Shown here one piece after another: positions 1-64,000 of a DNA stretch of 64,000 bases. The DNA comes from Candidatus Saccharimonadota bacterium (GTDB lineage Bacteria > Patescibacteriota > Saccharimonadia > Saccharimonadales > Saccharimonadaceae). Positions within the stretch are counted from its first letter, which is position 1; each line of letters starts with the position of its first letter. Below the pieces are notes generated by a model. The model made no database searches. It was not told the origin of the DNA and was given only the letters and a program-made list of their open reading frames with translations. Location of the stretch: assembly GCA_017512095.1 (NCBI GenBank), contig JAFWHC010000003.1, positions 62,001 to 126,000 of the forward strand. The letters are read 5' to 3'. Made by a program: the position numbers and the translations under genes.

Positions 1-1
1 G

Positions 2-1006
2 CAACAGCAAGCTTATACGGTCAAGTTTAACGGAAACGGCGCAACTTCTGGGAGCATGCCAGATCAAACCATTGCACGCGGTGCCACAACGGCTCTAAAT
101 GCCAACAATTTTTCTCGCACATATTTCCAGTTTACCGGCTGGAACACCGCAGCAAATGGCTCCGGAACATCTTATTCGGACCGTCAAAATGTTACCAACC
201 TTGCCGCAGCGGGTGCATCAATCACGCTCTATGCTCAGTGGCGGGCACAATATTCTTCAGGCGCAAATCAATATCTTGGAGTGTCCTCATTGATGTTATT
301 AGGCAAGGTGCCAGGTCTGTCGACTGCTGAAGAGTTTTCTACGCGTGCTTTCAGCGTCGGTGCATATTCACCCCAAAAACACTACAGCTCCTTTACGCCT
401 GGTCCGGATTACGTCAAAACAGTCAATAACTGGAGCGACGTTAAATGGCGTCTTCCTGGATTTATCATAGACCCGATGGATGCCTACGGTAAAAACAGTT
501 TCGCCGCGCCGCAGTCCAACGCCTATCATATTTATAGACCAGGTAACTCGAGGGCTGACTTCACACCACCAAATAACACGAGGACTGTCATCTATGTCGG
601 TTCTTATAACTGGGGCGATTCGAGTCAATCCGACCACAAAATACATCTATACTATAATCAATATAACGAATGGACTGCAGAAAGGATCGAATCAGCCGAA
701 ACATACTTTTATAATTGTGGCATCGCTCCATCAGGCGGCATCTACACTTGGTCTTATCTAGAAGGATGCCTAGAGAGACATGTAGAGAATATATATTATA
801 ATGAATACGACTATTATAGCGTCGATGACGTTGCTCCTGGCTATTTCCTTAACATTAAGGCTCGAAATGCAACAAAGGAATCGAATCAACCACTTTTTTG
901 GATTGTCGCAAGGACGATATTTGACAGAAGCGCGCGGAAATTTCTAATTGAACCAATTAATATACTGACTAGAAGACTCCCATCGGATTTTCTCTGGGAC
1001 CCATAA
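2..1006 (+). CDS. Cell-surface protein with InlB-type repeat, C-terminal part (5' truncated)
   Basis: The reading frame is open from base 2, before the first internal ATG at 56, so this is the C-terminal end of a longer gene cut by the window edge. The first ~80 residues form a Listeria-Bacteroides (InlB B-type, flg_new) repeat: a YTVKFNGNGA-type start, FTGWNTAANGSGTSY in the middle and ITLYAQW at the end. These small beta-grasp-like modules occur in secreted adhesins. The remaining ~240 residues are rich in aromatic residues, Asn and Ser and match no family I recognise. There is no membrane segment or sorting motif at the C-terminus. A small membrane protein follows 24 nt later, echoing the pairing of membrane TPR-like proteins with giant surface proteins at 31.3-36.6 kb and 51.6-56.2 kb. 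Surface location is inferred from the repeat and context. Confidence 0.75.
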   Translation, partial: QQQAYTVKFNGNGATSGSMPDQTIARGATTALNANNFSRTYFQFTGWNTAANGSGTSYSDRQNVTNLAAAGASITLYAQWRAQYSSGANQYLGVSSLMLLGKVPGLSTAEEFSTRAFSVGAYSPQKHYSSFTPGPDYVKTVNNWSDVKWRLPGFIIDPMDAYGKNSFAAPQSNAYHIYRPGNSRADFTPPNNTRTVIYVGSYNWGDSSQSDHKIHLYYNQYNEWTAERIESAETYFYNCGIAPSGGIYTWSYLEGCLERHVENIYYNEYDYYSVDDVAPGYFLNIKARNATKESNQPLFWIVARTIFDRSARKFLIEPINILTRRLPSDFLWDP

Positions 1007-1030
1007 AAATCATAAAAACGGAAAACAAGA

Positions 1031-1495
1031 ATGCCAAAAGAAAAGAAGACCGTAAACAAGAAACACCTCATCATTTTAACTGCGACTATTGTTGCTCTCG
1101 TACTCGGAGCTAGCATCTTCTTCATTGTGCGCGGAAAAAAGAGCAACTCTGGACAGAATGAATCGCAGGTCGATGAAGCATCTAAGCCGTCTTATTCGAC
1201 AGAACGCGACCCGGAAACTGGGGAAAGAGAAAATTTTGGAGCCGACGAAAATAAGAATAACTCCGGTGAAGCTTTCGTGGAATACCAAGAACGGATTATT
1301 GAATCCGAACATTCATCGAACGAAGATATTTTTGACGCAAAAATTGCTCAAGCCTCCTATTATATCGCCATCGGTGAATACGATAACGCCCAGGCCATCC
1401 TTGACTCCCTCGATCAATCCACTTTTTCCTCCGATCAGCAAGAGCGCTTCAATAACATCGCTAGGAATCTTGATATCGCCAGAAATAGCGAATAG
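1031..1495 (+). CDS. Small bitopic membrane protein with TPR-like C-terminal helices
   Basis: The 154-aa product has a basic N-terminus (about 12 residues), one hydrophobic helix (about residues 13-34), a charged linker of about 60 residues, and a C-terminal helical pair with TPR spacing (ASYYIAIGEYDNAQAILDSL). It probably sits in the membrane with the C-terminal part outside. The layout (short basic tail, single helix, acidic linker, GxYDxA-type repeat) recurs at 31267, 50917 and 51586. Two of those overlap the start of a giant surface-protein gene, and this one follows such a gene by 24 nt. Function is unknown; a membrane anchor or assembly partner for the surface protein is my inference. 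The ribosome-binding site is weak. Confidence 0.7.
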   Translation: MPKEKKTVNKKHLIILTATIVALVLGASIFFIVRGKKSNSGQNESQVDEASKPSYSTERDPETGERENFGADENKNNSGEAFVEYQERIIESEHSSNEDIFDAKIAQASYYIAIGEYDNAQAILDSLDQSTFSSDQQERFNNIARNLDIARNSE

Positions 1496-1526
1496 CAATC
1501 GAAACATACACAAAATCTTTAAATAG

Positions 1527-1535
1527 TGCTAAAAT
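1527..1535 (+). promoter_or_regulatory. Extended -10 promoter of the glucan operon
   Basis: TGcTAAAAT ends 7 nt before the ATG at 1543 and there is no Shine-Dalgarno sequence, so transcription would start at or next to the start codon (leaderless mRNA). Confidence 0.6.
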
Positions 1536-1542
1536 AAATATA

Positions 1543-2784
1543 ATGAAAATACTCATGCTCGGGTGGGAGTTACCACCGCACAATTCTGGAGGTCTTGGCG
1601 TCGCTTGCCTAAATCTTTCCCGCGCTCTCGCAAAAGACGGCTGCGACATCGATTTTATCGTCCCTTATGAAGCGAAACATGAAAACATCACTTTCATGCA
1701 CGTTCTTTCCGCTTCGCATCTCGACCCGCTTTTCCGCTTCGGCATCGGCGCTTACGATTCTGACAAAATCGAAGATATGATTATCCCGGACGTTCATATT
1801 CCCGGCGCTATCTCTAAAGACCAAATCTCCATCCGCCAAATCCAAAAAACTTACTGTGACTTCGTCGAAAAATATTTGATGGAATATAAGCCCGACTTAG
1901 TACATGCTCATGACTGGCTTACGTTTGAAGCTGGAGTTCTTGCAAAAAAGAACTTTGGCATTCCGCTCATCGCTCATGTCCACGCTACAGAATTTGACCG
2001 TGCTGGTGGCAATGGCGGCAACCCTCTCGTTCATGAAATCGAGCGTGAAGGTCTCATGCTTGCTGACAAAATTCTCGCTGTTTCTGAAGCGACAAAACAC
2101 ATCATTCATGAAAAATATGATATTCCTCTCGATAAAATTGACGTCGTCTATAACTCTCTCGATGAAGATTTCTTAAAACAGGCCTATTCCCTAAATCATG
2201 AAGAATATAAATACATCGAATCGCTAAAATCAAAAGGCTGCACGATTGTCAGCACGGTTGGTCGTTTCACTATTCAAAAAGGTCTCTCTCATCTTCTTCA
2301 TGCCGCCACTAAAGCCGTCCATAAAAACCCAAAACTCATCTTCGTCTTTGCGGGTGACGGCGAAGAAAAGAACGAACTCGTAAACCTCGCTGCCGAACTC
2401 GGTATCGCCAAAAACGTCATTTTCACCGGTTTTGTTCGCGGCAAACAGCTCCGCGACGTCTACGAGTTATCGGATATCTTTGTTATGTCGAGCATTTCCG
2501 AACCGTTTGGGCTCACCGCTCTTGAGGCCGCACATCATGGCGACGTCCTTATCCTAACAAAACAGTCTGGTGTTGCCGAGGTCATTCGCAGTTCCTTCCG
2601 CTATGATTTCTGGGACGAGGAAAAACTTGCCAACGAAATTCTTGCCATCGCAAAATCTTCCGCCCTTAAAGCAACATTGCAAAGTTCCATCCACAATGAG
2701 TACCGCAAAATCAGTTGGGAAGACGTTGCGCAAAAATGCTTGAAGGTTTATAATAATATAGATAACCATAAACGGGTCCAGTAA
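1543..2784 (+). CDS. Glycosyltransferase family 4/5-type (glycogen/starch synthase-like)
   Basis: A 413-aa GT-B glycosyltransferase. The N-terminal domain has the GGLGVA nucleotide-sugar loop (about residues 17-22) and the HAHDW motif (about 121-125) of starch/glycogen synthase relatives. The C-terminal GT4 domain has GRFTIQKG and the donor-binding SEPFGLTALEA segment with the E-x7-E pattern. It probably transfers glucose from a nucleotide sugar to an alpha-glucan or a surface glycan in the cytoplasm. It is shorter than classic GlgA (about 470-480 aa). The GH57 gene starts 9 nt downstream and a CotH-like gene follows, so the three form one operon driven by the promoter at 1527. Acceptor and donor cannot be read from sequence, and a trehalose or lipid-linked glycan role is possible. 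Confidence 0.85.
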   Translation: MKILMLGWELPPHNSGGLGVACLNLSRALAKDGCDIDFIVPYEAKHENITFMHVLSASHLDPLFRFGIGAYDSDKIEDMIIPDVHIPGAISKDQISIRQIQKTYCDFVEKYLMEYKPDLVHAHDWLTFEAGVLAKKNFGIPLIAHVHATEFDRAGGNGGNPLVHEIEREGLMLADKILAVSEATKHIIHEKYDIPLDKIDVVYNSLDEDFLKQAYSLNHEEYKYIESLKSKGCTIVSTVGRFTIQKGLSHLLHAATKAVHKNPKLIFVFAGDGEEKNELVNLAAELGIAKNVIFTGFVRGKQLRDVYELSDIFVMSSISEPFGLTALEAAHHGDVLILTKQSGVAEVIRSSFRYDFWDEEKLANEILAIAKSSALKATLQSSIHNEYRKISWEDVAQKCLKVYNNIDNHKRVQ

Positions 2785-2793
2785 GCGAATACA

Positions 2794-3999
2794 ATGCGAG
2801 GAATTTGTCTTTATCTGCATATCCATCAACCATGGCGCGTTCGTGCCTACTCTATTTTCGATGTCGGCGTAAACGACAATTATTTTTTCGACTCAAATTA
2901 TCATTCAAAACAAAATAACGAACGTATCTTCCGTAAGGTTGCCGCAAAGAGCTATTTACCAACTTTTGACCTTCTAGAAAACAATTTAAAAAAGCACAAA
3001 GATTTTAAGTTTAGTTTGTCCATCACTGGCGTTTGGCTCGAACAAGCAGAAATGTGGATGCCAGAACTCATCACTCGTCTCCAAAATATGGTTAAAACCG
3101 GACGCGTCGAGCTTGTCGCCGAAACATATTATCATTCCATGTCTTTTTTCTACGACAAAGACGAATTTAAAGCTCAGGTAAAACAACAAGTCGCCACTTT
3201 CAAGCGTATTTTTAACATTACGCCTAAAGTTTTTCGCAACACCGAATTCTCTTACAATGATGAAGTCGGGCGTGTTGTCGAAGAACTTGGTTTTGATGCT
3301 TGTCTTGCCGAAGGTTGGGATAAGATTCTTGGCTGGCGCAGTCCAAACTTTGTCTACAAAGCTGCCGGCACGAAGAATTTAAAGCTCCTGCTTAAGAACT
3401 ACCGCCTTTCTGACGATATCGCCTTTCGCTTTTCTGATAAGTCATGGAAGGACTGGCCGCTCACCGTCGACAAATATGAAAAATGGCTCGACGACGCCTG
3501 CCTCGACGGCAATGTCATTAACCTCTTCATGGATTTTGAAACATTCGGCGAGCACCAATGGGCAGAGACGGGTATTTTCGACTTCATGAATCGACTTATC
3601 GACTCTTGGCTCAGTAAGTTTGATAATAAATTCCTCACGGTTTCTGAAGAAGCTGCCATGAAGCCCATCGGCGAAATCTCCTACCCTTGGACTGTCACCT
3701 GGGCCGACACCGAACGTGACTTATCCGCCTGGATGGGGAATAAACTCCAGGACGAGGCCATGTCTACTCTCTACAGCCTTCGTAAGAAAGTCCTCGAAGT
3801 TTCGAAAATTCGCAAAGATGAAAAAATCCTTGAAGATTTTCGCCGTCTCACGACATCAGACCACGCATATTATATGTGCACAAAATACTGGAATGATGGC
3901 GATGTTCATGCTTATTTTTCCGCCTATGATTCGCCATATGATGCATTTATGTATTTCCTAAATGCCCTTCGTAGTCTAGAATATAGACTAGATATATGA
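2794..3999 (+). CDS. Glycoside hydrolase family 57 alpha-amylase-like protein
   Basis: A 401-aa GH57 (alpha/beta)7-barrel enzyme. Family motif 1 is LHIHQP near the N-terminus. The candidate catalytic nucleophile Glu is in RNTEFSYND (about residue 152) and the acid/base Asp is in FMDFETFGEHQW (about residue 247). GH57 members include alpha-amylases, branching enzymes and 4-alpha-glucanotransferases. The HxHQP and NTE-type motifs fit the amylase/maltogenic group. There is no signal peptide, so it probably acts on intracellular glucan together with the upstream synthase-like GT4. The stop overlaps the next start in an ATGA arrangement, implying translational coupling. The exact specificity is uncertain. 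Confidence 0.85.
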   Translation: MRGICLYLHIHQPWRVRAYSIFDVGVNDNYFFDSNYHSKQNNERIFRKVAAKSYLPTFDLLENNLKKHKDFKFSLSITGVWLEQAEMWMPELITRLQNMVKTGRVELVAETYYHSMSFFYDKDEFKAQVKQQVATFKRIFNITPKVFRNTEFSYNDEVGRVVEELGFDACLAEGWDKILGWRSPNFVYKAAGTKNLKLLLKNYRLSDDIAFRFSDKSWKDWPLTVDKYEKWLDDACLDGNVINLFMDFETFGEHQWAETGIFDFMNRLIDSWLSKFDNKFLTVSEEAAMKPIGEISYPWTVTWADTERDLSAWMGNKLQDEAMSTLYSLRKKVLEVSKIRKDEKILEDFRRLTTSDHAYYMCTKYWNDGDVHAYFSAYDSPYDAFMYFLNALRSLEYRLDI

Positions 4000-5483
4000 A
4001 ATACGCGAAAAGACTTTTAATCTTTCTTTACAATCATCTTGAGTATGTTTTTGTCGCAGTTCTATTCATCGGGGTCTTTTACCTTGCATTTAATCATGGC
4101 TCATTTGCTATGCCCTATGCGTCGCTTGAAGACGACCCTAACTATTACGCAAATAAAATCTTCGACCAAAGCTATGTTCATAAAATCGAACTAAGTATTC
4201 CCGAGCGAGATCTTTCAAGCCTCCGCGCTAGCCCCGCCGAAAAAACTCGCTATCTCGCCGACGTTATCATTGACGGCGAAAGCTTTAAGAATGTTGCCTT
4301 CTCCACGCGGGGTAATGCTTCACTAACGGCACTAGCTGACAATGAAAACTCAGAGCGCTATAGCTACAAGGTGAACTTTGGCAAGTTCTCCGAACATAGC
4401 TCGTATCATGGTCTTGATAAACTTATTCTTAACAACCTTAATAGCGACCCAAGCTATCTAAAAGACTATCTCGCTTTCGAAATCATGCGCAACGCTGGTG
4501 TTGCCTCGCCTCTCACGTCTTTCACGGAACTATATATTAACGGCGAGCTACAAGGCCTCTATCAAGCCATTGAAGACGTCGACGAGTCCTTCTTAGCACG
4601 CAATCGCTTCTCGCCCGACGCTGTTCTTTACAAACCAGAGGCCACCGCAATCAACAACTTCGCAATGATGCGCTTGCGCGAGCAACTCCCCGAAGGCGTA
4701 GAACCCGATATTGTTACGTTTGCCGACATGCCCGGTTTTGACTTTGGCGGCTCGGATCTAGTTTATCATGGCGATGACCCTGCCGAATATCATGCAATTT
4801 TTGAAAACGCCGTCTCTAAAATTTCTCATCACGACGAAGAATATCTCATATCGAGCCTCCGCGCGCTCGAGCCCGCCGAAATGCTCGAACCAACGGACTA
4901 TTGGGACGTTGACGCACTTGCAAAATACTTCGCCGCAAATAACCTCCTCTCCAATTTTGATAGCTACACAGGCATCACGTCTCACAACTACTATCTTATC
5001 GCTAGCCCAAAGAGCAATACTCTCCTACCTTGGGACTACAACCTCGGTTTCGCCGGTCTTTGGCTTGACCCGGGAATCGACTATGATGAAGGTGTCATCA
5101 ACTGGCCAATCGACAGTCCAATCGCCACAAACCAAATAGAAACGAGACCAGCATGGCGACTAATTGTCGAGAATCCTGATTACTTAGAAAAATATCACCA
5201 ATCAATCCAAAACTTAATCAGCAACTATCTTCTCAACGGTGAATGTATCGGCGAAATTACCAAAACCGCTGAGCTAATTCGGAGCTATGTTTATTCTGAC
5301 CCTTCACGTTTCTATTCGATTGAGGAATTCGAAGATGGTGTCGAGATTTTGCGAAACTTTATTTTGGTCCGCGCCGACTCCGCGCAAAAACAACTCTGGG
5401 GCCTCATTCCTAGTACTCACGAAGAAGCTAAATCTGGCGACTTCGAGTCTATTCATCTAGACACTCCGCTCATTGACGAATAA
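3996..5483 (+). CDS. CotH-kinase-family membrane-anchored protein
   Basis: A 495-aa protein with an N-terminal membrane segment (about residues 17-34) and a large exported domain of the CotH family. Visible family features are the strand with FSTRGNAS (about residues 102-109), a central LNNLNSDPSYLKDYLA segment, and the late active-site motif LLPWDYNLGF (about residue 344), whose Asp is the metal-binding residue in CotH kinases. CotH proteins phosphorylate secreted proteins in spore-formers, and homologues lie in many non-sporulating bacteria. It overlaps the GH57 gene by ATGA. Coupling to glucan enzymes suggests it modifies, or helps export, a surface glycan or glycoprotein, but this is inference. 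The last gene of the operon ends at a convergent tRNA terminator. Confidence 0.75.
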   Translation: MKYAKRLLIFLYNHLEYVFVAVLFIGVFYLAFNHGSFAMPYASLEDDPNYYANKIFDQSYVHKIELSIPERDLSSLRASPAEKTRYLADVIIDGESFKNVAFSTRGNASLTALADNENSERYSYKVNFGKFSEHSSYHGLDKLILNNLNSDPSYLKDYLAFEIMRNAGVASPLTSFTELYINGELQGLYQAIEDVDESFLARNRFSPDAVLYKPEATAINNFAMMRLREQLPEGVEPDIVTFADMPGFDFGGSDLVYHGDDPAEYHAIFENAVSKISHHDEEYLISSLRALEPAEMLEPTDYWDVDALAKYFAANNLLSNFDSYTGITSHNYYLIASPKSNTLLPWDYNLGFAGLWLDPGIDYDEGVINWPIDSPIATNQIETRPAWRLIVENPDYLEKYHQSIQNLISNYLLNGECIGEITKTAELIRSYVYSDPSRFYSIEEFEDGVEILRNFILVRADSAQKQLWGLIPSTHEEAKSGDFESIHLDTPLIDE

Positions 5484-5502
5484 AAAAAGAGCCACACGGC
5501 TC
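5482..5502 (-). terminator. Terminator of tRNA-Ala (minus strand)
   Basis: A hairpin GAGCC-ACAC-GGCTC (5489-5502) is followed, on the minus strand, by a run of seven T (the A-run 5482-5488 on the plus strand). Confidence 0.75.
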
Positions 5503-5515
5503 GTCAACCCATAGA

Positions 5516-5591
5516 TGGTGGAGTGCAGGAGATTCGAACTCCTCACCTCTTCCATGCCATGGAAGCGCTCTACCAAATGAGCTAGCACCCC
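5516..5591 (-). tRNA. tRNA-Ala (GGC)
   Basis: Cloverleaf read on the minus strand. The acceptor GGGGTGC pairs with GCACTCC (one G-U). The anticodon stem CTTCC/GGAAG encloses loop ATGGCAT with anticodon GGC. The T-loop is TTCGAAT and the CCA end is encoded. It sits convergently behind the CotH-like gene. Confidence 0.93.
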
Positions 5592-5620
5592 ATGGGTTAC
5601 TGTTATTTTACCACAATCTG

Positions 5621-5629
5621 TGTTAAAAT
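5621..5629 (+). promoter_or_regulatory. Extended -10 promoter of trpS operon
   Basis: TGtTAAAAT lies 6 nt upstream of the trpS ATG with no Shine-Dalgarno sequence between them, predicting a leaderless transcript. Confidence 0.6.
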
Positions 5630-5635
5630 GGAAGT

Positions 5636-6649
5636 ATGAAAAAGACAATCTTGACTGGCCTTCGCGTTAACAGCGAACTAACCTTGGGCAACTATCTCGG
5701 TGCACTTTTGCCGATGGTTCGTCTCGCCAACAAACACTCAAAAGACTACAACATCAACATCTTCGTTCCCGACCTCCACTCAATCATCTCCGACATTGAC
5801 GGCAACCTAAAATCAAACACCATCCGCAGCATAAAATACTATCTCGCTGCTGGACTCGAGCTAAACGATAACATCCATATCTACCGTCAGTCTCGCGTCC
5901 CTGCGCACGCTGAACTCGCCTGGGTCTTGAACTGCATTGCCACGATGGGGGAGATGTCTCGCATGACTCAATACAAGGAAAAATCCGAAGGGCGGGACAG
6001 CGCCAACGTTGGAATTTTTGATTATCCTGTTCTTATGGCCGCCGATATTTTGCTATACGACGCTACCTTTGTGCCAGTTGGCGAAGACCAGTTCCAACAC
6101 ATTGAACTCACTCGCAACCTCGCCCAGCGCTTTAATAATCGCTTCGGAGAAACTTTCACGGTTCCTGAAGAAACTAAAAAACAAGTTGAGTTCATGGGCG
6201 TCAACAATGGCATACGCATTCGCGACCTTGTCAACCCAGAAAAGAAAATGAGCAAAAGTACTGCCGGCGATAATTGCAAGATAATGCTCTCCGACGACCC
6301 AGCTAGAGCCGCAAAGAAAATCATGTCCGCAACGACGGACTCCTTAGAAAGAATCGATTTCAATCTCGAGACCCAACCTGGCATCTCCAACCTCCTTCAA
6401 ATCGAAGCACTCGTCAATGATATTTCGCTTGACGAAACTATTCGCGAATGGTCAGGTGAAACTCGCTATGGTGAGCTCAAAAAACAAGTCGCAGCGAGCG
6501 TCACGACTCTCCTCGCCAATTTCCAGGAGAAACTTGCGGCCATTTCTGACGACGATGTTGAAAAACTCCTCCCCAAAGGCGAGGCATATGCAAACACGAT
6601 TGCTGACAAGAAACTCACCGAAGTTTACGAAAAAATTGGACTAAGGTAA
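5636..6649 (+). CDS. trpS: Tryptophanyl-tRNA synthetase
   Basis: A 337-aa class Ic synthetase that charges tRNA-Trp using ATP. The HIGH-equivalent TLGNYLGAL is near residue 16 and the KMSKS loop is complete (EKKMSKST, about residue 202). The GEDQFQHIELTR segment (about residues 145-156) forms part of the Trp/AMP site. Length matches bacterial TrpRS (about 330 aa). ATG at 5636 is chosen because it directly follows a -10 box. The stop shares a base with the next start (TAATG), so trpS, the pseudouridine synthase and the delta' gene form a coupled operon. Confidence 0.95.
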   Translation: MKKTILTGLRVNSELTLGNYLGALLPMVRLANKHSKDYNINIFVPDLHSIISDIDGNLKSNTIRSIKYYLAAGLELNDNIHIYRQSRVPAHAELAWVLNCIATMGEMSRMTQYKEKSEGRDSANVGIFDYPVLMAADILLYDATFVPVGEDQFQHIELTRNLAQRFNNRFGETFTVPEETKKQVEFMGVNNGIRIRDLVNPEKKMSKSTAGDNCKIMLSDDPARAAKKIMSATTDSLERIDFNLETQPGISNLLQIEALVNDISLDETIREWSGETRYGELKKQVAASVTTLLANFQEKLAAISDDDVEKLLPKGEAYANTIADKKLTEVYEKIGLR

Positions 6650-7680
6650 TGATAGTTACTGGCAAAAAATTCAGCAAGCCCGACATGTCGCGCGTCATTA
6701 ACGGCGATATCGTTTTGGAAGACAAGGACGTCAAGCCGGAAAAATTTCGCCTCGACCATCTTCTGGTTGAAAAATACCCCGAATACAACCGTTCGACCTT
6801 GCAAAAATTCATTAAAGAAGGCTATGTTTCTGTTGATGGCAATGTCGTCAAAAAACCGAATTCCTTGCAAGAAAGGGACGTTAAGATCAACCTCACTCTG
6901 CCGATTGGTTCGCCACTCCGCCAGGAAATATCACCCGTTGTTATTTATGAAGACAAACATGTTAAGGTCGTCAATAAACCAGCCGGATTGCTCAGTATGA
7001 GCAAGGGCGAATTCTGCACAGAGCCGACTTTGGAAAATTTCGGTCTTCTTGTCCACCGTCTTGACCGAGCCACTTCTGGTGTTGTTATTCTTGCGAAAGA
7101 CGAGGACACGCAAACAATGTTGCGCAATCAGTTTAAGAACCGCAAAGCGCATAAAGTTTACTACGCCGTCGTTAAAGGTCGCCCAAGGCTCGATGCCGCC
7201 AAACTCGACCTTCCGATTTCTCGCAATTATAACCACCACGCTACTTTTCAAGTCGATCCAAATGGCAAGCCTAGCGTAACCTACTACAAAGTTCTCAAGT
7301 CTAACGGCGAGTTATCCCTCCTTGAACTTCGCCCAATCACTGGCCGCACGCATCAGCTTCGCGTCCATCTCAAATACATTGGCCATCCAATCCTCGGCGA
7401 TTACGTTTATGACGTCGACGGCGAAACTGTAGCTAACCGCAGCGGCAAACAATTAACCGACAAAAATCGTCTTTACCTCCACGCATCACAGCTTGAGATT
7501 ACCATCCCCGGACAAAAACCCGAGGATAACAATGAGCGGCGGATATTTACAGCCCCCATTCCGCCAGATTTTCTCGCCTTCTTTAAAGAAGACGACGACG
7601 TTGAATGCGACGTCGATCTGACCGTTCCTGAGCGCGCCGAGATTCCTAAAGACATCAACGCGGCTAAGGTCGAAGAATAA
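6649..7680 (+). CDS. RluD-family 23S rRNA pseudouridine synthase
   Basis: A 343-aa protein with an N-terminal S4 RNA-binding domain (about residues 35-90: LDHLLVEKYPEYNRSTLQKFIKEGYVSV in pieces). The RluA/RluD catalytic domain follows. The catalytic Asp is in HRLDRATSG (about residue 139), and GRTHQLRVH (about residue 235) is the second family motif. It isomerises specific uridines in rRNA, probably the large subunit. The C-terminal tail is acidic. It overlaps trpS by TAATG and couples to the delta' gene by TAATG. The exact target (RluC, RluD or another) cannot be decided from sequence alone. Confidence 0.88.
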   Translation: MIVTGKKFSKPDMSRVINGDIVLEDKDVKPEKFRLDHLLVEKYPEYNRSTLQKFIKEGYVSVDGNVVKKPNSLQERDVKINLTLPIGSPLRQEISPVVIYEDKHVKVVNKPAGLLSMSKGEFCTEPTLENFGLLVHRLDRATSGVVILAKDEDTQTMLRNQFKNRKAHKVYYAVVKGRPRLDAAKLDLPISRNYNHHATFQVDPNGKPSVTYYKVLKSNGELSLLELRPITGRTHQLRVHLKYIGHPILGDYVYDVDGETVANRSGKQLTDKNRLYLHASQLEITIPGQKPEDNNERRIFTAPIPPDFLAFFKEDDDVECDVDLTVPERAEIPKDINAAKVEE

Positions 7681-8363
7681 TGTTTTTTAATACTCCGTCG
7701 GACATTCTAGAACTTGCCAAAAAGACGAACTTCGCTATCATCGCGCTTGAATCGGGCGCGGCAAAGCGAGTTTTCGAAAAAAAATTCAAAACCGCCGCTT
7801 TGTTTCTTGAACCTGATGTAAAAACAAATAAAATTTCCGTCGAGATGGTGCGAGATTTTACATCCATAGCAAGCACGACTGATCAGACGGACCGTTTCTT
7901 TGTAGTTCTCAACGCCGAATCCCTAAACCCGGCCGCCGAGAACGCATTTCTTAAAAATCTCGAAGAACCAAAACTACACCATCATTTTGTTCTGGTCACG
8001 AAAACTCCTTCCGCGCTTTTACCAACGGTCTTGTCTCGCGCTCAGGTCTTTTATCAAAAAGAAACAAATTCTCTCTCGAAACCGGTCGAGGCCAGCGACA
8101 AAATTAAGACACTCGCAAAACAACTTATTATCGCTGACACTAAGCAGCTTATTGAACTCTCTAATACCATCTCAAAGAAAAAAGATAATCCTCGCGCATT
8201 TGCCTTGGAAATCGTCGGCACGGCAATAGAAATTATGTACAAATCATTTTTTGCTACTAACCAAGAAAAATTCCTCAAAAAATTACCTAATCTACTAAAA
8301 CTATATGATAATTTACAGAAAAACGGTCACGTTAAGTTACATATTGTCGCCGATATGATATAA
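7680..8363 (+). CDS. DNA polymerase III delta'-like clamp-loader subunit
   Basis: A 227-aa AAA+-type protein resembling HolB/delta'. The diagnostic central stretch contains FFVVLNAESLNPAAENAFLKNLEEP and then TPSALLPTVLSRAQVF. These correspond to the Walker B/sensor 1 region (ANAFLKxLEEP) and the SRC/SRA motif of clamp loaders. The usual N-terminal P-loop and zinc module are absent. It is much shorter than E. coli delta' (334 aa), matching a reduced non-ATP-binding subunit. It would help load the beta clamp at forks. The start overlaps the previous stop (TAATG). Its own stop codon lies inside the -10 box of the next gene. Confidence 0.75.
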   Translation: MFFNTPSDILELAKKTNFAIIALESGAAKRVFEKKFKTAALFLEPDVKTNKISVEMVRDFTSIASTTDQTDRFFVVLNAESLNPAAENAFLKNLEEPKLHHHFVLVTKTPSALLPTVLSRAQVFYQKETNSLSKPVEASDKIKTLAKQLIIADTKQLIELSNTISKKKDNPRAFALEIVGTAIEIMYKSFFATNQEKFLKKLPNLLKLYDNLQKNGHVKLHIVADMI

Positions 8364-8364
8364 T
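8356..8364 (+). promoter_or_regulatory. Extended -10 promoter of TPR gene, overlapping upstream stop
   Basis: TGaTATAAT; the TAA inside it (8361-8363) is also the stop codon of the delta' gene. The ATG is 9 nt downstream. Confidence 0.6.
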
Positions 8365-8373
8365 TATTTACGT

Positions 8374-9141
8374 ATGATTGCAATCTTACTTATCGTCGCA
8401 TTTCTTACTTTTCTAATTTTTGGTTACCCAGTTATTCTCGCCAAACGCAAAAAAGAAGAGGAAGCCGAAAAATCTCCTCACTTCGACGCTCAAATGAAAA
8501 AGCTTTGGAATATCGCCCAAGATTCCATGAAAGAGCGTAAGCCTCTAAGAGCCGAGAAAGCGCTACTTACGATTCTTAAATTTGACGAAAAAAACGCCGC
8601 CGCATATAACCGTCTTGGCATTCTCTATGCAAAAGAGCAAAAATTCGACGAGGCCATCGAATGCTTTGAAATCGCCCAATCCCTCGACAATAACCCTTCT
8701 TCGCTCCATAACGCTGGTCTGATATACTTAGAAACTGGCGCTTACGAAAAGGCGGAAATGGCCTTTAAGCAGGCGCTTGAACTTGAGGGCGGTGTCCCGG
8801 CTCGTTTTATCGCTCTTGCGAAGGCTGAAGAAAAGCTCGGCAAACGCAAGGAAGCTATCGATGCGCTTGAGTCAGCTTATGAGCTCGAAGCTTCAACCAC
8901 AACTTTGCGTCAAATCCTCGCCCTCTACGAAGCTTCTGGCGATGAAGAGGGAATTGAAGACACGACTCTCCGCATCAATAATCAGCTAGCTGCTCTCGAG
9001 CGCAAGAAAAAGGAAGGCGTGCCAAAACGCCGAGTCATTCGTCGCGCCTCGCGCGCAGCCGCTAAGGCCTCAAAGAAACCGCTAAACAGTTCCTCATCCG
9101 TCAGTCCACGCGCCCGTCTCGTTCGTCCTAAAAAACCGTAA
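8374..9141 (+). CDS. Membrane-anchored TPR-repeat protein
   Basis: A 255-aa protein. Residues 1-23 form a membrane helix ending in a basic KRKK stop-transfer, followed by at least four TPR units between about residues 45 and 210. Clear consensus pieces are AYNRLGILYAKEQKFDEAIECFEIA and AGLIYLETGAYEKAEMAFKQALEL. The last ~45 residues are very basic and rich in Arg, Lys and Ser. TPR proteins are protein-docking scaffolds, and the orientation here places the repeats in the cytoplasm or periplasm depending on topology, which I cannot fix. It is a single-gene unit with its own promoter and a strong terminator. The partner is unknown. Confidence 0.8.
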   Translation: MIAILLIVAFLTFLIFGYPVILAKRKKEEEAEKSPHFDAQMKKLWNIAQDSMKERKPLRAEKALLTILKFDEKNAAAYNRLGILYAKEQKFDEAIECFEIAQSLDNNPSSLHNAGLIYLETGAYEKAEMAFKQALELEGGVPARFIALAKAEEKLGKRKEAIDALESAYELEASTTTLRQILALYEASGDEEGIEDTTLRINNQLAALERKKKEGVPKRRVIRRASRAAAKASKKPLNSSSSVSPRARLVRPKKP

Positions 9142-9142
9142 T

Positions 9143-9173
9143 AAAAATCCCCCGCGGGTTGCGGGGGAATTTT
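9143..9173 (+). terminator. Bidirectional rho-independent terminator
   Basis: Stem CCCCCGC/GCGGGGG (9149-9155, 9161-9167) is flanked by an A-run and a T-run. It can stop both the plus-strand TPR gene and the convergent HD gene. Confidence 0.85.
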
Positions 9174-9183
9174 GTTGGAAGAA

Positions 9184-10014
9184 TCAAGAGTTATATAACT
9201 TTTTTACGCCAGGCGGCGGCGCTCCGGGAACGCAATCCTTAACTAAAGGGTCAATTTCCTGATAATCCTCGGCATAAATCGCCTCGGTAATACCAACGAA
9301 GAACGCCAGCATCCTTGTTCCACGATAATTTTTCAACAGATGAGCAAACACATTGTCGATAGCTCGCTCCGAACCAGTTTCCTCGCAGAGCGCGCGATCT
9401 TGCTCGGTCAAGCCACGCTTGATGTGCATGTCACCGGCAATCCCCTTCGACTTCAGATAACCGATTCCGAGAATGAACGCTTCTTTGTCGAACAGCTTAA
9501 CGATTGTTCGATTTTCGCGTACATCGGCAAACTGCTTCTGATGAAGACGCTGCGCCGCAGGTGGGAAGAAACGCATGAATTCATCAAATGCTTTCTGCTC
9601 GAGCATGTCCTTCTTCACAGAGTCGTAACTACCATCTTCGGTCCAATCGCCAATCGTAATCTCGCCGATTTCGTGCATCAGCGCTTCTTCGATATGGTCC
9701 AACCACTGAGGCTGTTCACCATAAAGCCAGGGAATATATCCGCCAAAGAAATCTTTAAAGAAAACTACGGCATAGACCATTCCGAGCACATGCACAGCAT
9801 CGTCAAACTCACGACTGTTTGGGAAGAACATCAACATTTCCTCATCGTTGAAGAATCCCATTTTCGAATATCCCATCCGCTTCACGAGCCGCAGGTCAAT
9901 CGCATATTTCCAAGCGCGATAGAAATTGCGGCAACGCTCATCAAAATCAGGAATTCGATGCCGAAGTGTTTCCAAGAGAAAATCCAAACGATAAACCGAC
10001 TTTCCAGAACTCAA
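9184..10014 (-). CDS. HD-domain hydrolase-like protein
   Basis: A 276-aa protein related to the HD superfamily (YfbR/HDDC2-type). Metal-ligand candidates are an early His in DDAVHVLGMVYAV (about residue 74), the LMHEIGEITIGDW motif (about residues 112-124; HE rather than HD, followed by GDW) and later acidic residues. Relatives dephosphorylate nucleotides, but the HD to HE change makes the activity uncertain. The start is TTG at 10014, chosen because AAGGAGGGTGAGG lies just upstream and no ATG is available. It converges on the TPR gene with a shared terminator. Confidence 0.6.
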   Translation of the reverse strand: MSSGKSVYRLDFLLETLRHRIPDFDERCRNFYRAWKYAIDLRLVKRMGYSKMGFFNDEEMLMFFPNSREFDDAVHVLGMVYAVVFFKDFFGGYIPWLYGEQPQWLDHIEEALMHEIGEITIGDWTEDGSYDSVKKDMLEQKAFDEFMRFFPPAAQRLHQKQFADVRENRTIVKLFDKEAFILGIGYLKSKGIAGDMHIKRGLTEQDRALCEETGSERAIDNVFAHLLKNYRGTRMLAFFVGITEAIYAEDYQEIDPLVKDCVPGAPPPGVKKLYNS

Positions 10015-10143
10015 TTACCTCACCCTCCTTCGATTTATTCAAATTCAAACTCTACCAACCTTTTAATGTCCGCCCCCCCAACGAACATATTCTACCAGAA
10101 TCCACCCAAAATCAAAAGCATAACAACAATTAAGTAAGAAAAA

Positions 10144-10165
10144 AGACATTTTCGAGAAAATGTCT
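10144..10165 (-). terminator. Terminator of the tRNA-Thr/tRNA-Tyr unit
   Basis: Stem AGACATTTT/AAAATGTCT with loop CGAG is followed on the minus strand by a run of T (plus-strand A-run before 10144). Confidence 0.85.
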
Positions 10166-10177
10166 ATGCTACGAGGT

Positions 10178-10262
10178 TGGTGCTGGAGGTAGGACTCGAA
10201 CCTACGAAGCCCGAAGGCGAGAGATTTACAGTCTCTTGTCATTGCCACTAGACGACTCCAGC
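10178..10262 (-). tRNA. tRNA-Tyr (GTA)
   Basis: An 85-nt class II tRNA with a long variable arm. Acceptor GCTGGAG/CTCCAGC is fully paired. Anticodon stem AGAGA/TCTCT encloses loop CTGTAAA (anticodon GTA). T-loop is TTCGAGT and CCA is encoded. Its 5' base directly abuts the CCA of tRNA-Thr, with no spacer. Confidence 0.95.
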
Positions 10263-10338
10263 TGGAGCTGCGACCGGGATTTGAACCCGGGACCTCATCC
10301 TTACCATGGATGCGCTCTACCGACTGAGCTATCACAGC
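10263..10338 (-). tRNA. tRNA-Thr (GGT)
   Basis: Acceptor GCTGTGA pairs with TCGCAGC (one G-U). D-loop has GG, anticodon loop ATGGTAA has anticodon GGT, T-loop is a normal TTCAAAT, and CCA is encoded. It is the first tRNA of a two-tRNA transcript; tRNA-Tyr follows with no intervening base. Confidence 0.95.
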
Positions 10339-10347
10339 AATAGATTA

Positions 10348-10376
10348 ATTTTATCACGCCATTGCGTTTTATGCAA
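10348..10376 (-). promoter_or_regulatory. Promoter of tRNA-Thr/tRNA-Tyr
   Basis: On the minus strand, TTGCAT, 17 nt, then TAAAAT preceded by TGa. The -10 ends 9 nt before the tRNA-Thr 5' end. Confidence 0.7.
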
Positions 10377-10400
10377 CCGATAAGGAAAACTTTAGCTACC

Positions 10401-11063
10401 TTAAATTTCGGAAATTTTAATTTCCTTAAATCCTGAAAGCGCCCCGCCAGTATTTAAAACAACATTATATTTCTTTCGGCTGCTAGAAACTACGTCGAAA
10501 GCTATCGCCGAATATCCATGCGATGTATCTGCACTCGAGCTGCTAGAGGACATGTCCGTAAAACCCTCTTCCGGAAGAACCTCGACGCCCGCAACATCAC
10601 TAGCAACATTCTCCGGCTCGAAATTAACGAGCGAATAAGTGATGCTCGTATTGTCCAAGACAAAATACCTTGCCTCCGGCTCGCGTTTGGCGAACTCATC
10701 CTCTAAAAACATCACAACAAGTTCATATTGCTCATCGCTCAGTCCAGAAAAAGCAAGGTCGTTAGTATTTTTGAACTTACTCTCCCCATCGGCGAGCTGC
10801 AATTCTTCCGCATCATCATCCAAAAAATCTTCTTCCTCAACCTCCGAATCGGAAAGATTTTGAGGCGTATCGTTATTATTGAAAATGCCAATCAAATTAG
10901 TGTGCTTTTCTACGAGAAAAAACGACGCAGACAAGAATACTAAGCCCGCAATCGAACAAACAATAACCTTCGCACTCCCCGCCTTACCCTTTGGCTTTGG
11001 AGCGGTGGCTGGGGCACTAACTGAACCGCCGACTGGAATATTTGCTATTTCCGTATTTTCCAT
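10401..11063 (-). CDS. Single-pass membrane protein of unknown function
   Basis: A 220-aa protein. Residues 1-30 are cytoplasmic-like with a Pro/Ala/Lys stretch, and about residues 32-52 form one membrane helix (VIVCSIAGLVFLSASFFLV). A very acidic linker follows (EVEEEDFLDDDAEE), then a C-terminal domain of about 130 residues with a Ser run. I do not recognise the fold. AGAGGAGA lies just upstream of the ATG. It follows the secreted cell-wall hydrolase gene by 14 nt in the same direction, so the two are one transcript. A role in hydrolase export, anchoring or self-protection is possible but only inferred. Confidence 0.65.
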   Translation of the reverse strand: MENTEIANIPVGGSVSAPATAPKPKGKAGSAKVIVCSIAGLVFLSASFFLVEKHTNLIGIFNNNDTPQNLSDSEVEEEDFLDDDAEELQLADGESKFKNTNDLAFSGLSDEQYELVVMFLEDEFAKREPEARYFVLDNTSITYSLVNFEPENVASDVAGVEVLPEEGFTDMSSSSSSADTSHGYSAIAFDVVSSSRKKYNVVLNTGGALSGFKEIKISEI

Positions 11064-11077
11064 AAAATCTCCTCTAA

Positions 11078-12730
11078 TTATTTCTTATAAATAACATATG
11101 GCGACGAATATGATCGACTAAAGAAAGTTTTATAAGCAACCGTAGAACTTCCGCTCGCGGCGTTAGTAACAACTACCTTATTATCTTTCGTAATTCCAAT
11201 AACAGTCACATAATGGCCGCCGGAAGTGTAAGGAGCGCCACTTTTGCCATAGAAAATGAGCGCATTTCCCTTACTAAGTTCGTTTCTAACTTGCTTAAGT
11301 TTATTATCAGCCGAGCCAGAAAGAGACAAAGTTCTGTAACCGACTTTACTCTTCAGCGTGCTGTAATTATTTATAATAAGCTTAATTTTGTCCCAACCGC
11401 CAGCGGTCCATCTGCCATCATACTTCACTTTCCCAATTTTTGTCTTTTCAGGATTACTAGATTGCTTTGGAGGGTTACTCTTGTCGCGCCCTAAAGTCCA
11501 GGCTGCGAGATTTTTAACGTAAGTATTCACATTTCCCACAACACCGAGGCGTTTAAGTGCGTTCACGGTAGCAATGAAGGAGCAGCCGCTAGTAGAGACG
11601 GACGACTTCGACGTCCAAGTTGTCTTATTGTATTTCCAATAAATCTTTCCATAATCGCTCTGCTTAGCGTAGCCAGAGGTGCTCTGGACCCCGACAGCCG
11701 TAGGCGAAGTCGGCGCCGTCGGAGTTGTTGGCTGCGTGGGCGTTGTCGGAACACTGCTTCCACCACAGTTTGAAGCACGCGTACAATAATTATTATAACT
11801 TGCAGGATAGGAACTTGACGGATATAGTGCCTTACAAATCGCACAGCGCGTCGCTTTTCCGACGCGGCCATTAATTCCGCTACTCCAAATCCCCTTATTC
11901 TTCTGGAATCTTGTCACAGCATCAGCAAGCTGTTGGTCATAAGTATTATTTGTGGTCGAAAAACTTGTCCCCATAAACTTATTCATACAGGCTCTAATCA
12001 CGCCAATATCACCATGCGTTTTCACATCACCGCTCTTCAGCCCATAAACCGTATTAGCATTCGACGGCAAAATTGGATTGCAAGACGGGCCATATTGAGC
12101 CCCAACGCCAAGAATCACATCCGCCGACAAAACACCGCTCCGATTCTTCGCGATACTAAGAGCACTGCCGTAATTCGCGGTCGCCGAACTATTAGCATCC
12201 AAGCTATTAACATAATCGCCAAAACTGAGTGGAGCATCATTAGAACCAGCAAGATATCTGCGGAAAATAATATAAGTCGACTGTTCAAGAGAATATTTAT
12301 TTAAATTCTCCGGCGTAAAGCCATTGTCGTTCATTTCCTTCAAAAGAAAGCGCACCTGCGTATTTATATCGAGCGGAGAAGTCTGTTCAGCGTCGGCAAA
12401 AGCTTTCAAGTTGTCCTTTCTCGCCCCAGTCCATTGCGCAAGCCCAATCGCTCCGTCATTCGGAAACTCCTCGATAGTTGAATCCGAGTCGCAGACGCCG
12501 TTTACAATCGTCGGATCGAATCTCCCGCAAGTCGCGACTGATATATTCCCAAGAATGGCATAGATGGTAGTCTCGCTATAGCCGGCATTCTCAAGCGCAG
12601 ACTCCAAAATCACTGAATTTGCATTCGGCGTATAAATAAACTCTTCGTCCTCTGCGTAAGCAGAAAGACTCGAAAACGCAACGAATATTAAAGTAAGACA
12701 CACTATAATGATATTTTTCTTCTTCATCAT
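11078..12730 (-). CDS. Secreted cell-wall hydrolase: lysozyme-like, PG-binding and C39-type peptidase domains
   Basis: A 550-aa modular exoenzyme. Residues 1-26 are a signal peptide (cleavage near SAYA). About 36-195 resembles the phage-tail-lysozyme domain (AIYAILGNIS..., NDGAIGLAQWTGARKDNL). About 230-300 is a PG_binding_1-like domain (GDIGVIRACMNKF, AVTRFQKNKG). About 326-346 is a Thr/Pro linker. About 350-550 is a C39-type cysteine peptidase with Cys383 (SGCSFIA), His506 (GGHYVTV) and a candidate Asn523. It probably cleaves peptidoglycan glycan and peptide bonds outside the cell, of itself or of a neighbour. The usual lysozyme Glu (ES in GNxxxESGFNP) is not seen; the stretch reads ATCGRFDP. 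The ATG lies 6 nt after TATAAT, so the message is probably leaderless. A membrane-protein gene follows. Confidence 0.8.
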   Translation of the reverse strand: MMKKKNIIIVCLTLIFVAFSSLSAYAEDEEFIYTPNANSVILESALENAGYSETTIYAILGNISVATCGRFDPTIVNGVCDSDSTIEEFPNDGAIGLAQWTGARKDNLKAFADAEQTSPLDINTQVRFLLKEMNDNGFTPENLNKYSLEQSTYIIFRRYLAGSNDAPLSFGDYVNSLDANSSATANYGSALSIAKNRSGVLSADVILGVGAQYGPSCNPILPSNANTVYGLKSGDVKTHGDIGVIRACMNKFMGTSFSTTNNTYDQQLADAVTRFQKNKGIWSSGINGRVGKATRCAICKALYPSSSYPASYNNYCTRASNCGGSSVPTTPTQPTTPTAPTSPTAVGVQSTSGYAKQSDYGKIYWKYNKTTWTSKSSVSTSGCSFIATVNALKRLGVVGNVNTYVKNLAAWTLGRDKSNPPKQSSNPEKTKIGKVKYDGRWTAGGWDKIKLIINNYSTLKSKVGYRTLSLSGSADNKLKQVRNELSKGNALIFYGKSGAPYTSGGHYVTVIGITKDNKVVVTNAASGSSTVAYKTFFSRSYSSPYVIYKK

Positions 12731-12736
12731 AGTTTA

Positions 12737-12742
12737 ATTATA
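12737..12742 (-). promoter_or_regulatory. -10 box of the secreted hydrolase gene
   Basis: TATAAT on the minus strand, 6 nt before the ATG at 12730. No ribosome-binding site lies between. Confidence 0.55.
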
Positions 12743-12778
12743 ATTTAAGTTTTTTAAAACCACAAGCGTATAATAAAA

Positions 12779-12804
12779 AATCCCCGCAGAGCCATGCAGG
12801 GATT
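12779..12804 (-). terminator. Terminator after the VanZ-like gene
   Basis: Stem AATCCC(C)GCA/TGC(A)GGGATT with one C-A mismatch, followed on the minus strand by a T-run. The last bases overlap the vanZ-like stop codon. Confidence 0.75.
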
Positions 12805-13282
12805 AAGAAAATTCGGAAAGCGATTCGGGGCCGGCGCGACTAGAAATCAATAGCCCAACCATGACGCCAAAAATATTAATTACTCCATCAAACATCACAC
12901 TAGCGCGCCCGGGCGCAGCAACTTGAATCACCTCGTCAAACAGAGCTAAAAATACTGTCAACGCAATCGCAAAGCGTAGAGCTGTTTTTCGAGATGGAAA
13001 ACTCCAGACGGCAGCGTGCGTCGCCGTAAAGGCCAGAATCAAATGAACTGTAAAATGCGCCAGTTTCCTGATGTAAAAATGGAATTTTACATACGAGATT
13101 CCGCGGTCAAGCAAAGCCCTGGTTAAAACATTTGACGCGTGCCAAATCTTCGTGGCAAACCAGCCAGAAATGTCGGAACTTCCTGAACCATTTTGAGAGG
13201 ATAAATAAACCGTTAAAATAAGCCAAAGCCCAAACGCTGTCCACCAAAACGCTCGTTTAAATCGGATTTTCTGCCTGTCCAC
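12803..13282 (-). CDS. VanZ-like membrane protein
   Basis: A 159-aa integral membrane protein with four predicted helices. VanZ-family motifs are visible: YLSSQNGSGSS after the first helix, RKLAHFTVHLILAF in the middle, and FDEVIQVAAPGRASVMFDGVINIFG before the last helix. VanZ lowers teicoplanin susceptibility in enterococci by an unknown mechanism. Most homologues are simple membrane proteins of unknown role and should not be read as resistance genes. The start is GTG at 13282, with AAAGGAGAG 8 nt upstream. Confidence 0.85.
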   Translation of the reverse strand: MDRQKIRFKRAFWWTAFGLWLILTVYLSSQNGSGSSDISGWFATKIWHASNVLTRALLDRGISYVKFHFYIRKLAHFTVHLILAFTATHAAVWSFPSRKTALRFAIALTVFLALFDEVIQVAAPGRASVMFDGVINIFGVMVGLLISSRAGPESLSEFS

Positions 13283-13347
13283 CTATCAACTCTCCTTTCA
13301 AAGAACAAATATTCATTATTATAATATACAAAAGCAAAAAAGTCAAC

Positions 13348-13376
13348 TTGACCGAGCGATAACGCCGTGATAATAT
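13348..13376 (+). promoter_or_regulatory. Promoter of tRNA-Thr(TGT)
   Basis: TTGACC, 17 nt, TAATAT preceded by TGa. The -10 ends 7 nt before the tRNA 5' end. Confidence 0.7.
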
Positions 13377-13383
13377 ATATTAT

Positions 13384-13459
13384 ATGCCGTGTTAGCTCAG
13401 TTAGTAGAGCAGCCGCCTTGTAAGCGGCAGGTCGTCGGGGCAGAGCCGACACACGGCTC
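13384..13459 (+). tRNA. tRNA-Thr (TGT) with atypical T-loop
   Basis: All four stems are complete: acceptor GCCGTGT/ACACGGC, D stem GCTC/GAGC, anticodon stem GCCGC/GCGGC around CTTGTAA (anticodon TGT), T stem GTCGG/CCGAC. CCA is encoded and discriminator is T, as in the other tRNA-Thr. The T-loop is GGCAGAG instead of TTCRANY: positions 54, 55 and 58 are G, G and G. The D-loop AGTTAGTA has A where G18 is expected. G19 and C56 are retained. A good promoter lies upstream, so the gene looks active rather than dead. Confidence 0.88.
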
Positions 13460-13470
13460 CATTTTTATCT

Positions 13471-13499
13471 TGTTTACATTTTTGAACAGATATGATAAA
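13471..13499 (+). promoter_or_regulatory. Promoter of rpmG
   Basis: TTTACA, 17 nt, TAAAAT preceded by TGa. AGGA lies between it and the ATG at 13513. Confidence 0.7.
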
Positions 13500-13512
13500 A
13501 TAGGAAACAATT

Positions 13513-13722
13513 ATGGCAAAGAAGAATAATACTAAACGCAAACTCGTTGGTCTCGTCTCTGAAGAATCCGGCATTCGTCAATATTACACTAAGAAAAACA
13601 CGATGAACACCCCGGACAAGCTCAGCTTAAAGAAATACGACCCAATTCTCCGCAAGCACGTCGTCTTCACCGAAACTAAGAAAAACCTCGGCAGAAACGA
13701 AGTCAAAGAGAAAAAACGCTAG
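13513..13722 (+). CDS. rpmG: 50S ribosomal protein L33, cysteine-free form
   Basis: A 69-aa basic protein with the L33 core [25 protein letters not shown]. The two CxxC pairs of zinc-binding L33 are absent (SEESG and YDPIL at those positions), so this is the zinc-independent C-minus form, as in E. coli. It carries a short Lys/Arg-rich C-terminal extension. It is a single-gene unit with its own promoter and a strong terminator, next to tRNA-Thr. Confidence 0.92.
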
Positions 13723-13750
13723 AAAATTGCCCTGAAAGGGGCAATTTTTT
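13723..13750 (+). terminator. Terminator of rpmG
   Basis: Stem AAAATTGCCC/GGGCAATTTT with a 6-nt loop, followed by a T-run. It begins directly after the stop. Confidence 0.9.
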
Positions 13751-13770
13751 ATTTTTTTCGCATTCCGCTA

Positions 13771-13799
13771 TTGATTATTTGACGTTTTTGTGTTATAAT
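13771..13799 (+). promoter_or_regulatory. Promoter of the sortase gene
   Basis: TTGATT, 17 nt, TATAAT preceded by TGt. Confidence 0.65.
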
Positions 13800-13825
13800 G
13801 GTCTTATACATAATTGAGAGTGTGT

Positions 13826-14503
13826 ATGAATAAAAAAGTTATTTTTAGCTTATTTAATCGTTTTCCGAGCTTTTTCTGTTCGCTCGCCTTATTTGGCTTC
13901 TTCACGTTAGCTGGACTCACGCAGAAGCTTAATCTTAACTTACCAAAAGAAGCTAAAGTTCGCGATGAAGTCTCTTTTTCGGGCACAGCTTTCCCAGCCG
14001 CAGAAAAACTCGATATTCGCTCCGGTTCGAAAGACATTGCCGTGTCATTTGCGGCTGCCGTTCCCGTTACGTCAAGAACCTACATAACCCCGCAAAACTC
14101 AAATCCCGTCTCTGTCGTGGCGCAACCGGTTAATTTTTCGATTGTTAATCCAACCCCCGTTAACAACCCCGCCATCGATGCCGGAAATAGCATCATGCGT
14201 TATATGACTTATGGTGGTCGCTTTCTCTACGCACATTCTTCGCGCGCATTCAGCCCCCTAAAATCAATCTATGAAGGCGGACAAATCACCGTCACGATGG
14301 ACGGTCAAACTGCGACCTATAAAATTGCCCTCAGAAAAGTTTTTGTTAAAGCAACCGAACTCGACAATAACTCGGCTCGCCGTCTTGCTCTCTATTCTTC
14401 CAAATATAATGGGCAATCTTATGATTTGACGCTCATGACTTGCGGTAACGGCTCAAATGATGACAGCAACTACCGCCTTGTCCTCTTTACTAATCGCGTT
14501 TAG
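13826..14503 (+). CDS. Sortase-family transpeptidase
   Basis: A 225-aa membrane-anchored protein. A hydrophobic segment (about residues 13-31) anchors a sortase domain (about 120-225). The catalytic triad is visible as His137 (FLYAHSS), Cys206 (LTLMTCG) and Arg217 (NYRLVLF), each in its sortase context. Sortases cleave a C-terminal sorting motif and join the protein to the wall or to pilin subunits. The start at 13826 (ATG, after GAGAG) is preferred over the in-frame TTG at 13814. The secreted protein at 45250 ends with PKAPNTG, a possible sorting motif. The Pro-rich stretch (about residues 90-115) between anchor and domain looks like a wall-spanning linker. The subclass is not assigned. Confidence 0.85.
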   Translation: MNKKVIFSLFNRFPSFFCSLALFGFFTLAGLTQKLNLNLPKEAKVRDEVSFSGTAFPAAEKLDIRSGSKDIAVSFAAAVPVTSRTYITPQNSNPVSVVAQPVNFSIVNPTPVNNPAIDAGNSIMRYMTYGGRFLYAHSSRAFSPLKSIYEGGQITVTMDGQTATYKIALRKVFVKATELDNNSARRLALYSSKYNGQSYDLTLMTCGNGSNDDSNYRLVLFTNRV

Positions 14504-14515
14504 TGACAAATATCG

Positions 14516-14851
14516 TTAGAGCAAAATCTTCACTTCCGTTCCGAACCCCACTCGCGACCGTACGCGGATGTTATCAAACTCACTACTCATCTCCGCCACC
14601 GTGGCCGGCGAAAGCGCCACCCCGTCATCGCGTACAATAACCGCATCTTTGGCAACAGAAAGAGAAACTTCTTTCTCCGCGCGACCAATCGCTCCATCAA
14701 CGAACAGATCGAGCGGCTTCCGAACGACTGATGGACGGTCAATCCTCCTCGTCACATCCGGAAAATCAAGGTTAAACCGCACGCCCCGCTTTTCCGCCTT
14801 TAAAAAATACTTTTGATACAATTCCTCAATAATCTTAGATAATCTATACAT
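14516..14851 (-). CDS. Minimal histidine-kinase-like ATPase domain protein
   Basis: A 111-aa protein that looks like a stand-alone, shortened GHKL ATPase (HATPase_c) domain. Visible pieces are a helical N-terminus, a strand and VIVRDDGVALSP, equivalent to the D-x-G-x-G G1 box, and RVGFGTEVKILL, equivalent to the G2 and final strand. The N-box Asn is not obvious and no DHp/His helix is present. It could be a degenerate sensor, an anti-sigma-like or serine-kinase relative, or a remnant. ATG lies 6 nt after TGtTATAAT, predicting leaderless translation. No response regulator is nearby. Convergent with the sortase gene, 12 nt apart. Confidence 0.5.
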   Translation of the reverse strand: MYRLSKIIEELYQKYFLKAEKRGVRFNLDFPDVTRRIDRPSVVRKPLDLFVDGAIGRAEKEVSLSVAKDAVIVRDDGVALSPATVAEMSSEFDNIRVRSRVGFGTEVKILL

Positions 14852-14857
14852 AAGCTT

Positions 14858-14866
14858 ATTATAACA
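14858..14866 (-). promoter_or_regulatory. Extended -10 of the HATPase gene
   Basis: TGtTATAAT on the minus strand, 6 nt before the ATG at 14851. This region lies just before the end of the YgjP-type gene. Confidence 0.6.
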
Positions 14867-14872
14867 CAGAAG

Positions 14873-15418
14873 CTACACGCCCGGACTAAACATTTTTAGC
14901 CGGCGTCGATGGTCTTTATAGCGTGAATCATGTTCGCCCACCTCCGCCCAAAAGGCCTCCGAATGGTCCATGTGGTTAAGATGTGCCAACTCGTGCAAAA
15001 TCACATAATCGCGCAAAACTTCCGGCACGTTCATCAGGCCAATATTTAGAGAAATAGTCCTCGTCGAAGAACACGATCCCCAACGCGTATTCGCATGCGT
15101 CAATCGGCATTTCGCATAGGTATAGCCATATCGCTTCGCCCAATATTCAAGTCGATATGGCAAATACTCCCGCGCTTTCTTCATTAGAATCTTTTTCTTT
15201 GCATCTCTTGCCCGCTGCGTCGCAGGGTCAGAAAGTGGCAGCTTCTCCCGAATCACCTCGCGGTTCCGATTCAGAAACCGCTTCACTAAAAAATCCGACG
15301 TATGCTGCGGCACCGACATCGACAACCGTCCGCTCGTCGAAACAGAAAACTTTACCCCCGTCGACAACGGATTCTTCCGCACGATCACTTCGCCAAATTC
15401 ATCATCTTTAATTATCAT
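14873..15418 (-). CDS. YgjP/DUF45-type zinc metallopeptidase
   Basis: A 181-aa protein of the YgjP-like (DUF45/WLM-related) family. The strong signature is RWGSCSS (about residue 110), ISLNIGLMNVPEVLRDYVILHELAHL with the HELAH zinc motif (about residues 141-145), and a downstream HSEAFW that supplies the third ligand. No signal peptide, so it is probably cytoplasmic. The family is widespread, and some members are linked to type I restriction or DNA-repair settings, but none is here. The physiological substrate is unknown. Confidence 0.85.
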   Translation of the reverse strand: MIIKDDEFGEVIVRKNPLSTGVKFSVSTSGRLSMSVPQHTSDFLVKRFLNRNREVIREKLPLSDPATQRARDAKKKILMKKAREYLPYRLEYWAKRYGYTYAKCRLTHANTRWGSCSSTRTISLNIGLMNVPEVLRDYVILHELAHLNHMDHSEAFWAEVGEHDSRYKDHRRRLKMFSPGV

Positions 15419-15485
15419 CTATTCCTTCCGACAAACAATGCCGGTCGCCCGGCATTATTTGCGCAACCTGAACATGAACTGTTGT

Positions 15486-15968
15486 CTATGCTAATTGTGT
15501 AAGCACGTGCCGAAGCTGGGTCTCAAAAGTGTGCTTACCAGACAGGACAATCGGAGCCTCGACTTCGCTTGGAGCCTCCATTCGCCCAATCCTTGTTTCA
15601 TATTCTTGCTTAGCCTTAACGGCGCTGCGATTTTTCAACTTCAAACGCTGGCGAATCGTGTTTACGTCCGTCTGAATCCAGACAAGTGACGGATTGTAGC
15701 CGGAACGACGGAGAATATTCCGCACCTCCGTCCGCTCGCGCTCTGTGTCAAGAATCCCCTCAATTACGAGCGTCACATTAGTCTTTGCAAGCTGCTCCAA
15801 AAGGAACAGAATCGTCTTTCGATCTAATTTATTTTCTCTTTCCAGTTCGCCGAGATCGAAGAAAGCAGCGTGAAACTTTTTTGCAAACCGCTCCGAGAAC
15901 GTCGTCTTGCCGCTTCCGGGGGCTCCGAAAACCAATATCGCTCTGGGCTGTGTTTTATTACCTTCCAT
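15486..15968 (-). CDS. P-loop kinase-like ATPase
   Basis: A 160-aa small P-loop protein. Walker A is GAPGSGKTT (about residues 15-23). A Walker B-like strand is LVIEG (about residues 67-71), and a lid-like region follows with RQRLKLKNRSAVKAKQEYETR. This resembles the AAA_33/zeta-toxin-like kinase group that phosphorylates small substrates. It has no obvious partner; an antitoxin gene is not seen next to it. The start ATG lies 9 nt after a TGgTAAAAT promoter, with AGAGG between. Confidence 0.65.
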   Translation of the reverse strand: MEGNKTQPRAILVFGAPGSGKTTFSERFAKKFHAAFFDLGELERENKLDRKTILFLLEQLAKTNVTLVIEGILDTERERTEVRNILRRSGYNPSLVWIQTDVNTIRQRLKLKNRSAVKAKQEYETRIGRMEAPSEVEAPIVLSGKHTFETQLRHVLTQLA

Positions 15969-15977
15969 ATTGCCTCT

Positions 15978-15986
15978 ATTTTACCA
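15978..15986 (-). promoter_or_regulatory. Extended -10 of the P-loop kinase gene
   Basis: TGgTAAAAT on the minus strand, 9 nt before the ATG. Confidence 0.55.
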
Positions 15987-16010
15987 CACTTTTCAAAAAT
16001 ACAATACCTT

Positions 16011-17741
16011 TTAGAACAAATAATTCAAATAATCTCGGAGCATTCTCGCCCCAGAAACAACTGGGAGAAAAGCCGCAAGTTGTTTCTTCTGCCAAAATTC
16101 GAGATCAAAATCATTTTCCCACGCCGCCGCCGCTTCTTCCATCCGTTCGTAAAGTCGTGCGACCTCCTCATCCTCAGAAGCGCCAGACACATTCAAATAC
16201 GCATCCGACGGACCATCCGCCACCCCACCATCATGTGTCGAGATTAAAAGACAAAGATTCGCAATATCTTTCTCCCAGCTTGTTCCGCAAGCCTCAAGCC
16301 CCACAATCGGCACATTAATCGAAACATTCGAACCGACCGAGAGCGCCCGCGCGAGCTCTTCATCGTAGTCCGCAATATAATGTACATGCGTCCGCAAAAA
16401 CTCATCAGATTTTATCTTGTCTAGAACCTCATTTAGCCGCGCCATCATTCTGTCGTCACCCTGATGCACGCGTCCAGTTAAGATATAGTGTGCCTTATGA
16501 TTCTCTAAAATTCGTTTTAATTTCACCGTATCCGTAAACGGCAACCACGGCCGTTTATAATCAACAAATCTTCGCTTAAAATCAAACACAATCTCATCAT
16601 CATTAAACTTCAGAACCGTTCCATTTTGGTCCGGACGCCGAGCAAGCACACGATTCATAAACGCCCGCCCTTGCGACTTTAGCGCCCGAATTTGCGTCGC
16701 GTCAACTTTATCAACCGCCGTCTCAAAATCCGCCGTCGGCAGCGTAAACTTGTCCAATATCCCGTTCTCTTTATAATATTTCACCGTCGCCGGCAGCACC
16801 CAATAGGGAATGTCAATCCCATTTGTCACTGCCTTAAACTTCACCTTTTCGCCCGATAAATCATGATAATTCGCCACTCGCGCATGAAGTTTCGACACGC
16901 CACTCTTGAGCTCCGCAATCTCAATCGTCACAGAAGAAAGTCGAATCCGTCCGTTCTCAAACTTGTCCGACAGCCATTTTTTCACAGCCTTGCTCTTCAG
17001 ATTCGTAAAGACATAGCGCTCAAACTGGTCATAAGAAAACGAAGCTTCTGCCGCCTGCACGAGCGTATGATTCGTATATAAAGTGTGCTTGCGCGTATAA
17101 ACTACCGCCTCATAAAAATCCATCCCGTTCGAAGCCAGCTCATCGAGCCGCGCGAGCGCCGCAAAAAACGTCGCCACTTCATTAAGCTGCATAATCGCGG
17201 GCTTTAGCCCAGCAAGCTTCAAAGCTTGATAGCCACCAAACCCGAGCGCAACCTCCTGATACAACCGATGGTCACCGCAAGAATCGCCAGAATAAAGTTC
17301 GCCAAAATTCGGCTCCGTAATCGCCAAAATTCGCGTCGATCCAAATTCCTTCTCAATCACCTCAAGTTTCACCAAATCTTTATTACAGCGAATATTGACT
17401 GTGTCTAAAAGCTCAAAGCCAAAATCATGATAGTCGACACGTCTAGAAACATCAAAACTTCGCCCATTTTCAAACTTTTGATGCAGCTCGGAAGGATAAA
17501 AAGGCGTAATAAGCGTGAGCGGCGCATTCATTTGCTCTGCAACTCTGCGCGTATCGGCAGCGAGAATCCCAAGCCCACCGCCCCCGCGAATCCCATTCGC
17601 TTGATCATAAAGCTCAATTGTCCAATAGGTGTACGGTCGATCCTCCGACAACGCCTTCGTCAAATGCTCGCGCTGAATCGCAGCGTAGAACTCCTCAACA
17701 TCTTCAATGGTTTCTAATCTATGCCTCGTTTTTAAAATCAT
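16011..17741 (-). CDS. Compact alpha-glucan phosphorylase (GT35-like)
   Basis: A 576-aa protein related to glycogen/maltodextrin phosphorylase, much shorter than the usual 800 or more residues. Recognisable pieces, in order, are GGGGLGILAADTRRVAEQM, LYSGDSCGDHRLYQEVALGFGG, QLNEVATFF (phosphorylase MNEGHSAF region), TLYTNHTLVQAA, RRFVDYKRP, and EACGTSWEKDIANL. The last aligns with EASGTSGMKAALNG, keeping the Lys that carries PLP. It would release glucose-1-phosphate from glucan. This fits with the GT4 and GH57 genes at 1.5-4 kb as a small storage-glucan pathway. The ATG is 6 nt after TGcTAAAAT. The acceptor specificity and whether all PLP contacts are intact remain open. Confidence 0.75.
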   Translation of the reverse strand: MILKTRHRLETIEDVEEFYAAIQREHLTKALSEDRPYTYWTIELYDQANGIRGGGGLGILAADTRRVAEQMNAPLTLITPFYPSELHQKFENGRSFDVSRRVDYHDFGFELLDTVNIRCNKDLVKLEVIEKEFGSTRILAITEPNFGELYSGDSCGDHRLYQEVALGFGGYQALKLAGLKPAIMQLNEVATFFAALARLDELASNGMDFYEAVVYTRKHTLYTNHTLVQAAEASFSYDQFERYVFTNLKSKAVKKWLSDKFENGRIRLSSVTIEIAELKSGVSKLHARVANYHDLSGEKVKFKAVTNGIDIPYWVLPATVKYYKENGILDKFTLPTADFETAVDKVDATQIRALKSQGRAFMNRVLARRPDQNGTVLKFNDDEIVFDFKRRFVDYKRPWLPFTDTVKLKRILENHKAHYILTGRVHQGDDRMMARLNEVLDKIKSDEFLRTHVHYIADYDEELARALSVGSNVSINVPIVGLEACGTSWEKDIANLCLLISTHDGGVADGPSDAYLNVSGASEDEEVARLYERMEEAAAAWENDFDLEFWQKKQLAAFLPVVSGARMLRDYLNYLF

Positions 17742-17747
17742 ATCCCC

Positions 17748-17756
17748 ATTTTAGCA
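17748..17756 (-). promoter_or_regulatory. Extended -10 of the phosphorylase gene
   Basis: TGcTAAAAT on the minus strand, 6 nt before the start codon, with no Shine-Dalgarno sequence. Confidence 0.6.
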
Positions 17757-17775
17757 TAAGCAACATAATAAAACA

Positions 17776-17799
17776 AGAAAAACCCGCCTTGCGGCGGGT
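17776..17799 (-). terminator. Terminator after the 77-aa gene
   Basis: Stem ACCCGCC/GGCGGGT with loop TTGC, followed on the minus strand by a T-rich run. Confidence 0.85.
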
Positions 17800-17813
17800 G
17801 AAGAATCAGATTT

Positions 17814-18047
17814 TTAGCGTGCTGTACCAAAGACCGTAACTGCGGCATCGAACAACTCAGACGTTTTCGCAATAATGTGGTACTTCAGCAGAATACGCCG
17901 AATCTTAAGAATATCCTTGGGCGTGAGCTCGTCGCGGTCGAAAACGATATTAGCGAACCCAGGGGTCTGCCTCAATTCATCTTTAAGACTGCGGAAAGAC
18001 ATTCGGTCGAGCGCCTCAATCTGATCGGTGACAGGGTACCTAGCCAT
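17814..18047 (-). CDS. Small conserved-looking protein, unknown function
   Basis: A 77-aa soluble, mostly helical protein with a regular charged pattern (ALDRMSFRSLKDELRQ, LTPKDILKIRRILLKYH). The ATG at 18047 is preferred to an upstream in-frame ATG at 18062 because GGAGGG sits 8 nt before it. The gene is flanked by a strong terminator downstream and is separate from the phosphorylase gene. I do not recognise a family; a DNA- or ribosome-binding role would be speculation. Confidence 0.7.
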   Translation of the reverse strand: MARYPVTDQIEALDRMSFRSLKDELRQTPGFANIVFDRDELTPKDILKIRRILLKYHIIAKTSELFDAAVTVFGTAR

Positions 18048-18152
18048 AACTAATCCCTCCATTACTTATAGACTATCATCTTATTATACCACTAATTCTT
18101 AAAATTGTCAATACACAACAAAAATTACGCCATAAAACGGCGCAAATGTCAA

Positions 18153-18227
18153 TGGCTGGGGATGAGGGATTCGAACCCCCGAATGGTGGGACCAGAACCC
18201 ACTGCCTTACCACTTGGCGAATCCCCA
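18153..18227 (-). tRNA. tRNA-Gln (CTG)
   Basis: Acceptor TGGGGAT/ATCCCCA with U1-A72, typical of tRNA-Gln. Anticodon stem GTGGG/CCCAC encloses TTCTGGT (anticodon CTG). T-loop is TTCGAAT and CCA is encoded. It is transcribed divergently from secE. Confidence 0.94.
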
Positions 18228-18245
18228 GCATTTTCTGGTAACCGT

Positions 18246-18254
18246 ATTATATCA
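18246..18254 (-). promoter_or_regulatory. Extended -10 promoter of tRNA-Gln
   Basis: TGaTATAAT on the minus strand, upstream of the tRNA 5' end. Confidence 0.6.
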
Positions 18255-18292
18255 CTATTTTTTTGAAAAATCTAGCAATAATCACGCACCTG

Positions 18293-18301
18293 TGCTATAA
18301 T
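18293..18301 (+). promoter_or_regulatory. Promoter of secE-nusG
   Basis: TGcTATAAT, 46 nt before the secE ATG, with a weak TAGCAA at the -35 spacing. Confidence 0.6.
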
Positions 18302-18347
18302 ATTGACAGACTCGTTAGAGTTATTTTTTATAGGAAGAAAGGAAAGT

Positions 18348-18701
18348 ATGGCGAACATCACCCGTATCAAAGCGCATGACCCTGCGAAACCGCACGATGA
18401 CGATACTCAAGACAAATCCCCGAAAAAACCTAAACACAACACTAAGCCTCAAAAAACAGACAAAAAAGCCGAGAAAAAAGCCAAATCCGGCAAAAAACCG
18501 TTCATTCTCATTCGTCCGTTCGTAGCATTCGGCCACTATCTGCGTGATTCCTGGCGCGAACTTCGCCAAGTCCGCTGGCCAAATCGTAAGGTCACTTGGA
18601 AGATGGTCCTCGCCGTCTTTGTCTACACGGCACTATTCATCACCCTTCTAGTCTTGCTTGACCTACTATTTGACTGGATTTTTAGCTTAATTCTAAAATA
18701 A
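18348..18701 (+). CDS. secE: Preprotein translocase subunit SecE
   Basis: A 117-aa small translocon subunit that clamps SecY. The N-terminal ~60 residues are Lys-rich and variable, followed by the conserved amphipathic surface helix (YLRDSWRELRQVRWPNRK) and one C-terminal membrane helix. The start at 18348 is preferred over an in-frame upstream ATG because AGAAAGGAAAG precedes it. nusG follows after 18 nt, the standard secE-nusG-rplK-rplA order. Confidence 0.93.
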   Translation: MANITRIKAHDPAKPHDDDTQDKSPKKPKHNTKPQKTDKKAEKKAKSGKKPFILIRPFVAFGHYLRDSWRELRQVRWPNRKVTWKMVLAVFVYTALFITLLVLLDLLFDWIFSLILK

Positions 18702-18719
18702 TAAGGAGAGAAACATAAT

Positions 18720-19265
18720 ATGGCAGTAAACCGTTATGACGATACCCGCGCGTGGTACGCTATCAGCACCTACGGCGGTTACGAAGATAAAGTCGCCGAC
18801 TCCATTCGCCAACGTGCGAATTCCGTCGACTTTGCCGACAAAATCTTCGACGCTATCGTCCCTAAAGAAAAACAAATCGAAATCAAAAACGGCAAACGCA
18901 AAGTCGTCGACCGCAAGATTTTCCAAGGCTACGTCCTCGTTGAAATGAAAATGTCCGATGAAACTTGGTATATCATCAGAAACACCCCTGGCGTTACTGG
19001 CTTTATCGGCACCGGCACTCAACCAACCCCAGTTTCCGACAAAGAAATCGCCAAAATTAAGAAGCGCATGGGCGTGGAAGATCCTAAATACTCCGTCAAC
19101 TACGAAATCGGCGAAGTCGTTTCCGTCACCGACGGTCCGTTCAAGGGCTTTGAAGGCGCCGTTAGCGAAATCGACGCCGACAAAGGCAAACTTAAAGTCA
19201 TGGTTTCCATGTTTGGCCGCGAAACACCGGTCGAGCTCGACGCACTCCAAGTTGCCAAAATCTAG
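18720..19265 (+). CDS. nusG: Transcription termination/antitermination factor NusG
   Basis: A 181-aa protein. The NGN domain includes WYAISTYGGYEDKVA and the GYVLVEMKMSDETWYIIRNTPGVTGFIG stretch, and a C-terminal KOW domain carries VTDGPFKGFEGAVSEID. It binds RNA polymerase and couples transcription to translation and Rho. AAGGAG lies upstream of the ATG. A further promoter inside its 3' end serves rplK. Confidence 0.97.
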   Translation: MAVNRYDDTRAWYAISTYGGYEDKVADSIRQRANSVDFADKIFDAIVPKEKQIEIKNGKRKVVDRKIFQGYVLVEMKMSDETWYIIRNTPGVTGFIGTGTQPTPVSDKEIAKIKKRMGVEDPKYSVNYEIGEVVSVTDGPFKGFEGAVSEIDADKGKLKVMVSMFGRETPVELDALQVAKI

Positions 19266-19280
19266 TATATTTGGTATAAT
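19252..19280 (+). promoter_or_regulatory. Promoter of rplK
   Basis: TTGCCA, 17 nt, TATAAT preceded by TGg. The -35 lies inside the end of nusG. The ~45-nt leader contains the palindrome ATTCTATAGAAT. Confidence 0.75.
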
Positions 19281-19328
19281 ATATAACGTTACGCATTCTA
19301 TAGAATAAACTTTAAACTAGGAAAAACT

Positions 19329-19757
19329 ATGGCAGGTAAAAAAGTCATTGGTAATCTCAAACTTCGTATCCCTGGTGGTAAGGCTACTGCTGGCCCGCCA
19401 GTCGGCTCCACTCTCGGTCAATGGGGCCTAAACATGATGGATTTCATCAACCCTTTCAACGAAGCGACCAAAGAATTCATGGGCAAAAATGTGATTGTTC
19501 ACATTAAAGTCTATGAAGACCGCACGTTCGATTGGGTTTGTCTTGGCCAACCGGTTGATGACCTCATCCGCGAAGCTATCAAACTCGAAAAGGGTTCTGG
19601 CCGTCCAAACACCGAAAAGGTCGGCAAAATCACCCGCGCTCAGCTCGAAGAAATCGCGAACAAAAAGATGAAACAGATGAACGCGATTGACCTCGATGGC
19701 GCCGTGAAAGTCGTCGCCGGCACTGCCCGCTCTATGGGCGTCGAAGTTGTCGACTAA
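19329..19757 (+). CDS. rplK: 50S ribosomal protein L11
   Basis: A 142-aa L11 with the N-terminal domain GGKATAGPPVGSTLGQWGLN (Pro-rich switch) and the RNA-binding C-terminal domain ending in the GTARSMGVEV motif. It forms the GTPase-associated centre with 23S rRNA. AGGAAA precedes the ATG. It is separated from rplA by cdsA, and has its own promoter and terminator. Confidence 0.97.
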   Translation: MAGKKVIGNLKLRIPGGKATAGPPVGSTLGQWGLNMMDFINPFNEATKEFMGKNVIVHIKVYEDRTFDWVCLGQPVDDLIREAIKLEKGSGRPNTEKVGKITRAQLEEIANKKMKQMNAIDLDGAVKVVAGTARSMGVEVVD

Positions 19758-19769
19758 CTTTCAAAAACA

Positions 19770-19778
19770 TGTTATAAT
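19770..19778 (+). promoter_or_regulatory. Extended -10 overlapping the rplK terminator
   Basis: TGtTATAAT directly precedes and partly overlaps the 5' arm of the terminator hairpin; it may drive cdsA. Confidence 0.45.
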
Positions 19779-19810
19779 AATGTGCATCCAAAGGTGCACA
19801 TTATTTTTTT
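19776..19810 (+). terminator. Terminator of rplK
   Basis: Perfect 11-bp stem AATAATGTGCA/TGCACATTATT with loop TCCAAAGG, then a T-run. Confidence 0.88.
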
Positions 19811-19826
19811 GGAAGGAGGGGTATCT

Positions 19827-20549
19827 GTGGCTAATTCCTCGAAATGCCGGCGGTTTATCACGCGCACGCTCGGCGTCGCTGTTATCGCCGCAGTTATCGT
19901 CCCAGCATACTTCATCAGCGGCGGAATTTACTTTCACTGGGTCCTCGGCTTCGGCCTCTTGATGGCAATAATCGAATACGTCACGGTTGTCTGCGCATTC
20001 CAGTACGTCCCGCTTCGCTTCGACGAGTACATTGTCACTATCCTCGTGCTCGTTGAATTGCTTGCGAGTCTGCTGGCCGCCAGTAAACTCCCGCTCAGAC
20101 TTGTCGGCGGCTGCGTCCTAGTCTGCACTGCAACCGACATCAGTGCCTATCTCGCCGGAACGCTTCTTGGAGGCGTGTTGATTAAAAAACGCCCATTCCC
20201 CAAGACCTCGCCGAACAAGTCTTACGAAGGACTCATCTTCGGAATCCCGCTTGGCGTTGTCGCGGCGTTAGTCTGGACGCTTTTATTTAAAGAGATGTCG
20301 AGTTCGTTCTGGCGGCTTGCACTTGTCGCTCCGCTCTCGGTTCTTGGCGACCTGCTCGAAAGCCGGTTTAAACGCCTCTATGGCGTTAAAGACGCTAACG
20401 ACTTCATTATCGACGTTCCGGTGCTCGGCTGGCTAGAAAAGCCGCTTGGCGGTCGCAATGGACACGGCGGTTATCTCGACCGCTTAGACTCACTCGCTCT
20501 CACGCTCATGGTTCAGCTTGTCATCTCCCTGTCCTCCAGTTCTTTTTAA
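19827..20549 (+). CDS. cdsA: Phosphatidate cytidylyltransferase (CDP-diacylglycerol synthase)
   Basis: A 240-aa integral membrane enzyme with about six helices. The C-terminal CdsA signature is clear: KRLYGVKDANDF, then GRNGHGGYLDRLDSL, which carries the metal-binding acidic residues. It converts phosphatidate and CTP to CDP-diacylglycerol for phospholipid synthesis. GTG at 19827 is chosen because GGAAGGAGGGG lies just upstream; the in-frame ATG at 19782 lies within the rplK terminator. It interrupts the common rplK-rplA pair and ends at a strong terminator. Confidence 0.9.
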   Translation: MANSSKCRRFITRTLGVAVIAAVIVPAYFISGGIYFHWVLGFGLLMAIIEYVTVVCAFQYVPLRFDEYIVTILVLVELLASLLAASKLPLRLVGGCVLVCTATDISAYLAGTLLGGVLIKKRPFPKTSPNKSYEGLIFGIPLGVVAALVWTLLFKEMSSSFWRLALVAPLSVLGDLLESRFKRLYGVKDANDFIIDVPVLGWLEKPLGGRNGHGGYLDRLDSLALTLMVQLVISLSSSSF

Positions 20550-20568
20550 CTCTGAGCTTTTAGCTCCT

Positions 20569-20591
20569 GCCCCGCCCACGCGGGGCCTTTT
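20569..20591 (+). terminator. Terminator of cdsA
   Basis: GCCCCGC-CCAC-GCGGGGC stem followed by a T-rich run. Confidence 0.88.
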
Positions 20592-20592
20592 C

Positions 20593-20621
20593 TTGCCAAA
20601 ATAAGGATTTTTTGATATAAT
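20593..20621 (+). promoter_or_regulatory. Promoter of rplA
   Basis: TTGCCA, 17 nt, TATAAT preceded by TGa; the same -35 as rplK and rpsJ. Confidence 0.75.
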
Positions 20622-20627
20622 ATAGTT

Positions 20628-20695
20628 ATATATCAAATTCATGTTGGGAGAGCCTTGAAAACGCTCGCTACCACCACAGAAAGGATTTCAAACTT
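20628..20695 (+). promoter_or_regulatory. Leader of rplA mRNA
   Basis: About 68 nt between the promoter and ATG can form a GAGC/GCTC hairpin around CTTGAAAAC and ends with AGAAAGGA. An L1-binding autoregulatory site would be expected here in analogy with other bacteria, but I could not match the known site. Confidence 0.35.
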
Positions 20696-21619
20696 ATGGC
20701 TGAAGACGCCAAAGCAATCAAAGACGAAAAAATCGTCGAAACTCCAGAGACCGAAGCTAACGAAGCTCCTGTCGAAGAAGAAAAATTCGCCAAATCCGGC
20801 AAAAAATCTAAAAAGCACATCGAAGAAGTGAAAGCCGAAGAAGAGCGCCAAGCTCGCAAAGTTGAGCGCGCTAAAGAAGAAGCTGAAGCCGAAGCTAAGC
20901 CAAAAGGCGAAGCCCCAAAGGTTCGCCCGCTCATCGAACGCCGTGGCAAAAACTATCGCAAAGCTTTCGAAAAAATCGAAAAAGGCAAAGTCTACACACT
21001 CGCTGACGCTATCAAACTCGCCGTCGAGACTAACCCAACCAAATTCGATGCCACTGTCGAAGCTCACGTTCGCCTCGGTGTCGACCCACGCCAGGCTGAC
21101 CAAAACATCCGCACCACCGTCGTGCTTCCAAACGGCAACGGTAAGACCGTTCGCGTCGCCGTCTTTGCTCCGCTTGACGCCGCCAAAAAGGCTAAAGAAG
21201 CTGGCGCTGACATCGCCGAAGACGCCGAATTCTTGAAACGTCTCGAAAAAGGCGAGATCGCTTTTGACGTCCTCATTTCCACCCCACAATACATGCCAAA
21301 GCTTGGTAAGTACGCCCGCATGCTTGGACCAAAAGGCCTAATGCCAAATCCAAAAGCCGGCACTGTTACCATGGATCTCGAAAAAGCCGTCAAAGAAGCT
21401 AAAGCCGGTAAAGTCGAGTATCGCGTCGACAAACAGTCCATCGTCCACATCGGCCTCGGCAAAGTTAGCTTCGGGCCAGAAAAGCTCCTCGAGAACGCCA
21501 ACGTTTTCTTCGACAGCCTCAAAGCTCAAAAACCTGCCTCGCTTAAAGGCAACTACGTTAAGTCCGTCTTCGTAACGACCACCATGGGTCCGTCCATCGC
21601 CGTCACCAATTTCGAATAA
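20696..21619 (+). CDS. rplA: 50S ribosomal protein L1 with charged N-terminal extension
   Basis: A 307-aa protein. Residues ~80-307 are a standard L1: VEAHVRLGVDPRQADQNIR, the GKTVRVAVFA region, LGPKGLMPNPKAGTV and the C-terminal GNYVKSVFVTTTMGPS. The first ~80 residues are an added, very acidic/basic region rich in Ala, Glu and Lys with no counterpart in E. coli L1 (234 aa). L1 binds 23S rRNA and moves with the stalk near the E site. The start at 20696 follows AAAGGA. It is a single-gene unit between two terminators. Confidence 0.95.
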   Translation: MAEDAKAIKDEKIVETPETEANEAPVEEEKFAKSGKKSKKHIEEVKAEEERQARKVERAKEEAEAEAKPKGEAPKVRPLIERRGKNYRKAFEKIEKGKVYTLADAIKLAVETNPTKFDATVEAHVRLGVDPRQADQNIRTTVVLPNGNGKTVRVAVFAPLDAAKKAKEAGADIAEDAEFLKRLEKGEIAFDVLISTPQYMPKLGKYARMLGPKGLMPNPKAGTVTMDLEKAVKEAKAGKVEYRVDKQSIVHIGLGKVSFGPEKLLENANVFFDSLKAQKPASLKGNYVKSVFVTTTMGPSIAVTNFE

Positions 21620-21637
21620 GTCGAACTCAAAATAGCA

Positions 21638-21662
21638 AAATCCCCGCTCTGCGGGGATTTTT
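21638..21662 (+). terminator. Terminator of rplA
   Basis: AAATCCCCGC-TCT-GCGGGGATTT stem with a T-run. Confidence 0.92.
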
Positions 21663-21665
21663 CTG

Positions 21666-21674
21666 TGCTATATT
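21666..21674 (+). promoter_or_regulatory. Extended -10 of the nuclease gene
   Basis: TGcTATATT, 8 nt before the ATG at 21683. Confidence 0.5.
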
Positions 21675-21682
21675 ATATATAT

Positions 21683-22390
21683 ATGGAATACAAGACTCGC
21701 CGTCTCGGAGGTATTATCTTCTTGGCGCTTAGCGCTATCGCTTTTCTCGTCCTTAATCCTAACTCATTCGAAACGCATTACGTCGCTACCGACACTCCAG
21801 CCACGGCCACCGACGGGCAAACACTCGCAGTCGACGTACTGGAAAAGCTTGAAGTTAAAGGTCGCGCACCAAAAACCAATTACGACCGCGAACAATTCTA
21901 TAAATCCTGGCCCACTATTGATGGCTGCTCTCTTCGCCAACGTATTATCAAACGCGACCTCGGCGAATCGGCCGTCGTCGACTCGGCCGACAATTGCTCC
22001 GTCGTCTCCGGTGAATTTAACGAGCCCTACACCGGCTCTCACCTCATCTTCTACCAAAAATCCGACCTCACCAAGGGTATCCAAATCGACCACGTCGTCG
22101 CCCTCTCGGACGCTTGGCAAAAGGGCGCCCAGAATCTCACGTCCGACGAGCGCTATAGCCTCGCCACCGACCCCCTAAACCTCCTCGCTGTCGATTCAAA
22201 AGCAAATCAAAACAAATCCGATGGCGACGCCGCCACTTGGCTCCCGCCAAACAAACAGTTTCGCTGCGCCTATGTCGCTCGCCAAATCTCCGTAAAATAT
22301 AAATACCGGCTCTGGGTCACAGAAGCGGAAAAATCCGCCATCAAAAACGTCCTCAAAAACTGCCCCAATGAACCGGCTATAGGTGTATAA
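21683..22390 (+). CDS. Secreted or membrane-anchored HNH-type nuclease (DUF1524-like)
   Basis: A 235-aa protein with an N-terminal hydrophobic segment (about residues 9-26, signal peptide or anchor) and a C-terminal HNH endonuclease domain of the DUF1524/GmrSD type. The metal-binding part is IQIDHVVALSDAW, followed by NLLAVDSKANQNKSD and an aromatic/Cys end segment. Exported relatives degrade environmental DNA. In an organism that seems to salvage nucleotides (tdk and tmk are present), this could feed nucleotides or release host DNA. The ATG at 21683 is chosen over the upstream GTG (21665), which overlaps the -10 box. The stop overlaps the smpB promoter. Confidence 0.75.
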   Translation: MEYKTRRLGGIIFLALSAIAFLVLNPNSFETHYVATDTPATATDGQTLAVDVLEKLEVKGRAPKTNYDREQFYKSWPTIDGCSLRQRIIKRDLGESAVVDSADNCSVVSGEFNEPYTGSHLIFYQKSDLTKGIQIDHVVALSDAWQKGAQNLTSDERYSLATDPLNLLAVDSKANQNKSDGDAATWLPPNKQFRCAYVARQISVKYKYRLWVTEAEKSAIKNVLKNCPNEPAIGV

Positions 22391-22391
22391 T
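22384..22391 (+). promoter_or_regulatory. -10 promoter of smpB, overlapping the upstream stop
   Basis: TGTATAAT; the TAA stop (22388-22390) of the nuclease gene lies inside it. The ATG is 7 nt downstream. Confidence 0.55.
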
Positions 22392-22398
22392 ATATACT

Positions 22399-22812
22399 AT
22401 GAAAAAGAAAAAACAGCCCTCGACCACCACAGTCAACCGTCGCGCCCACTTCGACTATCAACTCGGCGAAGAAATAACTTGTGGCATGTCGCTCTCTGGC
22501 CCCGAAGTCCGTCTCATTCGCGACCATCACGTCCAGCTTAAGGGCTCTTTTGTCACAATTAGAAACTCCGAACTCTGGCTTAACAATCTCACGCTCGGCG
22601 CAGAAACCGCTCGCAACATTCGTCTTCTCGCCACCAAAAAACAAATCGCTGGCTTAGAAAAACAAAAAGCCGCCGGCATGACCATTGTCCCGACCAAGCT
22701 CCTCGCTGGCGGCCGTCACATCAAACTCGTCATCGCCTTAGGCCGCGGTAAGAAAAAATATGACAAACGCGAAACCATCAAAAAACGCGACTTCGAGAGA
22801 GGAAGGTTCTGA
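22399..22812 (+). CDS. smpB: SsrA (tmRNA)-binding protein SmpB
   Basis: A 137-aa basic protein that binds tmRNA for ribosome rescue. The family pattern is clear: NRRAHFDYQLGEEITCGMSL, GSFVTIRNSELWLNN, IALGRGKKKYDKRETIKKRD. The conserved C-terminal basic tail is present. The tmRNA gene itself is not in this window. The stop overlaps the xthA start as TGATG. Confidence 0.97.
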   Translation: MKKKKQPSTTTVNRRAHFDYQLGEEITCGMSLSGPEVRLIRDHHVQLKGSFVTIRNSELWLNNLTLGAETARNIRLLATKKQIAGLEKQKAAGMTIVPTKLLAGGRHIKLVIALGRGKKKYDKRETIKKRDFERGRF

Positions 22813-23591
22813 TGACTCTTCATCTTTTTTCGTGGAACGTCAATGGCCTTCGTGCTGTTCTTAGAAAAGGCGCCCTCCAACAATTCCTAAAGGACTATAG
22901 CCCCGACATCCTCTGCCTACAAGAAATCAAATGTAAACCCGACCAACTCACTCCACTCGAACTCGCCGAGCTCGAAAAAGACTACCAAATCTTCTGGCAC
23001 CCCGCTGCCCGCCCCGGCTACTCCGGCACGGCTATATTATTAAACAAAAATCTTTCTGCTAAAAAAATAGAAAATAATTTTGATTATTTAGATGAAGGCA
23101 GAGTTCTAACCCTAGATTTCGGTAATTTCTACTTAGTCAACGTCTACACCCCAAACTCTAAACCAGACTTATCAAGATTAAACCTCCGCCATGACGACTG
23201 GGACCCCAAATTCAAAAACTTGTTAAAAGAACTCGAAAAAGACAAACCCGTCATCACTTGTGGCGACTTCAACGCCGCCCACAAAGAAATCGACCTCGCG
23301 CGCCCCGCCACCAACCATCACAACGCCGGTTTCACCGACGAAGAGCGAGAGGGAATCACGAATTTGCTAAACACCGGCTTTCTCGACACTTTCCGTGAAA
23401 TACACGGAGACGAACAGAGGTACACATGGTGGTCTCATTGGGGTAAAGCGAGAGAAAATAACGTCGGCTGGCGCATCGATTACTTTTTCATTAGCAACAC
23501 ACTCAAGCCAAGCCTCAAAGATGCCGAAATCTACGAACAAGTTCAAGGTTCCGACCACTGCCCAATATCAATCGTCATGGAGCTAAACTAA
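22812..23591 (+). CDS. xthA: Exodeoxyribonuclease III / AP endonuclease
   Basis: A 259-aa enzyme of the EEP superfamily. Motifs: WNVNGLRA (Asn of the metal site), LCLQEIKC (catalytic Glu), FYLVNVYTPNS, ITCGDFNAAHKEIDLARP, and the C-terminal WRIDYFF and GSDHCPI with the catalytic His. It repairs abasic sites and resects 3' ends. The length matches XthA (about 268 aa). It is coupled to smpB (TGATG) and to the next gene (TAATG). Confidence 0.95.
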   Translation: MTLHLFSWNVNGLRAVLRKGALQQFLKDYSPDILCLQEIKCKPDQLTPLELAELEKDYQIFWHPAARPGYSGTAILLNKNLSAKKIENNFDYLDEGRVLTLDFGNFYLVNVYTPNSKPDLSRLNLRHDDWDPKFKNLLKELEKDKPVITCGDFNAAHKEIDLARPATNHHNAGFTDEEREGITNLLNTGFLDTFREIHGDEQRYTWWSHWGKARENNVGWRIDYFFISNTLKPSLKDAEIYEQVQGSDHCPISIVMELN

Positions 23592-24403
23592 TGCCAACAC
23601 CGACCAACCCCGCACCATATTGGAACAAAAAAGGCGAAGCATCAAACATCGCAAACGACCTCGCCTGGAATTTTCCCGAACAAAAACAAGGCATTGTTTC
23701 TGTCGTTGGTGGCAACCGCGAAGCTTTCTCAACCGAAGTCAAAATCACCGACTATCTCGCCAAATACTTTCCAATGATAAAAACCATCAAGAACCATTTC
23801 CCGGATGTCTTAAAAAAACAACTCCCACCGCTCGAAAACATTTTTTTCTACCCCTCAACCGAAACTGGCTCTTTCACCCCATCTAACGAACTCACCAACT
23901 CAATTCTCGACAGCAACATTACGATTGTCTCCGGCGATTTGTCTAAAAACTCCCTCACTGCCATCGGCATTTCAAGACTCATTCAGTCAAACGAAACCAT
24001 GCCGTTCATCCTAACGCGAGATACGGTCGACCTAGTCAAAAACGAGGCCTTCACTTTTCTGGAGCGAGACGGCATTTTTCTTATCGCCTCTCTCGCCCAA
24101 ATTCAAAAACTCCTTCGCGCTCTCTTTTATCCGCGTCCAGTCCTTCTAAGCTCCCCGATCTTCCCAATCATCGAAACCATCCATAAGTTCACTATCAGCT
24201 ACCCCGTCGCCATCATTACCTTCCACGAAGGCAAAATTATCTGTGCGCACCAAGGCAGTGTCGTCACTATCGACATCAACTCAACTAACTTCACGCCTCT
24301 CTCCCTCTGGTCTGGCGAACTTGCCGCCCGCCTCGCCGCCTTCGCCATGTTTAATCTCCAAAAACCTCTAGCTTCCATGGTTGCAGCCGTAAATTATAAG
24401 TAG
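23591..24403 (+). CDS. Uncharacterised protein, possibly a carbohydrate-kinase-fold relative
   Basis: A 270-aa soluble protein. Near the N-terminus is GIVSVVGGNREAF, reminiscent of the glycine loop of YjeF-C/ribokinase-fold NAD(P)HX dehydratases, and near the end is LSLWSGELAARLAAFAMFN, where dehydratases have a helix of this kind. The typical N(A/T)PHxGE and GD(V)LxG motifs are not seen, so I do not assign the reaction. The start overlaps the xthA stop (TAATG). The stop (24401-24403) directly abuts the metK promoter. Confidence 0.6.
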   Translation: MPTPTNPAPYWNKKGEASNIANDLAWNFPEQKQGIVSVVGGNREAFSTEVKITDYLAKYFPMIKTIKNHFPDVLKKQLPPLENIFFYPSTETGSFTPSNELTNSILDSNITIVSGDLSKNSLTAIGISRLIQSNETMPFILTRDTVDLVKNEAFTFLERDGIFLIASLAQIQKLLRALFYPRPVLLSSPIFPIIETIHKFTISYPVAIITFHEGKIICAHQGSVVTIDINSTNFTPLSLWSGELAARLAAFAMFNLQKPLASMVAAVNYK

Positions 24404-24409
24404 TATAAT
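24381..24409 (+). promoter_or_regulatory. Promoter of metK
   Basis: TTGCAG, 17 nt, TATAAT. The -35 lies in the 3' end of the preceding gene and the -10 directly follows its TAG stop. Confidence 0.65.
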
Positions 24410-24418
24410 AAGACAATA

Positions 24419-24505
24419 ATATCAAGAAGGAGCGAGGGAACGGCCCGTCGACCTCCTACCAACCTATTCAATTAGGTGGTAAATCCGACCAGAAAGGAAA
24501 GATAT
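24419..24505 (+). promoter_or_regulatory. SAM-clan (SAM-I/IV-type) riboswitch of metK
   Basis: Conserved SAM-I core parts occur in order: GAGGGA-x-C-GGCCC, then GA and CC, CAACC, GGUG, AA-x-UCC and AAAGAU. P2 is AGGAG (24428-24432) with CUCCU (24453-24457). P3 is ACCA(A)CCU with AGGUGGU, including the bulged A seen in the SAM-I P3. The closing helix can form from AUAUC (24419-24423) and GAUAU (24501-24505), which contains the first two bases of the metK ATG (24504). The AGAAAGG ribosome-binding site lies between, so SAM binding would block translation. It precedes the gene for SAM synthesis, as expected. Confidence 0.82.
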
Positions 24506-25472
24506 GTTCTATCGAACTGCGGAGAGCGTCTCTCCGAAACACCCTGACAAACTTTGCGACCAAATCAGCGACGCGATTCTGGACGCCTACTTATCAAAAG
24601 ATCCAAATGCCCGTGTTGCCGCCGAAACTTGTGGCGGCCATGGCGTCGTCTTTATCACTGGCGAAATCACCTCAACTGCCGACAATCCTAATTTTGAGGC
24701 AATCGTAAAACGCATCACGGGCGACCCAAAAATTGAAGTCCACACTAAAATCGTCAAACAATCCCCCGAAATTGCCCAAGGCGTTGACGTTGGCGGCGCC
24801 GGCGACCAAGGTATCATGATTGGTTATGCCACTGACGAGACTCCAGAAATGCTCCCTAAAGAAGTCGTCCTTGCTAGACGTCTAAATCAATTCATCTATG
24901 CTCACTTTCCATTTGACGGCAAAACTCAAGTTACGCTCAACCCCAAAGGCGAGCTCGACTCCGTCGTCGCTTCCTTCCAAAACGCGCCGAAGGTTGAATT
25001 GGAAAATCTAATCAAAGAATTCATAACGAAACACGAACTAAACGAAAACGCCAAGATTATCGCAAATCCCGCTGGCGACTGGAACCAGGGCGGCTTCGAA
25101 GCTGACACTGGCCTCACCGGCAGAAAGCTTATCGTCGACAACTACGGCCCGCGTATTCCGATTGGCGGTGGCTGCTTCTCTGGCAAAGACGCAACCAAAG
25201 TCGACCGCAGCGCCGCCTACATGGCCAGACGTGTCGCCGTCGATTACTTAAAAAACCGCCATGCGCACGAAGTTTTTGTCCGCCTCGCTTATGCGATCGG
25301 CCTCGCTGAACCCCTAGAAAAAACTGTTATCATCGACGGCAAACCCGAAGAAATCGAAGGTTACGATTTAACCCCCGCCGGCATCATCAAATCTCTCGAC
25401 CTCAAACGCCCAATCTACGAGCCAACTGCTCGCTATGGTCACTTCGGCGAAGGCTTCGATTGGGACAAATAG
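24504..25472 (+). CDS. metK: S-adenosylmethionine synthase, compact form
   Basis: A 322-aa MetK, shorter than the usual 380-400. It makes SAM from methionine and ATP. Kept motifs are RTAESVSPKHPDKLCDQISDA (His of HPDK), GAGDQGIMIGYA, DTGLTGRK (ATP/Mg), GGGCFSGKD (P-loop-like) and a final helix. The length difference lies mainly around the second domain, where typical loops are short or missing. ATG at 24504 begins inside the riboswitch closing helix. Expression is probably under SAM feedback by that riboswitch. Confidence 0.94.
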   Translation: MFYRTAESVSPKHPDKLCDQISDAILDAYLSKDPNARVAAETCGGHGVVFITGEITSTADNPNFEAIVKRITGDPKIEVHTKIVKQSPEIAQGVDVGGAGDQGIMIGYATDETPEMLPKEVVLARRLNQFIYAHFPFDGKTQVTLNPKGELDSVVASFQNAPKVELENLIKEFITKHELNENAKIIANPAGDWNQGGFEADTGLTGRKLIVDNYGPRIPIGGGCFSGKDATKVDRSAAYMARRVAVDYLKNRHAHEVFVRLAYAIGLAEPLEKTVIIDGKPEEIEGYDLTPAGIIKSLDLKRPIYEPTARYGHFGEGFDWDK

Positions 25473-25473
25473 C

Positions 25474-25502
25474 TTGCCAAATCGCTCAAAATACTATATA
25501 AT
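25474..25502 (+). promoter_or_regulatory. Promoter of rpsJ
   Basis: TTGCCA, 17 nt, TATAAT. The same -35 hexamer and spacing as the rplK and rplA promoters. Confidence 0.75.
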
Positions 25503-25529
25503 ATATATACATATTAAATAATCATCCAT

Positions 25530-25562
25530 CTCCGAGAACTCCACTCTTTCGAGGTTACGGAG
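25530..25562 (+). promoter_or_regulatory. Leader hairpin of rpsJ mRNA
   Basis: CTCCG (25530-25534) pairs with CGGAG (25558-25562), with an inner AAC/GTT pairing. AGAAAGGA follows before the ATG. A ribosomal-protein autoregulatory element is plausible but unproven. Confidence 0.4.
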
Positions 25563-25579
25563 AAAGAAAGGAAACCAAA

Positions 25580-25909
25580 ATGGCTGACAAAGCTAGCAAA
25601 GATGAGGGCCTCAAGATTCGCATCCGCCTCAAGGCTTATGACCACCGTGTTATCGACCAGAGCGCTAAACAAATCGTCGACACCGCTATCCGCACCGGCG
25701 CATCCGTGAGCGGTCCTGTGCCTCTCCCAACCAAACGTTCGACTTTCACAGTCGTGAAATCCCCGCATGTCTACAAAACTGGCGGCGAAGCTTTCGAAAT
25801 GAAAGTCCACAAACGCCTCATCGACATCGCTAACGCCACTCCAAAGACCATCGAGAGCCTGCAAAACCTTGCTCTCCCGGCCGGCGTCGATGCCGAAATC
25901 CGCATGTAA
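25580..25909 (+). CDS. rpsJ: 30S ribosomal protein S10
   Basis: A 109-aa S10/NusE. Clear features are [43 protein letters not shown] and [11 protein letters not shown] near the end. It is a 30S head protein and also a NusB/NusG partner. It stands alone here: no rplC or other S10-operon gene follows, unlike the usual bacterial order. AGAAAGGAAA precedes the ATG. Confidence 0.97.
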
Positions 25910-25934
25910 GGATAAAAATAAGCACAAAAAATAT

Positions 25935-25963
25935 GGCTCTTGTAAAAAGGAGCCTATTTTTTT
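25935..25963 (+). terminator. Terminator of rpsJ
   Basis: GGCTC (25935-25939) with GAGCC (25950-25954), followed by a T-run. Confidence 0.75.
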
Positions 25964-25968
25964 ATAAT
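25940..25968 (+). promoter_or_regulatory. Promoter of the peptidoglycan-branching operon
   Basis: TTGTAA, 17 nt, TATAAT; the elements overlap the rpsJ terminator. The ATG lies 6 nt after the -10. Confidence 0.6.
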
Positions 25969-25974
25969 AGAGTC

Positions 25975-27246
25975 ATGACAAAAATAGCGCGTCTTAAGAA
26001 ACGCTTTTATTTTATCGTCGCGGGTTACTTCCGCTTTTTCGCTAACTTCGCGCTAAAACGCTGGTCTCCACGCATCATCGCCATCACTGGCTCTGCCGGG
26101 AAGACCACCATGCTTCACATGGTTGAATTCGAGCTCGAAAAAGACGCTCATTATTCCCATGATGCCAACTCGGCTTTTGGCGTCTCCTTTGATTTGCTCG
26201 GCCTTAAAGGCGTCCGCGGCAGCAAATTCCGCTGGCTCTGGCTCTTCATCGCCGCCCCCATTCGAAGCCTATATTATAAACACAAAGAAACCTTCTATGT
26301 TGTCGAAATCGACGCCGAGCGGCCTCGCGAGGCAAGTTTCCTTGCTAAGTGGCTTAAACCGGAAATCACCCTCTGGATTTCTCTCGGTCGTTCTCACGCC
26401 ATTCAGTTTGAGCAAGAAGTTAAAGAAGGAAAATTTGAATCGCTCGACCTCGCCATCACGGACGAATTCGCTAAACTTCCAGAAAACACCAAGTGCCTCG
26501 TCTTTATCGACGGCGACAATGAGCTAATGTGTCGCGCCACCGAAAGCATTCAAGCTCGCGTCAGTAAATTCCACAAAGCCGACATTGTGAAATATTCCGT
26601 CTATCCCACCCGCACTGAATTCGGCACCACTTCAACCACTTTCCGTTTCGACTCGCCACAACCCCGCGACCTTGCTATCCAACTGCTCATGTTAAAAGAC
26701 CTCATGAAATATCTCAAAATCCCACTCAAGACCGATTTTTCCGGCATGCCGCTCCCGCCCGGGCGCAGCAGCTTCTTCTATGGTAAAAACGGCGTCAAAA
26801 TCATAGACAGTTCGTATAACGCCCATCTCATTTCTATGGAAAGTATTCTTGCCATGGCTCGTTCTATGCACGCCAGCCACAAATGGCTCGTCATCGGCGA
26901 TATAGTCGACGAGGGCGACATCGAAGAAGAAGAGCATAAAAAACTCGCCGACATGATTGCAAAAGTTAATCCCGAGGAAATCATTTTAATCGGCAAGCGC
27001 ACTAAAGCTTATACCGCTCCGCGCCTCAAAGAGCTTGGCCTCAGCCCTAAGACCACGCTCGACCCAAAAACAGCCCTAAAATACATCGAAAAACATACCG
27101 AAGGCACGGAAACAATCATTTTTAAGGGCTCCCAATACCTCGAATGGATTATTGAAAAGCTCCTAGAAAACCCAGAAGACGCTAAAAAGCTCTGCCGTCG
27201 TGAACCCGCCGCCGTCAAGCGCCGCAAAAACCGAGGGCTAGAATAA
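25975..27246 (+). CDS. Mur-ligase family protein (MurF-like)
   Basis: A 423-aa Mur ligase relative. A basic/hydrophobic N-terminus leads to the P-loop ITGSAGKTT (about residues 36-44). VVEIDAERPREASFL is equivalent to the carbamylated-Lys/Mg region. The C-terminal substrate domain has IDSSYNAHLISMESILAMA, equivalent to the DxYNANPxS of MurF. It probably joins an amino acid or peptide to a muropeptide-like acceptor. The ATG at 25975 (6 nt after TATAAT) is preferred to an upstream in-frame start at 25933. It heads a five-gene operon that includes two FemAB transferases, so it may be an accessory wall ligase rather than the housekeeping MurF. Confidence 0.75.
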   Translation: MTKIARLKKRFYFIVAGYFRFFANFALKRWSPRIIAITGSAGKTTMLHMVEFELEKDAHYSHDANSAFGVSFDLLGLKGVRGSKFRWLWLFIAAPIRSLYYKHKETFYVVEIDAERPREASFLAKWLKPEITLWISLGRSHAIQFEQEVKEGKFESLDLAITDEFAKLPENTKCLVFIDGDNELMCRATESIQARVSKFHKADIVKYSVYPTRTEFGTTSTTFRFDSPQPRDLAIQLLMLKDLMKYLKIPLKTDFSGMPLPPGRSSFFYGKNGVKIIDSSYNAHLISMESILAMARSMHASHKWLVIGDIVDEGDIEEEEHKKLADMIAKVNPEEIILIGKRTKAYTAPRLKELGLSPKTTLDPKTALKYIEKHTEGTETIIFKGSQYLEWIIEKLLENPEDAKKLCRREPAAVKRRKNRGLE

Positions 27247-27247
27247 A

Positions 27248-28018
27248 ATGAAACAAATGTCCCACGAGGTTCGTAAAGTCGCGCCTAAAAAACCCGAAGA
27301 ACTTAATAGTGTTTGGAACGGCGAAGCTAAAACCAAAAACCTCTCCAAGAACAAGACTCTCTACATCATTCACGGCTGGACCTATACAGTCGAGCCATGG
27401 ACAAAGACCATCGAACTTCTAGAAAAAAACAACGTATCGGTCAAAATGCTAAATGTCCCAGGCCTAACCGCGCCTTCAACCCGCGTTTGGACTATAAAAG
27501 AATACGCAGCTTGGGCCGACAAAAACATTCCAACCGGCAGCATTGCTCTTGGCCATAGCAACGGCGGACGCATCTTGCTCAATCTCTGCGCGGCGAAACC
27601 AAACAAACTTCAAAAGCTCATTCTTCTTGACGCCGCCGGCGTCTATGAACCATCCAAAAAACGCGATATCCTGCGCAAAGTTGCCAAGCTCGGTGCCCCG
27701 CTTAAAAAAATCGCCATCATCGACAAGGTCTTTCACAAAATCACGGGCAGTACAGATTATCAAAAAGCGCCCGAAAACATGAAACAAACCCTCACCAATA
27801 TGCTAGACAGCGATAAGGAACTTGTCCTCGCTAAGGTTACCACTCCGACCGCCATCCTTTGGGGCGAAGACGACACTATCACTCCTCCGCGCCAAGCGCA
27901 CGTCCTAAAACGCAAGCTCGCCGATTCAACCCTAAATATCCATGAAGATTGGACGCACGCTCCCTATATCTCCGACCCCGCTGGTCTCGCCAAGGCAATC
28001 CTAAAGGAGCTAAAATGA
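27248..28018 (+). CDS. Alpha/beta-hydrolase-fold protein
   Basis: A 256-aa alpha/beta hydrolase. The oxyanion-hole HGW (about residues 42-44), nucleophile elbow GHSNGG (Ser104), acid in LWGEDDTITPP (about residue 217) and His in DWTHAPYIS (about residue 240) form a complete triad. No signal peptide, so it acts in the cytoplasm. It lies 1 nt after the Mur-ligase gene and overlaps the next gene by ATGA. An amidase, esterase or editing thioesterase for wall precursors would fit the setting, but the substrate is unknown. Confidence 0.8.
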   Translation: MKQMSHEVRKVAPKKPEELNSVWNGEAKTKNLSKNKTLYIIHGWTYTVEPWTKTIELLEKNNVSVKMLNVPGLTAPSTRVWTIKEYAAWADKNIPTGSIALGHSNGGRILLNLCAAKPNKLQKLILLDAAGVYEPSKKRDILRKVAKLGAPLKKIAIIDKVFHKITGSTDYQKAPENMKQTLTNMLDSDKELVLAKVTTPTAILWGEDDTITPPRQAHVLKRKLADSTLNIHEDWTHAPYISDPAGLAKAILKELK

Positions 28019-29178
28019 TTTTCTTAGGGTTAGCCAGCAACTACACCGCAAGAGACATCTGGCGTCATTCTTTCGCCTACGGCACCAAAAAACATTACGA
28101 CGCTCTCGAATCTACGCTCGCTGAACGCTATGGTGGCGACCTCTCTTGCACTTCACTCGTCTATTCCGGCCGTACAGCAATTTGTCTCGCCCTAAAAAGT
28201 TTCATCTCCTCCGGAAGAATAAAAAAGGGCGACCATGTCGTCATTAACGGCTTCACCTGCCACGCCGTCCTGGAAGCAGTTAAGGCTGCCGGCTTAGAAC
28301 CGGTTTTCGCCGATCTTGAGCGCGCAGCAAACGGCCAAATCCTACCAAACTACTCCGCCGACACTCTCGAATCCCTCATAAAAAACGACTCAAAAATTAA
28401 AGCATTTATTCTTCAAAACTCCTTCGGCTTCCCGGTCGACATTCGTCAATTCGAAAAAGTCAAAGCAAAATACAATCTCCTGCTTCTTGAGGACCTTGCT
28501 CATTGCACTGGTCGAAAATATCCCGACGGACGAGAAATCGGCACCGTTGGCGACGCTACATGTCTGTCATTCGGCAAAGGCAAAAGCATTGACACGATAA
28601 CCGGCGGCGCAGTGATTCTTCGAGACAAAAACTTAAGCTTCCCAAGTTCTTTCGATAAAACTAAACTCAAACGCCGCGAATGCACCGGTGACGCTCCGCG
28701 TGCAAGTTGGTATCCTTTGTTTGCCGCCATCGCTCGCGGACTTTCTCATGTCCATCTAGAAAAATATTGGCTCGGACTTCTCCTAAAACTAAAATGGATC
28801 GAACGTTCCGCCGACACAAAGCTGAAACTCGATGTCTCGCTCACGCATTGGCAAGCTAAGCTTGCTCTCCGCCAAGTTAAACTTTTAAAGAACACGGCGC
28901 TTCGCGAGTTCTTTGTCGTTGACGACCGTGAAGCTTGTCTTAAAGAACTAGCGAAACATGGTTTCCGCCTTAAAGAACTTTGGTACGAAGTTCCTGTCGC
29001 GCCAGAACGATATTATAAACAAGCTAAGTTCCCCGAAGAAAAATGCCCAAACGCCGTCTTTTTTGCCGCACATGTCGTCAATCTGCCAACGTGGTATAAA
29101 TCACCTCGCCAAAAGCGTGAAGTCGCCGCCGCAAGAAAAATCATCAAGCGCTATGAACTAAAGGGGGCGACAAAATGA
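28015..29178 (+). CDS. DegT/DnrJ/EryC1-type PLP enzyme
   Basis: A 387-aa fold-type I PLP protein of the DegT/DnrJ/EryC1/StrS aminotransferase family. Visible parts are VYSGRTAICLALK (cofactor phosphate), LLLLEDLAHCTG (Asp-x-x-His), and TCLSFGKGKSIDTITGGAV with Lys188 or Lys190 as the Schiff-base Lys. The family transaminates keto-sugars, but some members act on other substrates. The start at 28015 (ATGA overlap with the hydrolase stop) is used; a longer in-frame start at 27949 would overlap the hydrolase by 70 nt. It could prepare an amino donor or amino sugar for the wall enzymes around it. Confidence 0.75.
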   Translation: MIFLGLASNYTARDIWRHSFAYGTKKHYDALESTLAERYGGDLSCTSLVYSGRTAICLALKSFISSGRIKKGDHVVINGFTCHAVLEAVKAAGLEPVFADLERAANGQILPNYSADTLESLIKNDSKIKAFILQNSFGFPVDIRQFEKVKAKYNLLLLEDLAHCTGRKYPDGREIGTVGDATCLSFGKGKSIDTITGGAVILRDKNLSFPSSFDKTKLKRRECTGDAPRASWYPLFAAIARGLSHVHLEKYWLGLLLKLKWIERSADTKLKLDVSLTHWQAKLALRQVKLLKNTALREFFVVDDREACLKELAKHGFRLKELWYEVPVAPERYYKQAKFPEEKCPNAVFFAAHVVNLPTWYKSPRQKREVAAARKIIKRYELKGATK

Positions 29179-30170
29179 CCGAAACCTGGAATAAAATTCT
29201 CGAACAACACCCTGAAGCTAATTTTCTCCAGAGCCCTCTCTGGGCCGAAGCTAACCGTCTCGAAGGACACAAGCTCATCGTTCGCACATTCGGCGACGAC
29301 GCCATGTTCCTTGGCATCGTCAAAGACGCCCGCCGTGGCCGCTATCTAGAAATCCCCGGTGGACCACTTTTAAACTGGGACGACCAAAAACTCGTTAAAA
29401 CCGTCTTCGAAACCATCATCGCCGAAGCCAAAAAAGAAAAATGCGTTTTTGTTCGCTTCCGCCCTCAGCTCGAAAAGTCCCAAGCTACGGAACAGTATAT
29501 CGAAAACCTAAAAAAATCTTTCGACTTGCGCCCGGCTCCGATGCATCTTCACGCTCAAAACACCGTCATTCTCGACCTCACCAAAACGGAAGACGAACTA
29601 CTCATGTCGATGCGTCGCCAAACGCGCTATGAAGTTCGTCGTGGCGAAAAGCTTGGTCTAAAAGTCTTAGAAGATGCAAGCGAAGCGGCCTTTGATGATT
29701 TTCATAAGGTCCAAGCCGAAACCGCCAAACGCCAAAACTTCATTCCGCCCTCAAAAAAAGAGCTCCTCGCTGAACGCACCGCCTTCATGCCGGATCATTT
29801 AAAGCTCTACAAAGTTGTCGACGCAGAAAATCGCCCAGTCGCCTATGGCCTAATTCTAACCTATGGCAACGAAGCGGAATATTTTGAAGCCGCCTCAACC
29901 GATCTAAACCGCAAGCTTCCCGGCAGCACCGCCCTCCTTTGGCAAGCCATTAAAGATTTAAAAAGCCAAGGCCTCAAACGTTTTAATCTCTGGGGCATCG
30001 CCCCGCCCGGCGTCGAACACCACCGCTATTCTGGCGTCACCACGTTCAAGACCGGCTTCGGCGGCGAAATTGTCGAGTTTATCCCCGCCCAAGACATTGT
30101 CATTAGTAAGCTAAAATATAAACTCGACGAGCTAGTCGAAACTGCCCGCAAAAAGAAAAGGAACCTCTAA
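29175..30170 (+). CDS. FemAB-family peptidoglycan aminoacyltransferase, copy 1
   Basis: A 331-aa protein of the FemABX family: two GNAT-like domains that use aminoacyl-tRNA to add amino acids to the lipid II stem peptide. Family pieces are NFLQSPLWAEA near the start, LEIPGGPLLNW, KTEDELLMSMRRQTRYEVRRGEKLGL before domain 2, EYFEAASTDLNRKLPG, LLWQAIKDLKSQGLKRFNLWGI and the final TTFKTGFGG. It starts with an ATGA overlap with the DegT-like gene. A paralogue follows after 1 nt; two copies suggest a two-residue or asymmetric cross-bridge. Confidence 0.88.
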   Translation: MTETWNKILEQHPEANFLQSPLWAEANRLEGHKLIVRTFGDDAMFLGIVKDARRGRYLEIPGGPLLNWDDQKLVKTVFETIIAEAKKEKCVFVRFRPQLEKSQATEQYIENLKKSFDLRPAPMHLHAQNTVILDLTKTEDELLMSMRRQTRYEVRRGEKLGLKVLEDASEAAFDDFHKVQAETAKRQNFIPPSKKELLAERTAFMPDHLKLYKVVDAENRPVAYGLILTYGNEAEYFEAASTDLNRKLPGSTALLWQAIKDLKSQGLKRFNLWGIAPPGVEHHRYSGVTTFKTGFGGEIVEFIPAQDIVISKLKYKLDELVETARKKKRNL

Positions 30171-30171
30171 A

Positions 30172-31209
30172 ATGTCCAAACAACCTATCATCGCCATCAT
30201 TGACGCCGGAAATAAAGAACTCTGGGACGAGTTTGTCACAGGCCACAGAGAGGCTAACTTCCTTCAAAGCTGGGATTTTTATGAGTTCCATGCTTCGCGC
30301 GGTAATAAAATTGTTCGCAAAATCGCCGTCGACGCAGAAGGTAAAATTATCGCTGCTTACGCCGGCGTCGTTGAAGACGCTAAACGCGGCCGTTATCTCG
30401 CCATTGCTGGCGGCCCAATTCTTGACTGGCAAAACAAGCCTCTCGTTGATAAGATTTTTGATGACATAAAGCAAGAAGGCAAGCGCCACAAATGTGTCTT
30501 CGTCCGCCTTCGCCCACAACTTGAGCTGAGCGATAAATCTCTCAGACTCATGCAGTCGCACGGCTTTAAAAAGGCTCCGATGTTTCTTTCCGTCGAATAC
30601 GCCGGCATCTTGAATCTCGAAAAATCCGAAGCAGAAATTCTCAAAAACGCTTCTCAAGGCTTCCGTCGCAAACTTCGCAAAGCCGAGAAAAACAATCTCA
30701 CTGTCGAAACCAGTCAAGATCCAAAAATCATGAAAGATTTTTGCAAACTAGAAAAGCTCCACGCCTCTCGTCAAGGCTATGTGCCGTTCACCGATTCTTT
30801 TCTCACTAAACAATTTGAAGCTTTTGCTAAAAACAACGAAGTCGTTATGTATGTCGGCAAAAAGGACGGTGAAATCCTCGCCATGAACTTCATGATTTTC
30901 TATGGCAACGAAGCCAGCTATCACTACGGTGTTTCTTCCGACCTTGGCACAAAATACTCCGTCGCCCCTCTCCTCCATCTCGAAGCCATGCGCGAAGCCA
31001 GAAAACGCAGTATCAAACGCTATAATCTCTGGGGCATCGTCGGCACCGAAGAAACCGGACATCGTTTCTTCGGCGTCAGCGAGTTTAAACGTTCTTTTGG
31101 CTGCGAAGAGTTAAAATATACTCCCGCTCACGATTTTGTCATTAACAAACCAAAATACCAGCTCACTAAACTCATCGAAACCGCTCGCAAACATCACCGC
31201 CACGTTTAA
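30172..31209 (+). CDS. FemAB-family peptidoglycan aminoacyltransferase, copy 2
   Basis: A 345-aa paralogue of the upstream gene: NFLQSWDFYEF, LAIAGGPILDW, KNASQGFRRKLRKAEKNNLTV, SYHYGVSSDLGTKYSVAP, RYNLWGIVGTEETGHRFFGVSEFKRSFGG-like ending. The same two-GNAT layout is kept, including the NLWGI segment near the C-terminus. It would add a second amino acid to the peptide bridge, as FemA and FemB do in staphylococci. It is the last gene of the operon. The two copies have clearly diverged. Confidence 0.87.
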   Translation: MSKQPIIAIIDAGNKELWDEFVTGHREANFLQSWDFYEFHASRGNKIVRKIAVDAEGKIIAAYAGVVEDAKRGRYLAIAGGPILDWQNKPLVDKIFDDIKQEGKRHKCVFVRLRPQLELSDKSLRLMQSHGFKKAPMFLSVEYAGILNLEKSEAEILKNASQGFRRKLRKAEKNNLTVETSQDPKIMKDFCKLEKLHASRQGYVPFTDSFLTKQFEAFAKNNEVVMYVGKKDGEILAMNFMIFYGNEASYHYGVSSDLGTKYSVAPLLHLEAMREARKRSIKRYNLWGIVGTEETGHRFFGVSEFKRSFGCEELKYTPAHDFVINKPKYQLTKLIETARKHHRHV

Positions 31210-31248
31210 AAATATCAAAAAATCATTCTTCCATTTTCATTTTGCTTT

Positions 31249-31257
31249 TGCTAAAAT
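31249..31257 (+). promoter_or_regulatory. Extended -10 promoter of surface-protein module 2
   Basis: TGcTAAAAT, 9 nt before the ATG at 31267. Confidence 0.6.
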
Positions 31258-31266
31258 AGAAACATA

Positions 31267-31776
31267 ATGCATCTGGAGGTTAATAATAATTCTTCTGCTG
31301 GTGTTGGTCATAATCCGCAAGCAGGACAACAAAGAAAAATCTCTTTTTTGCGACTTTTTTCTGTCATTATAATCGTCGCCAGTTTAATTGCCGCGCTAGT
31401 AATCTTTTTGATTGTCCCGCTCATTAGCCGCGCCCAAAAAGAAGCCGCATATAGACAGGGGATCGCGGCGCAGATCGACGAAGAGCTTATGTCTATAAGG
31501 TTAGATGATATGATAAAGCTCCATTATGAAGTCGGCAACTATGACTCCGTCAGGCCATACATCGAAGAAACTTCTAACCTCTATTCGGATGGTTACGCTA
31601 AACTTGAAGCTCTCTCTGAGGTAAACGTCATCTTTCATGAATCTAACGACTGGTCTTCTCTTCGACAATTCTATGAATACATGCTAGGTATCGCTAAAGA
31701 ATATAAGCTCGACGAAGAAACGACCGAATTGTTTCGCAATCTGGTCCAGGAGGCAAAAAAGAATGAGCAAAAATAA
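31267..31776 (+). CDS. Bitopic membrane protein with TPR-like helices, partner of the 1628-aa surface protein
   Basis: A 169-aa protein. It has a Gln/Asn-rich N-terminus, a strong membrane helix (about residues 35-56: VIIIVASLIAALVIFLIVPL), a charged linker and a helical C-terminal region with repeat-like spacing (YEVGNYDSVRPYIEE, FHESNDWSSLRQFYEYM). The gene overlaps the start of the giant surface-protein gene by 14 nt, so the two are co-translated. It is one of four such proteins in the window (1031, 31267, 50917, 51586). It is likely to be a membrane partner for display or export of the surface protein; no catalytic motif is seen. Confidence 0.7.
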   Translation: MHLEVNNNSSAGVGHNPQAGQQRKISFLRLFSVIIIVASLIAALVIFLIVPLISRAQKEAAYRQGIAAQIDEELMSIRLDDMIKLHYEVGNYDSVRPYIEETSNLYSDGYAKLEALSEVNVIFHESNDWSSLRQFYEYMLGIAKEYKLDEETTELFRNLVQEAKKNEQK

Positions 31777-34700
31777 TATCAAAAGAATATTAATTTGCAG
31801 TCTCCTGGGTTTTTCTCTATTAGTTGCCCTCAAGCCCACCAATGCGCACGCTGGCCTGGTTGCCGGCGGCGGCGGCTCAAACCCTGGTGGAGGTGGTGCC
31901 AACGAAGGTTCTTGCGGCGGCAGCACGGGCATCGTCTGCCCAATGACACTTTGGGTTTATTATACTATTAACGACCGCTCCAGACCTGCCTATATTGGTT
32001 CGCACGCTCCATACGCTAGTTCAATTACAATTTCCGATTGCGGCCCCTACGGCGGCTTCTGGATTTATCAGCGTACTGCCAATGAAGCTGGCGATAAAGG
32101 CACTGCAAAATATCGCGTGGCTTCCGGCGCGCGCCAACGCAGTTCCTGGCTCAATGGCAATGCAACTTCAAGCACCATGATCCCACTAAAAGGCGTATGG
32201 AATGATGAGAACAGCAATGTTACTCCACAAATTCCAGGTTATCCTGACTGTGCCTCTAATAAGACGTGTGGGAAAGACGGCAGTTGGCCAGTTTCGGACG
32301 CCACCGTCCAAGGTTATTTTAGGGAGAATAATGGTGGCTCTACATATTGTACTATCGGCAGCTATAGCGGCGATTGCTTCGGCAGTAACAGCCCACTCAC
32401 TTATTTCTGCTACGGCGACGACCCGGAGCGGGAATTTACTCACAGCCTCTCGTATAACAAAAACACTACTGACTCCGTCTCTGGCATGCCTAGTGGCACT
32501 AGTTGCTCTTGTACAACTACAAATAGCAGTTGTTCTTGTAATGTTACTGTTTCAAGCAATACTCCGACGCGCGCAAATTATGCTTTTGCTGGTTGGAATA
32601 CCAGATCTGACGGCAGCGGCACGAACAAATCCGCAGGCAACTGGAGTATTAGCAACGATAAAACCCTATATGCAAAATGGCAACAATACACCCATACTCT
32701 CAAATACGATGCGTGCGCCGGATCTAAGCCTTCCGGAAAATTAGGCAACAATACTGTTAGCGACGGTAGCACGAGCCACACCTTCACCATAAGTAGCGAC
32801 AGACCGACTCCACCCACCGGCTATAAGTTCATTGGCTGGTCTACTGTTTCTTGCGATGGAGCAAAAAATAAAAATCCAGGCGACACGATTTCCGTCGGCA
32901 ACGAAACCAAAACCCTCTACGCCAAATACCAAGCCTACACTATCGCCACCTTCACGGCTCCAGAAATCACTATCACCTCATCTGAGCTTTCCAACATTTC
33001 TGGCAACAACTGGAAAGGCCTCGGTAACAAAACCAGTTACGCCGTCACGGCCACCTACCACGTCAAACGCACTAACGATACTCCCGCCAGCGCCACCTCG
33101 AACTATGGCACCCGTGGTGCCGCCTCAGATGATAATGTTTATCCGTCAAACGGGACCGCGAGCAACGCCTTAACCAATACTCAGCAACAAGACATTCCTA
33201 CATCATATACTGTAGCCGTCGATAACGGCTCCACTGCCGCCGCCTGCTTCTACTTTAAATACGACAGCAAAGTATATTATGACGGTACCACTCGCGTCGG
33301 CAGCGCAGAAACTTCCACCACTAAGAAATGCATCAGCGTCTATAACCCCGCGAAAAACAACGCTTCCTTCACTGGCTCCGTTAGTATTTCCAATGGCGAT
33401 GGGCTATCCGGTACCAGCACTTCTCGCACAGGCAGTGGCTACAAGTCCACTTTCACTGTCACGCCAAGCTACGCCATCACTCGCACCGACGGCCTCACGA
33501 CTCCGACCACCGCTTCCTCCGACTACGCCATAAACGCCACTTCTGCCGCCTATAACGCAAATAGCTATCCTGCCGACACGGCTACTAAAGCTAATACCGG
33601 CGCTCTCGGCATCGCCGCAACCGACAAGACCAAGTCTTGGTCTGGCTCCGCTTCGACCGTCAACATCGACATTGGCAGCTCCGCCCAGAACCGTTGCTTC
33701 TACCTCCGTTACGACACCTCAGTCCTTTACTACGACAATGACCGATACTCCGGCAACTTCGCTGGTAAGACCTATGATTGCGTTTCTATCACCAACCCCG
33801 CTAATACCACTTCCATCTCCTTTACGGGGAACACCACAAACGGCACCATCACCGCAAATGACCGCGTCATCAGGAGCGACAGCAACCGTGTCGGCACCCT
33901 CAATAACCACGACCGCACCACGACCGGCAACGACGACGTAGTTGGCGAATGGGTTGACAATACGACCGTCATCAATGGCACCTACACGGCAGATTTCTCC
34001 CATAGTATTACACGAAGCGACGCCTCAGCGACCATCCTCGGCAAGACTATGAACGCTTCCGTATCTTGGAAGGTTCAAGAAATCTTCCCGGCTACCGCTC
34101 CATCTTGGAACGCCTCGGCAGGCACTTGGACTGTCCCAACGACCAGTACCGCTAACTGGACCGATTACGCCACTTCCCGTGATAATAAGTCCAGTAGTGT
34201 TTCCGGCACAGCCAGTCTTGGCGCCTCTGGCTCAACCACCATCACTACCCAGCCTAAGCTCACCGCCACTCACGGACAAATCCGCTACTACTGTCAGCGC
34301 CTTCTTTACACGCCAACCACCAACTATACGACCTATACGATTGACGATAGAAACGACTATGGCGTCAAAATCAGCTCCTATGCTACCGCCACTGCGACCA
34401 GCCCACTTTGCGTCACCCTCAAGAACCCGGTCTGGTCAGAAACCGACAGCACTATCCTGCCGCACCTCATCGATGTCACTCCAACCATAGGAAACACCGA
34501 ATACGCTGCTAACACCTTCAGCCAATCCGGCAACGCCCACGAAACTCTCGTCGTCAACCCAACTATCTACGTCCACCATAGCGTTTCTCGCAGTGACAAC
34601 AAGAACGCTCCGGAAAGCTACGACGAATCCGACGCAAACTACAACGGCAACGTCCTGTTCGGCAGCGGCGCCAACAAGAAGTTTTGGCAAAGTTCGATTT

Positions 34701-36649
34701 ATAGCCAAACTGCCTGCACCAGCAAATACTGGGGCACCAACAGTTCCAACCAGAACGCCCGGGCTATCGACGGCAAGTGTAAGGTTATCACTAATCTTTC
34801 CGGCTACGAACGAATCGTTGGTTTCGATGCTTCCGCCGCCCTTGTTCCGGTCATGGGTGGGCGTTCAACCGATGGCGCTCTCGCCATCCAGCTTGGCGCA
34901 ACCAGCAAAACTGCCGGCGACACTTGGAACTCAACCAAGACCAGCGGCGCTTCCCGCCTCAACTTCAACGCCACCGGACTCAACAAATACTCCATTATGG
35001 CCGGACAAACTCGAGAGTTTACCATCCACTCTTCGGTTCGCCACACCCGCTGGACATATAATTACAAGAAGATTAATCTCCATGAATATTACACCAAGAA
35101 TGGCACCGTAACCGAGCGCATTGCTGGCGCCACTACTTTTGACCGCATAGAAAAAGTCCAGAGCACTACATCGAGTCCAAACCCAGCTCCCGCCACCAAC
35201 CCCGCTCATCTCGAATCCAGTCCGGTTACGTTCTCCGTCACCCGACCTTATAACTTCAAAATTACTGACGCTGCCTATTCCAGCGATGCTTCAGGTTCTG
35301 GCGGCTATATCACCTATGATGATGACAACTTGCAGGTCAACTTTACCATTAATATCGGCAAAGAAAACAACACCCACGCCTACATCACCGATCCAAACCA
35401 CACCACAAACTCTCGCTATGTTTACCCTGTCACTTATGTCATTCCAGCCTCTACAAGTGCAAGTACCATCAACGGCAACGCCTCCGGCGTCCATAGCGGC
35501 GTCGAGAGCGATATCTGTGCGCACTTTAACGGAATCGCAAAGGCTGGCAGCTGCTCGCTCCACACCGAATCTGCTCAGCCAAATAAGCTCAGCGCCGTCG
35601 CTGGTGCTACGACCTTCAATCCGAACAGCACCCCCACTGGTGCCGTGGTCGATACCATCTTCCGCCACGTCTACGATGCAACTAGTTACACGTTAAGCTA
35701 CCGCACCGGCACCATCAAGGTCCAGAACGCCGACGGTTCACCACTCGGTGCTGGCGAGAAGTTCTGCGTCGCTATCGCAATCAAGAACTACAGCTCCGCT
35801 TCTAACGCCTACTTCGTGTCCTCTTCCACCTGTCGCAACGTCAGTAAGCGTCCTTCCTTCCAAGCTTGGGGCGGCTCAGTCATTACGGACGGTGGTATCG
35901 ACACTTCCGAATCAACCTACGCAAACAAACGCTTTGGCTCTTGGGCCGACTTCGCCATCACCGCCAACAAGGAAGTCAAGCGCATGAACTCTGGTGCTTC
36001 GACCATCAGCGGCATCGCCACCAGCAGCTCCATCTGCAATCGCAGTCCGCTTACCATCGCCAACCAAAACTGCGACAGATCGGAAAAGACGCTCGGCTAC
36101 GCCAGTATCGACGCAAGAGGTAGCTTTATAGAAAAAGTTCTCAGCTACTTCACGAGCAACGCCACCCTAAACGACTTATCTTCAAGATCAGACGGTAAAG
36201 GCACCGTCCCAAACAGAACCTACATTATTCGCAACGAAAACAGCGACTTCACCATCGACACCAACATCTACAATGACTACGCTGACTCTCAAATCATCAT
36301 CATTGCGAAAAACATCAACATCAAGTCGAACGTTACCCGCGTCGACGCCTTGCTCATCGCTACCGGCGTAAACAACGCTGGCGGAACTATCGACACCTGC
36401 TCCAACATCGCCGATAGTGCGCTTTCCGCCAGGAACTGCACAAACATGCTAAAGGTCAACGGACAGCTCGTCGCCGGCAATATCAAGTTCAAACGCACTA
36501 GCGGTGGCGACCCAGCCACAAACAGCCTCACGAATCCCGCAGAGCTCACGAACTATGCCCCTTCAACCATCATCTGGGGAGGTCACAAGTCTATGTCCGA
36601 AGCCAACCCACGAACCGTCTTCGTCCATAAGATTCCCACCAGATTCTAA
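31763..36649 (+). CDS. Giant secreted surface protein (1628 aa) with InlB repeats and a shared C-terminal domain
   Basis: Signal peptide about residues 1-30 (hydrophobic ILICSLLGFSLLVAL, cleavage near AHA), then a Gly-rich linker. Two InlB B-type repeats lie around residues 225-390 (FAGWNTRSDGSG...LYAKW and FIGWSTV...LYAKY). From about 390 to 1340 run several ~120-130-residue beta-rich units. Each tends to carry a TRTD/SRSD-type motif and a CFYxxYDS or CQRLLY strand, ending in CV(S/T)I.NP. A C-terminal domain of about 267 residues (from FQAWGG) is shared with the 1317-aa protein at 52286. There is no LPxTG motif or C-terminal membrane helix. AGGAGG precedes the ATG within the upstream gene. 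Adhesin or structural-filament roles are inferred. Confidence 0.8.
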   Translation: MSKNNIKRILICSLLGFSLLVALKPTNAHAGLVAGGGGSNPGGGGANEGSCGGSTGIVCPMTLWVYYTINDRSRPAYIGSHAPYASSITISDCGPYGGFWIYQRTANEAGDKGTAKYRVASGARQRSSWLNGNATSSTMIPLKGVWNDENSNVTPQIPGYPDCASNKTCGKDGSWPVSDATVQGYFRENNGGSTYCTIGSYSGDCFGSNSPLTYFCYGDDPEREFTHSLSYNKNTTDSVSGMPSGTSCSCTTTNSSCSCNVTVSSNTPTRANYAFAGWNTRSDGSGTNKSAGNWSISNDKTLYAKWQQYTHTLKYDACAGSKPSGKLGNNTVSDGSTSHTFTISSDRPTPPTGYKFIGWSTVSCDGAKNKNPGDTISVGNETKTLYAKYQAYTIATFTAPEITITSSELSNISGNNWKGLGNKTSYAVTATYHVKRTNDTPASATSNYGTRGAASDDNVYPSNGTASNALTNTQQQDIPTSYTVAVDNGSTAAACFYFKYDSKVYYDGTTRVGSAETSTTKKCISVYNPAKNNASFTGSVSISNGDGLSGTSTSRTGSGYKSTFTVTPSYAITRTDGLTTPTTASSDYAINATSAAYNANSYPADTATKANTGALGIAATDKTKSWSGSASTVNIDIGSSAQNRCFYLRYDTSVLYYDNDRYSGNFAGKTYDCVSITNPANTTSISFTGNTTNGTITANDRVIRSDSNRVGTLNNHDRTTTGNDDVVGEWVDNTTVINGTYTADFSHSITRSDASATILGKTMNASVSWKVQEIFPATAPSWNASAGTWTVPTTSTANWTDYATSRDNKSSSVSGTASLGASGSTTITTQPKLTATHGQIRYYCQRLLYTPTTNYTTYTIDDRNDYGVKISSYATATATSPLCVTLKNPVWSETDSTILPHLIDVTPTIGNTEYAANTFSQSGNAHETLVVNPTIYVHHSVSRSDNKNAPESYDESDANYNGNVLFGSGANKKFWQSSIYSQTACTSKYWGTNSSNQNARAIDGKCKVITNLSGYERIVGFDASAALVPVMGGRSTDGALAIQLGATSKTAGDTWNSTKTSGASRLNFNATGLNKYSIMAGQTREFTIHSSVRHTRWTYNYKKINLHEYYTKNGTVTERIAGATTFDRIEKVQSTTSSPNPAPATNPAHLESSPVTFSVTRPYNFKITDAAYSSDASGSGGYITYDDDNLQVNFTINIGKENNTHAYITDPNHTTNSRYVYPVTYVIPASTSASTINGNASGVHSGVESDICAHFNGIAKAGSCSLHTESAQPNKLSAVAGATTFNPNSTPTGAVVDTIFRHVYDATSYTLSYRTGTIKVQNADGSPLGAGEKFCVAIAIKNYSSASNAYFVSSSTCRNVSKRPSFQAWGGSVITDGGIDTSESTYANKRFGSWADFAITANKEVKRMNSGASTISGIATSSSICNRSPLTIANQNCDRSEKTLGYASIDARGSFIEKVLSYFTSNATLNDLSSRSDGKGTVPNRTYIIRNENSDFTIDTNIYNDYADSQIIIIAKNINIKSNVTRVDALLIATGVNNAGGTIDTCSNIADSALSARNCTNMLKVNGQLVAGNIKFKRTSGGDPATNSLTNPAELTNYAPSTIIWGGHKSMSEANPRTVFVHKIPTRF

Positions 36650-36663
36650 TCTTGATATTGCCC

Positions 36664-36693
36664 TTGAAAAACTCTACATATCTGTGGTAGAAT
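36664..36693 (+). promoter_or_regulatory. Promoter of ftsZ
   Basis: TTGAAA, 18 nt, TAGAAT preceded by TGg. GAGGAA precedes the ATG at 36724. Confidence 0.65.
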
Positions 36694-36723
36694 AAGTTAA
36701 GAATTTGTAAGCGAGGAATTACT

Positions 36724-37932
36724 ATGCCCGAAATTAAACCATCCGAAGTCGAAAGCACTGCCAGCATCAAGGTTATTGGTGTCGGTGGCGCCGGTGGGTC
36801 TGCTATCGACCGCATGAAAGAAGTCGGTCTCTCTGGCGTTGAACTTGTCGCCATCAACACCGATGCTCAAGCACTCCACCATTCGAACGCGGACACAAAG
36901 GTCCACATCGGTCGTGGTCTCGGTGCCGGCGGTGACCCTGAAAAAGGTCGCGAAGCTGCCGAAGAATCTCGCGAACTCATCGGCAAGGCCCTCGACGGAG
37001 CCGACATGGTTTTCATCACCCTCGGTGCCGGTGGCGGCACCGGCTCTGGCGCTGGCCCAATCGTCGCCGAAGAAGCCAAGTCTCGCGACATCTTAACCGT
37101 CGGCGTCGCCACAAAACCATTCACCTTTGAAGGCGCCAAACGCCGCGACAACGCCGAAGCCGCCATCGCTTCTCTCGCCCGCAATGTCGACGCCCTTATT
37201 ACAATCCCCAACGATCGCTTACTACAAACCATCGATCCTCGCACCCCTCTTCTCGAAACCTTCAAAATCGCCGACGACGTCCTTCGCCAAGGTGTCCAGG
37301 GAATCTCTGAGCTCATCACAGAGCATTCTTTAATCAACCTTGACTTTGCCGACGTAAAGGCCATCATGAAAAACGCCGGCTCTGCTCTCATGGGCATCGG
37401 CCACGCTTCTGGCGAAAACCGCGCCACAGTTGCCGCCAATCAGGCTATTGAATCTCCGCTTATTGAAGTCAAAATCGAAGGCGCGAAGGGAGTTCTCTTC
37501 TCTGTCGCCGGTGGCTATGACATGTCTATGTCAGAAATCCAAGAAGCCGCCGAAGTCATCACCGCTGCCGTCTCTCCCGACGCCAACATCATCTTCGGCG
37601 CCAGCATTCGCCCCGAGCTCCAAGACGAAATCGTCATCACTGTCGTCGCTACCGGTTTCGACTCAGATTATTATCGTGAACTTGAGGCAAAACGCCTCGC
37701 TGAGCAACAAGCCAAAGAAGAGGCCGAACGCATGGAGCGCGCCGCCGCCGAAGCTGAGCGCCTCAAGAAAGAGCAGGAAGAAGCCGCCAAGAATGCTACT
37801 CCTGCCCCCGCTCCCGACGTCAACGAGTTCACTGCTAATAACAAAGGCAATATGTGGGACAACATTGAAAAACCTGAACCCGAAGAAGACCTCGACATTC
37901 CGCCTAGCCTCAGAAACCGCCTCAAACGTTAA
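36724..37932 (+). CDS. ftsZ: Cell-division protein FtsZ
   Basis: A 402-aa tubulin-like GTPase that forms the Z-ring. The N-terminal IKVIGVGGAGGSAIDRM and the tubulin signature GAGGGTGSGAGP (about residues 101-112) are intact. A long charged coiled linker (AEQQAKEEAERMERAAAEAERLKKEQEEAA in pieces) leads to the C-terminal peptide DLDIPPSLRNRLKR, which binds FtsA/SepF-type anchors in other bacteria. No dcw-cluster genes flank it. nrdR follows 26 nt downstream. Confidence 0.98.
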   Translation: MPEIKPSEVESTASIKVIGVGGAGGSAIDRMKEVGLSGVELVAINTDAQALHHSNADTKVHIGRGLGAGGDPEKGREAAEESRELIGKALDGADMVFITLGAGGGTGSGAGPIVAEEAKSRDILTVGVATKPFTFEGAKRRDNAEAAIASLARNVDALITIPNDRLLQTIDPRTPLLETFKIADDVLRQGVQGISELITEHSLINLDFADVKAIMKNAGSALMGIGHASGENRATVAANQAIESPLIEVKIEGAKGVLFSVAGGYDMSMSEIQEAAEVITAAVSPDANIIFGASIRPELQDEIVITVVATGFDSDYYRELEAKRLAEQQAKEEAERMERAAAEAERLKKEQEEAAKNATPAPAPDVNEFTANNKGNMWDNIEKPEPEEDLDIPPSLRNRLKR

Positions 37933-37958
37933 CTCTCGTGCCATGAAAAGGGAAGGCA

Positions 37959-38411
37959 ATGAACTATAAATTCCGAATCGGCGATTCTAAAGTCCTCGAA
38001 AGTCGAGAAGCTCTCGACGGTACAATTATTCGTCGTCGTCGCGTCACGAGTGACGGCAAGCATCGTTTCACGACTTATGAACGCATCGAAATGCCCGAGC
38101 TAAAAGTTAAAAAACGTTCTGGAGACATCGAAACGTTCGACCGCGACAAACTCGCCACTTCGATTCGTCGCAGTGTTGGCAAATTTCTGAATAGCGAACT
38201 CGAAGTCGAAAAAGTTGTCAACGAAACCACCGACATCTTATATTCTCATGACACCGAAGCCGTCACAAGTGAACAAATCGGCGAAGCCGTCCTTGACGTC
38301 TTGTCACGCATGAACGAAGTCGCCTACGTCCGCTATACTAGTGTCTTCCGCAAATTTAAAACCCTCGACGAATTCGAGGAAATCATCAAAAAACAACGCA
38401 ATAAAAAATAA
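37959..38411 (+). CDS. nrdR: NrdR-like transcription regulator lacking zinc-ribbon cysteines
   Basis: A 150-aa protein. The ATP-cone is well preserved (about residues 47-135: VKKRSGDIETFDRDKLATSIRRSV, TSEQIGEAVLDVL, YVRYTSVFRKFKTLDEF). The DNA-binding core retains GTIIRRRR and HRFTTYER. The four Cys of the usual zinc ribbon (CPxC and CxxC) are all replaced: the start reads NYKFR and the second pair reads TSDG. There is no Cys anywhere in the protein. NrdR represses ribonucleotide reductase genes when dATP is bound. DNA binding without zinc must differ or be lost. The gene lies between ftsZ and a thioredoxin-fold gene. Confidence 0.88.
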   Translation: MNYKFRIGDSKVLESREALDGTIIRRRRVTSDGKHRFTTYERIEMPELKVKKRSGDIETFDRDKLATSIRRSVGKFLNSELEVEKVVNETTDILYSHDTEAVTSEQIGEAVLDVLSRMNEVAYVRYTSVFRKFKTLDEFEEIIKKQRNKK

Positions 38412-38423
38412 ACAAGGATAGCC

Positions 38424-38687
38424 ATGAGAGTAATCGTAGTCTATAAACAATTTTCTGACCACGCTCGCGAAGTCGACGAGTGGATTCGAGAGTTTGAACA
38501 TAGATCAAATCGCGAAGTCGAAGTTCTCGACCCCGAAATGCCTGACGGCGAAATCTTTTGCACCTCTCGCGACATCGTTGAATACCCAGCCATTGCCGTT
38601 ACGGACACCGATGGTAAAACATACGAAACTTGGACTGGCACTCCTCTCCCCGTTATTGACGAAGTAATGGGTTATATCGCTCGCTAA
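38424..38687 (+). CDS. Small thioredoxin/glutaredoxin-fold protein without CxxC
   Basis: An 87-aa protein with a beta-alpha-beta start (RVIVVYKQFSDHAREVDEWIREF) and the cis-Pro-like EYPAIAVTDTDGKTYETWTG strand pair of thioredoxin-fold proteins. The active-site position reads FSDH instead of CxxC, and the only Cys is in EIFCTS. It follows nrdR by 12 nt with AAGGATAG upstream, so it is co-transcribed. It may be a redox-inactive relative of NrdH with a binding role. The fold call is from pattern only. Confidence 0.55.
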   Translation: MRVIVVYKQFSDHAREVDEWIREFEHRSNREVEVLDPEMPDGEIFCTSRDIVEYPAIAVTDTDGKTYETWTGTPLPVIDEVMGYIAR

Positions 38688-38706
38688 ACTAATAAAAATA
38701 TGGTAT

Positions 38707-38712
38707 TATAAT
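38707..38712 (+). promoter_or_regulatory. -10 of ileS
   Basis: TATAAT, 5 nt before the ileS ATG. Confidence 0.5.
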
Positions 38713-38717
38713 ACAAT

Positions 38718-41681
38718 ATGAAATATACAGCCGGAAAGCGCCGCCGCGCCATTGAATATGAAAAAGCTATCGCAGAGTGGTGGAAGAAAGACAACACCTT
38801 CGAAAAGAGCGTCGCAAATCGTGACGCAAAAGATAGCTATGTTTTTTATGATGGCCCGCCATTTATTACCGGCATGCCGCACCACGGCACTCTCCTCAGC
38901 TCTATCGTTAAAGACGCCGTCCCGCGCTACTGGACCATGCGCGGCAAACGTGTCGAACGAAAATGGGGTTGGGACTGTCATGGTCTCCCCGCTGAAAATT
39001 TCGTCGAAAAACAGCTCGGTATTACCGACCGTCGCGAAATCGGCACTAAGATTAGCCTTGAAAATTACATTTTGAAGGCACGCGAATCTATGGTCGCGAA
39101 CAGTGAAACCTGGCGCGGCACCATCGACCGCATCGGTCGCTGGGTTGATTTTGACCATAGCTATCGCACTATGAACAAAGATTTCATGGAAAGCGTATGG
39201 TGGGCTTTCAAAACACTTTACGGCAAGGGCTTCATCTATGAAGGTCGTAAAGTTTTGATGTATGACACCAAATTCGCTACTCCAGTCTCCAAAGCTGAAG
39301 TCACCATGGATAACGACGCCTATCAAACCGTCACCGACCCTTCAGCATTCGTCTTATTTTCGCTTTCTCCTTCGTCAGCAGATGCGTTGCTCACTCGCAG
39401 TATCTCAAATACAGCTCCCTCCGCTACTCCTGCTTCCTCGGATAAAGCTGAAACTAAGACGAATCGTAATGTGCAATTGATGGCCTGGACAACAACACCG
39501 TGGACTCTCCCCGCGAACAAGATGCTTGCCGTCTCGAAAGACCTCGAATACGGACTTTACCAAGAACAATACATCGTCGCAAATAAGCTTGCCGCCAAGC
39601 TTTTCCCGGACGAAGCCCCCTCGGAAACTTTTTCCGGCACTGACCTCGCCGGTCTAGAATATCTCGATTTATTTGACGAGCAAAAAACGCATAAAGTCTA
39701 CCCTGCCGATTTCGTAGGTAGTGAGGAAGGCACCGGCATCGTCCATATCGCCCCTGCCTATGGCGAAGACGATTATAACCTCTATCTCGCTCATGAAAAA
39801 GAGGCAGAATTTGAAGACTGCCTCGACGAAAACGGCTATTATCTCCCCGAGGTCGCCGAAAAGCTGCATCGCCTCGGCGTCCGCGACACCGACGAACATG
39901 GTATCCAAATCTGGGACGGCAACAAATTCATCGCCAAAGTCCTCGAACAACAGGGAATTATCTTTAAAATCGAGTATATTAAACATGAATACCCCTTCAA
40001 CCCTCGCTCAAAATCCCGCATCATCTACCGCGCCTTCCCGAGTTGGTTCTTTGACGTCCAAAATCTCAAACCGGAGCTGCTAAAACACAATAAAGACATT
40101 AACTGGTTCCCAGAATATATTAAAAACGGCCGCTTCAAGAAGAACATTGAAGCTGCCCCCGACTGGAACCTTTCCCGCGACCGCTTCTGGGCGACCGCTA
40201 TGCCAGTTTGGAAAGGCGACAAGGGAACTGTCAAAGTCGTCGGCTCATACGAAGAGCTGAAAGACCTCTCCGGCGTCGAGCTCGAAGACTATCACCGCCC
40301 CTGGGTCGACACCATTGAATTTGACATTAACGGCGAACATTTTAAGCGCGTCGATAAAGTCCTCGATTGTTGGTTTGAATCTGGCTCTATGCCCTTTGCG
40401 CAGCTTCATTATCCGTTCGAGAACAAAGAAAAATTTGAGAAAAACTATCCCGCCGATTTCATCGTCGAATATATTGGCCAAGTTCGCGCCTGGTTCTACT
40501 ATGTCCACGTCGTGAACACTGCCCTTTTTGGCAAAAATGCCTACAAAAACGTCATCGTCACCGGCACCCTCGCCGGCAATGACGGACGCAAAATGTCGAA
40601 GTCTCTCGGCAATTTCACCGACCCGAACGAGCTCATGGACAAATTCAGCGCCGATTCGCTCCGCTTCTTGCTTCTCAGCTCCCCAGTTACCGCCGGCGAA
40701 GATTTCGCCCTTCTCGACAAAGATGTCTCCGACGTCGCACGAAAACTTAGCATGATTTGGAACGTTTATGACTTCTTTACGACTTATGCCGCCGTCGACG
40801 GCTTTGACTCTGAAAACCATTGGCAGCCAAAAGACGGTTCTGTCGAATGTCTCGAGAATCCGCTCGACCGCTGGATTATCTCACGCCTTCATGAAACTCG
40901 TGCTGAAATCACCAAAGGCATGGAAGAATATAACCTTCCGAAAGCCCTCGCTGGCGTTCTCCCGTTCGTTGACGACCTTTCCAACTGGTTCGTCCGCCGC
41001 TCTCGTCGCCGTTTTTGGAAGTCCGAAGACGATTCCGACAAAAACGAGGCTTACTGGACTCTTTTCACCGTTCTCAAGCACACTGCCATCATGCTCGCGC
41101 CATTCACTCCGTTCCTCTCCGAAGAGCTATATCAGAATCTCACCGGCGCCGGCACTTCTATCCATCTTCTCGACTATCCGCTCGAAAACCCCGTCGACCA
41201 AACCACGCTCGATCTCATGTCTCGCACGCGCGACATCATCAACGAAGGTCTCATGCTCCGCATGAAAAAATCTGACTCCGAGGACCAAATCAAAATTCGT
41301 CAGCCTCTCGCCAGTTTCACCTACGCTGGCAATCGGCTTCCCGAGTTCTACGAACAAATCATTAAAGACGAGCTCAACGTTAAGGCTGTCAAAAACGGCG
41401 AAGAAACTGCGCTCGACAAAACCCTCACGAAAGACTTAAAAGACGAAGGTCTCGCGCGCGAGCTGATTCGCTTTGTTCAGTCCGCCCGCAAAAAAGCCGG
41501 ACTCGAAGTCGACGACAGAATAAGACTCAGTCTTGACGTCGATCTTCCAGAAAAATATCTCAACCTCATCAAAACCGAAACCCTCACGACCGAATTCTCG
41601 AAAACTAACAACTACGCTTACGACGAAATTATCAAAATTAACGACAAAAATTACACCATCAGTTTAGAAAAAAATGCTTAA
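38718..41681 (+). CDS. ileS: Isoleucyl-tRNA synthetase, eukaryal-like type
   Basis: A 987-aa class Ia synthetase. The N-terminal YDGPPFITGMPHHGTLL (about residues 44-60) is the HIGH region, here HHGT. WGWDCHGLPAENFVEK fits the eukaryal-like (type 2) IleRS. The editing domain contains MAWTTTPWTLPANK (about residues 254-267) and ADFVGSEEGTGIVHIAPAYGEDDY. The KMSKS loop GRKMSKSLGNFTDPNE is at about residue 624. Just before the editing motif lies a ~40-residue Ser/Thr/Ala insert (about 210-252). It charges tRNA-Ile and clears Val. The stop overlaps the ABC transporter start by 8 nt. Confidence 0.97.
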   Translation: MKYTAGKRRRAIEYEKAIAEWWKKDNTFEKSVANRDAKDSYVFYDGPPFITGMPHHGTLLSSIVKDAVPRYWTMRGKRVERKWGWDCHGLPAENFVEKQLGITDRREIGTKISLENYILKARESMVANSETWRGTIDRIGRWVDFDHSYRTMNKDFMESVWWAFKTLYGKGFIYEGRKVLMYDTKFATPVSKAEVTMDNDAYQTVTDPSAFVLFSLSPSSADALLTRSISNTAPSATPASSDKAETKTNRNVQLMAWTTTPWTLPANKMLAVSKDLEYGLYQEQYIVANKLAAKLFPDEAPSETFSGTDLAGLEYLDLFDEQKTHKVYPADFVGSEEGTGIVHIAPAYGEDDYNLYLAHEKEAEFEDCLDENGYYLPEVAEKLHRLGVRDTDEHGIQIWDGNKFIAKVLEQQGIIFKIEYIKHEYPFNPRSKSRIIYRAFPSWFFDVQNLKPELLKHNKDINWFPEYIKNGRFKKNIEAAPDWNLSRDRFWATAMPVWKGDKGTVKVVGSYEELKDLSGVELEDYHRPWVDTIEFDINGEHFKRVDKVLDCWFESGSMPFAQLHYPFENKEKFEKNYPADFIVEYIGQVRAWFYYVHVVNTALFGKNAYKNVIVTGTLAGNDGRKMSKSLGNFTDPNELMDKFSADSLRFLLLSSPVTAGEDFALLDKDVSDVARKLSMIWNVYDFFTTYAAVDGFDSENHWQPKDGSVECLENPLDRWIISRLHETRAEITKGMEEYNLPKALAGVLPFVDDLSNWFVRRSRRRFWKSEDDSDKNEAYWTLFTVLKHTAIMLAPFTPFLSEELYQNLTGAGTSIHLLDYPLENPVDQTTLDLMSRTRDIINEGLMLRMKKSDSEDQIKIRQPLASFTYAGNRLPEFYEQIIKDELNVKAVKNGEETALDKTLTKDLKDEGLARELIRFVQSARKKAGLEVDDRIRLSLDVDLPEKYLNLIKTETLTTEFSKTNNYAYDEIIKINDKNYTISLEKNA

Positions 41682-43419
41682 ATTATTTCGTTACCTCAAA
41701 CCTTATTGGTGGCAGGTTGTTCTGCTGATTCTTAGCATCGGCGGACAAACCTATCTCACCCTCCAGCTCCCTGCACTTATGGCCGACATCGTGAATCAAG
41801 GCATTGTCACCGGCGACCAAAATTATATTCTCGCAACCGGGCTCAAGATGCTGATTTTTGCCCTCGCCGCCTCGCTCTGCGCGCTTATTGCGCACTTCTT
41901 CTCGTCTCGCATTGGCGCCGCCTTCTCTCGCGATCTCCGCGCCGACTTTTATCAAAAAGTTTTAAGCCTCAGTGTTTCCGAAATCGATAATTTTTCAACC
42001 GCTTCACTCATCACCCGCACGACCAACGACATTGGTCAGGTTCAACAAGCCATCATGATGATGCTCACCATGCTTCTTCGCGCCCCCATGATGGGCCTCG
42101 GTGCCATCTTTCAAGCTTATCAAACCGCTCCCGACATGACTTGGACCATTGCCGCCGGCGTTGGCGCAATCATCTTTTTCAGCATTATTATCCTCGGTCT
42201 CGCCATGCCGAAATTCAAAATCTATCAAAAACTCATCGATAAAATCACGCTTATCGCTCGCGAAAACTTAACCGGCCTCCGTGTCATTCGCGCCTTCAAT
42301 AACGAGGCTCACGAACAACAAAAATTCGGTCACGCGAACCACGAACTCACAAAAACCGGCCTCTTCATCGACAGACTAATGGCACTACAAGACCCGCTGC
42401 TCGGACTTATTTTTAACGGCGTGACGCTTGGCATCGTTTGGATTTCTATCGGTCGTTTAGAATCCGACGCTAGTTATCTCGGCGATATGATTGCTTTTGT
42501 TCAATACGCTACTCACGTTCTCATGTCGTTCCTGATTCTTACTATGCTCTTCATCATTCTCCCACGCGCCAACGTTTCCGCCGGCCGCATCAACGAGGTC
42601 ATGAAAGTCAAACCAAAAATCCATTGGAAAGACACCACCGAAGGGAACCCAGACAAAACCCCGTCTGTCGAGTTTAAAAACGTTGCCTTCGCCTACGCCG
42701 GCGCCGAAGCAAATGTGTTAGAAAACATTTCTTTCATCGCCAAAGCCGGCGAAACCACCGCTTTTATCGGCTCGACTGGCTCCGGCAAGTCAACTCTGAT
42801 TTCACTTGTACCTCGTTTTTATGAAACAACCGAAGGAGAAATCCTCGTCGACGGCCTAAACATTAAAGACTACGCCAAAGACGATCTCATGAAACGCATT
42901 GGCTACGTGCCGCAGCGTGGGATTCTCTTTTCCGGCGTCATAAAGAACAACATTCTTTTCGGCACCGACGACTTAGACGACAAGAACGTCAAAAAATCCG
43001 CCCGAGTTGCTCAAGCCGAAAATTTCATTGAAAAACTTGAAGAAAAATACAACGCCCATATCGCCGAAAAAGGCACTAACGTCAGCGGTGGCCAGAAACA
43101 ACGTCTTTCCATCGCTCGCGCAATTGCTAAACACCCTGAAATTTACATTTTCGACGACAGTTTCTCTGCCTTAGACATGAAAACCGACAAAAAGCTCCGC
43201 GAGGCCTTAAAACCAGAAACCAAAGATAGCGTTGTTCTTATCGTCGCGCAACGTATTAGCACCATCAAGGACGCCGAGCAAATCATCGTCCTTGACCAAG
43301 GCAAGATTGTCGGCAAAGGCAAGCACAAAGAACTATTGAAAAACTGTAAAGAATATCGCGAGATCGTTAAATCACAAGTCTCCGAACAAGAATTTGCAAA
43401 GGAACTAAAAAATGCCTAA
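41674..43419 (+). CDS. ABC exporter half-transporter, degenerate-site subunit
   Basis: A 581-aa protein. Residues 1-310 are a six-helix ABC exporter membrane domain and about 325-560 a nucleotide-binding domain. Walker A GSTGSGKST is intact and the signature is VSGGQKQRLSIARA. The Walker B end is IYIFDDSFSALD, with Asp in place of the catalytic Glu, and the switch His is Gln (LIVAQRIST). This is the non-canonical half of a heterodimer, like TM287 or LmrC. It probably exports lipids, peptides or drugs. The partner overlaps by 8 nt (ATGCCTAA). Confidence 0.93.
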   Translation: MLKLFRYLKPYWWQVVLLILSIGGQTYLTLQLPALMADIVNQGIVTGDQNYILATGLKMLIFALAASLCALIAHFFSSRIGAAFSRDLRADFYQKVLSLSVSEIDNFSTASLITRTTNDIGQVQQAIMMMLTMLLRAPMMGLGAIFQAYQTAPDMTWTIAAGVGAIIFFSIIILGLAMPKFKIYQKLIDKITLIARENLTGLRVIRAFNNEAHEQQKFGHANHELTKTGLFIDRLMALQDPLLGLIFNGVTLGIVWISIGRLESDASYLGDMIAFVQYATHVLMSFLILTMLFIILPRANVSAGRINEVMKVKPKIHWKDTTEGNPDKTPSVEFKNVAFAYAGAEANVLENISFIAKAGETTAFIGSTGSGKSTLISLVPRFYETTEGEILVDGLNIKDYAKDDLMKRIGYVPQRGILFSGVIKNNILFGTDDLDDKNVKKSARVAQAENFIEKLEEKYNAHIAEKGTNVSGGQKQRLSIARAIAKHPEIYIFDDSFSALDMKTDKKLREALKPETKDSVVLIVAQRISTIKDAEQIIVLDQGKIVGKGKHKELLKNCKEYREIVKSQVSEQEFAKELKNA

Positions 43420-45196
43420 AATGACCACCGAACACGCCAAAGATTCTAAAAAAGCTTTCCGAGCATTCTTTAAATCACTCAAGAGCTTTCGTTTCGTTAT
43501 CATTTTGTCGCTCGTCTTTGCCGCCGCTTCTGGCGTTCTCAGCCTTTTTAGCCCCAGCATTCTCGGCAATATGACCAACTCCGCCGTCTCGAGCATTGCC
43601 GAAACCGGACATCTAGATTTCGAGCCCATCAAAATCGCCGCTATTCAACTCGGCGTCATCTATGCTATCATCGCCATTCTGACCTACTTAGAAAACTATC
43701 TTCTTGCGCGCACCACCCTTTTCTACACAGAACGACTCCGCACCGAAATTATCACCAAAATTTCCAAACTACCAATCTCTTACTTTGACAAAGTTCCGTT
43801 TGGCGACACGCTCAGCATTCTTAATAATGACGTCGACGTTCTCTGGAATGCTCTTTCTGAAGGCTTCGCACAAATCATCACCAACCTAACCACTATTATC
43901 GGCTGCTTAGTCATGATGTTCATTATTTCGCCACTGCTCGCACTCGTCGCTATCGTCGTCGTTCCGTTGTCAACTTTTGCCGTTGCCAAAATCGCTAAGC
44001 GCGCCCAAAAACACTTCGTCGCGCAACGCAAGGTGCTTGGCGAGCTCAACTCTCACGTTGAAGAAGATTATTCTGGACAAATCATCATTAAATCCAACTC
44101 GCACGAGCAAAAATCCTTTGCTAATTTTCAAGCCGCCAACGAAAAACTCTACACCGATTCATGGAAAGCGCAATTCCTCGGTTCGCTCGCTTTTCCGCTC
44201 GTCCACATGTTCACCAACATCGGCTACGTCGCCATTTGTATTCTCGGCGGCAACATGGTCCTTTCCGGCGCCCTGCTCATCGGCAGTATCCAAGCATTCA
44301 TTCAATATCTTTCTCGCTTCAACCAACCACTTTCCAATCTCTCGGAAATTGTCGCAACTGTTCAGCTCACTCTCGCTGCATCCGAACGCGTCTTTAACTT
44401 TCTCGCCCTCCCCGAAGAAGCACCCGACCCCGAACCGTCAAAAACCGTCAAAAACATCAAGGGGGCCATCGAATTCCATGATGTTTGCTTCTCTTATGAT
44501 AAGAAAAACCCCATCATCAAACACTTTTCCGCCAAGATTGAGCCGGGCGCACAAGTTGCCATTGTTGGCCCAACCGGCGCCGGCAAAACCACCATCATCA
44601 ACCTGCTCATGCGCTTTTATGATCCCGATTCCGGCTACATCACCATCGACGGCGTTCCAACTTCGGAAATGAAGCGCTCTGATGTTCGCGCGCTCTTTGG
44701 CATGGTACTTCAGGACACCTGGCTCTTTTCTGGCTCCGTCAAGGACAATCTGAAATATGGTCGCAAGTCCGCCAAACTCTCCGAAATTAGAACCGCCACC
44801 AAGGCCACTGGCATTGACCATCTCATCGAATCCATGAAAGACGGCTATAACGCTACCATCTCCGAAGACTCCGACAACATTTCCGCCGGCGAGAAGCAAC
44901 TGCTCACTATCGCCCGCGCCATGGTCGAGAACCCGCCCATGATGATTCTCGACGAAGCGACTTCAAACGTCGACACTCGTGCTGAACAAAAAATTCAGGA
45001 TGCTTTTGAAAAACTAACGCGCGGCCGCACCAGCTTTGTTATCGCTCACCGTCTCTCAACGATTAGAAGCGCCGACTTAATTCTCGTCATGAAAGATGGC
45101 AATATCGTCGAACAAGGCAATCACGACACTCTGCTAAAACAGAACGGTTTTTACGCCGAGCTTTACAATTCGCAATTCGCAGACACTGAAGCTTAG
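43412..45196 (+). CDS. ABC exporter half-transporter, catalytic subunit
   Basis: A 594-aa partner of the preceding protein with the same layout. Walker A GPTGAGKTT, Walker B MMILDEATSNVD (catalytic Glu) and the switch His in FVIAHRLSTI are canonical, while the signature is ISAGEKQLLTIARA, not SGGQ. The defects of the two halves thus fall in the same composite ATP site (Walker B/H-loop of one subunit, signature of the other). This is the usual asymmetry of LmrCD/TM287-288 exporters. The substrate is unknown; lipid A transport is not implied. Confidence 0.94.
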   Translation: MPKMTTEHAKDSKKAFRAFFKSLKSFRFVIILSLVFAAASGVLSLFSPSILGNMTNSAVSSIAETGHLDFEPIKIAAIQLGVIYAIIAILTYLENYLLARTTLFYTERLRTEIITKISKLPISYFDKVPFGDTLSILNNDVDVLWNALSEGFAQIITNLTTIIGCLVMMFIISPLLALVAIVVVPLSTFAVAKIAKRAQKHFVAQRKVLGELNSHVEEDYSGQIIIKSNSHEQKSFANFQAANEKLYTDSWKAQFLGSLAFPLVHMFTNIGYVAICILGGNMVLSGALLIGSIQAFIQYLSRFNQPLSNLSEIVATVQLTLAASERVFNFLALPEEAPDPEPSKTVKNIKGAIEFHDVCFSYDKKNPIIKHFSAKIEPGAQVAIVGPTGAGKTTIINLLMRFYDPDSGYITIDGVPTSEMKRSDVRALFGMVLQDTWLFSGSVKDNLKYGRKSAKLSEIRTATKATGIDHLIESMKDGYNATISEDSDNISAGEKQLLTIARAMVENPPMMILDEATSNVDTRAEQKIQDAFEKLTRGRTSFVIAHRLSTIRSADLILVMKDGNIVEQGNHDTLLKQNGFYAELYNSQFADTEA

Positions 45197-45197
45197 C

Positions 45198-45220
45198 GTA
45201 CAAAACACATATGCTTGTAC
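45198..45220 (+). repeat. Short inverted repeat upstream of the 488-aa secreted protein
   Basis: GTACAA (45198-45203) and TTGTAC (45215-45220) can pair around an 11-nt loop. The 3' arm is also the -35 of the next gene, so it could be an operator or a weak terminator. Confidence 0.3.
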
Positions 45221-45243
45221 ATTTGTCAAGTATATGTTAATGT
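45215..45243 (+). promoter_or_regulatory. Promoter of the 488-aa secreted protein
   Basis: TTGTAC, 17 nt, TAATGT preceded by TGt; the ATG lies 6 nt after it. Confidence 0.55.
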
Positions 45244-45249
45244 AATAGC

Positions 45250-46716
45250 ATGAAAAGATTCTTTCTCTCCTTGCTTTTGTCACTAAGCTTAATTTTTACG
45301 CCCTTTGCGCAACCAGTCGCAGCATCCGACCGCCTCGTCCAAATCGGCTCTGGCGAAACCGCAATTTTTCTCACTCCTGACGCGCCCTATTATCAAAATC
45401 ATCAAGCAGCAGAAAGCAGCGACATTTCGACAGACGATTCGTGTACGGCATACTTCGATTTTTCGGATTGGTGGTTCCCGAGCTTATACCTTAAAAACTA
45501 TCAAGACGACGCCATCTACGTTCGCGGCGGTTCCTTCCAGTCGGTCCACGTCAAACTCAGTGGCGAGAACCAAATCACCACGACGGGAGAGTATGGCATT
45601 AATGTCAGCGTAAACTATTTCTACATCGAAAACAGTCATCCAGAATTGTCGCCCGCCAGTCTCACGATTAACGTAAATTCGTCGACCACACGCGCCAACG
45701 CCATCATCAATGAGGCTGGCGACGTTAGTCTGGAGGAAAAAACCGATGCCACATTTAACGTTAATTCGACGCTCCCGGCAGAAAATAATAGCACCGACGA
45801 AGTCACCGGCATCACCACACCTGCCGACAAAAACGTCACCATATACATGAATGATAACCTAATCATTAACAATCCAACCGGCAGCTTCGGGATTTATACT
45901 GGGCATTTCTACGCCGTCCAGGCACAAATTGGCGGCGAGAACTACGGCTACCGACCATTCGCCACCATCACGCACAAGATTAACGACGGCTTCGGCAACG
46001 CCTTTTTAAACAACGACTTTGAAGATAGCACACTCGCCAGCGATCCAAAAATCATCGCCACGCAACCAGAATATACTTTTCGACACGACAAAACCGCCAC
46101 TCTCGGCACGTTTAAGCTTCTGCCCGCCGTCCGCGGTTTTTCTGCAAACTATGACGACACGCTCGAAGACGGCGAAAATTTTGATTCCGCCGAGGCTCGC
46201 ATTATTAGCTCCCTCGTTAAGGAGCTTCATCCTGAAACTATCACCGACCTCGCTTGTCTCTCGGAACTTGAAGGACTCTGTCCGTACAACCCCAACCTTT
46301 TCGAAATCGACAAAACCAAAACCGAGCTTGTTATTGCTAAAGACGTACACTCTGGCACATACCGCAACAACAGCGAAGCGACAATCTCCGCTGAAGAAAA
46401 CTATGCGCTAAAAATCCACTTCCGCGTTGCCGACCCAAAGAACTATGCCTTTTCCAAAATTGACACCGTCGCGCCCATGTCGGCCGGCATTCTTAACGGC
46501 CTCGAAACCGCTAATTATCATATTGACGGCCCCGCCCGCGTTTATCTTTCACCCGAAGAAATCTACATCCTCGCCCCGCTCACTGTCCGTTCTGCATTCG
46601 CAGTTACATCTGAACCAGAGCCAGAAGAAAAGACAGAAGAACAAGTAACAGAAATCATACAAGACACGGATAAAACCATTATTCCTAAAGCCCCAAACAC
46701 CGGCGTTGTGTTATAA
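45250..46716 (+). CDS. Secreted protein with a C-terminal PNTG-like motif
   Basis: A 488-aa protein. A signal peptide (about residues 1-25, cleavage near PVAA) is followed by a beta-rich region with repeated short strands (IYVRGGSFQSVHVKLSGENQITT type), then domains that resemble no known family. The C-terminus is a Glu/Thr-rich stretch (PEPEEKTEEQ) followed by PKAPNTGVVL and the stop. PKAPNTG resembles a sortase-type sorting motif, but the membrane helix and basic tail that normally follow are missing. The protein is therefore either truncated or not sortase-processed. The stop codon lies in the -10 of tdk. Its role at the surface is unknown. Confidence 0.7.
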   Translation: MKRFFLSLLLSLSLIFTPFAQPVAASDRLVQIGSGETAIFLTPDAPYYQNHQAAESSDISTDDSCTAYFDFSDWWFPSLYLKNYQDDAIYVRGGSFQSVHVKLSGENQITTTGEYGINVSVNYFYIENSHPELSPASLTINVNSSTTRANAIINEAGDVSLEEKTDATFNVNSTLPAENNSTDEVTGITTPADKNVTIYMNDNLIINNPTGSFGIYTGHFYAVQAQIGGENYGYRPFATITHKINDGFGNAFLNNDFEDSTLASDPKIIATQPEYTFRHDKTATLGTFKLLPAVRGFSANYDDTLEDGENFDSAEARIISSLVKELHPETITDLACLSELEGLCPYNPNLFEIDKTKTELVIAKDVHSGTYRNNSEATISAEENYALKIHFRVADPKNYAFSKIDTVAPMSAGILNGLETANYHIDGPARVYLSPEEIYILAPLTVRSAFAVTSEPEPEEKTEEQVTEIIQDTDKTIIPKAPNTGVVL

Positions 46717-46717
46717 T
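46709..46717 (+). promoter_or_regulatory. Extended -10 of tdk overlapping the upstream stop
   Basis: TGtTATAAT; it contains the TAA stop at 46714-46716 and lies 9 nt before the tdk ATG. Confidence 0.55.
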
Positions 46718-46726
46718 AGCCTTATT

Positions 46727-47314
46727 ATGGCAAAACTTTATTTTCGTTACGGCGCTATGGGCTGCGGCAAAACCATGCAACTTCTCCAAGTCGCCTTCAA
46801 CTATGAAGAACGCGGCCATCAAGTCTGCGTCATGAAACCAAAAACCGACACTAAAAACGGCGAAAAGCTTCTCACGCGCATCGGCCCCGAACGCGAAACC
46901 GATCTCTGCTTCGACAAGCAAACTGATTTGTTCAAAGCTGTTGCCGAAAAATTTGCCGGCGTCGCTTGTGTTCTTGTTGACGAATCGCAATTCTTAACCA
47001 AAGAACAAGCCGACCAACTCATGCAAATCACGATCCAGCTCGACATTCCTGTCATGGCGTACGGCCTCCGTCTCAACTTCCGCCAAGAAGATGGCGGTTT
47101 CGAAGGCGCCACTCGCCTCCTTCAAATCGCCCACGACATCGAAGAACTCAAAACTATTTGCGAATGCGGGCACAAGGCCACCATGAACTGCCGTTTTCTC
47201 AACGACAAACTCGTTACCGACGGACCCGACGTCCTTATCGACGGAACATCAAAAATCGAGTATCGCGCCCTCTGCCCACGTTGCTTTTATCGATATCTGA
47301 AAGGAGAGAAATAA
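46727..47314 (+). CDS. tdk: Thymidine kinase
   Basis: A 195-aa type II thymidine kinase. Motifs: the P-loop GAMGCGKT (about residues 8-15), LVDESQFL (Walker B/active-site region), the lasso region and zinc-ribbon Cys in CECGHKATMNC and CPRC. It phosphorylates thymidine to dTMP for salvage. The ATG at 46727 is chosen over an in-frame TTG at 46706 that lies in the promoter. tmk overlaps by TAATG, giving a dTMP to dTDP pair of enzymes. Confidence 0.95.
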   Translation: MAKLYFRYGAMGCGKTMQLLQVAFNYEERGHQVCVMKPKTDTKNGEKLLTRIGPERETDLCFDKQTDLFKAVAEKFAGVACVLVDESQFLTKEQADQLMQITIQLDIPVMAYGLRLNFRQEDGGFEGATRLLQIAHDIEELKTICECGHKATMNCRFLNDKLVTDGPDVLIDGTSKIEYRALCPRCFYRYLKGEK

Positions 47315-47925
47315 TGTATCTAGTTATCGAGGGCCAAGACGGCACCGGAAAGTCAACGCAAGCAGAACTGTTTGCGGAATTCTTCCGTGCGCAAAATAAA
47401 CCCGTGCTCACACTCCACGAACCAGATGGTGACTTGCCTCAGGCCCACGACCTTCATGATCTAATTTTGATTAAAGGCAAAGATTATAATCTCGCTCCGC
47501 TCACAAATGTCGTGCTTTTTACGGCGGCGAGACTTGAGCTATGGCATAAGCTTGCCGAACCAATCCTGAAGCAAGGTGGCGTGGTAATTTCCGCCCGCAA
47601 CTGGTGGTCGACGCTCGCTTATCAAGGCTATGGCGAAGGCGTCTCTCGCTCCAAAATCATCCGTCTCACCAAAGAAATGTTGCCAAAACCCTACGTCGAG
47701 CCCGATAAATCCGTCATTCTCACACTTCCCGACAAGGTTCGTGAAGAACGCGAAAAAGCTCGCGGCAAAGCCCTAGAAACTTTTGAAGTTAAAGGCGACG
47801 ACTTCCAACAAAGAGTTAACCATGCCTATGAAAAAATCGCCAAGGGACTCAACATCCCGATTTTAGAAGCCACCGGTTCAATCGAAGAAGTCCACGAAAA
47901 ACTTCAACAACTTTTCCAAATTTAG
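47314..47925 (+). CDS. tmk: Thymidylate kinase
   Basis: A 203-aa TMP kinase. P-loop EGQDGTGKST (about residues 6-15), the EPDG motif (substrate Arg/Asp region), ISARNWWSTLAYQG (LID/base region) and a helical end. It converts dTMP to dTDP. ATG at 47314 has AAAGGAGAG upstream and shares one base with the tdk stop; a longer in-frame start would overlap tdk. Confidence 0.93.
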   Translation: MYLVIEGQDGTGKSTQAELFAEFFRAQNKPVLTLHEPDGDLPQAHDLHDLILIKGKDYNLAPLTNVVLFTAARLELWHKLAEPILKQGGVVISARNWWSTLAYQGYGEGVSRSKIIRLTKEMLPKPYVEPDKSVILTLPDKVREEREKARGKALETFEVKGDDFQQRVNHAYEKIAKGLNIPILEATGSIEEVHEKLQQLFQI

Positions 47926-47988
47926 TCTTTCCAAAAAACCAAAAGCAGAATATAATAATATATATGTCTATAATTGGTGGGCAAAATT

Positions 47989-49575
47989 GTGAATAAGATT
48001 GCGGTCTACTTAAATCGCCATCTAACCGGTAACGTCTTTGATAAAGACTCGATTCTTGATGCCTACTCAACCGACCGTTCGATGCTTAAAGTTAAACCTC
48101 GTTTTGTCGCTCTCCCCGAAACCACTTCCGACATTCGCAAAATTGTTCGTTTCGTCTCTCAGCTCAGCGAGAAAAAATTCGACTTGCCGATTGCCGTTCG
48201 AGGCTCCGGGCTTTCTAAAACCGGCAACGACCTCACTGATGGCCTGGTTATTTCTATGGAAAAAATGAATCACACCCGAGAGCTCGACGCGCACGATCGC
48301 CTCATTCACGTCCAAGCCGGCATCACACTCGGCAAACTCAACGCTGTTCTTGCTCCACACGGACTCACGCTGCCCGTTGATGCCGACCCTCGCGAAACTA
48401 TCGGCTCACTCATCGCCAATTCACCACGCGACAAATTTTCAAAACATTACGGCGGCATCATGAACTACGTTGACCGCATCGAAGTCGTCCTTGCAAATGG
48501 CGATTTGATTCAGACTTCACGCCTGAATCTTCCCAAGCTTAGCCTCAAAAAATCCGAAAAAAACCTCGAAGGTGACATTTATGAGCGTCTCGATCAACTC
48601 ATCATTGACAATGCCGACCTAATTGATGCGCAAGAAAAAAACGCCCGGCTCGGTTTTCCTGGACTCTGTCATGTCCGCCGCAATCACGGTCGCACGTTTG
48701 ATTTATTGCCGATTTTCTTTGGCGCCGAAGGTTCGCTTGGTATTATCACTGAAGTTATCATGCGCGTCGACGTCCTTCCGCCTCGTCCGCACCGTCTCTT
48801 CGCTGTCTTCAACACTTTAAAAACCGCTACTGAATTTGCTGATAAACTCGAGAAGCTTAGCCCGCTCTCCATCGAGCTGTTCGACACTCGCATCTTTAAG
48901 AACGTTGACGATTATGGCAAAAAGCCCGACCTTCTCACCCGCAAATTCGACGACGGCTTCCTAGTTTTTGCCGCGTTTAATGATAAGTCAAGGCGTTCTC
49001 GCCGCAAAGTTCGCCAAGCTCTTCGCTTTCTTCCAAAATCGGCATATGTTGTCACGGAATCCATCAAAAACTCGCTTGACTTCGACGACTTTGCCACCAG
49101 TTTAACCAGCTTCCTTAACGATAGCGCAAAGGGCGAACGCCCAAATCTGCTTCACGATTTCTACGTTCCGAGAAACAATCTTGAAAATTTCATTAAAGAC
49201 CTCGCCAAACTCGAAAAAACTTCAAAACAAAAGCTCGCGTTGTTTGGGTCATACGCTACAGATATTTATAGCGTTCGCCCCGAGTTCGATCTCAAAAAAA
49301 TTGACGACCGTCGTGCCGCCCTCACTCTCCTTCGCGATTTTAATGAGCTACTCAAAACGCATGGCGGCTCGCTCGCTGGTGGCTCGCCAGAAGGCTGCCT
49401 GAAGCCCATTGTCATTTACCCCGGATTTGACCCCGACCAGTCTCAGCTCATTTCTGAAGTCAAAAAGATTTTCGACAAACAAAACATTCTCGCGCCCGGC
49501 GTCAAAAACAATTATGATACTCGCTCTGCGGTTCGCCATCTCAGAACCGAACCACTCTCTGGCATAATAGACTAA
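47989..49575 (+). CDS. FAD-linked oxidase (GlcD/D-lactate dehydrogenase-like)
   Basis: A 528-aa protein. The FAD_binding_4 (PCMH) domain holds VRGSGLSKTGNDLTDGLVI and the PVDADPRETIGSLIANSPRDKFSKHYG region (about 115-145), and GAEGSLGIITEVIMRV follows. The C-terminal FAD-oxidase_C part has LLHDFYVPRNNLENF and, near the end, FDKQNILAPGVKN. It oxidises a 2-hydroxy acid such as D-lactate or glycolate, with the acceptor unknown. GTG at 47989 is preferred because GGTGGG precedes it; TTG at 47974 is an alternative. It has no visible respiratory partners here. Confidence 0.82.
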   Translation: MNKIAVYLNRHLTGNVFDKDSILDAYSTDRSMLKVKPRFVALPETTSDIRKIVRFVSQLSEKKFDLPIAVRGSGLSKTGNDLTDGLVISMEKMNHTRELDAHDRLIHVQAGITLGKLNAVLAPHGLTLPVDADPRETIGSLIANSPRDKFSKHYGGIMNYVDRIEVVLANGDLIQTSRLNLPKLSLKKSEKNLEGDIYERLDQLIIDNADLIDAQEKNARLGFPGLCHVRRNHGRTFDLLPIFFGAEGSLGIITEVIMRVDVLPPRPHRLFAVFNTLKTATEFADKLEKLSPLSIELFDTRIFKNVDDYGKKPDLLTRKFDDGFLVFAAFNDKSRRSRRKVRQALRFLPKSAYVVTESIKNSLDFDDFATSLTSFLNDSAKGERPNLLHDFYVPRNNLENFIKDLAKLEKTSKQKLALFGSYATDIYSVRPEFDLKKIDDRRAALTLLRDFNELLKTHGGSLAGGSPEGCLKPIVIYPGFDPDQSQLISEVKKIFDKQNILAPGVKNNYDTRSAVRHLRTEPLSGIID

Positions 49576-49579
49576 CTTA

Positions 49580-49588
49580 TGATAAAAT
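49580..49588 (+). promoter_or_regulatory. Extended -10 of tig
   Basis: TGaTAAAAT, 7 nt before the ATG at 49596. The earlier in-frame ATG (49587) overlaps the -10, so it is unlikely to be transcribed. Confidence 0.6.
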
Positions 49589-49595
49589 GGGGGAC

Positions 49596-50873
49596 ATGAA
49601 AGTTAAATCAAAGAAATTATCCGACACCCGTGTTCTTATCACGGTCACCTTAGACAAAAACGACTTAAACACCGCTCGCGAAAAAGCCGTCGAGCGACTC
49701 ATCAAAGAAGTAAAAATCGAAGGCTTCCGCAAAGGCAAAGCCCCGCGCGACCTTGCCGAAAAAGTTCTCGACAGGAACGTCGTCTCGCAAGAAACAATCG
49801 ACATTGCCGTTCGCACAACCGTGCCGACCGCTTTCCAGGAAGTTGAAAAATCCCCACTCGTCGTTCCGCGCGTCAACGTCACAAAATACGTTCCTGACGA
49901 ATCCGCCGAATATACCGCCGAAGCCGACATTCTGCCCGAAGTTAAACTTGGCGACTTTAAAAACCTCAAAGTTAAAAAACCTGAGGTCAAAGTCACTAAA
50001 AAGGACATCGACGAAATCGTCGAGAACATCCAGAAAGCCTACGCTGAAAAGAAGGTCATGAAGAAAAAAGCCGAGCTTGGCGACGAAGTTATTATTGATT
50101 TTGTCGGCAAACGCGACGGTGAACCTTTCCAAGGCGGCACTGCAAAAGATTATCATCTCGAACTCGGCTCAAAGAGTTTCATTCCTGGCTTTGAGGAGGG
50201 AATTGTCGGGCACGAGTCTGGTGACAAATTCGAGCTTCCGCTCACTTTCCCGAAAGATTATCACGAGAAATCTCTTGCTGGCGCTAAGACCGTTTTCGAA
50301 GTTCTCGTTAAACAAGTCAACGTTTTCGAACTCCCGAAACTCAATGAAGAACTCGCAAAGAAATGCGGGCCCTTCAAGAACATGGACGAACTTCGTGCCG
50401 ACATCGAAAAGAACCTAAAGCTACAAAACGAAGCCCGCATCAACGAAAAGTTCAAGGACGACCTCGTCGAAGCGCTCGTTAAAAACTCCAAGGTTTCTGC
50501 GCCGGAAATCCTCATTGAAGACCAACTTCGCATCATCAGAAACGACATCGAACGCAACGTTGCTGCCGCCGGAAAAAGTCTTGACGAATATCTCAAGTTA
50601 AACAACGTCACCAAAGAAGAGTGGGAAAAACAGGCCCGCGAAGTTGCCGAAAAGCGCGTTAAGGCTTCGCTTGTTCTGCAAATCCTCGCCCGCGACGCCA
50701 AAATCGAGGTTTCCGACGATGATGTTATTGCCAAAATCGCCGAACTTCGCGACGTTTACCAAAAATCTCCCGAAGCACTCAAGAATCTCAAAGACCCACG
50801 CGTCAAAATGGACGTCAAGAACCGCATGGTTATTGAAAAAACGCTCAACTTCCTCGTTGAAGCCAACAGTTAA
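49596..50873 (+). CDS. tig: Trigger factor
   Basis: A 425-aa ribosome-associated chaperone and peptidyl-prolyl isomerase. The N-terminal ribosome-binding domain includes GFRKGKAPRD (the GFRxGKxP signature). The FKBP domain (about residues 155-240) has GDEVIIDFVGKRDGEPFQGG and FIPGFEEGIVGH, and a long helical substrate-binding domain follows. It folds nascent chains emerging from the ribosome. The ATG at 49596 is used because the earlier ATG overlaps the promoter. Confidence 0.95.
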   Translation: MKVKSKKLSDTRVLITVTLDKNDLNTAREKAVERLIKEVKIEGFRKGKAPRDLAEKVLDRNVVSQETIDIAVRTTVPTAFQEVEKSPLVVPRVNVTKYVPDESAEYTAEADILPEVKLGDFKNLKVKKPEVKVTKKDIDEIVENIQKAYAEKKVMKKKAELGDEVIIDFVGKRDGEPFQGGTAKDYHLELGSKSFIPGFEEGIVGHESGDKFELPLTFPKDYHEKSLAGAKTVFEVLVKQVNVFELPKLNEELAKKCGPFKNMDELRADIEKNLKLQNEARINEKFKDDLVEALVKNSKVSAPEILIEDQLRIIRNDIERNVAAAGKSLDEYLKLNNVTKEEWEKQAREVAEKRVKASLVLQILARDAKIEVSDDDVIAKIAELRDVYQKSPEALKNLKDPRVKMDVKNRMVIEKTLNFLVEANS

Positions 50874-50916
50874 ACCTTTACCATTTTCCAAAAACCATAT
50901 ATAATATATATTATAT

Positions 50917-51519
50917 ATGCACGAGCAAAATTCTTTTTCTAATTTAAACACGCCCGATCGCGGCGAAGCAATAATCTCCAGCAGCGCGGAGCAAAAATCA
51001 ATTCCCGCTGCCGGAAACAATTTTGGCGCCATTGCCCCGAGCCAACCGCCCAAAGACAAAAAACCTCTCGACCTTAAAGTTATCTTTATCGCCATCGCCG
51101 CCGCCTTAGTCGGTGCTGGCATTGCAGTCGCCGTTGTTCTAATCGTCAATAACCTCAATAATCGAGAAGAAGGAGAAACCACGGAAATTACCTACTCCTC
51201 TCCCGACAACGACGGCACCAAACAGAACGAAGAAGTTATTGCCGAATACGACAAAAAAATCGCCGAAACCAGCGATAAAGAAGTTGAACTCGGGCTCACA
51301 CTCAACAAGGCTGGCTATTATAATCTTATCGAGGACTACGACTCCGCCATATCAGTCCTACAAGGAATCGACGTCTCAAGTTTAGACAACTTTGACCAAT
51401 ATCGCGTCTATAATTACTTCTCGACTGCCTACGAAGGCAAAGGCAACTCGGCCGAAGCTAGCCGCTATCACCAACTCGCGGAAGAAGCTAACGCTCGCGA
51501 TTTCCAAGTTACAGAATAA
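50917..51519 (+). CDS. Bitopic membrane protein with TPR-like C-terminus
   Basis: A 200-aa protein. It has a polar N-terminus, a membrane helix (about residues 53-75), a charged linker and a TPR-like end (AGYYNLIEDYDSAISVLQGI, YNYFSTAYEGKGNSAEASRYHQLAEEA). It shares the layout of the small membrane proteins at 1031, 31267 and 51586, with the closest repeat resemblance to the 1031 protein. It is the only one without an adjacent surface-protein gene of its own, unless it belongs to the module beginning at 51586. A -10 TATAAT ends 11 nt before the ATG. A strong terminator follows. Confidence 0.7.
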   Translation: MHEQNSFSNLNTPDRGEAIISSSAEQKSIPAAGNNFGAIAPSQPPKDKKPLDLKVIFIAIAAALVGAGIAVAVVLIVNNLNNREEGETTEITYSSPDNDGTKQNEEVIAEYDKKIAETSDKEVELGLTLNKAGYYNLIEDYDSAISVLQGIDVSSLDNFDQYRVYNYFSTAYEGKGNSAEASRYHQLAEEANARDFQVTE

Positions 51520-51527
51520 GGACAAAG

Positions 51528-51561
51528 AAATCCCGTAAAATCATCATTTACGGGATTTTTT
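51528..51561 (+). terminator. Terminator of the 200-aa membrane-protein gene
   Basis: Perfect 12-bp stem AAATCCCGTAAA/TTTACGGGATTT with a 7-nt loop and a T-run. Confidence 0.92.
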
Positions 51562-51566
51562 GTGCG

Positions 51567-51575
51567 TGATATAAT
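51567..51575 (+). promoter_or_regulatory. Extended -10 promoter of surface-protein module 3
   Basis: TGaTATAAT, 10 nt before the ATG at 51586. Confidence 0.6.
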
Positions 51576-51585
51576 TATAAGCAGT

Positions 51586-52293
51586 ATGGAAGGTGATACA
51601 AAAAAGGGTAATCTTGAGTCGCCGGTTAAAAAACCGCTTGTTTTTCATAGCCAGAATATCGCCGACACGAAGGCTAAGGAAAAACGCGAAGTCTTCACAA
51701 AAGTTGAAGAAAAAAAGACTTTTAAACAAAGCGCTGAGGAGTTCCAAAAAAAGTTCGCCGAGGCCAAAGCTCACGCTGCCGAATCTCGCGCGCGAATCGA
51801 GAATCCAGGCGCCGACGCAAATGGTGTTATTCGCTCGCACAAACGTTTCAATATCAACTGGAAACTCGTCCGCCGTATCACCATTCCGGTCATCATCGTC
51901 GCCGGCCTTGCTGCTGCAGTGTATTTTAACTGGGGCGCTATTCACCATGAGTTTTTCGAAGTCTCCGAATCCCGCGCCCAGGAATTCTTGCCCGACAATC
52001 CTGAACGGTTTATCGCCATGTATGACAAAATCATTGACGAAGCAGAAACAGAAGACTCAAAAATCGAGCTTCTCTTCAATCGCGTCGCCATTCTTGACTC
52101 AACATACGGTAGTCAGTTTTCTAAACAAATTTTAAACGACTCCTACAGAGCATATGAAATCTTACCTTGCTACGAGACCGCCCTGCAAATCATTGAAAAA
52201 GAAGAAAAATATGGCACGACAGAAAAAGCATCCGAATGGAGCGCAAAGCTCGAAACTTTAGAAAGGGAAGGATTGATTCTCGGCAATGGATAG
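51586..52293 (+). CDS. Bitopic membrane protein, partner of the 1317-aa surface protein
   Basis: A 235-aa protein. It has a longer, charged cytoplasmic N-terminus (about 95 residues, Lys/Glu-rich), a membrane helix (about residues 100-122: ITIPVIIVAGLAAAVYF) and a helical extracytoplasmic part with TPR-like character (FIAMYDKIIDEAETEDSKIELLFNRVAIL). The ATG at 51586 is preferred to an upstream in-frame GTG. It overlaps the giant surface-protein gene by 8 nt (ATGGATAG), so it is translated together with it. Role: probable membrane partner, function unknown. Confidence 0.7.
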   Translation: MEGDTKKGNLESPVKKPLVFHSQNIADTKAKEKREVFTKVEEKKTFKQSAEEFQKKFAEAKAHAAESRARIENPGADANGVIRSHKRFNINWKLVRRITIPVIIVAGLAAAVYFNWGAIHHEFFEVSESRAQEFLPDNPERFIAMYDKIIDEAETEDSKIELLFNRVAILDSTYGSQFSKQILNDSYRAYEILPCYETALQIIEKEEKYGTTEKASEWSAKLETLEREGLILGNG

Positions 52294-55200
52294 GCATAGA
52301 ATACTATTATTTACATTCGGCATTATTGCATCGGCGTTAGTTCTAAATACACAAAACGTCTTCGCTGATTATAAAAGCGACTGTAAAAGCGCCGCAGCTG
52401 CGAAATATGGCAACAGGTACACCGTCCATCAGGCAACCTTTGACTCAAGATGCGAGAGTCAGGGCGGAAACGGCAATTATGGCACCGCAGTCCCAGAGTA
52501 TACCGATTATCCTGAGTGGACAAGGCTCTCAGGTAGCAATCTTAGTTTTAGCATCCGTCGCGTTACTTATTCAATTGGCTCCAATAGTTATAATACAGGA
52601 GACAACCTAAGCGGTTGCATAGAAAACAATGTCCCCAACGCAACGATTAGCGGCAGTCCAATGGAACTAATGACTATCAAACCTGGCACGAGAAGAACCT
52701 GGATCGGAACCGGCACTTATCATGTCGGAATGTCAGCGTCAGCAGTTAAGGGCGGGTGGTCAAACTGGGACGACGGCGGCACAGCCACAGTAAGTTTTGA
52801 TCCAGGCGCCGCTAGTGCCGCTGCTAGAGTGAACTCGGAAGGACTTGTCGAAAATTCCTTCAACATCACGACTCACCTGTATTGTTATGACAACAAAAGC
52901 AATGACAACACAATCTATTACAAATACTACAAAATAACCGAAATACAACATAGCAGCACCCCCTCCGTAGCTTACAAGGGAACCACGGTTGGAAGCACAA
53001 GCAGCGGCGCCCCAATCACTGTGGAGGACGGTAAGCTTACCTTTACCCACGCGCTAAAAAGGAACGATGGCTGGACCAATCCATCATCCGCAAACTTATC
53101 CAATCTTTATAAAAGAAAAATCACCGTCAGCGGAACGGCGGTACGGCAAGATTCAAATTGGCAATCAAAATCACTAGCCTCAGGAGGAACCTTCGCGAAC
53201 GTTACTGACGAAATCGATACGTCATCGCTAAACCTGCAACCAAATGTCGCTACAGAAGTCTGCTCGACTCTCACTCACCGCAAAGTCAAAGGTCTCCATG
53301 GGCATACCGCCTATGCCGATAGCGAGACAAACGTCGACACAAGCACCGTCTGCGTCTGGGTCAAAGACGATCGTATCTTCCTCACGCCGAACTCCCGCTC
53401 TTCTGTCGACAACAGCATCAACGGCAACAAAAGCGCCACCACCGGCAACACAGAAACCCTCGATGCCTACGGCGGCTCCCGCGGGGCAACCAAAACTTTC
53501 ACATTCAGCTTTGTTCACCAACTCAAAGTCTCCGGTAGCTCAAGCTACTCCAGAGCAATCGACTATTACGTCGAGCGCAGCGTCAACGGCGGTTCGTCTT
53601 GGTCTGCTGTAGCCAACGAGGGCACAAGCGGTTCGCCCAAATCACTCACGGTCAACGGCGACAACACCTATGTCACCGCAGAAACCAACACCTGGGTCTC
53701 TGACCCCATTGCTCAAGGTTCAGCCACGCCAACCGTCTGCGAGCGCATTACTTTCCGACCTAAACAAGTTGAGGTAAAAGTTAGCACCGGCGTTCAAACC
53801 GTCACCGACAACAACTGGCAGACTTCCACCGTCTGTTCTATCGTCCGACGTCGTTCGCCAAAATCAGTCAACCTTACTGCTGAATCCCATGTCTGGGTCG
53901 ACGGCGCAAACAAAGATGCTGCCTCACCAGTTTATAGTGTGAATAGTCCTCGCTCTATCCAGTTTAAGTTTGACATCAAAAACGCTGACGGTAGCAATCG
54001 TGCACTATCAACCAATTACGTCATCGAACGCATTGTCTACGCCGCCGGCGGCTCCGAAGACTGGTCACAAAAGACCGACGTCAAATCCGGCAACAATATC
54101 GCTACGCCAACCTCAAGCCCCATCACCGAGACCTTCAACATTACTATCGACCCCGGCACTTCCAAGACCATCTGCGAACGCATCAAGCTTAATCCTTATC
54201 AGTTCAAAATCCATCTCGATGGCAACAATAATGAAGAAGGTTCGCCGGAATCCGTTGTTGGCGATGGCTGGTTTGCCAAACGTTGTGTTACGATCGCTCG
54301 CCCCGCTCTCACTTGGCGCGACGACGGCGACATCGAAGTCTTCTCCGAGTCCTCCGGCGCTCTCGACAATCCTTCCCAAACTGGCGGCACGGTCAACATC
54401 AGTGGCACCACCGCCTATCTCCTCAAAACCGCTTCCGCCGACATCACCTACACGCACAAGCTTTGGCGCAATGCAGAAAAGCACACTGGCGACGGCACCC
54501 ATCAAGCAGATGTCATTAGCCCCGACGAAGATGTTACCGTCGAATACCGTTTTGCCGACCCAGCTACTACCTTCACCGCCACGTCTATCAAAAGCGCCGT
54601 CACCCTGCCATCTCACGCTATCGCCACCAACACCGCCAGCAGTAAATATTCTTTCCGAAGCAACCGCACTGACCCACTTCTCAACACCAACACTCAGGCT
54701 ACCGCCAGCGAAGTCGGCACGCTCTATGAACAGTGTCAAACTATCGACTATCTCTCAAAAACATACACGCTTCAAGGCCGTTATTGGGAAGTTGACGGAG
54801 AAATCTATAGCGGCAACCCCGACATCCAGGGCGTCGGCACGCCTGCCAGCAAAAACACTGTTGGCAAATCTGCGAGGGGCTGCGTCAACGTCATCCGTCC
54901 CTGGAACTTTAAAGCTACCGGCCTAACCTCAAACGACGATATTAGTAAGCCCGTCACCGTCGGCTCCAGCCAACGCATCAAGTTCGACCTTTCCGTCGGC
55001 AAAAACGATGCTAGCTACATGATTACCGACATTCCAAACGCCACCATCCGTTTTGTCGCTTTCACTGCCTTTGGCGAGGTCGCTTCACTCAATTTCAGCG
55101 GCAGTCTCGACACTGCAAACGACCCCTGCAGCCATTTTGCTAGTCAAATTGCCGGTATTAACTGTAACACACTTGAGGAACGCATTAACCAAAACCTCGG

Positions 55201-56239
55201 CCCCGCCGGCGCCACCGGTAAAAAGTTCTATTCGTCAAATAACTATGACGTTACCATCCAGTCCAACAACTTCACCATCCCTGACCTCGCCACCAACGAT
55301 AAGTATTGTCTCGCCGTCGGCGTTAAACCCGCAAACAGCGGCGATGGGTTCAACATGAGCAGCAACTGGGTCGTTTCCAGCGCTTCCTGCTTCAACATCG
55401 GTAAATATCCAAACTTCCAAGCTTGGGGCGGCGGCATCTTTACAAACGGCGGCACTAAGACCTCTCGCACGACCATCGAGAACAAATCTTATGGCTCATG
55501 GACCGACTTCGCTATCATCGCGAACAAATCCGTCCTAGAAACCGGCTCCGGCGCTTCACTCATCTCCGGTCTAGAAAGCCACACCGATTGCAAGCTATCT
55601 CCGCTCACTATCGCAAATGACAACTGCAGCGGCGTCAACACCTCTCGCCCTGCCCTTGGTGGCGCGAGCATCAGCGTTGCGACGGCCAACTTCAAGCAAA
55701 AGCTCGCCGACCATTATCTCAACGACGTCCAAAACTACACCGTCACATCAGAAATCAACACCGAATCCCTAAACGGCACTGCCAGAAACCCCCGCTTCTT
55801 CTATAATCCCGACGGCGACATCTATATCAGCGCCAACATCATGCCATCAAGCTACACTACCCGCAGCTATGGCAATCCCAACATTCCTCAGGTTATCGTC
55901 TACGCCAAAAACGGCAACATCCTCATTAACGAGAACGTCAATAACATCCAAGCCTGGCTCATCGCCGACAAGCAAATCAACACTTGCGTCAACAGTAGCA
56001 AGGTAACCCCGCCCTTAAGCGCCAGCACTTGTAAAGAGCCACTTGTTATTGGCGGACCAGTCGTCGCGGAAAAAGTCCTCATGAACCGCACCTATGGCGC
56101 CGACGCCCACACAAACACCTTGCCAAATTACGCTGAACTCGTCAACCTCTCTGGCGCCGTTTATCTCTTCTCGGCCAACGAAGCCTCCGGCGCCCAGCCC
56201 GTCACGACCTACCTCCAGAAGCTCCCGCCAAGGTACTAG
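52286..56239 (+). CDS. Giant secreted surface protein (1317 aa) with shared C-terminal domain
   Basis: A signal peptide (about residues 1-28, cleavage near FADY) is followed by a Cys-containing N-terminal region. Repeated beta-rich units of about 110-120 residues follow (about residues 230-900). Several end in VCERI.F.P or ICERIKLNP, a GW/NW strand, and CVTIARP-like Cys-x-Ile-x-Arg-Pro. The last ~277 residues (from FQAWGGGIF) align with the end of the 1628-aa protein: GSWTDFAI, GASLISGL, LTIANDNC, IVYAKNGNILI, INTCV, PLVIGGPVVAE, RTYGAD and a final PPRY. There is no LPxTG motif or C-terminal helix. It starts by overlap with the membrane partner gene. Function is unknown; surface display is inferred. 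Confidence 0.8.
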   Translation: MDRHRILLFTFGIIASALVLNTQNVFADYKSDCKSAAAAKYGNRYTVHQATFDSRCESQGGNGNYGTAVPEYTDYPEWTRLSGSNLSFSIRRVTYSIGSNSYNTGDNLSGCIENNVPNATISGSPMELMTIKPGTRRTWIGTGTYHVGMSASAVKGGWSNWDDGGTATVSFDPGAASAAARVNSEGLVENSFNITTHLYCYDNKSNDNTIYYKYYKITEIQHSSTPSVAYKGTTVGSTSSGAPITVEDGKLTFTHALKRNDGWTNPSSANLSNLYKRKITVSGTAVRQDSNWQSKSLASGGTFANVTDEIDTSSLNLQPNVATEVCSTLTHRKVKGLHGHTAYADSETNVDTSTVCVWVKDDRIFLTPNSRSSVDNSINGNKSATTGNTETLDAYGGSRGATKTFTFSFVHQLKVSGSSSYSRAIDYYVERSVNGGSSWSAVANEGTSGSPKSLTVNGDNTYVTAETNTWVSDPIAQGSATPTVCERITFRPKQVEVKVSTGVQTVTDNNWQTSTVCSIVRRRSPKSVNLTAESHVWVDGANKDAASPVYSVNSPRSIQFKFDIKNADGSNRALSTNYVIERIVYAAGGSEDWSQKTDVKSGNNIATPTSSPITETFNITIDPGTSKTICERIKLNPYQFKIHLDGNNNEEGSPESVVGDGWFAKRCVTIARPALTWRDDGDIEVFSESSGALDNPSQTGGTVNISGTTAYLLKTASADITYTHKLWRNAEKHTGDGTHQADVISPDEDVTVEYRFADPATTFTATSIKSAVTLPSHAIATNTASSKYSFRSNRTDPLLNTNTQATASEVGTLYEQCQTIDYLSKTYTLQGRYWEVDGEIYSGNPDIQGVGTPASKNTVGKSARGCVNVIRPWNFKATGLTSNDDISKPVTVGSSQRIKFDLSVGKNDASYMITDIPNATIRFVAFTAFGEVASLNFSGSLDTANDPCSHFASQIAGINCNTLEERINQNLGPAGATGKKFYSSNNYDVTIQSNNFTIPDLATNDKYCLAVGVKPANSGDGFNMSSNWVVSSASCFNIGKYPNFQAWGGGIFTNGGTKTSRTTIENKSYGSWTDFAIIANKSVLETGSGASLISGLESHTDCKLSPLTIANDNCSGVNTSRPALGGASISVATANFKQKLADHYLNDVQNYTVTSEINTESLNGTARNPRFFYNPDGDIYISANIMPSSYTTRSYGNPNIPQVIVYAKNGNILINENVNNIQAWLIADKQINTCVNSSKVTPPLSASTCKEPLVIGGPVVAEKVLMNRTYGADAHTNTLPNYAELVNLSGAVYLFSANEASGAQPVTTYLQKLPPRY

Positions 56240-56265
56240 ACAAATCTAACCAAAAAGAGTATAAT
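56237..56265 (+). promoter_or_regulatory. Promoter of rpsL-rpsG
   Basis: TAGACA, 17 nt, TATAAT. The -35 overlaps the stop codon of the surface-protein gene. Confidence 0.75.
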
Positions 56266-56276
56266 AAGATAAAGAG

Positions 56277-56309
56277 TTTCCGCTCCGAGGTTTGTGCTGA
56301 AACCGGAAG
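56277..56309 (+). promoter_or_regulatory. Leader hairpin of rpsL mRNA
   Basis: TTCC/GGAA outer and GGTTT/AAACC inner helices, with a left bulge GCTCCGA. It lies between the promoter and the GTG start and may be a ribosomal-protein control element. Confidence 0.4.
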
Positions 56310-56347
56310 AGCAAAAATTAATCTAAATTAAAAGGAAGTTTTTAACT

Positions 56348-56761
56348 GTGCCAACTATCAATCAGTTAATTCGCAAGCCTCGCAAAAAGGCTGCGAAAAA
56401 GTCGAAGTCACCTGCTCTCGGCTCAATCGTCAACACACTTAAGACTCGTTACTACGACCAAGCCGCTCCTTTGAAGCGTGGCGTTTGTATCAAGGTCACA
56501 ACCAAAACCCCGAAAAAACCAAACTCCGCTCTCCGTAAAGTCGCCCGCGTGCGTCTCACCAACGGCCAAGAAGTTTGGGCTTACATCGGCGGCGAAGGTC
56601 ACAACCTCCAGGAACACGCCGTTGTGCTCGTCCGCGGTGGCCGTGTCCCAGATCTTCCAGGCGTCCGCTATCACATCGTTCGCGGCACTTTGGATCTCCA
56701 AGGCGTCGAAGGTCGCAAACAAGGCCGCTCTAAATACGGCGCTAAGAAAGGAGACAAATAA
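56348..56761 (+). CDS. rpsL: 30S ribosomal protein S12
   Basis: A 137-aa S12 with [44 protein letters not shown] and [28 protein letters not shown]. It is the decoding-centre protein altered in streptomycin resistance. The residue corresponding to E. coli Lys43 (TPKKPNSA) is Lys, so wild-type. It starts with GTG after AAGGAAG. rpsG overlaps by one base (TAATG). Confidence 0.98.
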
Positions 56762-57240
56762 TGCCTCGCAAAACTACTAAATCTCTCGAGCGCAAAGTCT
56801 CTCCAGACCGCCGCTACCAAAGCGTCCTCGTTCAACGCTTAATTAACAAATCTATGCTCGACGGCAAAAAACAAGCCGCCGAACGCGCCGTCTATGCCGC
56901 TCTCGAAGGCGCTGCGAAAAAGCTCAAGTCCGAAGACCCCGTCGAAGTGTTCGAAAGAGCTCTCGCCAACATCTCCCCGGATTTTGAAGTTAAATCTCGC
57001 CGCGTTGGTGGCGCCAACTACCAAATTCCGTTCCCAATTTCTGGCCACCGCCAGCAACATTTCGCCTTCACTTGGCTCGTTCAAGCTGCCCGCGCACGCG
57101 GAGGAATGCCCTATAGCAAGCGCTTAGAGGCCGAAATCGTTGACGCTTACAACGAAACCGGCGCTGCCTTCAAGAAGAAAGAAGACTGCCACCGCATGGC
57201 CGAAGCCAACCGTGCCTTCGCGCACTTTGCTCGCGCTTAA
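56761..57240 (+). CDS. rpsG: 30S ribosomal protein S7
   Basis: A 159-aa S7, the primary 16S rRNA-binding protein of the 30S head. Features: PDRRYQSVLVQRLINKSMLDGKK, GANYQIPFPI, RGGMPYSKRLEAEIVDAYNETG and HRMAEANRAFAHF. The stop is followed by a strong terminator. fusA and tuf, usual neighbours in the str operon, are absent here. Confidence 0.98.
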   Translation: MPRKTTKSLERKVSPDRRYQSVLVQRLINKSMLDGKKQAAERAVYAALEGAAKKLKSEDPVEVFERALANISPDFEVKSRRVGGANYQIPFPISGHRQQHFAFTWLVQAARARGGMPYSKRLEAEIVDAYNETGAAFKKKEDCHRMAEANRAFAHFARA

Positions 57241-57247
57241 ATTCATC

Positions 57248-57278
57248 AAAGAAGGGCTTAACAAAGTCCTTCTTTTTT
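57248..57278 (+). terminator. Terminator of rpsL-rpsG
   Basis: AAAGAAGGGCTT/AAGTCCTTCTTT stem (one G-U) with loop AACA, followed by a T-run. Confidence 0.9.
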
Positions 57279-57317
57279 GATATGATAATTATAAGCATTA
57301 TTAGGAGGTAAAATATT

Positions 57318-58319
57318 ATGGTAAAATTAGCCATCAACGGCTTCGGTCGAATCGGGCGAAACGCTCTCAAAATCGCCATGGAACGCAAAGATATCGAAAT
57401 TGTCGCCATCAACGACCTGACCGACACTAAAACACTCGCCAAGCTTCTCCAATATGATTCCAGCTATGGCATTTATGACTATGAAGTTAAATTTGACGAG
57501 AACAACCTCATCATCAACGGCAAGCGCATCCGCGTTCTCTCCGAAAAAGACCCAGCCGCCCTTCCCTGGAAAGACATGGGCATAGACGTCGTTATCGAAT
57601 CCACTGGTCTCTTCACCGACCCAGCCAAAGCTAAAGCACACATCGACGCCGGCGCCCGCAAAGTTGTCATTTCTGCCCCTGCTAAAGGTGAAGGCGCCAA
57701 GACTATCGTCATCGGTGTCAACGAAGATACCCTCGACTCAGGCGACGTCATTATTTCCAATGCATCTTGTACAACCAACTGCATTGCCCCAGTTATGAAA
57801 ATCCTTGAAGACAACTTCGGCATCGACAAGGCAATGATGACTACTGTCCACTCTTACACTGCTTCTCAACGTCTCCAAGACGCTCCGGCAAAAGACCTTC
57901 GCGAGGCTCGCGCCGCCGCTGAAAACATCGTTCCAACCACCACTGGCGCCTCCAAAGCCGCCGCTCTCACCATCCCGTCCCTCACTGGCCGCTTTAACGG
58001 TCTCTCGGTTCGCGTCCCAACTCCAGTCGTCTCCCTTGCCGACATCACTGCCGTCCTCAAACGTTCCGTCACCAAAGAAGAGCTCGTTAAAACTTTGAAG
58101 AAAGCCGCCGCCGAACCTTATTATGAAGGTATTGTTGATGTCACGGAAGAAGAGCTCGTCTCGACCGATTTCCGTGGCAACGCCCACTCCGCCATCATCG
58201 ACCTCCCGCTCACTGATGTCGTTGGCGGCAATCTCATCAAAGTCGTCGCCTGGTACGACAACGAATGGGGCTATTCCAACCGTCTCGTTGAATTAGCCGC
58301 CGACTTCGGAAAGGACTAA
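57318..58319 (+). CDS. gapA: Glyceraldehyde-3-phosphate dehydrogenase, type I
   Basis: A 333-aa glycolytic enzyme. The NAD fold starts with LAINGFGRIGRNALK. The catalytic ISNASCTTNCIAP (Cys) is at about residues 150-162, and NIVPTTTGASKAAAL and the final WYDNEWGYSNRLVEL are intact. It converts glyceraldehyde-3-phosphate to 1,3-bisphosphoglycerate. AGGAGG lies just upstream of the ATG, and TGaTATGAT at 57278-57286 may be the promoter. Confidence 0.98.
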   Translation: MVKLAINGFGRIGRNALKIAMERKDIEIVAINDLTDTKTLAKLLQYDSSYGIYDYEVKFDENNLIINGKRIRVLSEKDPAALPWKDMGIDVVIESTGLFTDPAKAKAHIDAGARKVVISAPAKGEGAKTIVIGVNEDTLDSGDVIISNASCTTNCIAPVMKILEDNFGIDKAMMTTVHSYTASQRLQDAPAKDLREARAAAENIVPTTTGASKAAALTIPSLTGRFNGLSVRVPTPVVSLADITAVLKRSVTKEELVKTLKKAAAEPYYEGIVDVTEEELVSTDFRGNAHSAIIDLPLTDVVGGNLIKVVAWYDNEWGYSNRLVELAADFGKD

Positions 58320-58325
58320 TAAATC

Positions 58326-58832
58326 GTGCAAATCTTCATCGCATCAGACCATCGCGGCTTCGCCTTAAAAGGCAAACTTTGCGCAGATTTGCTCCGCGCT
58401 CCAATAGCCGGAGACACCCCCGTTACAGTAACCGATCTAGGCCCAAAGTCCTACGACCCAGAAGACGATTATAACGATGCCGCCCGTGCTGTTGCGAAAG
58501 CTGTCCTAAACAACATCAAAATCGGCAAGCCTGACACCTTCGGCATCCTCATTTGTGGCTCCGCCATCGGTATCTCAATCCAGGCCAACCGTTTCAAAGG
58601 CATTCGCGCCGCCGTTGCGCAAGACCTTGAGGTCGCCGAGAGCTCAAGGAGCCATAACGACGCCAACGTCATCTGCCTTTCCGCTGACCGCCTCACTGCC
58701 GCCAAGGACCCCCTAGAGAGCGAAAAAGCCTATGAAGATTTGTTCGCCATTGTTGAAAAATTTTTAAACACGCCTTTCTCAAAAGAAGCAAGGCATCTCC
58801 GCCGCATTAAACGTTTAGATAAGGAAATTTAA
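58326..58832 (+). CDS. rpiB: Ribose-5-phosphate isomerase B
   Basis: A 168-aa RpiB, slightly longer than usual (about 150). It starts with GTG: IFIASDHRGFALK with the catalytic Asp and His. The Cys in FGILICGSAIGISIQANR (about residue 79) is the general base. The end is basic and helical. It interconverts ribose-5-P and ribulose-5-P. Its stop overlaps the rpe start by TAATG; rpiB, rpe and pfkB-type genes form one coupled group. Confidence 0.93.
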   Translation: MQIFIASDHRGFALKGKLCADLLRAPIAGDTPVTVTDLGPKSYDPEDDYNDAARAVAKAVLNNIKIGKPDTFGILICGSAIGISIQANRFKGIRAAVAQDLEVAESSRSHNDANVICLSADRLTAAKDPLESEKAYEDLFAIVEKFLNTPFSKEARHLRRIKRLDKEI

Positions 58833-59482
58833 TGGCTATCATCGTTCCAACCATCACCACCAACGATAAAAATCTCTATGCGCGCCAATATCAGATTTAT
58901 TCGGCCTTTACAAAGCGCATCCAGGTTGACATTTGCGACGGGATTTTTGCGCCCACGTTGCTTATGGACGAATCGAACGCCTGGCGCCAACCGGATTGGG
59001 CGGAAATGGACCTTCATATGATGGTTATGAACCCGTCGCAGCATCTCCCCACCATCTTAAAAATCAAGCCCTCACTTTGTATTTTTCACGCCGAAGCTAA
59101 CGAGAACTTGCTCCCAATTTTTGCCACCCTTAAGCAGGCCGGCATCAAAACCGGAGTTGCCATCTTAAAACAAACCTACCCTGGCAATATCGCACCCTAC
59201 ATTGAAGCGGTTGACCACGTCCTTATCTTCGCTGGCAAGCTTGGGCAGCAAGGCGGCGTCGCCGACATGCTCCAGACCGAAAAAGTCCCGATTATTCGCT
59301 CGATTAAGTCCGAGGTCGAAATCGGCTGGGACGGTGGCGCTAATATGCAAAACGCCCGTGCCCTCGCGCACTCCAACATCGACGTTATCAACGTTGGCTC
59401 CGCCATTGCCACCAGTCCCAACCCAGCCAAAATGTATGCCGACCTCACCGCGGAACTCGAAAAAAACGGAGTAGTTATCTAA
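58832..59482 (+). CDS. rpe: Ribulose-phosphate 3-epimerase
   Basis: A 216-aa TIM-barrel epimerase that interconverts ribulose-5-P and xylulose-5-P. Family landmarks are IQVDICDGIFAPT (metal Asp), MDLHMMVMNP, VDHVLIFAGKLGQQGG and IGWDGGANMQNA (second Asp). The sequence has drifted from the norm (VDICDG for HxDxMDG), but the metal residues remain. It overlaps both neighbours by TAATG. The residue order fits Rpe rather than indole or histidine barrels. Confidence 0.88.
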   Translation: MAIIVPTITTNDKNLYARQYQIYSAFTKRIQVDICDGIFAPTLLMDESNAWRQPDWAEMDLHMMVMNPSQHLPTILKIKPSLCIFHAEANENLLPIFATLKQAGIKTGVAILKQTYPGNIAPYIEAVDHVLIFAGKLGQQGGVADMLQTEKVPIIRSIKSEVEIGWDGGANMQNARALAHSNIDVINVGSAIATSPNPAKMYADLTAELEKNGVVI

Positions 59483-60447
59483 TGGCTCGCATCGTCTCTC
59501 TCGGCTCCGCTCTCCAGGACATCTATCTCATCGACCGTGACGATTTTGGCTCAATCGAATTCGGCAACGTCAGCATGTTCAAAAATCTTGAAATTGGCTC
59601 TAAATACGACATCGACAAGCTCGACTTCTTCATCGGCGGCGGCGGCACCAACAGCGCCGTCACCTTCGCTCGCTCCGGGCATGAAGCCGTCTATCTAGGC
59701 AACCTTGGTCACGATCCCGCCGGCGAGGCCGTCCTTAAAACCCTCGACGACGAAGGCATCGACAGTAGCTTCATCTCCTTTCCCGCCCGCGGCAAAACCG
59801 GCTGCTCAATCATTTTGCTCGACTCCAAAACCGGCGAACGCACTGTCCTCACTTTTCGCGGCGCCTCTGCTCGTTTCGACAACTTGAACGAAAACGACCT
59901 CGACCTTATCCAGCCCGACTGGCTTTACGTTACCACACTACGCGGCGATATGGGAACCCTCCTCCGCTTTTTCGAAAAAGCCAAATCGCTCGGCGCCAAA
60001 ATCATGTTCAACCCCGGCAAACTCGAACTCATCAACAACAAACAGGTCCTCGGCCTTCTTCAGGACGTCGACGTCCTTCTCGTCAACAAACGCGAAGCCT
60101 CTCAGCTCGTCGGCGGCTCTCTCCTCGAAGAACTCCTCAACCGCCTCAAAAATTATTGTCCAACCGTCATCATTACCGACGGCGCCATGGGCGGAATTGC
60201 TAGGAGCGGCGAAAAAACCTATCGTTTCGGCATCTATGAAGATGTTAAAATCAAAGACACCACCGGTGCTGGCGATGCCTTTGGCTCCGGATTCCTCGCC
60301 TCATACGCAAGTGGCGACTCATTCCGCACAGCTCTCATCTTCGCCAGCGCAAACTCCACCGGCGTCGTTCAACGCCGTGGCGCCAAAAATGGCATCATCA
60401 GTCGCGATATCGAACTTCACCCCATGCCAATCCAACTCATAAAATAA
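59482..60447 (+). CDS. PfkB-family carbohydrate kinase
   Basis: A 321-aa ribokinase-like sugar kinase. GGGGTNSAVTFARSG (about residues 53-67) is PfkB signature 1 and KDTTGAGDAFGSGFLAS (about residues 257-273) holds the catalytic Asp of signature 2. The substrate could be ribose, adenosine or a fructose phosphate. The position beside rpiB and rpe suggests a pentose. It starts at the rpe stop (TAATG). Confidence 0.9.
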   Translation: MARIVSLGSALQDIYLIDRDDFGSIEFGNVSMFKNLEIGSKYDIDKLDFFIGGGGTNSAVTFARSGHEAVYLGNLGHDPAGEAVLKTLDDEGIDSSFISFPARGKTGCSIILLDSKTGERTVLTFRGASARFDNLNENDLDLIQPDWLYVTTLRGDMGTLLRFFEKAKSLGAKIMFNPGKLELINNKQVLGLLQDVDVLLVNKREASQLVGGSLLEELLNRLKNYCPTVIITDGAMGGIARSGEKTYRFGIYEDVKIKDTTGAGDAFGSGFLASYASGDSFRTALIFASANSTGVVQRRGAKNGIISRDIELHPMPIQLIK

Positions 60448-60463
60448 TAACACGAGGAAAACT

Positions 60464-61252
60464 ATGCCAGAAAAAACCGAAACCCCAAAAGACCGCGCCC
60501 TAAAACCAAAAGGCGAACGTACTAAGCCCGAAGATTACCAGCGTCTCCGCGAAACTCTCGAAGACCTCGAAGCGGCCGACTTCGAACGCGTCAGCGCCTA
60601 TGGTAAAGATTTGCTTAGCGGCCTCAAAATCGTCCGCACCTTCCCGCAAGGCGTTACAGTCTTTGGCTCCGCTCGTTTAACCGAAAACAATAAATATTAC
60701 AAAGAAGCCAGAAAACTCGGTGAGCTCCTCGCCCAAAACGGCCACGCTGTCATCACTGGCGGCGGCCCCGGCATTATGGAAGCTGCCAACCGCGGCGCGT
60801 ACGAATACGGCGGGCGCTCTATCGGTCTCAATATCACCCTCTCTCACGAGCAGCATCCGAATCCGTATCTCACCGACATGCTCCAGTTCGAATATTTCTT
60901 CGCTCGCAAAGTTATGCTCGCCATGAGCGCAAAGTGTTACGTCTTCTTCCCGGGCGGCTTCGGCACCATGGACGAATTTACCGAAGTTCTCATTCTCATG
61001 CAAGAAAAAAAGATGCCCGTGATGCCAATGTTTCTCTTTGGTAAATCTTTTTGGCGTCCACTCGACCGCTTCTATGCCACAAAGATGACCTCACTCAAAA
61101 CCATCAAACCCGACGACCGTAAAATCTACAAACTCACCGACAACGTCGAAGAAATAGTTAAGGCCGCCAATAAAATCGGCCATCCCAAAGTCAAGTCAAA
61201 CTATTACGATGGTTTTTCCAGCGCCCATACCTACGAGCACTCCAAGATTTAG
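60464..61252 (+). CDS. LOG-family nucleotide phosphoribohydrolase-like protein
   Basis: A 262-aa protein of the LOG/TIGR00730 (lysine decarboxylase-like) fold. The signature residues are GGGPGIMEAANRGA (about residues 103-116) and PGGFGTMDE (about residues 164-172). Relatives hydrolyse nucleoside monophosphates to a base and ribose-5-phosphate, which fits the pentose-phosphate genes upstream. The N-terminal ~60 residues are charged and extra. GAGGAAA lies before the ATG. Confidence 0.88.
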   Translation: MPEKTETPKDRALKPKGERTKPEDYQRLRETLEDLEAADFERVSAYGKDLLSGLKIVRTFPQGVTVFGSARLTENNKYYKEARKLGELLAQNGHAVITGGGPGIMEAANRGAYEYGGRSIGLNITLSHEQHPNPYLTDMLQFEYFFARKVMLAMSAKCYVFFPGGFGTMDEFTEVLILMQEKKMPVMPMFLFGKSFWRPLDRFYATKMTSLKTIKPDDRKIYKLTDNVEEIVKAANKIGHPKVKSNYYDGFSSAHTYEHSKI

Positions 61253-61261
61253 TGCTATAAT
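61253..61261 (+). promoter_or_regulatory. Extended -10 of iscS-iscU
   Basis: TGcTATAAT begins directly after the upstream TAG stop and lies 6 nt before the iscS ATG. Confidence 0.65.
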
Positions 61262-61267
61262 AGAGGT

Positions 61268-62458
61268 ATGATTTATTTTGATACCTCCGCCACCACGCCA
61301 CTCCTGCCCGAAGTTCGTGACCGTATGATTGAACTCATGAACCGCTCCGTCGCGGGCGAACTTGGCAATCCCTCGAGCCTTCACACGCCCGGCTCACGCG
61401 CCAAATTTGAACTTATTAGAGCGCGGGAGCAAGTTGCGCAACTTATTGAGGCGCGACCCCTGGAACTGATTTTCACCTCCGGCGGCTCCGAATCCAACAA
61501 CACCGTTGTCCGCACGTTCGAAAACTGCCCGATTTTCGTGAGCGCCATCGAACACCCTTCCGTCCTCGCCCCCGCCGAAGCTTTCGGAAAACCTTGCATC
61601 AAAATCCCAGTCGACAAACAGGGAATCATCAATCTCGGCTTTTTCAAAACCAACCTCGAAAAGCTCGTCAAAGAAAACCCCAAACAAAAAATCCTCGTCT
61701 CCGTCCAACTCGCCAATAATGAAGTCGGCACTATCGAGCCGGTCAAAGAAATCGCCAATATCATCAAGAACATCAAACAAGAAACCAAAGCCAAAATTTA
61801 TCTCCACACCGATGCCACTCAAGCTGTCGGCAAAATTCCGGTTTCTGCAAAAGACCTAGGCGTTGATTATCTCACTTTCACCTCACACAAACTTGGCGGC
61901 CCCGTCGGCATCGCCGCTCTCTACGTCAAAACCGGCGCCCCCATGAAACCTCTCATTTTCGGCGGCGCCCAGGAAAACAAAAGAAGAGCGGGAACGAGTA
62001 ATGTTTTGCTAGCTAGTGGTTTCGGCGTAGCTTGCGAAATCGCAAAGGACGCCATAGAGAATTACGGAAAAGTTAAAAATGTCAGGGATTATTTAATCAA
62101 TGAAATAAAAAACAAAATAGAAACAACAATAATAATAACACCCCAAAAATCGCTACCAAACGTTCTAAATGTCTCTTTCCCGGCCGCCGAAGGCGAATCA
62201 ACCCAACTCTACCTCGACCTCGAAAACATCGCCGTCTCCACCGGCTCCGCCTGCGCTTCCGGCGACCTCGAGCCGAGCCACGTCATCATGGCCATGTACC
62301 ACGACGCCGAAATCGCTCATGGCTCCGTCCGCTTCTCCCTAGGTCTAAACACCTCAAAACAAGACATCGACGAACTCATGACTAAACTTCCAAACATCGT
62401 CGCCAAAATTCAAGACCTCTCAACTTTAAACAAGGAAACCCAAAATGCCAACAAATAG
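61268..62458 (+). CDS. iscS: Cysteine desulfurase (IscS/NifS-type)
   Basis: A 396-aa PLP enzyme. NPSSLHTPG, the HTDATQAVGK strand, SHKLGGPVG with the PLP Lys (about residue 206) and STGSACASGDL with the catalytic Cys (about residue 328) are intact. It supplies sulfur for Fe-S clusters and tRNA thiolation. The ATG follows a leaderless-type promoter. The iscU gene overlaps its end by 14 nt. Confidence 0.96.
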   Translation: MIYFDTSATTPLLPEVRDRMIELMNRSVAGELGNPSSLHTPGSRAKFELIRAREQVAQLIEARPLELIFTSGGSESNNTVVRTFENCPIFVSAIEHPSVLAPAEAFGKPCIKIPVDKQGIINLGFFKTNLEKLVKENPKQKILVSVQLANNEVGTIEPVKEIANIIKNIKQETKAKIYLHTDATQAVGKIPVSAKDLGVDYLTFTSHKLGGPVGIAALYVKTGAPMKPLIFGGAQENKRRAGTSNVLLASGFGVACEIAKDAIENYGKVKNVRDYLINEIKNKIETTIIITPQKSLPNVLNVSFPAAEGESTQLYLDLENIAVSTGSACASGDLEPSHVIMAMYHDAEIAHGSVRFSLGLNTSKQDIDELMTKLPNIVAKIQDLSTLNKETQNANK

Positions 62459-62855
62459 CAAAACCGCCGACCCGTGGGCCTACACCGACATCGTTAAAGA
62501 CCACTTTTTAAACCCCAGAAACTTCATCATGGGCGACGAAACAAAATGGCAAGCCGACGGCGAAGGAATCGTCGGCAACCCTGTCTGTGGCGACCAAATG
62601 CTCGTCAAAATCCGCGTCAAAGACAACAAAATCGACGACATCGGCTGGAAAACTTATGGTTGCGCCAGCGCCATCGCCTCAACCTCCGCCTTGTCCGAGC
62701 TCGCCAAGGGCAGAACCCTCGACGATGCCGACCACATTACCGCTAAAGAAATCTGCGACTTTCTTGGCGGCCTCCCCGAACACAAGTTCCACTGCTCCGT
62801 CCTCGGTCACCAAGCTCTCCATAAAGCCATTCAAAATTATAAATCAAAACTATGA
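62445..62855 (+). CDS. iscU: Fe-S scaffold protein (IscU/SufU-type)
   Basis: A 136-aa scaffold. The three cluster-binding Cys are in GNPVCGDQM, YGCASAIAST and KFHCSVLG, in the IscU/SufU order. It accepts sulfur from the adjacent desulfurase. The start is 14 nt inside iscS. Its TGA stop is part of the following promoter (TGaTATAAT). Confidence 0.94.
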   Translation: MPTNSKTADPWAYTDIVKDHFLNPRNFIMGDETKWQADGEGIVGNPVCGDQMLVKIRVKDNKIDDIGWKTYGCASAIASTSALSELAKGRTLDDADHITAKEICDFLGGLPEHKFHCSVLGHQALHKAIQNYKSKL

Positions 62856-62861
62856 TATAAT
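62853..62861 (+). promoter_or_regulatory. Extended -10 of gpsA, overlapping the upstream stop
   Basis: TGaTATAAT; its TGA is the iscU stop. AAAGGAGAG follows before the ATG at 62885. Confidence 0.65.
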
Positions 62862-62884
62862 AGTCGAAAAGGAGAGATTCGAAA

Positions 62885-63805
62885 ATGAAAATCGGAGTTT
62901 TGGGCGCTGGCGCTTATGGCACGGCTATGGCAAGCGTCCTTAGAGAAAACCGCCACACCGTAAAATTCTACGACCCCGCCAGACACCCCAACGTGTCCCT
63001 AGATGAAGTCCTAGACTGGGCCGAAATCATCTTTTTCGCCACACCCGCAAGCGTCGTCCGCATCCTTCTCAAGGAATTTCCCGACACCGCCTTCCGCAAA
63101 CCGGCCCTAATCGCCACCAAAGGCATCATGGACCTCAGTGTTTGGGAAAAATTTAACTATTTTGAACTCATCTCCGGCCCTGGCTTCGCCGACGAAATTC
63201 AAAAACAAAGACGCACAAAGCTCACTGTCGCCGCAAAAGGCGCCCTCGGCGGCACGACTCTCTCCGAAGATCTTCTCGAAACCTCTTACCTAAAATTCGA
63301 CAAAACCGAAGACCTCCAAGGCGTCGCCATCCTCTCCGGATTAAAAAACGTTTTTGCCATCGAATCTGGCCGCCGCGGTCTAGAAAACATTAGCAAAGAA
63401 TTCAAAGAATACCTTGCGCGGGCCTATCGCGAATGCGAACAAGTTCTCCTTGACAATGGCGGCTTTATCGAAACCGCTCGCCTCTCCGCCGGCCTCGGCG
63501 ACCTCGCGCTCACTTGTGGCAGCACCAAATCGCGCAACTACCAATTCGGCATGATTTTGAGCGGCCATAACGGTCTATTAGAGCGCGAAGACAATCTCCG
63601 CAAAAATCATCAATCTCTCCCGAGAAAACGCGCCGTCAAAATCTCTCGGAAGACCGCATTAAAAGACGCTAGAAGATTCTTGACCGAGAACACTGTCGAA
63701 GGCATCTTTGCCGCCAAAGAAATCAAAAACGACAACATTACTATCCCCAAAACCGCCGAAATTCTCACCGACATCTTAAAGCGCATTAATCGAATCACAA
63801 AATAG
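62885..63805 (+). CDS. gpsA: NAD(P)-dependent glycerol-3-phosphate dehydrogenase
   Basis: A 306-aa enzyme. IGVLGAGAYGTAMASVL (Rossmann), ISGPGFADEI, GLKNVFAIESG, the catalytic Lys in ATKGI, and LSAGLGDLALTCGSTKSRNYQFG are the GpsA landmarks. It makes sn-glycerol-3-phosphate from dihydroxyacetone phosphate for phospholipids, complementing cdsA. It is somewhat shorter than E. coli GpsA (339 aa). AAAGGAGAG precedes the ATG. Confidence 0.93.
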   Translation: MKIGVLGAGAYGTAMASVLRENRHTVKFYDPARHPNVSLDEVLDWAEIIFFATPASVVRILLKEFPDTAFRKPALIATKGIMDLSVWEKFNYFELISGPGFADEIQKQRRTKLTVAAKGALGGTTLSEDLLETSYLKFDKTEDLQGVAILSGLKNVFAIESGRRGLENISKEFKEYLARAYRECEQVLLDNGGFIETARLSAGLGDLALTCGSTKSRNYQFGMILSGHNGLLEREDNLRKNHQSLPRKRAVKISRKTALKDARRFLTENTVEGIFAAKEIKNDNITIPKTAEILTDILKRINRITK

Positions 63806-63824
63806 TCATAACCAAGGAGGTCCC

Positions 63825-64000
63825 ATGCCACTAAACACCAAACAAAAAGAAGCCGTCGAATATATCGAAGGACCTCTCCTCGTCCTCGCCGGTCCGGGCA
63901 CTGGCAAGACCCACTTACTCAGTAACCGCGTCGAGCATATTTTAAAAACCACCGACGCGAGTCCCGAAAATATCCTCTGCCTCACCTACACCGAAAACGG
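63825..64000 (+). CDS. UvrD/Rep-type superfamily 1 helicase, N-terminal part (3' truncated)
   Basis: The first 58 codons of a helicase cut by the window end. LNTKQKEAV is the Q motif and VLAGPGTGKTHLLSNRVEHIL is motif I (Walker A); LCLTYTENA-like sequence begins motif Ia. Members unwind DNA in repair and replication. AAGGAGG lies 4 nt upstream of the ATG. Whether it is UvrD, PcrA or an AddA-like nuclease-helicase cannot be told from this piece. Confidence 0.85.
   Translation, partial: MPLNTKQKEAVEYIEGPLLVLAGPGTGKTHLLSNRVEHILKTTDASPENILCLTYTEN

Follow-up and report, generated by a model that had tools for sequence, protein, structure and literature searches.

PilY1 is a large, Sec-exported protein with a variable N-terminus and a conserved C-terminus, a layout shared by the two giant proteins, P0002 and P0004, described here. 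The giants also resemble PilY1/PilC in that, in rumen relatives, they are large Sec-exported proteins encoded together with minor pilins. This PilY1/PilC trait, the proximity to genes of minor pilins or of the pilus machinery, was found in relatives but not in the genus to which the window belongs (the window being the whole 64,000-nucleotide stretch of DNA that was analyzed). PilY1 has a beta-propeller (PMC12206443). For the giants, a terminal beta-solenoid is predicted instead, and searches of their C-terminus against Pfam and NCBIfam detected no PilY1-type domain.

A second related system is ComZ, the competence tip pilin of Thermus thermophilus (PDB 6qvi). The authors of the ComZ study identified an ice-binding protein as the closest relative of its solenoid and argued that ComZ fits only at the pilus tip (PMC6561018). 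ComZ and the giants have in common a large beta-solenoid of the ice-binding type within a pilus-linked protein, that of the giants being a predicted model. However, ComZ is a pilin carrying an inserted solenoid, whereas P0002 and P0004 start with a Sec-type leader, lack a pilin domain and carry their predicted solenoid at the C-terminus, after a long N-terminal stalk. Accordingly, the class III prepilin leader and pilin domain typical of ComZ were absent from both giants by inspection. By their defining features, the giants are thus outside the PilY1 and ComZ families; they may work like them.

Tapirins of Caldicellulosiruptor are adhesins linked to pilus loci. Their fold (PDB 4wa0, 6n2b) gave a weak, partial structural match to the model of the giants, with Z-scores of 5.4-5.7 that correspond to the background level, and they bind cellulose, unlike the role proposed here for the giants. 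A limited literature search found no paper dealing jointly with tapirins and type IV pili. Within Saccharibacteria, PilX2 of Nanosynbacter lyticus TM7x is also a large pilus-associated candidate adhesin. It has no predicted PilD leader and is needed for full host binding; it is a pilin-like lollipop bearing an RCC1 beta-propeller and does not belong to the solenoid family of the giants (PMC12206443). DUF3494 ice-binding proteins are similar to the giants in the predicted solenoid fold (Z up to 11.2), but at the sequence level the giants match none of the curated families, and there is no reason to expect ice binding. Finally, the TPR-type small partners of the giants may share with the Sec-associated E. 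coli protein YfgM a build of a single N-terminal transmembrane (TM) helix followed by an outward TPR domain. YfgM, like PpiD, works at the Sec translocon (PMC9643414). The partners differ from YfgM in being dedicated, with an overlapping gene for each giant.

Two giant secreted proteins with a common C-terminal region

The original prediction described a small membrane protein gene overlapping by 14 nt with that of a giant secreted protein. The open reading frames of P0001 (31267-31776, + strand) and P0002 (31763-36649, + strand, 1628 aa) indeed overlap by 14 nt. By inspection, P0002 starts with a Sec-type leader, KRILICSLLGFSLLVALKPTNAHA, corresponding to a signal peptide at about residues 1-30 (31763-31852, + strand) ending in NAHA, in agreement with the predicted secretion. 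Two InlB/Listeria-Bacteroides repeats (PF09479) were matched in P0002, the better one at 32543-32677 (+ strand, E 5e-11). The conserved C-terminal region, residues 1159-1628 (35237-36646, + strand), was delineated by homology and modeling; it comprises one putative Ig/FN3-like sandwich, then a predicted beta-solenoid at about residues 1359-1628 (35837-36646, + strand, alignment and model), ending in IPTRF.

A second giant, P0004 (1317 aa), is encoded at 52286-56239 on the + strand and also begins, by inspection, with a Sec-type leader. Its conserved C-terminal region (54890-56236, + strand) is homologous to that of P0002: residues 869-1317 of P0004 and 1159-1628 of P0002 align over 495 columns with 32% identity (E 2e-48). 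Because the two giants share this C-terminus of about 470 aa, the pair genuinely recurs at 51562-56239. A search of the genome retrieved only these two copies of the domain.

Neither giant carries an LPXTG-like motif, a C-terminal TM segment or a basic tail; they end in IPTRF and LPPRY, respectively. The predicted lack of a sortase signature is therefore true of the giants themselves, although the window does contain a sortase-domain protein (13814-14503, + strand; PF04203, E 6e-8, above the cut-off). Separately, a secreted 488-aa protein encoded at 45250-46716 (+ strand) has a C-terminus, IIPKAPNTGVVL, that is sortase-motif-like and lacks the usual membrane tail; perhaps this protein is truncated, or else serves as a substrate for the sortase encoded at 13814. 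Other genes of the window encode a secreted 550-aa protein (11078-12730, - strand) that matches phage-tail-lysozyme, C39-like peptidase and, weakly, peptidoglycan-binding families, a candidate wall hydrolase, and a CotH kinase-like protein with an N-terminal TM segment (3996-5483, + strand, E 4e-58) whose gene adjoins two genes of carbohydrate-metabolism type.

Using a profile of the two C-termini of the window, the domain was found in 169 of 199 genomes of Saccharimonadaceae. With a 31-member profile, most full-length matches fell inside the family and the order, those further afield being partial and weak. A partial match to the solenoid, in a genome of the same class (G288, contig C2 near 316141), lies inside a 25,343-aa open frame. 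The 31-member alignment displays invariant Cys and Gly positions, a near-invariant Trp and the terminal consensus ELPPRF/Y; being too diverse for the degenerate-pattern search, it was replaced there by eight typical rows. The giants' C-terminus had no Pfam or NCBIfam family match and no PDB sequence match, and none of the 31 members matched the DUF3494 Pfam family at E up to 0.1. As judged from these comparisons, it defines an uncurated protein family. The N-terminal part of the giants is more variable than the C-terminus (mean identity 30% versus 45%). An HMM built from the last stalk module, used to count the modules, mostly gave a single strong unit per stalk, the other units being weak.

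The model of the P0002 C-terminal region had an overall pLDDT of 69.8, with values mostly of 85-97 further along the solenoid. Its structural matches were led by ice-binding beta-solenoids (Z 11.2, 150-159 residues, 2.8-2.9 Å) and included ComZ of Thermus (Z 9.7, 193 residues, 4.4 Å); rows below these fell to 6.4. The region preceding the solenoid matched FN3/Ig-like sandwiches at Z about 6, inside the background. The solenoid match came from the second aligner used. Foldseek returned nothing at E 0.001 or better with this model, so the likeness to a solenoid is stated at the level of prediction.

Small membrane proteins encoded beside the giants

P0001 (169 aa) has one hydrophobic TM helix at about residues 19-68. 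In its AlphaFold model (33-row alignment, pLDDT 87.5), five more helices follow. Helices 72-88/92-103 and 109-125/129-145 form two TPR-like hairpins, capped by helix 150-168. Positive residues preceding the TM helix, seen by inspection, place this TPR-like domain probably outside the cell. The best PDB matches of the model were mostly TPR domains with Z-scores of 9.6-12, values that helical repeats reach easily, and the alignment given to AlphaFold included TPR relatives, many of its rows being TPR proteins. On sequence alone, 241 of 1000 shuffles of P0001 scored as well as P0001 itself against TPR. The TPR-like nature of P0001 is thus a matter of structure prediction. Of the bitopic TPR-like protein originally described, the single TM helix is borne out and the TPR character holds for the predicted fold, the sequence doing no better than its shuffles.

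The partner of P0004, P0003, is encoded at 51562-52293 (+ strand; 243 aa from the GTG codon, or 235 aa from the ATG at 51586). It is a single-TM helical protein whose gene overlaps that of P0004 by 8 nt, so the recurrence predicted at 51586-56239 holds: P0004 is homologous to P0002 and has a single-TM partner of its own. P0003 is weakly TPR-like, with an E-value of 0.003 in profile comparison and none of 1000 shuffles as good. Just upstream, at 50917-51519 (+ strand), lies the gene of a 200-aa single-TM protein that is clearly TPR. Aligned by hhalign to the profile of the relatives' TPR partners, it gave a probability of 95.6% and E 1e-8, and again none of 1000 shuffles was as good. The presence of this second single-TM TPR-like protein makes the P0004 locus (50917-56239) a triple.

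At the left end of the window (2-1495), the pairing had been predicted to recur in reversed order. The open reading frame at 2-1006 (+ strand) is the tail of an 850-aa protein starting outside the window (L004:10454-13006). According to flanking sequence, Pfam and homology, its residues 13-267 are a minor pilin with 33-37% identity to minor pilins of relatives (L080:12639-13505, 37%, E 2e-44; L087:11690-12538, 33%, E 1e-38), followed by four InlB-type repeats (E 1e-37). It does not carry the C-terminal domain of the giants, of which the genome search gave two copies only. The left-end pair was therefore rejected as a third giant, and the predicted recurrence fails there, the large partner being a minor pilin different from the giants. 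The small protein next to it, P0006 (1031-1495, + strand, 154 aa), is homologous to the protein at 50917-51519 (E 3e-8). Hence, in this organism, small single-TM proteins accompany both Sec-type giants and a repeat-bearing minor pilin.

We then examined 59 complete giants in relatives, using 854 genes of the same loci as controls. A gene for a protein of 100-350 aa with a single N-terminal TM segment, directly upstream on the same strand, was present for 38 of 59 giants versus 122 of 854 controls (Fisher 8e-17). When proteins down to 80 aa and with a TM segment further in, as in P0003, were admitted, the counts rose to 44 of 59 versus 138 of 854 (Fisher 5e-21). The commonest spacings between the small gene and the giant gene were overlaps of 1, 4 and 8 nt. 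In a Pfam scan, four of ten upstream proteins had TPR matches above the cut-off (best 4e-12). TPR_21, the YfgM-type domain, was also above the cut-off in three of these four (L045, L065, L093) and in none of the small proteins of the window. E. coli YfgM matched the profile of the relatives' partners with an E-value of 2e-5.

The pairing is not uniform. In three lineages (L079, L084 and L092), one of them oral taxon 348, the extracytoplasmic part of the partner is of another kind; Pfam gave a weak SurA_N signal for the oral one, L092. An assignment of these non-TPR partners to PpiD was rejected, hhalign giving no significant result. A search of 98 further genomes of the genus gave no good match to P0001, which had no profile match to the partners of relatives either, and a single conserved family of small partners was rejected on this basis. 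This lack of P0001 relatives indicates that the small partner evolves fast or gets replaced. The orthologous giant of the sister genome G169 (L099) occupies the corresponding position, with the two femAB-like genes on one side and ftsZ on the other, but has no adjoining small gene. The giant of G134 is likewise solitary. Overall, the gene-order comparison indicates that a membrane TPR-type protein with a giant secreted protein is a real module conserved in Saccharimonadales. The repeatable cell-surface pair of the original prediction is upheld; when searched for in other TM7 genomes it recurs, but it is not obligatory. The attachment to a host cell considered there would be in keeping with such a module.

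Genomic association with type IV pilus genes

In 37 of 58 loci, the giant gene is directly followed by pilM (PilM Pfam 3e-41), then by pilN and pilO. The pair thus opens a pilM-pilN-pilO operon in most relatives. In these loci, efp, an FtsJ-like gene and ychF usually lie on the other side of the pair. The adjacency of giant and pilM agrees in nine more genomes (G007, G008, G013, G015, G017, G023, G029, G036 and G038) in which positions were compared, some of which may equal assemblies already counted as loci. Comparing the presence of PilM with that of the giant was uninformative as a test, PilM-type matches being found in 32 of 32 genomes tested.

A different arrangement was observed in rumen and related genomes (L076, L080, L081, L087). 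There, three prepilin genes and a PilX-like gene lie downstream of the giant, either immediately next to it or with one short gene intervening. The prepilin leaders are of the GFT/GDT..E type (for instance RGFTIIEV, RGDTIIEV and KGFTLVEL); one of these prepilins scores above the cut-off of N_methyl, and three others have matches under that threshold. The genes following the giant in these four loci look like a compact minor-pilin operon.

In the genome of the window, efp and the FtsJ-like gene are directly followed by pilM-pilN-pilO, the pair being missing between them, and then, past one gene, by pilB-pilT-pilC. In its genus, the pair is not adjacent to pilus genes. From these gene orders, the pair appears to have left the pilus locus in this genus, so that a pilus role here draws on the evidence from relatives. 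The pilus context was overlooked at first reading because other genomes were needed to see it. In three loci of the same genus (L102, L106, L108), a ychF-like GTPase gene was observed no more than about 6 kb from the relocated giants, which may be a remnant of the relocation. The copies away from pilM, which come from the window, its genus, and genomes of rumen and termite gut, cluster together in a tree of the C-terminal domain (support 100/99). The giants not linked to pilM measure 884-1893 aa, versus mostly 560-880 aa for the linked ones.

Possible role of the pair

We propose, with a probability of roughly 55%, that the giant is a type IV pilus-associated adhesin, probably located at the tip, with a membrane-anchored TPR partner for export or assembly. 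The parts of this proposal differ in strength. The association of the giants with pili is well supported by two separate arguments from gene order and one from the predicted fold. Their location at the tip is putative, and a chaperone role of the small partner is proposed by analogy with the YfgM-like build. Host binding would fit the epibiotic life style, the role of pili in TM7x (PMC12206443) and the essential envelope proteins of Southlakia (PMC10633639). In such a mechanism, the giant would be exported via Sec and consist of a long stalk, made up of variable beta-sandwich and InlB-type repeat modules, and a conserved beta-solenoid end. The solenoid would probably dock on, or form, a minor-pilin tip complex, and the variable N-terminal part would reach the host cell. 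No pilin domain was found in the giant, and docking of the solenoid on pilins is put forward as a proposal. The small protein would be anchored by its one TM helix with the TPR-like domain outside. Acting in a YfgM-like way, it would most likely hold or fold the giant leaving the Sec channel and pass it to the pilus base.

Alternatively, the giant could be a free-standing surface adhesin tethered by the small TPR protein, the pilus neighborhood of the relatives being historical and without a working link. The position of the giants in the window genus, away from pilus loci and grouped in the tree with the other unlinked copies, would agree with this, as would an anchored partner encoded by an overlapping gene beside a giant with no other visible anchor. 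However, such a reading leaves aside two separate neighborhoods, pilMNO next to the giant in environmental relatives and minor pilins next to it in those of the rumen, as well as the ComZ-like predicted solenoid, and it would leave some giants with no adjoining small gene to tether them. We consider it doubtful. It is unlikely that the giant, instead of being a host adhesin, serves the pilus as a receptor for DNA or nutrients, the part played by ComZ in competence; the closest functionally studied structural match is this DNA-binding tip pilin (PMC6561018), but a structural match does not carry function. Moreover, the giants lack a pilin domain, and their very long modular stalk and InlB-type repeats favor cell binding. 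Beta-solenoids are common in polysaccharide lyases, and a polysaccharide-active solenoid is one form that a secreted enzyme or envelope scaffold could take. Such a giant, served by a general secretion chaperone as the resemblance of TPR_21 partners to the Sec translocation helper YfgM (PMC9643414) might suggest, is the least probable case, since no enzyme family match was found with Pfam or NCBIfam, the structural comparison was led by ice-binding proteins without enzymatic activity and by ComZ, and the gene order is specific to pilus genes.

Returning to a pilus-associated adhesin, we tentatively extend the proposal to the whole order. Saccharimonadales could possess an undescribed class of pilus tip in which a Sec-secreted solenoid giant replaces PilY1 and a dedicated TPR (or SurA-like) chaperone, encoded upstream of pilM, loads the giant. 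In animal-associated lineages, the module might have escaped from the pilM operon, multiplied and lengthened, yielding a swappable host-recognition head.

In Saccharibacteria, pili are essential and aid host binding (PMC10633639, PMC12206443). How these bacteria recognize and hold their hosts is largely unknown, and a conserved giant with a variable outer part, encoded in a pilus operon together with a membrane partner, is a concrete candidate for the recognition head. The list of giant and partner genes can be tested in species for which genetics is now established. The pair is probably part of the grappling hook with which Saccharibacteria catch their host bacteria.

Follow-up and report, generated by a model that had tools for sequence, protein, structure and literature searches.

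In Saccharibacteria, type IV pili serve both host attachment and twitching (PMC12206443). For Nanosynbacter lyticus TM7x, that paper describes two type IV pili that take part in these processes, and it proposes PilX2 as the adhesin. In S. epibionticum, most pilus genes proved essential in Tn-seq (PMC10633639). A large domain has been placed at the tip of a pilus in Thermus thermophilus: PMC6561018 argues that the beta-solenoid of ComZ, the tip pilin of the competence pilus (PDB 6qvi), can sit only at the pilus tip. PilY1/PilC of the type IVa pilus is a large secreted protein with a proposed role as tip adhesin.

Here we describe two giant proteins, P0001 and P0002, encoded in one window of saccharibacterial DNA (the whole stretch analysed, 64,000 nucleotides, to which all window positions refer). 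They end in a common C-terminal domain, referred to below as the CTD, and share features with each of these systems. The CTD may be a large solenoid of the ice-binding type, as in ComZ, and relatives have it in a pilus context. However, ComZ is a pilin with an inserted solenoid (PMC6561018), whereas the CTD proteins lack a pilin helix, carry a long stalk and, by inspection, begin with a Sec-type signal; the likeness would be of fold only, on a weak model. PilY1/PilC is comparable in size, secretion and proposed role, but the CTD is modelled as a solenoid, not as a propeller. For the PilY1-type C-terminal domain, which we take to be the Neisseria_PilC family, no Pfam match was found up to E 1 in P0002 or its CTD, and P0001 matched List_Bact_rpt only. 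PilX1 and PilX2 are likewise candidate host-binding pilus parts with expanded C-terminal domains, but they are pilins with jelly-roll or beta-propeller ends (PMC12206443), whereas the CTD proteins are encoded by separate genes. DUF3494 (PF11999) resembles the CTD in predicted overall fold and differs in showing no sequence or profile similarity and in its setting. Unlike sortase-anchored proteins, P0001 and P0002 end in the CTD itself (IPTRF and LPPRY, respectively), without anchor features.

With a probability of about 0.55, we consider that the CTD is a conserved module of secreted, type IV pilus-associated surface proteins found throughout Patescibacteria, of which the window copies would be pilus or free adhesins.

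Extent and architecture of the two proteins

The features of the window are as follows (all on the + strand).

31267 to 31776, +: partner gene overlapping the start of P0001; 169 aa, single transmembrane (TM) segment and helical part
31763 to 36649, +: full gene of P0001; 1628 aa, with signal sequence, List_Bact_rpt repeats, long middle part, shared module and CTD
35237 to 35836, +: shared module before the CTD of P0001, residues 1159-1358 (BLASTP; matched by the P0002-module profile at 1162-1362)
35837 to 36646, +: CTD of P0001, residues 1359-1628, 270 aa (BLASTP, profile A1, AlphaFold model)
36632 to 36646, +: C-terminal end of P0001, IPTRF, the equivalent of LPPRY in P0002
49587 to 50873, +: trigger factor gene (tig), upstream of the P0002 cluster; Pfam Trigger_N 4e-32, present in relatives
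50917 to 51519, +: second TM and helical protein, 200 aa; a homologue separates tig from the CTD gene in L065, L066, L067 and L075
51562 to 52293, +: partner gene overlapping the start of P0002; 243 aa, single TM, then a helical part (TPR-like by eye)
52286 to 56239, +: full gene of P0002; 1317 aa, with signal sequence, four stalk repeats, Ig-like module and CTD
54890 to 55405, +: shared module before the CTD of P0002, residues 869-1040, probably an Ig-like beta-sandwich (BLASTP, shuffles, VIA-align)
55406 to 56236, +: CTD of P0002, residues 1041-1317, 277 aa (BLASTP, shuffle test, profile A1)
56222 to 56236, +: conserved C-terminal end of P0002, LPPRY (Y or F is the last residue in 37 of 45 members)

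In BLASTP, residues 1159-1628 of P0001 align with residues 869-1317 of P0002 at 32% identity (E 2e-48). The CTD pair (the last 271 and 277 residues) scored 396, against a mean of 40.5 and a maximum of 84 in 1000 shuffles, which rules out chance or composition bias as the source of the likeness. A preliminary description of this DNA had proposed a common C-terminal domain from FQAWGG to the last residue; both figures bear this out, and the motifs it named align as it stated. Its start for the domain, position 55407, is one base out of frame, as the codon of residue 1041 begins at 55406. The same description held that the upstream regions differ. This is true of the parts before the shared module, which are no more alike than chance allows (122 vs a maximum of 128 in 200 shuffles), but not of the ~170-200 residues immediately preceding the CTD (107 vs a maximum of 68 in 1000 shuffles). 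Since homology reaches back to residue 1159 of P0001 and residue 869 of P0002, the region first described is real but too short at its upstream end.

The module before the CTD is probably an Ig-like beta-sandwich: its low-confidence model matched an Ig-like fold in VIA-align with Z 7.8 over 107 residues at 2.8 A, where a Z below 8 may reflect no more than a common arrangement. A profile of this module matched 37 of 83 collected proteins. Preceding it, P0002 has a stalk of four related repeats (residues 250-332, 402-521, 544-685 and 756-872), and P0001 has List_Bact_rpt (PF09479, E 5.4e-11) in two stretches, its sole Pfam match. A common N-terminal domain was sought among the 83 proteins with residues 46-230 of P0001 as the seed, which matched only itself. 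Well-covered members of the family are 616 to 1886 aa long (a 563-aa protein in L171, the start of which looks broken off, is excluded).

Both window proteins begin with a signal sequence that is Sec-type by inspection, and neither has a Pfam match to N_methyl, the type III signal and pilin helix. At their C-termini, where the CTD extends to the last residue, no sortase-anchor feature (LPXTG, TM stretch or basic tail) is present; the initial view that a common CTD stands in place of a sorting signal is upheld by these observations.

Among the 45 better-covered members, G1125, T1233, C1234, L1253, R1268 and E1284 (P0002 numbering) are invariant, and R1316 is conserved in 44. Three conserved cysteines had been noted earlier. 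C1234, within INTC, is indeed present in 45/45, and C1035 in 43/45, the latter just N-terminal to the domain; three further cysteines are kept in only 33, 30 and 28 of the 45. The end of the protein, noted earlier simply as hydrophobic, is under tighter constraint than that: the last residue is Y or F in 37 of the 45, mostly in the form L-A/P/S-P-R-Y/F. Distant members outside the order often have other tails, e.g., PPPG... or WREV-like ends, so the LxPRY end belongs to the wider family of the window proteins and not to the whole phylum.

Range of the family and predicted fold

The CTD is a real, uncatalogued protein domain spread across Patescibacteria, which are very small, parasitic bacteria. 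In its own genome (625 kb, 92% complete) there are only two copies, P0001 and P0002. The single P0002 domain as the query found matches in 34 of 60 genomes, its own included (31/36 in the genus and 3/24 in other families of the order). Profile A1, which consists of 29 rows, both window proteins among them, and was used at a threshold of E 0.001, matched 118 of the 379 genomes in a phylum-wide sample: 4/4 in the genus, 19/20 in other genera of the family (23/24 for the family in total), 5/8 in the order, 5/5 in the class and 85 genomes in the rest of the phylum. With its own genome searched, the P0002 CTD matched A1 at E 5.6e-89. In both window proteins the A1 match runs to or near the C-terminus, which is how membership of the CTD family was defined. 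These searches rule out a domain private to the two proteins, and relatives beyond them, the lack of which would have counted against the preliminary description, are found across the phylum. The named relatives are Candidatus Saccharibacteria MAGs, with 9 of 11 loci from ruminant gut samples.

A clear match to a known unrelated domain would have argued against the initial proposal; in Pfam, NCBIfam and the PDB sequence set no match to the CTD family was found, and the 29 members scanned singly gave isolated, scattered matches only (best E 0.0029). A literature search by title and abstract, mainly among open-access papers, found no description of the family. A phage origin was rejected on zero matches in 50,697 phage records, with no confirmed relative among viral contigs. 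A 25,343-aa open frame in one relative is an artefact of masked sequence.

For structure prediction, a 449-aa model and a model of the CTD alone were made with AlphaFold from an alignment of only 13 sequences, with mean pLDDT of 58.9 and 58.3, respectively. In the core of the CTD-alone model (residues 131-240), ten-residue pLDDT means were 56-87, mostly >=70. Foldseek, which had been suggested at the outset as a check, found no known fold at significance (best E 0.012 for the 449-aa model and 2.9 for the CTD alone). When 50 chains were re-aligned with VIA-align, ice-binding beta-solenoids ranked first (Z 7.4-8.3; FfIBP best, Z 8.3 over 153 residues at 3.5 A, on a low-confidence model), followed by the Thermus protein ComZ (Z 6.6, 175 residues aligned, 4.3 A, on a model with mean pLDDT ~58) and then by chains with Z <=2.4. 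PMC6561018 names the same ice-binding protein as the nearest fold to the ComZ solenoid. We therefore regard a beta-solenoid fold for the CTD as a moderately supported guess based on the models, and not as family membership.

This ranking could be taken further, to mean that the CTD belongs to the DUF3494 ice-binding domains and shares their function, for which the fold likeness at Z 8.3 on a low-confidence model is the argument. We consider this very improbable. No profile link was found between the CTD and the ice-binding proteins of the phylum (hhalign probability 0.1 for A4 and A1), by which sequence homology was rejected; PF11999 had no match at E 1 in the own genome; and ruminant gut is the source of most named relatives. 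Of 286 Patescibacteria genomes that were sampled, 27 contain true PF11999 proteins above cut-off (loci L189-L208).

Gene order in relatives

Gene context was compared at 81 distinct CTD loci from 71 genomes, with genes called by a simple script; L135, L137, L142 and L149, in which this caller gave no CTD protein, were left out of the 81. Most genus matches were included, and family and phylum matches were chosen roughly by E-value rank. The labels pilM, pilN, pilO, pilB, pilT, pilC and pilD were assigned with profiles for which L166 was the seed, and prepilins were labelled by a motif rule. In Pfam, the L166 operon matched PilM_2 (2.8e-39), T2SSE (1.7e-124 and 3.9e-50), T2SSF (2.5e-56), A24_N_bact (1.5e-22) and N_methyl (6.3e-6); its PilO-like protein matched T2SSM_b below the cut-off, and its PilN-like protein had no Pfam match.

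A core type IV pilus operon lies directly 3' of the CTD gene, on the same strand, at 22 of the 81 loci (genus 0/29, other genera of the family 7/13, beyond the family 15/39). At 13 further loci (genus 9, family 4, beyond the family 0; 35/81 in all) at least one prepilin is encoded within three genes 3' of the CTD gene. Neither window copy has either placement. The 13 loci with prepilins recall PilY1/PilC, the gene of which lies beside those of minor pilins; the family differs from it in that the CTD gene precedes pilM in other lineages. At most of the 22 core-operon loci the CTD gene comes first, ahead of pilM, and in three genomes outside the 81 loci (G177, G070 and G110) ~75-480 bases separate the end of the CTD match from a PilM match that follows it on that strand. 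No pilus cluster was recognised at 24/39 loci beyond the family. The context labels are strongly clustered on the CTD tree (5 changes vs a shuffled mean of 18.2). It is important to note that co-occurrence of the CTD and PilM at the genome level is uninformative, because PilM is nearly universal (above cut-off in 353/379 phylum genomes).

Just upstream of the CTD gene, 54 of the 81 loci have a gene for a single-TM protein of 80-430 aa; in L171, counted among the 54, this gene looks like the broken-off start of the CTD protein. As TPR models matched only 3 of 43 partner proteins, the label 'TPR' is largely given by eye. Judged by eye, the upstream partners in L118 (2974-3939) and L173 (3821-4729) resemble PrsA/SurA-type foldases and not TPR proteins; the L118 protein has no Pfam match at E 0.01.

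The position at the head of pilus operons is also what would be expected if the CTD protein were a pilus assembly or envelope-passage factor, i.e., a base or exit component and not an adhesin. Members of 616-634 aa with little stalk, found in full operons (L166, L167 and L168), agree with this. However, a core part of the machine should be more uniform in length than a family that reaches 1886 aa, several genomes have two copies, and the pilus operon of the own genome has no CTD gene; we therefore judge such a function improbable.

L157 and loci like it encode, 3' of the CTD gene, a PilX-like protein (by eye) of ~400-450 aa with an N-terminal hydrophobic segment. In L157 it occupies positions 14734-16095, downstream of the CTD gene and three prepilins, and this cluster may be equivalent to 'T4P locus three' of TM7x (PMC12206443). 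The 438-aa PilX-like protein as the query had no match in the own genome, in a search too weak to prove absence.

The window loci and a proposed role

P0002 is preceded by the trigger factor gene and genes for two TM proteins and followed by what are presumably ribosomal protein genes, rpsG included. The order at P0001 is two genes that we assume to be FemAB-like, a TM protein gene, P0001 and then ftsZ. A sister genome, G002, has CTD genes at both sites, tig/rpsG and ftsZ; in the tree, P0001 joins the ftsZ-side gene of G002 (SH-aLRT 99), and P0002 stands beside the rpsG-side gene with weaker support. The single pilus operon of the own genome (L178), which includes pilB and pilT but has no CTD gene, is not near either window copy, and prepilin genes are at scattered places, among them an 850-aa frame that ends inside the window. 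Because the window copies are away from pilus genes, a pilus role for P0001 and P0002 depends on homology only.

The window proteins may, alternatively, be wall adhesins independent of pili. In that case the target of the CTD would be the cell wall, an S-layer or the membrane partner encoded upstream, and pilus neighbours in other lineages would reflect no more than co-expression of surface proteins. That 20/29 genus loci have no adjoining prepilin or other pilus gene is consistent with this, as are the tig/rpsG and ftsZ neighbourhoods, which recur in the sister genome, and the upstream TM partner, present in 25/29 genus loci irrespective of pilin neighbours. Yet beyond the genus, 22 of 52 loci, in many families, lead straight into a pilus core operon, far above the chance expectation of one gene in several hundred, and on balance we find this explanation rather unlikely.

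In the preferred reading, a pilus-associated surface protein, the CTD protein would be exported by Sec, as its N-terminal signal sequence suggests. The small membrane-anchored partner encoded upstream would probably hold or fold it at the cell surface, judging from gene order. The CTD, probably a beta-solenoid, may dock the protein on the minor-pilin complex or the tip of the pilus, a place with room for a large domain, by analogy with ComZ and PilY1; the variable Ig-like stalk and N-terminal part would reach out and bind the host cell. What supports this scheme is the order of genes in relatives, together with the argument made for ComZ that a large solenoid fits only the pilus tip (PMC6561018). 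The CTD had initially been called a recognition or assembly domain. Its conservation, together with the variability of the parts before it, favours docking or assembly over recognition, as far as sequence comparison can indicate. In the lineage of the window, the gene appears to have been duplicated and now lies outside pilus clusters, at the tig/rpsG and ftsZ sites; the two copies may still serve the pilus as adhesins, expressed from another site, or may descend from pilus adhesins and act as free ones at the surface.

A bolder proposal, which we offer tentatively and at somewhat less than even odds, is that Patescibacteria share an unrecognised class of pilus tip adhesin, composed of signal, variable head, Ig stalk and solenoid CTD, with a membrane-anchored partner of its own. 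In some lineages the gene would have moved out of the pilus operon, duplicated and expanded into a set of giant host-recognition proteins, the CTD being the common plug that fits exchangeable heads to the pilus. As a marker, the CTD points in many genomes to a candidate adhesin gene, recurrent at the head of pilus operons; it gives deletion targets in manipulable strains and allows the variable parts to be compared with host range.

Several minor observations concern the surroundings of the two genes. The order trigger factor, single-TM protein, CTD giant (window 49587-52293) is conserved in L065, L066, L067 and L075, and a chaperone gene adjoining that of a giant secreted protein is suggestive. 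Positions 45250-46716 encode a secreted-looking protein of 488 aa, with only a weak DUF1996 match in Pfam, the end of which (APNTGVVL) is a sortase-like motif without a tail. Positions 56-1006, the first gene of the window, are the C-terminal end of an 850-aa frame that begins before the window and has a prepilin-type N-terminus (GDTLVEVMFAVGIFGLV), and two similar large GDTL(V/I)E proteins, 696 and 299 aa long, are encoded elsewhere in the genome.
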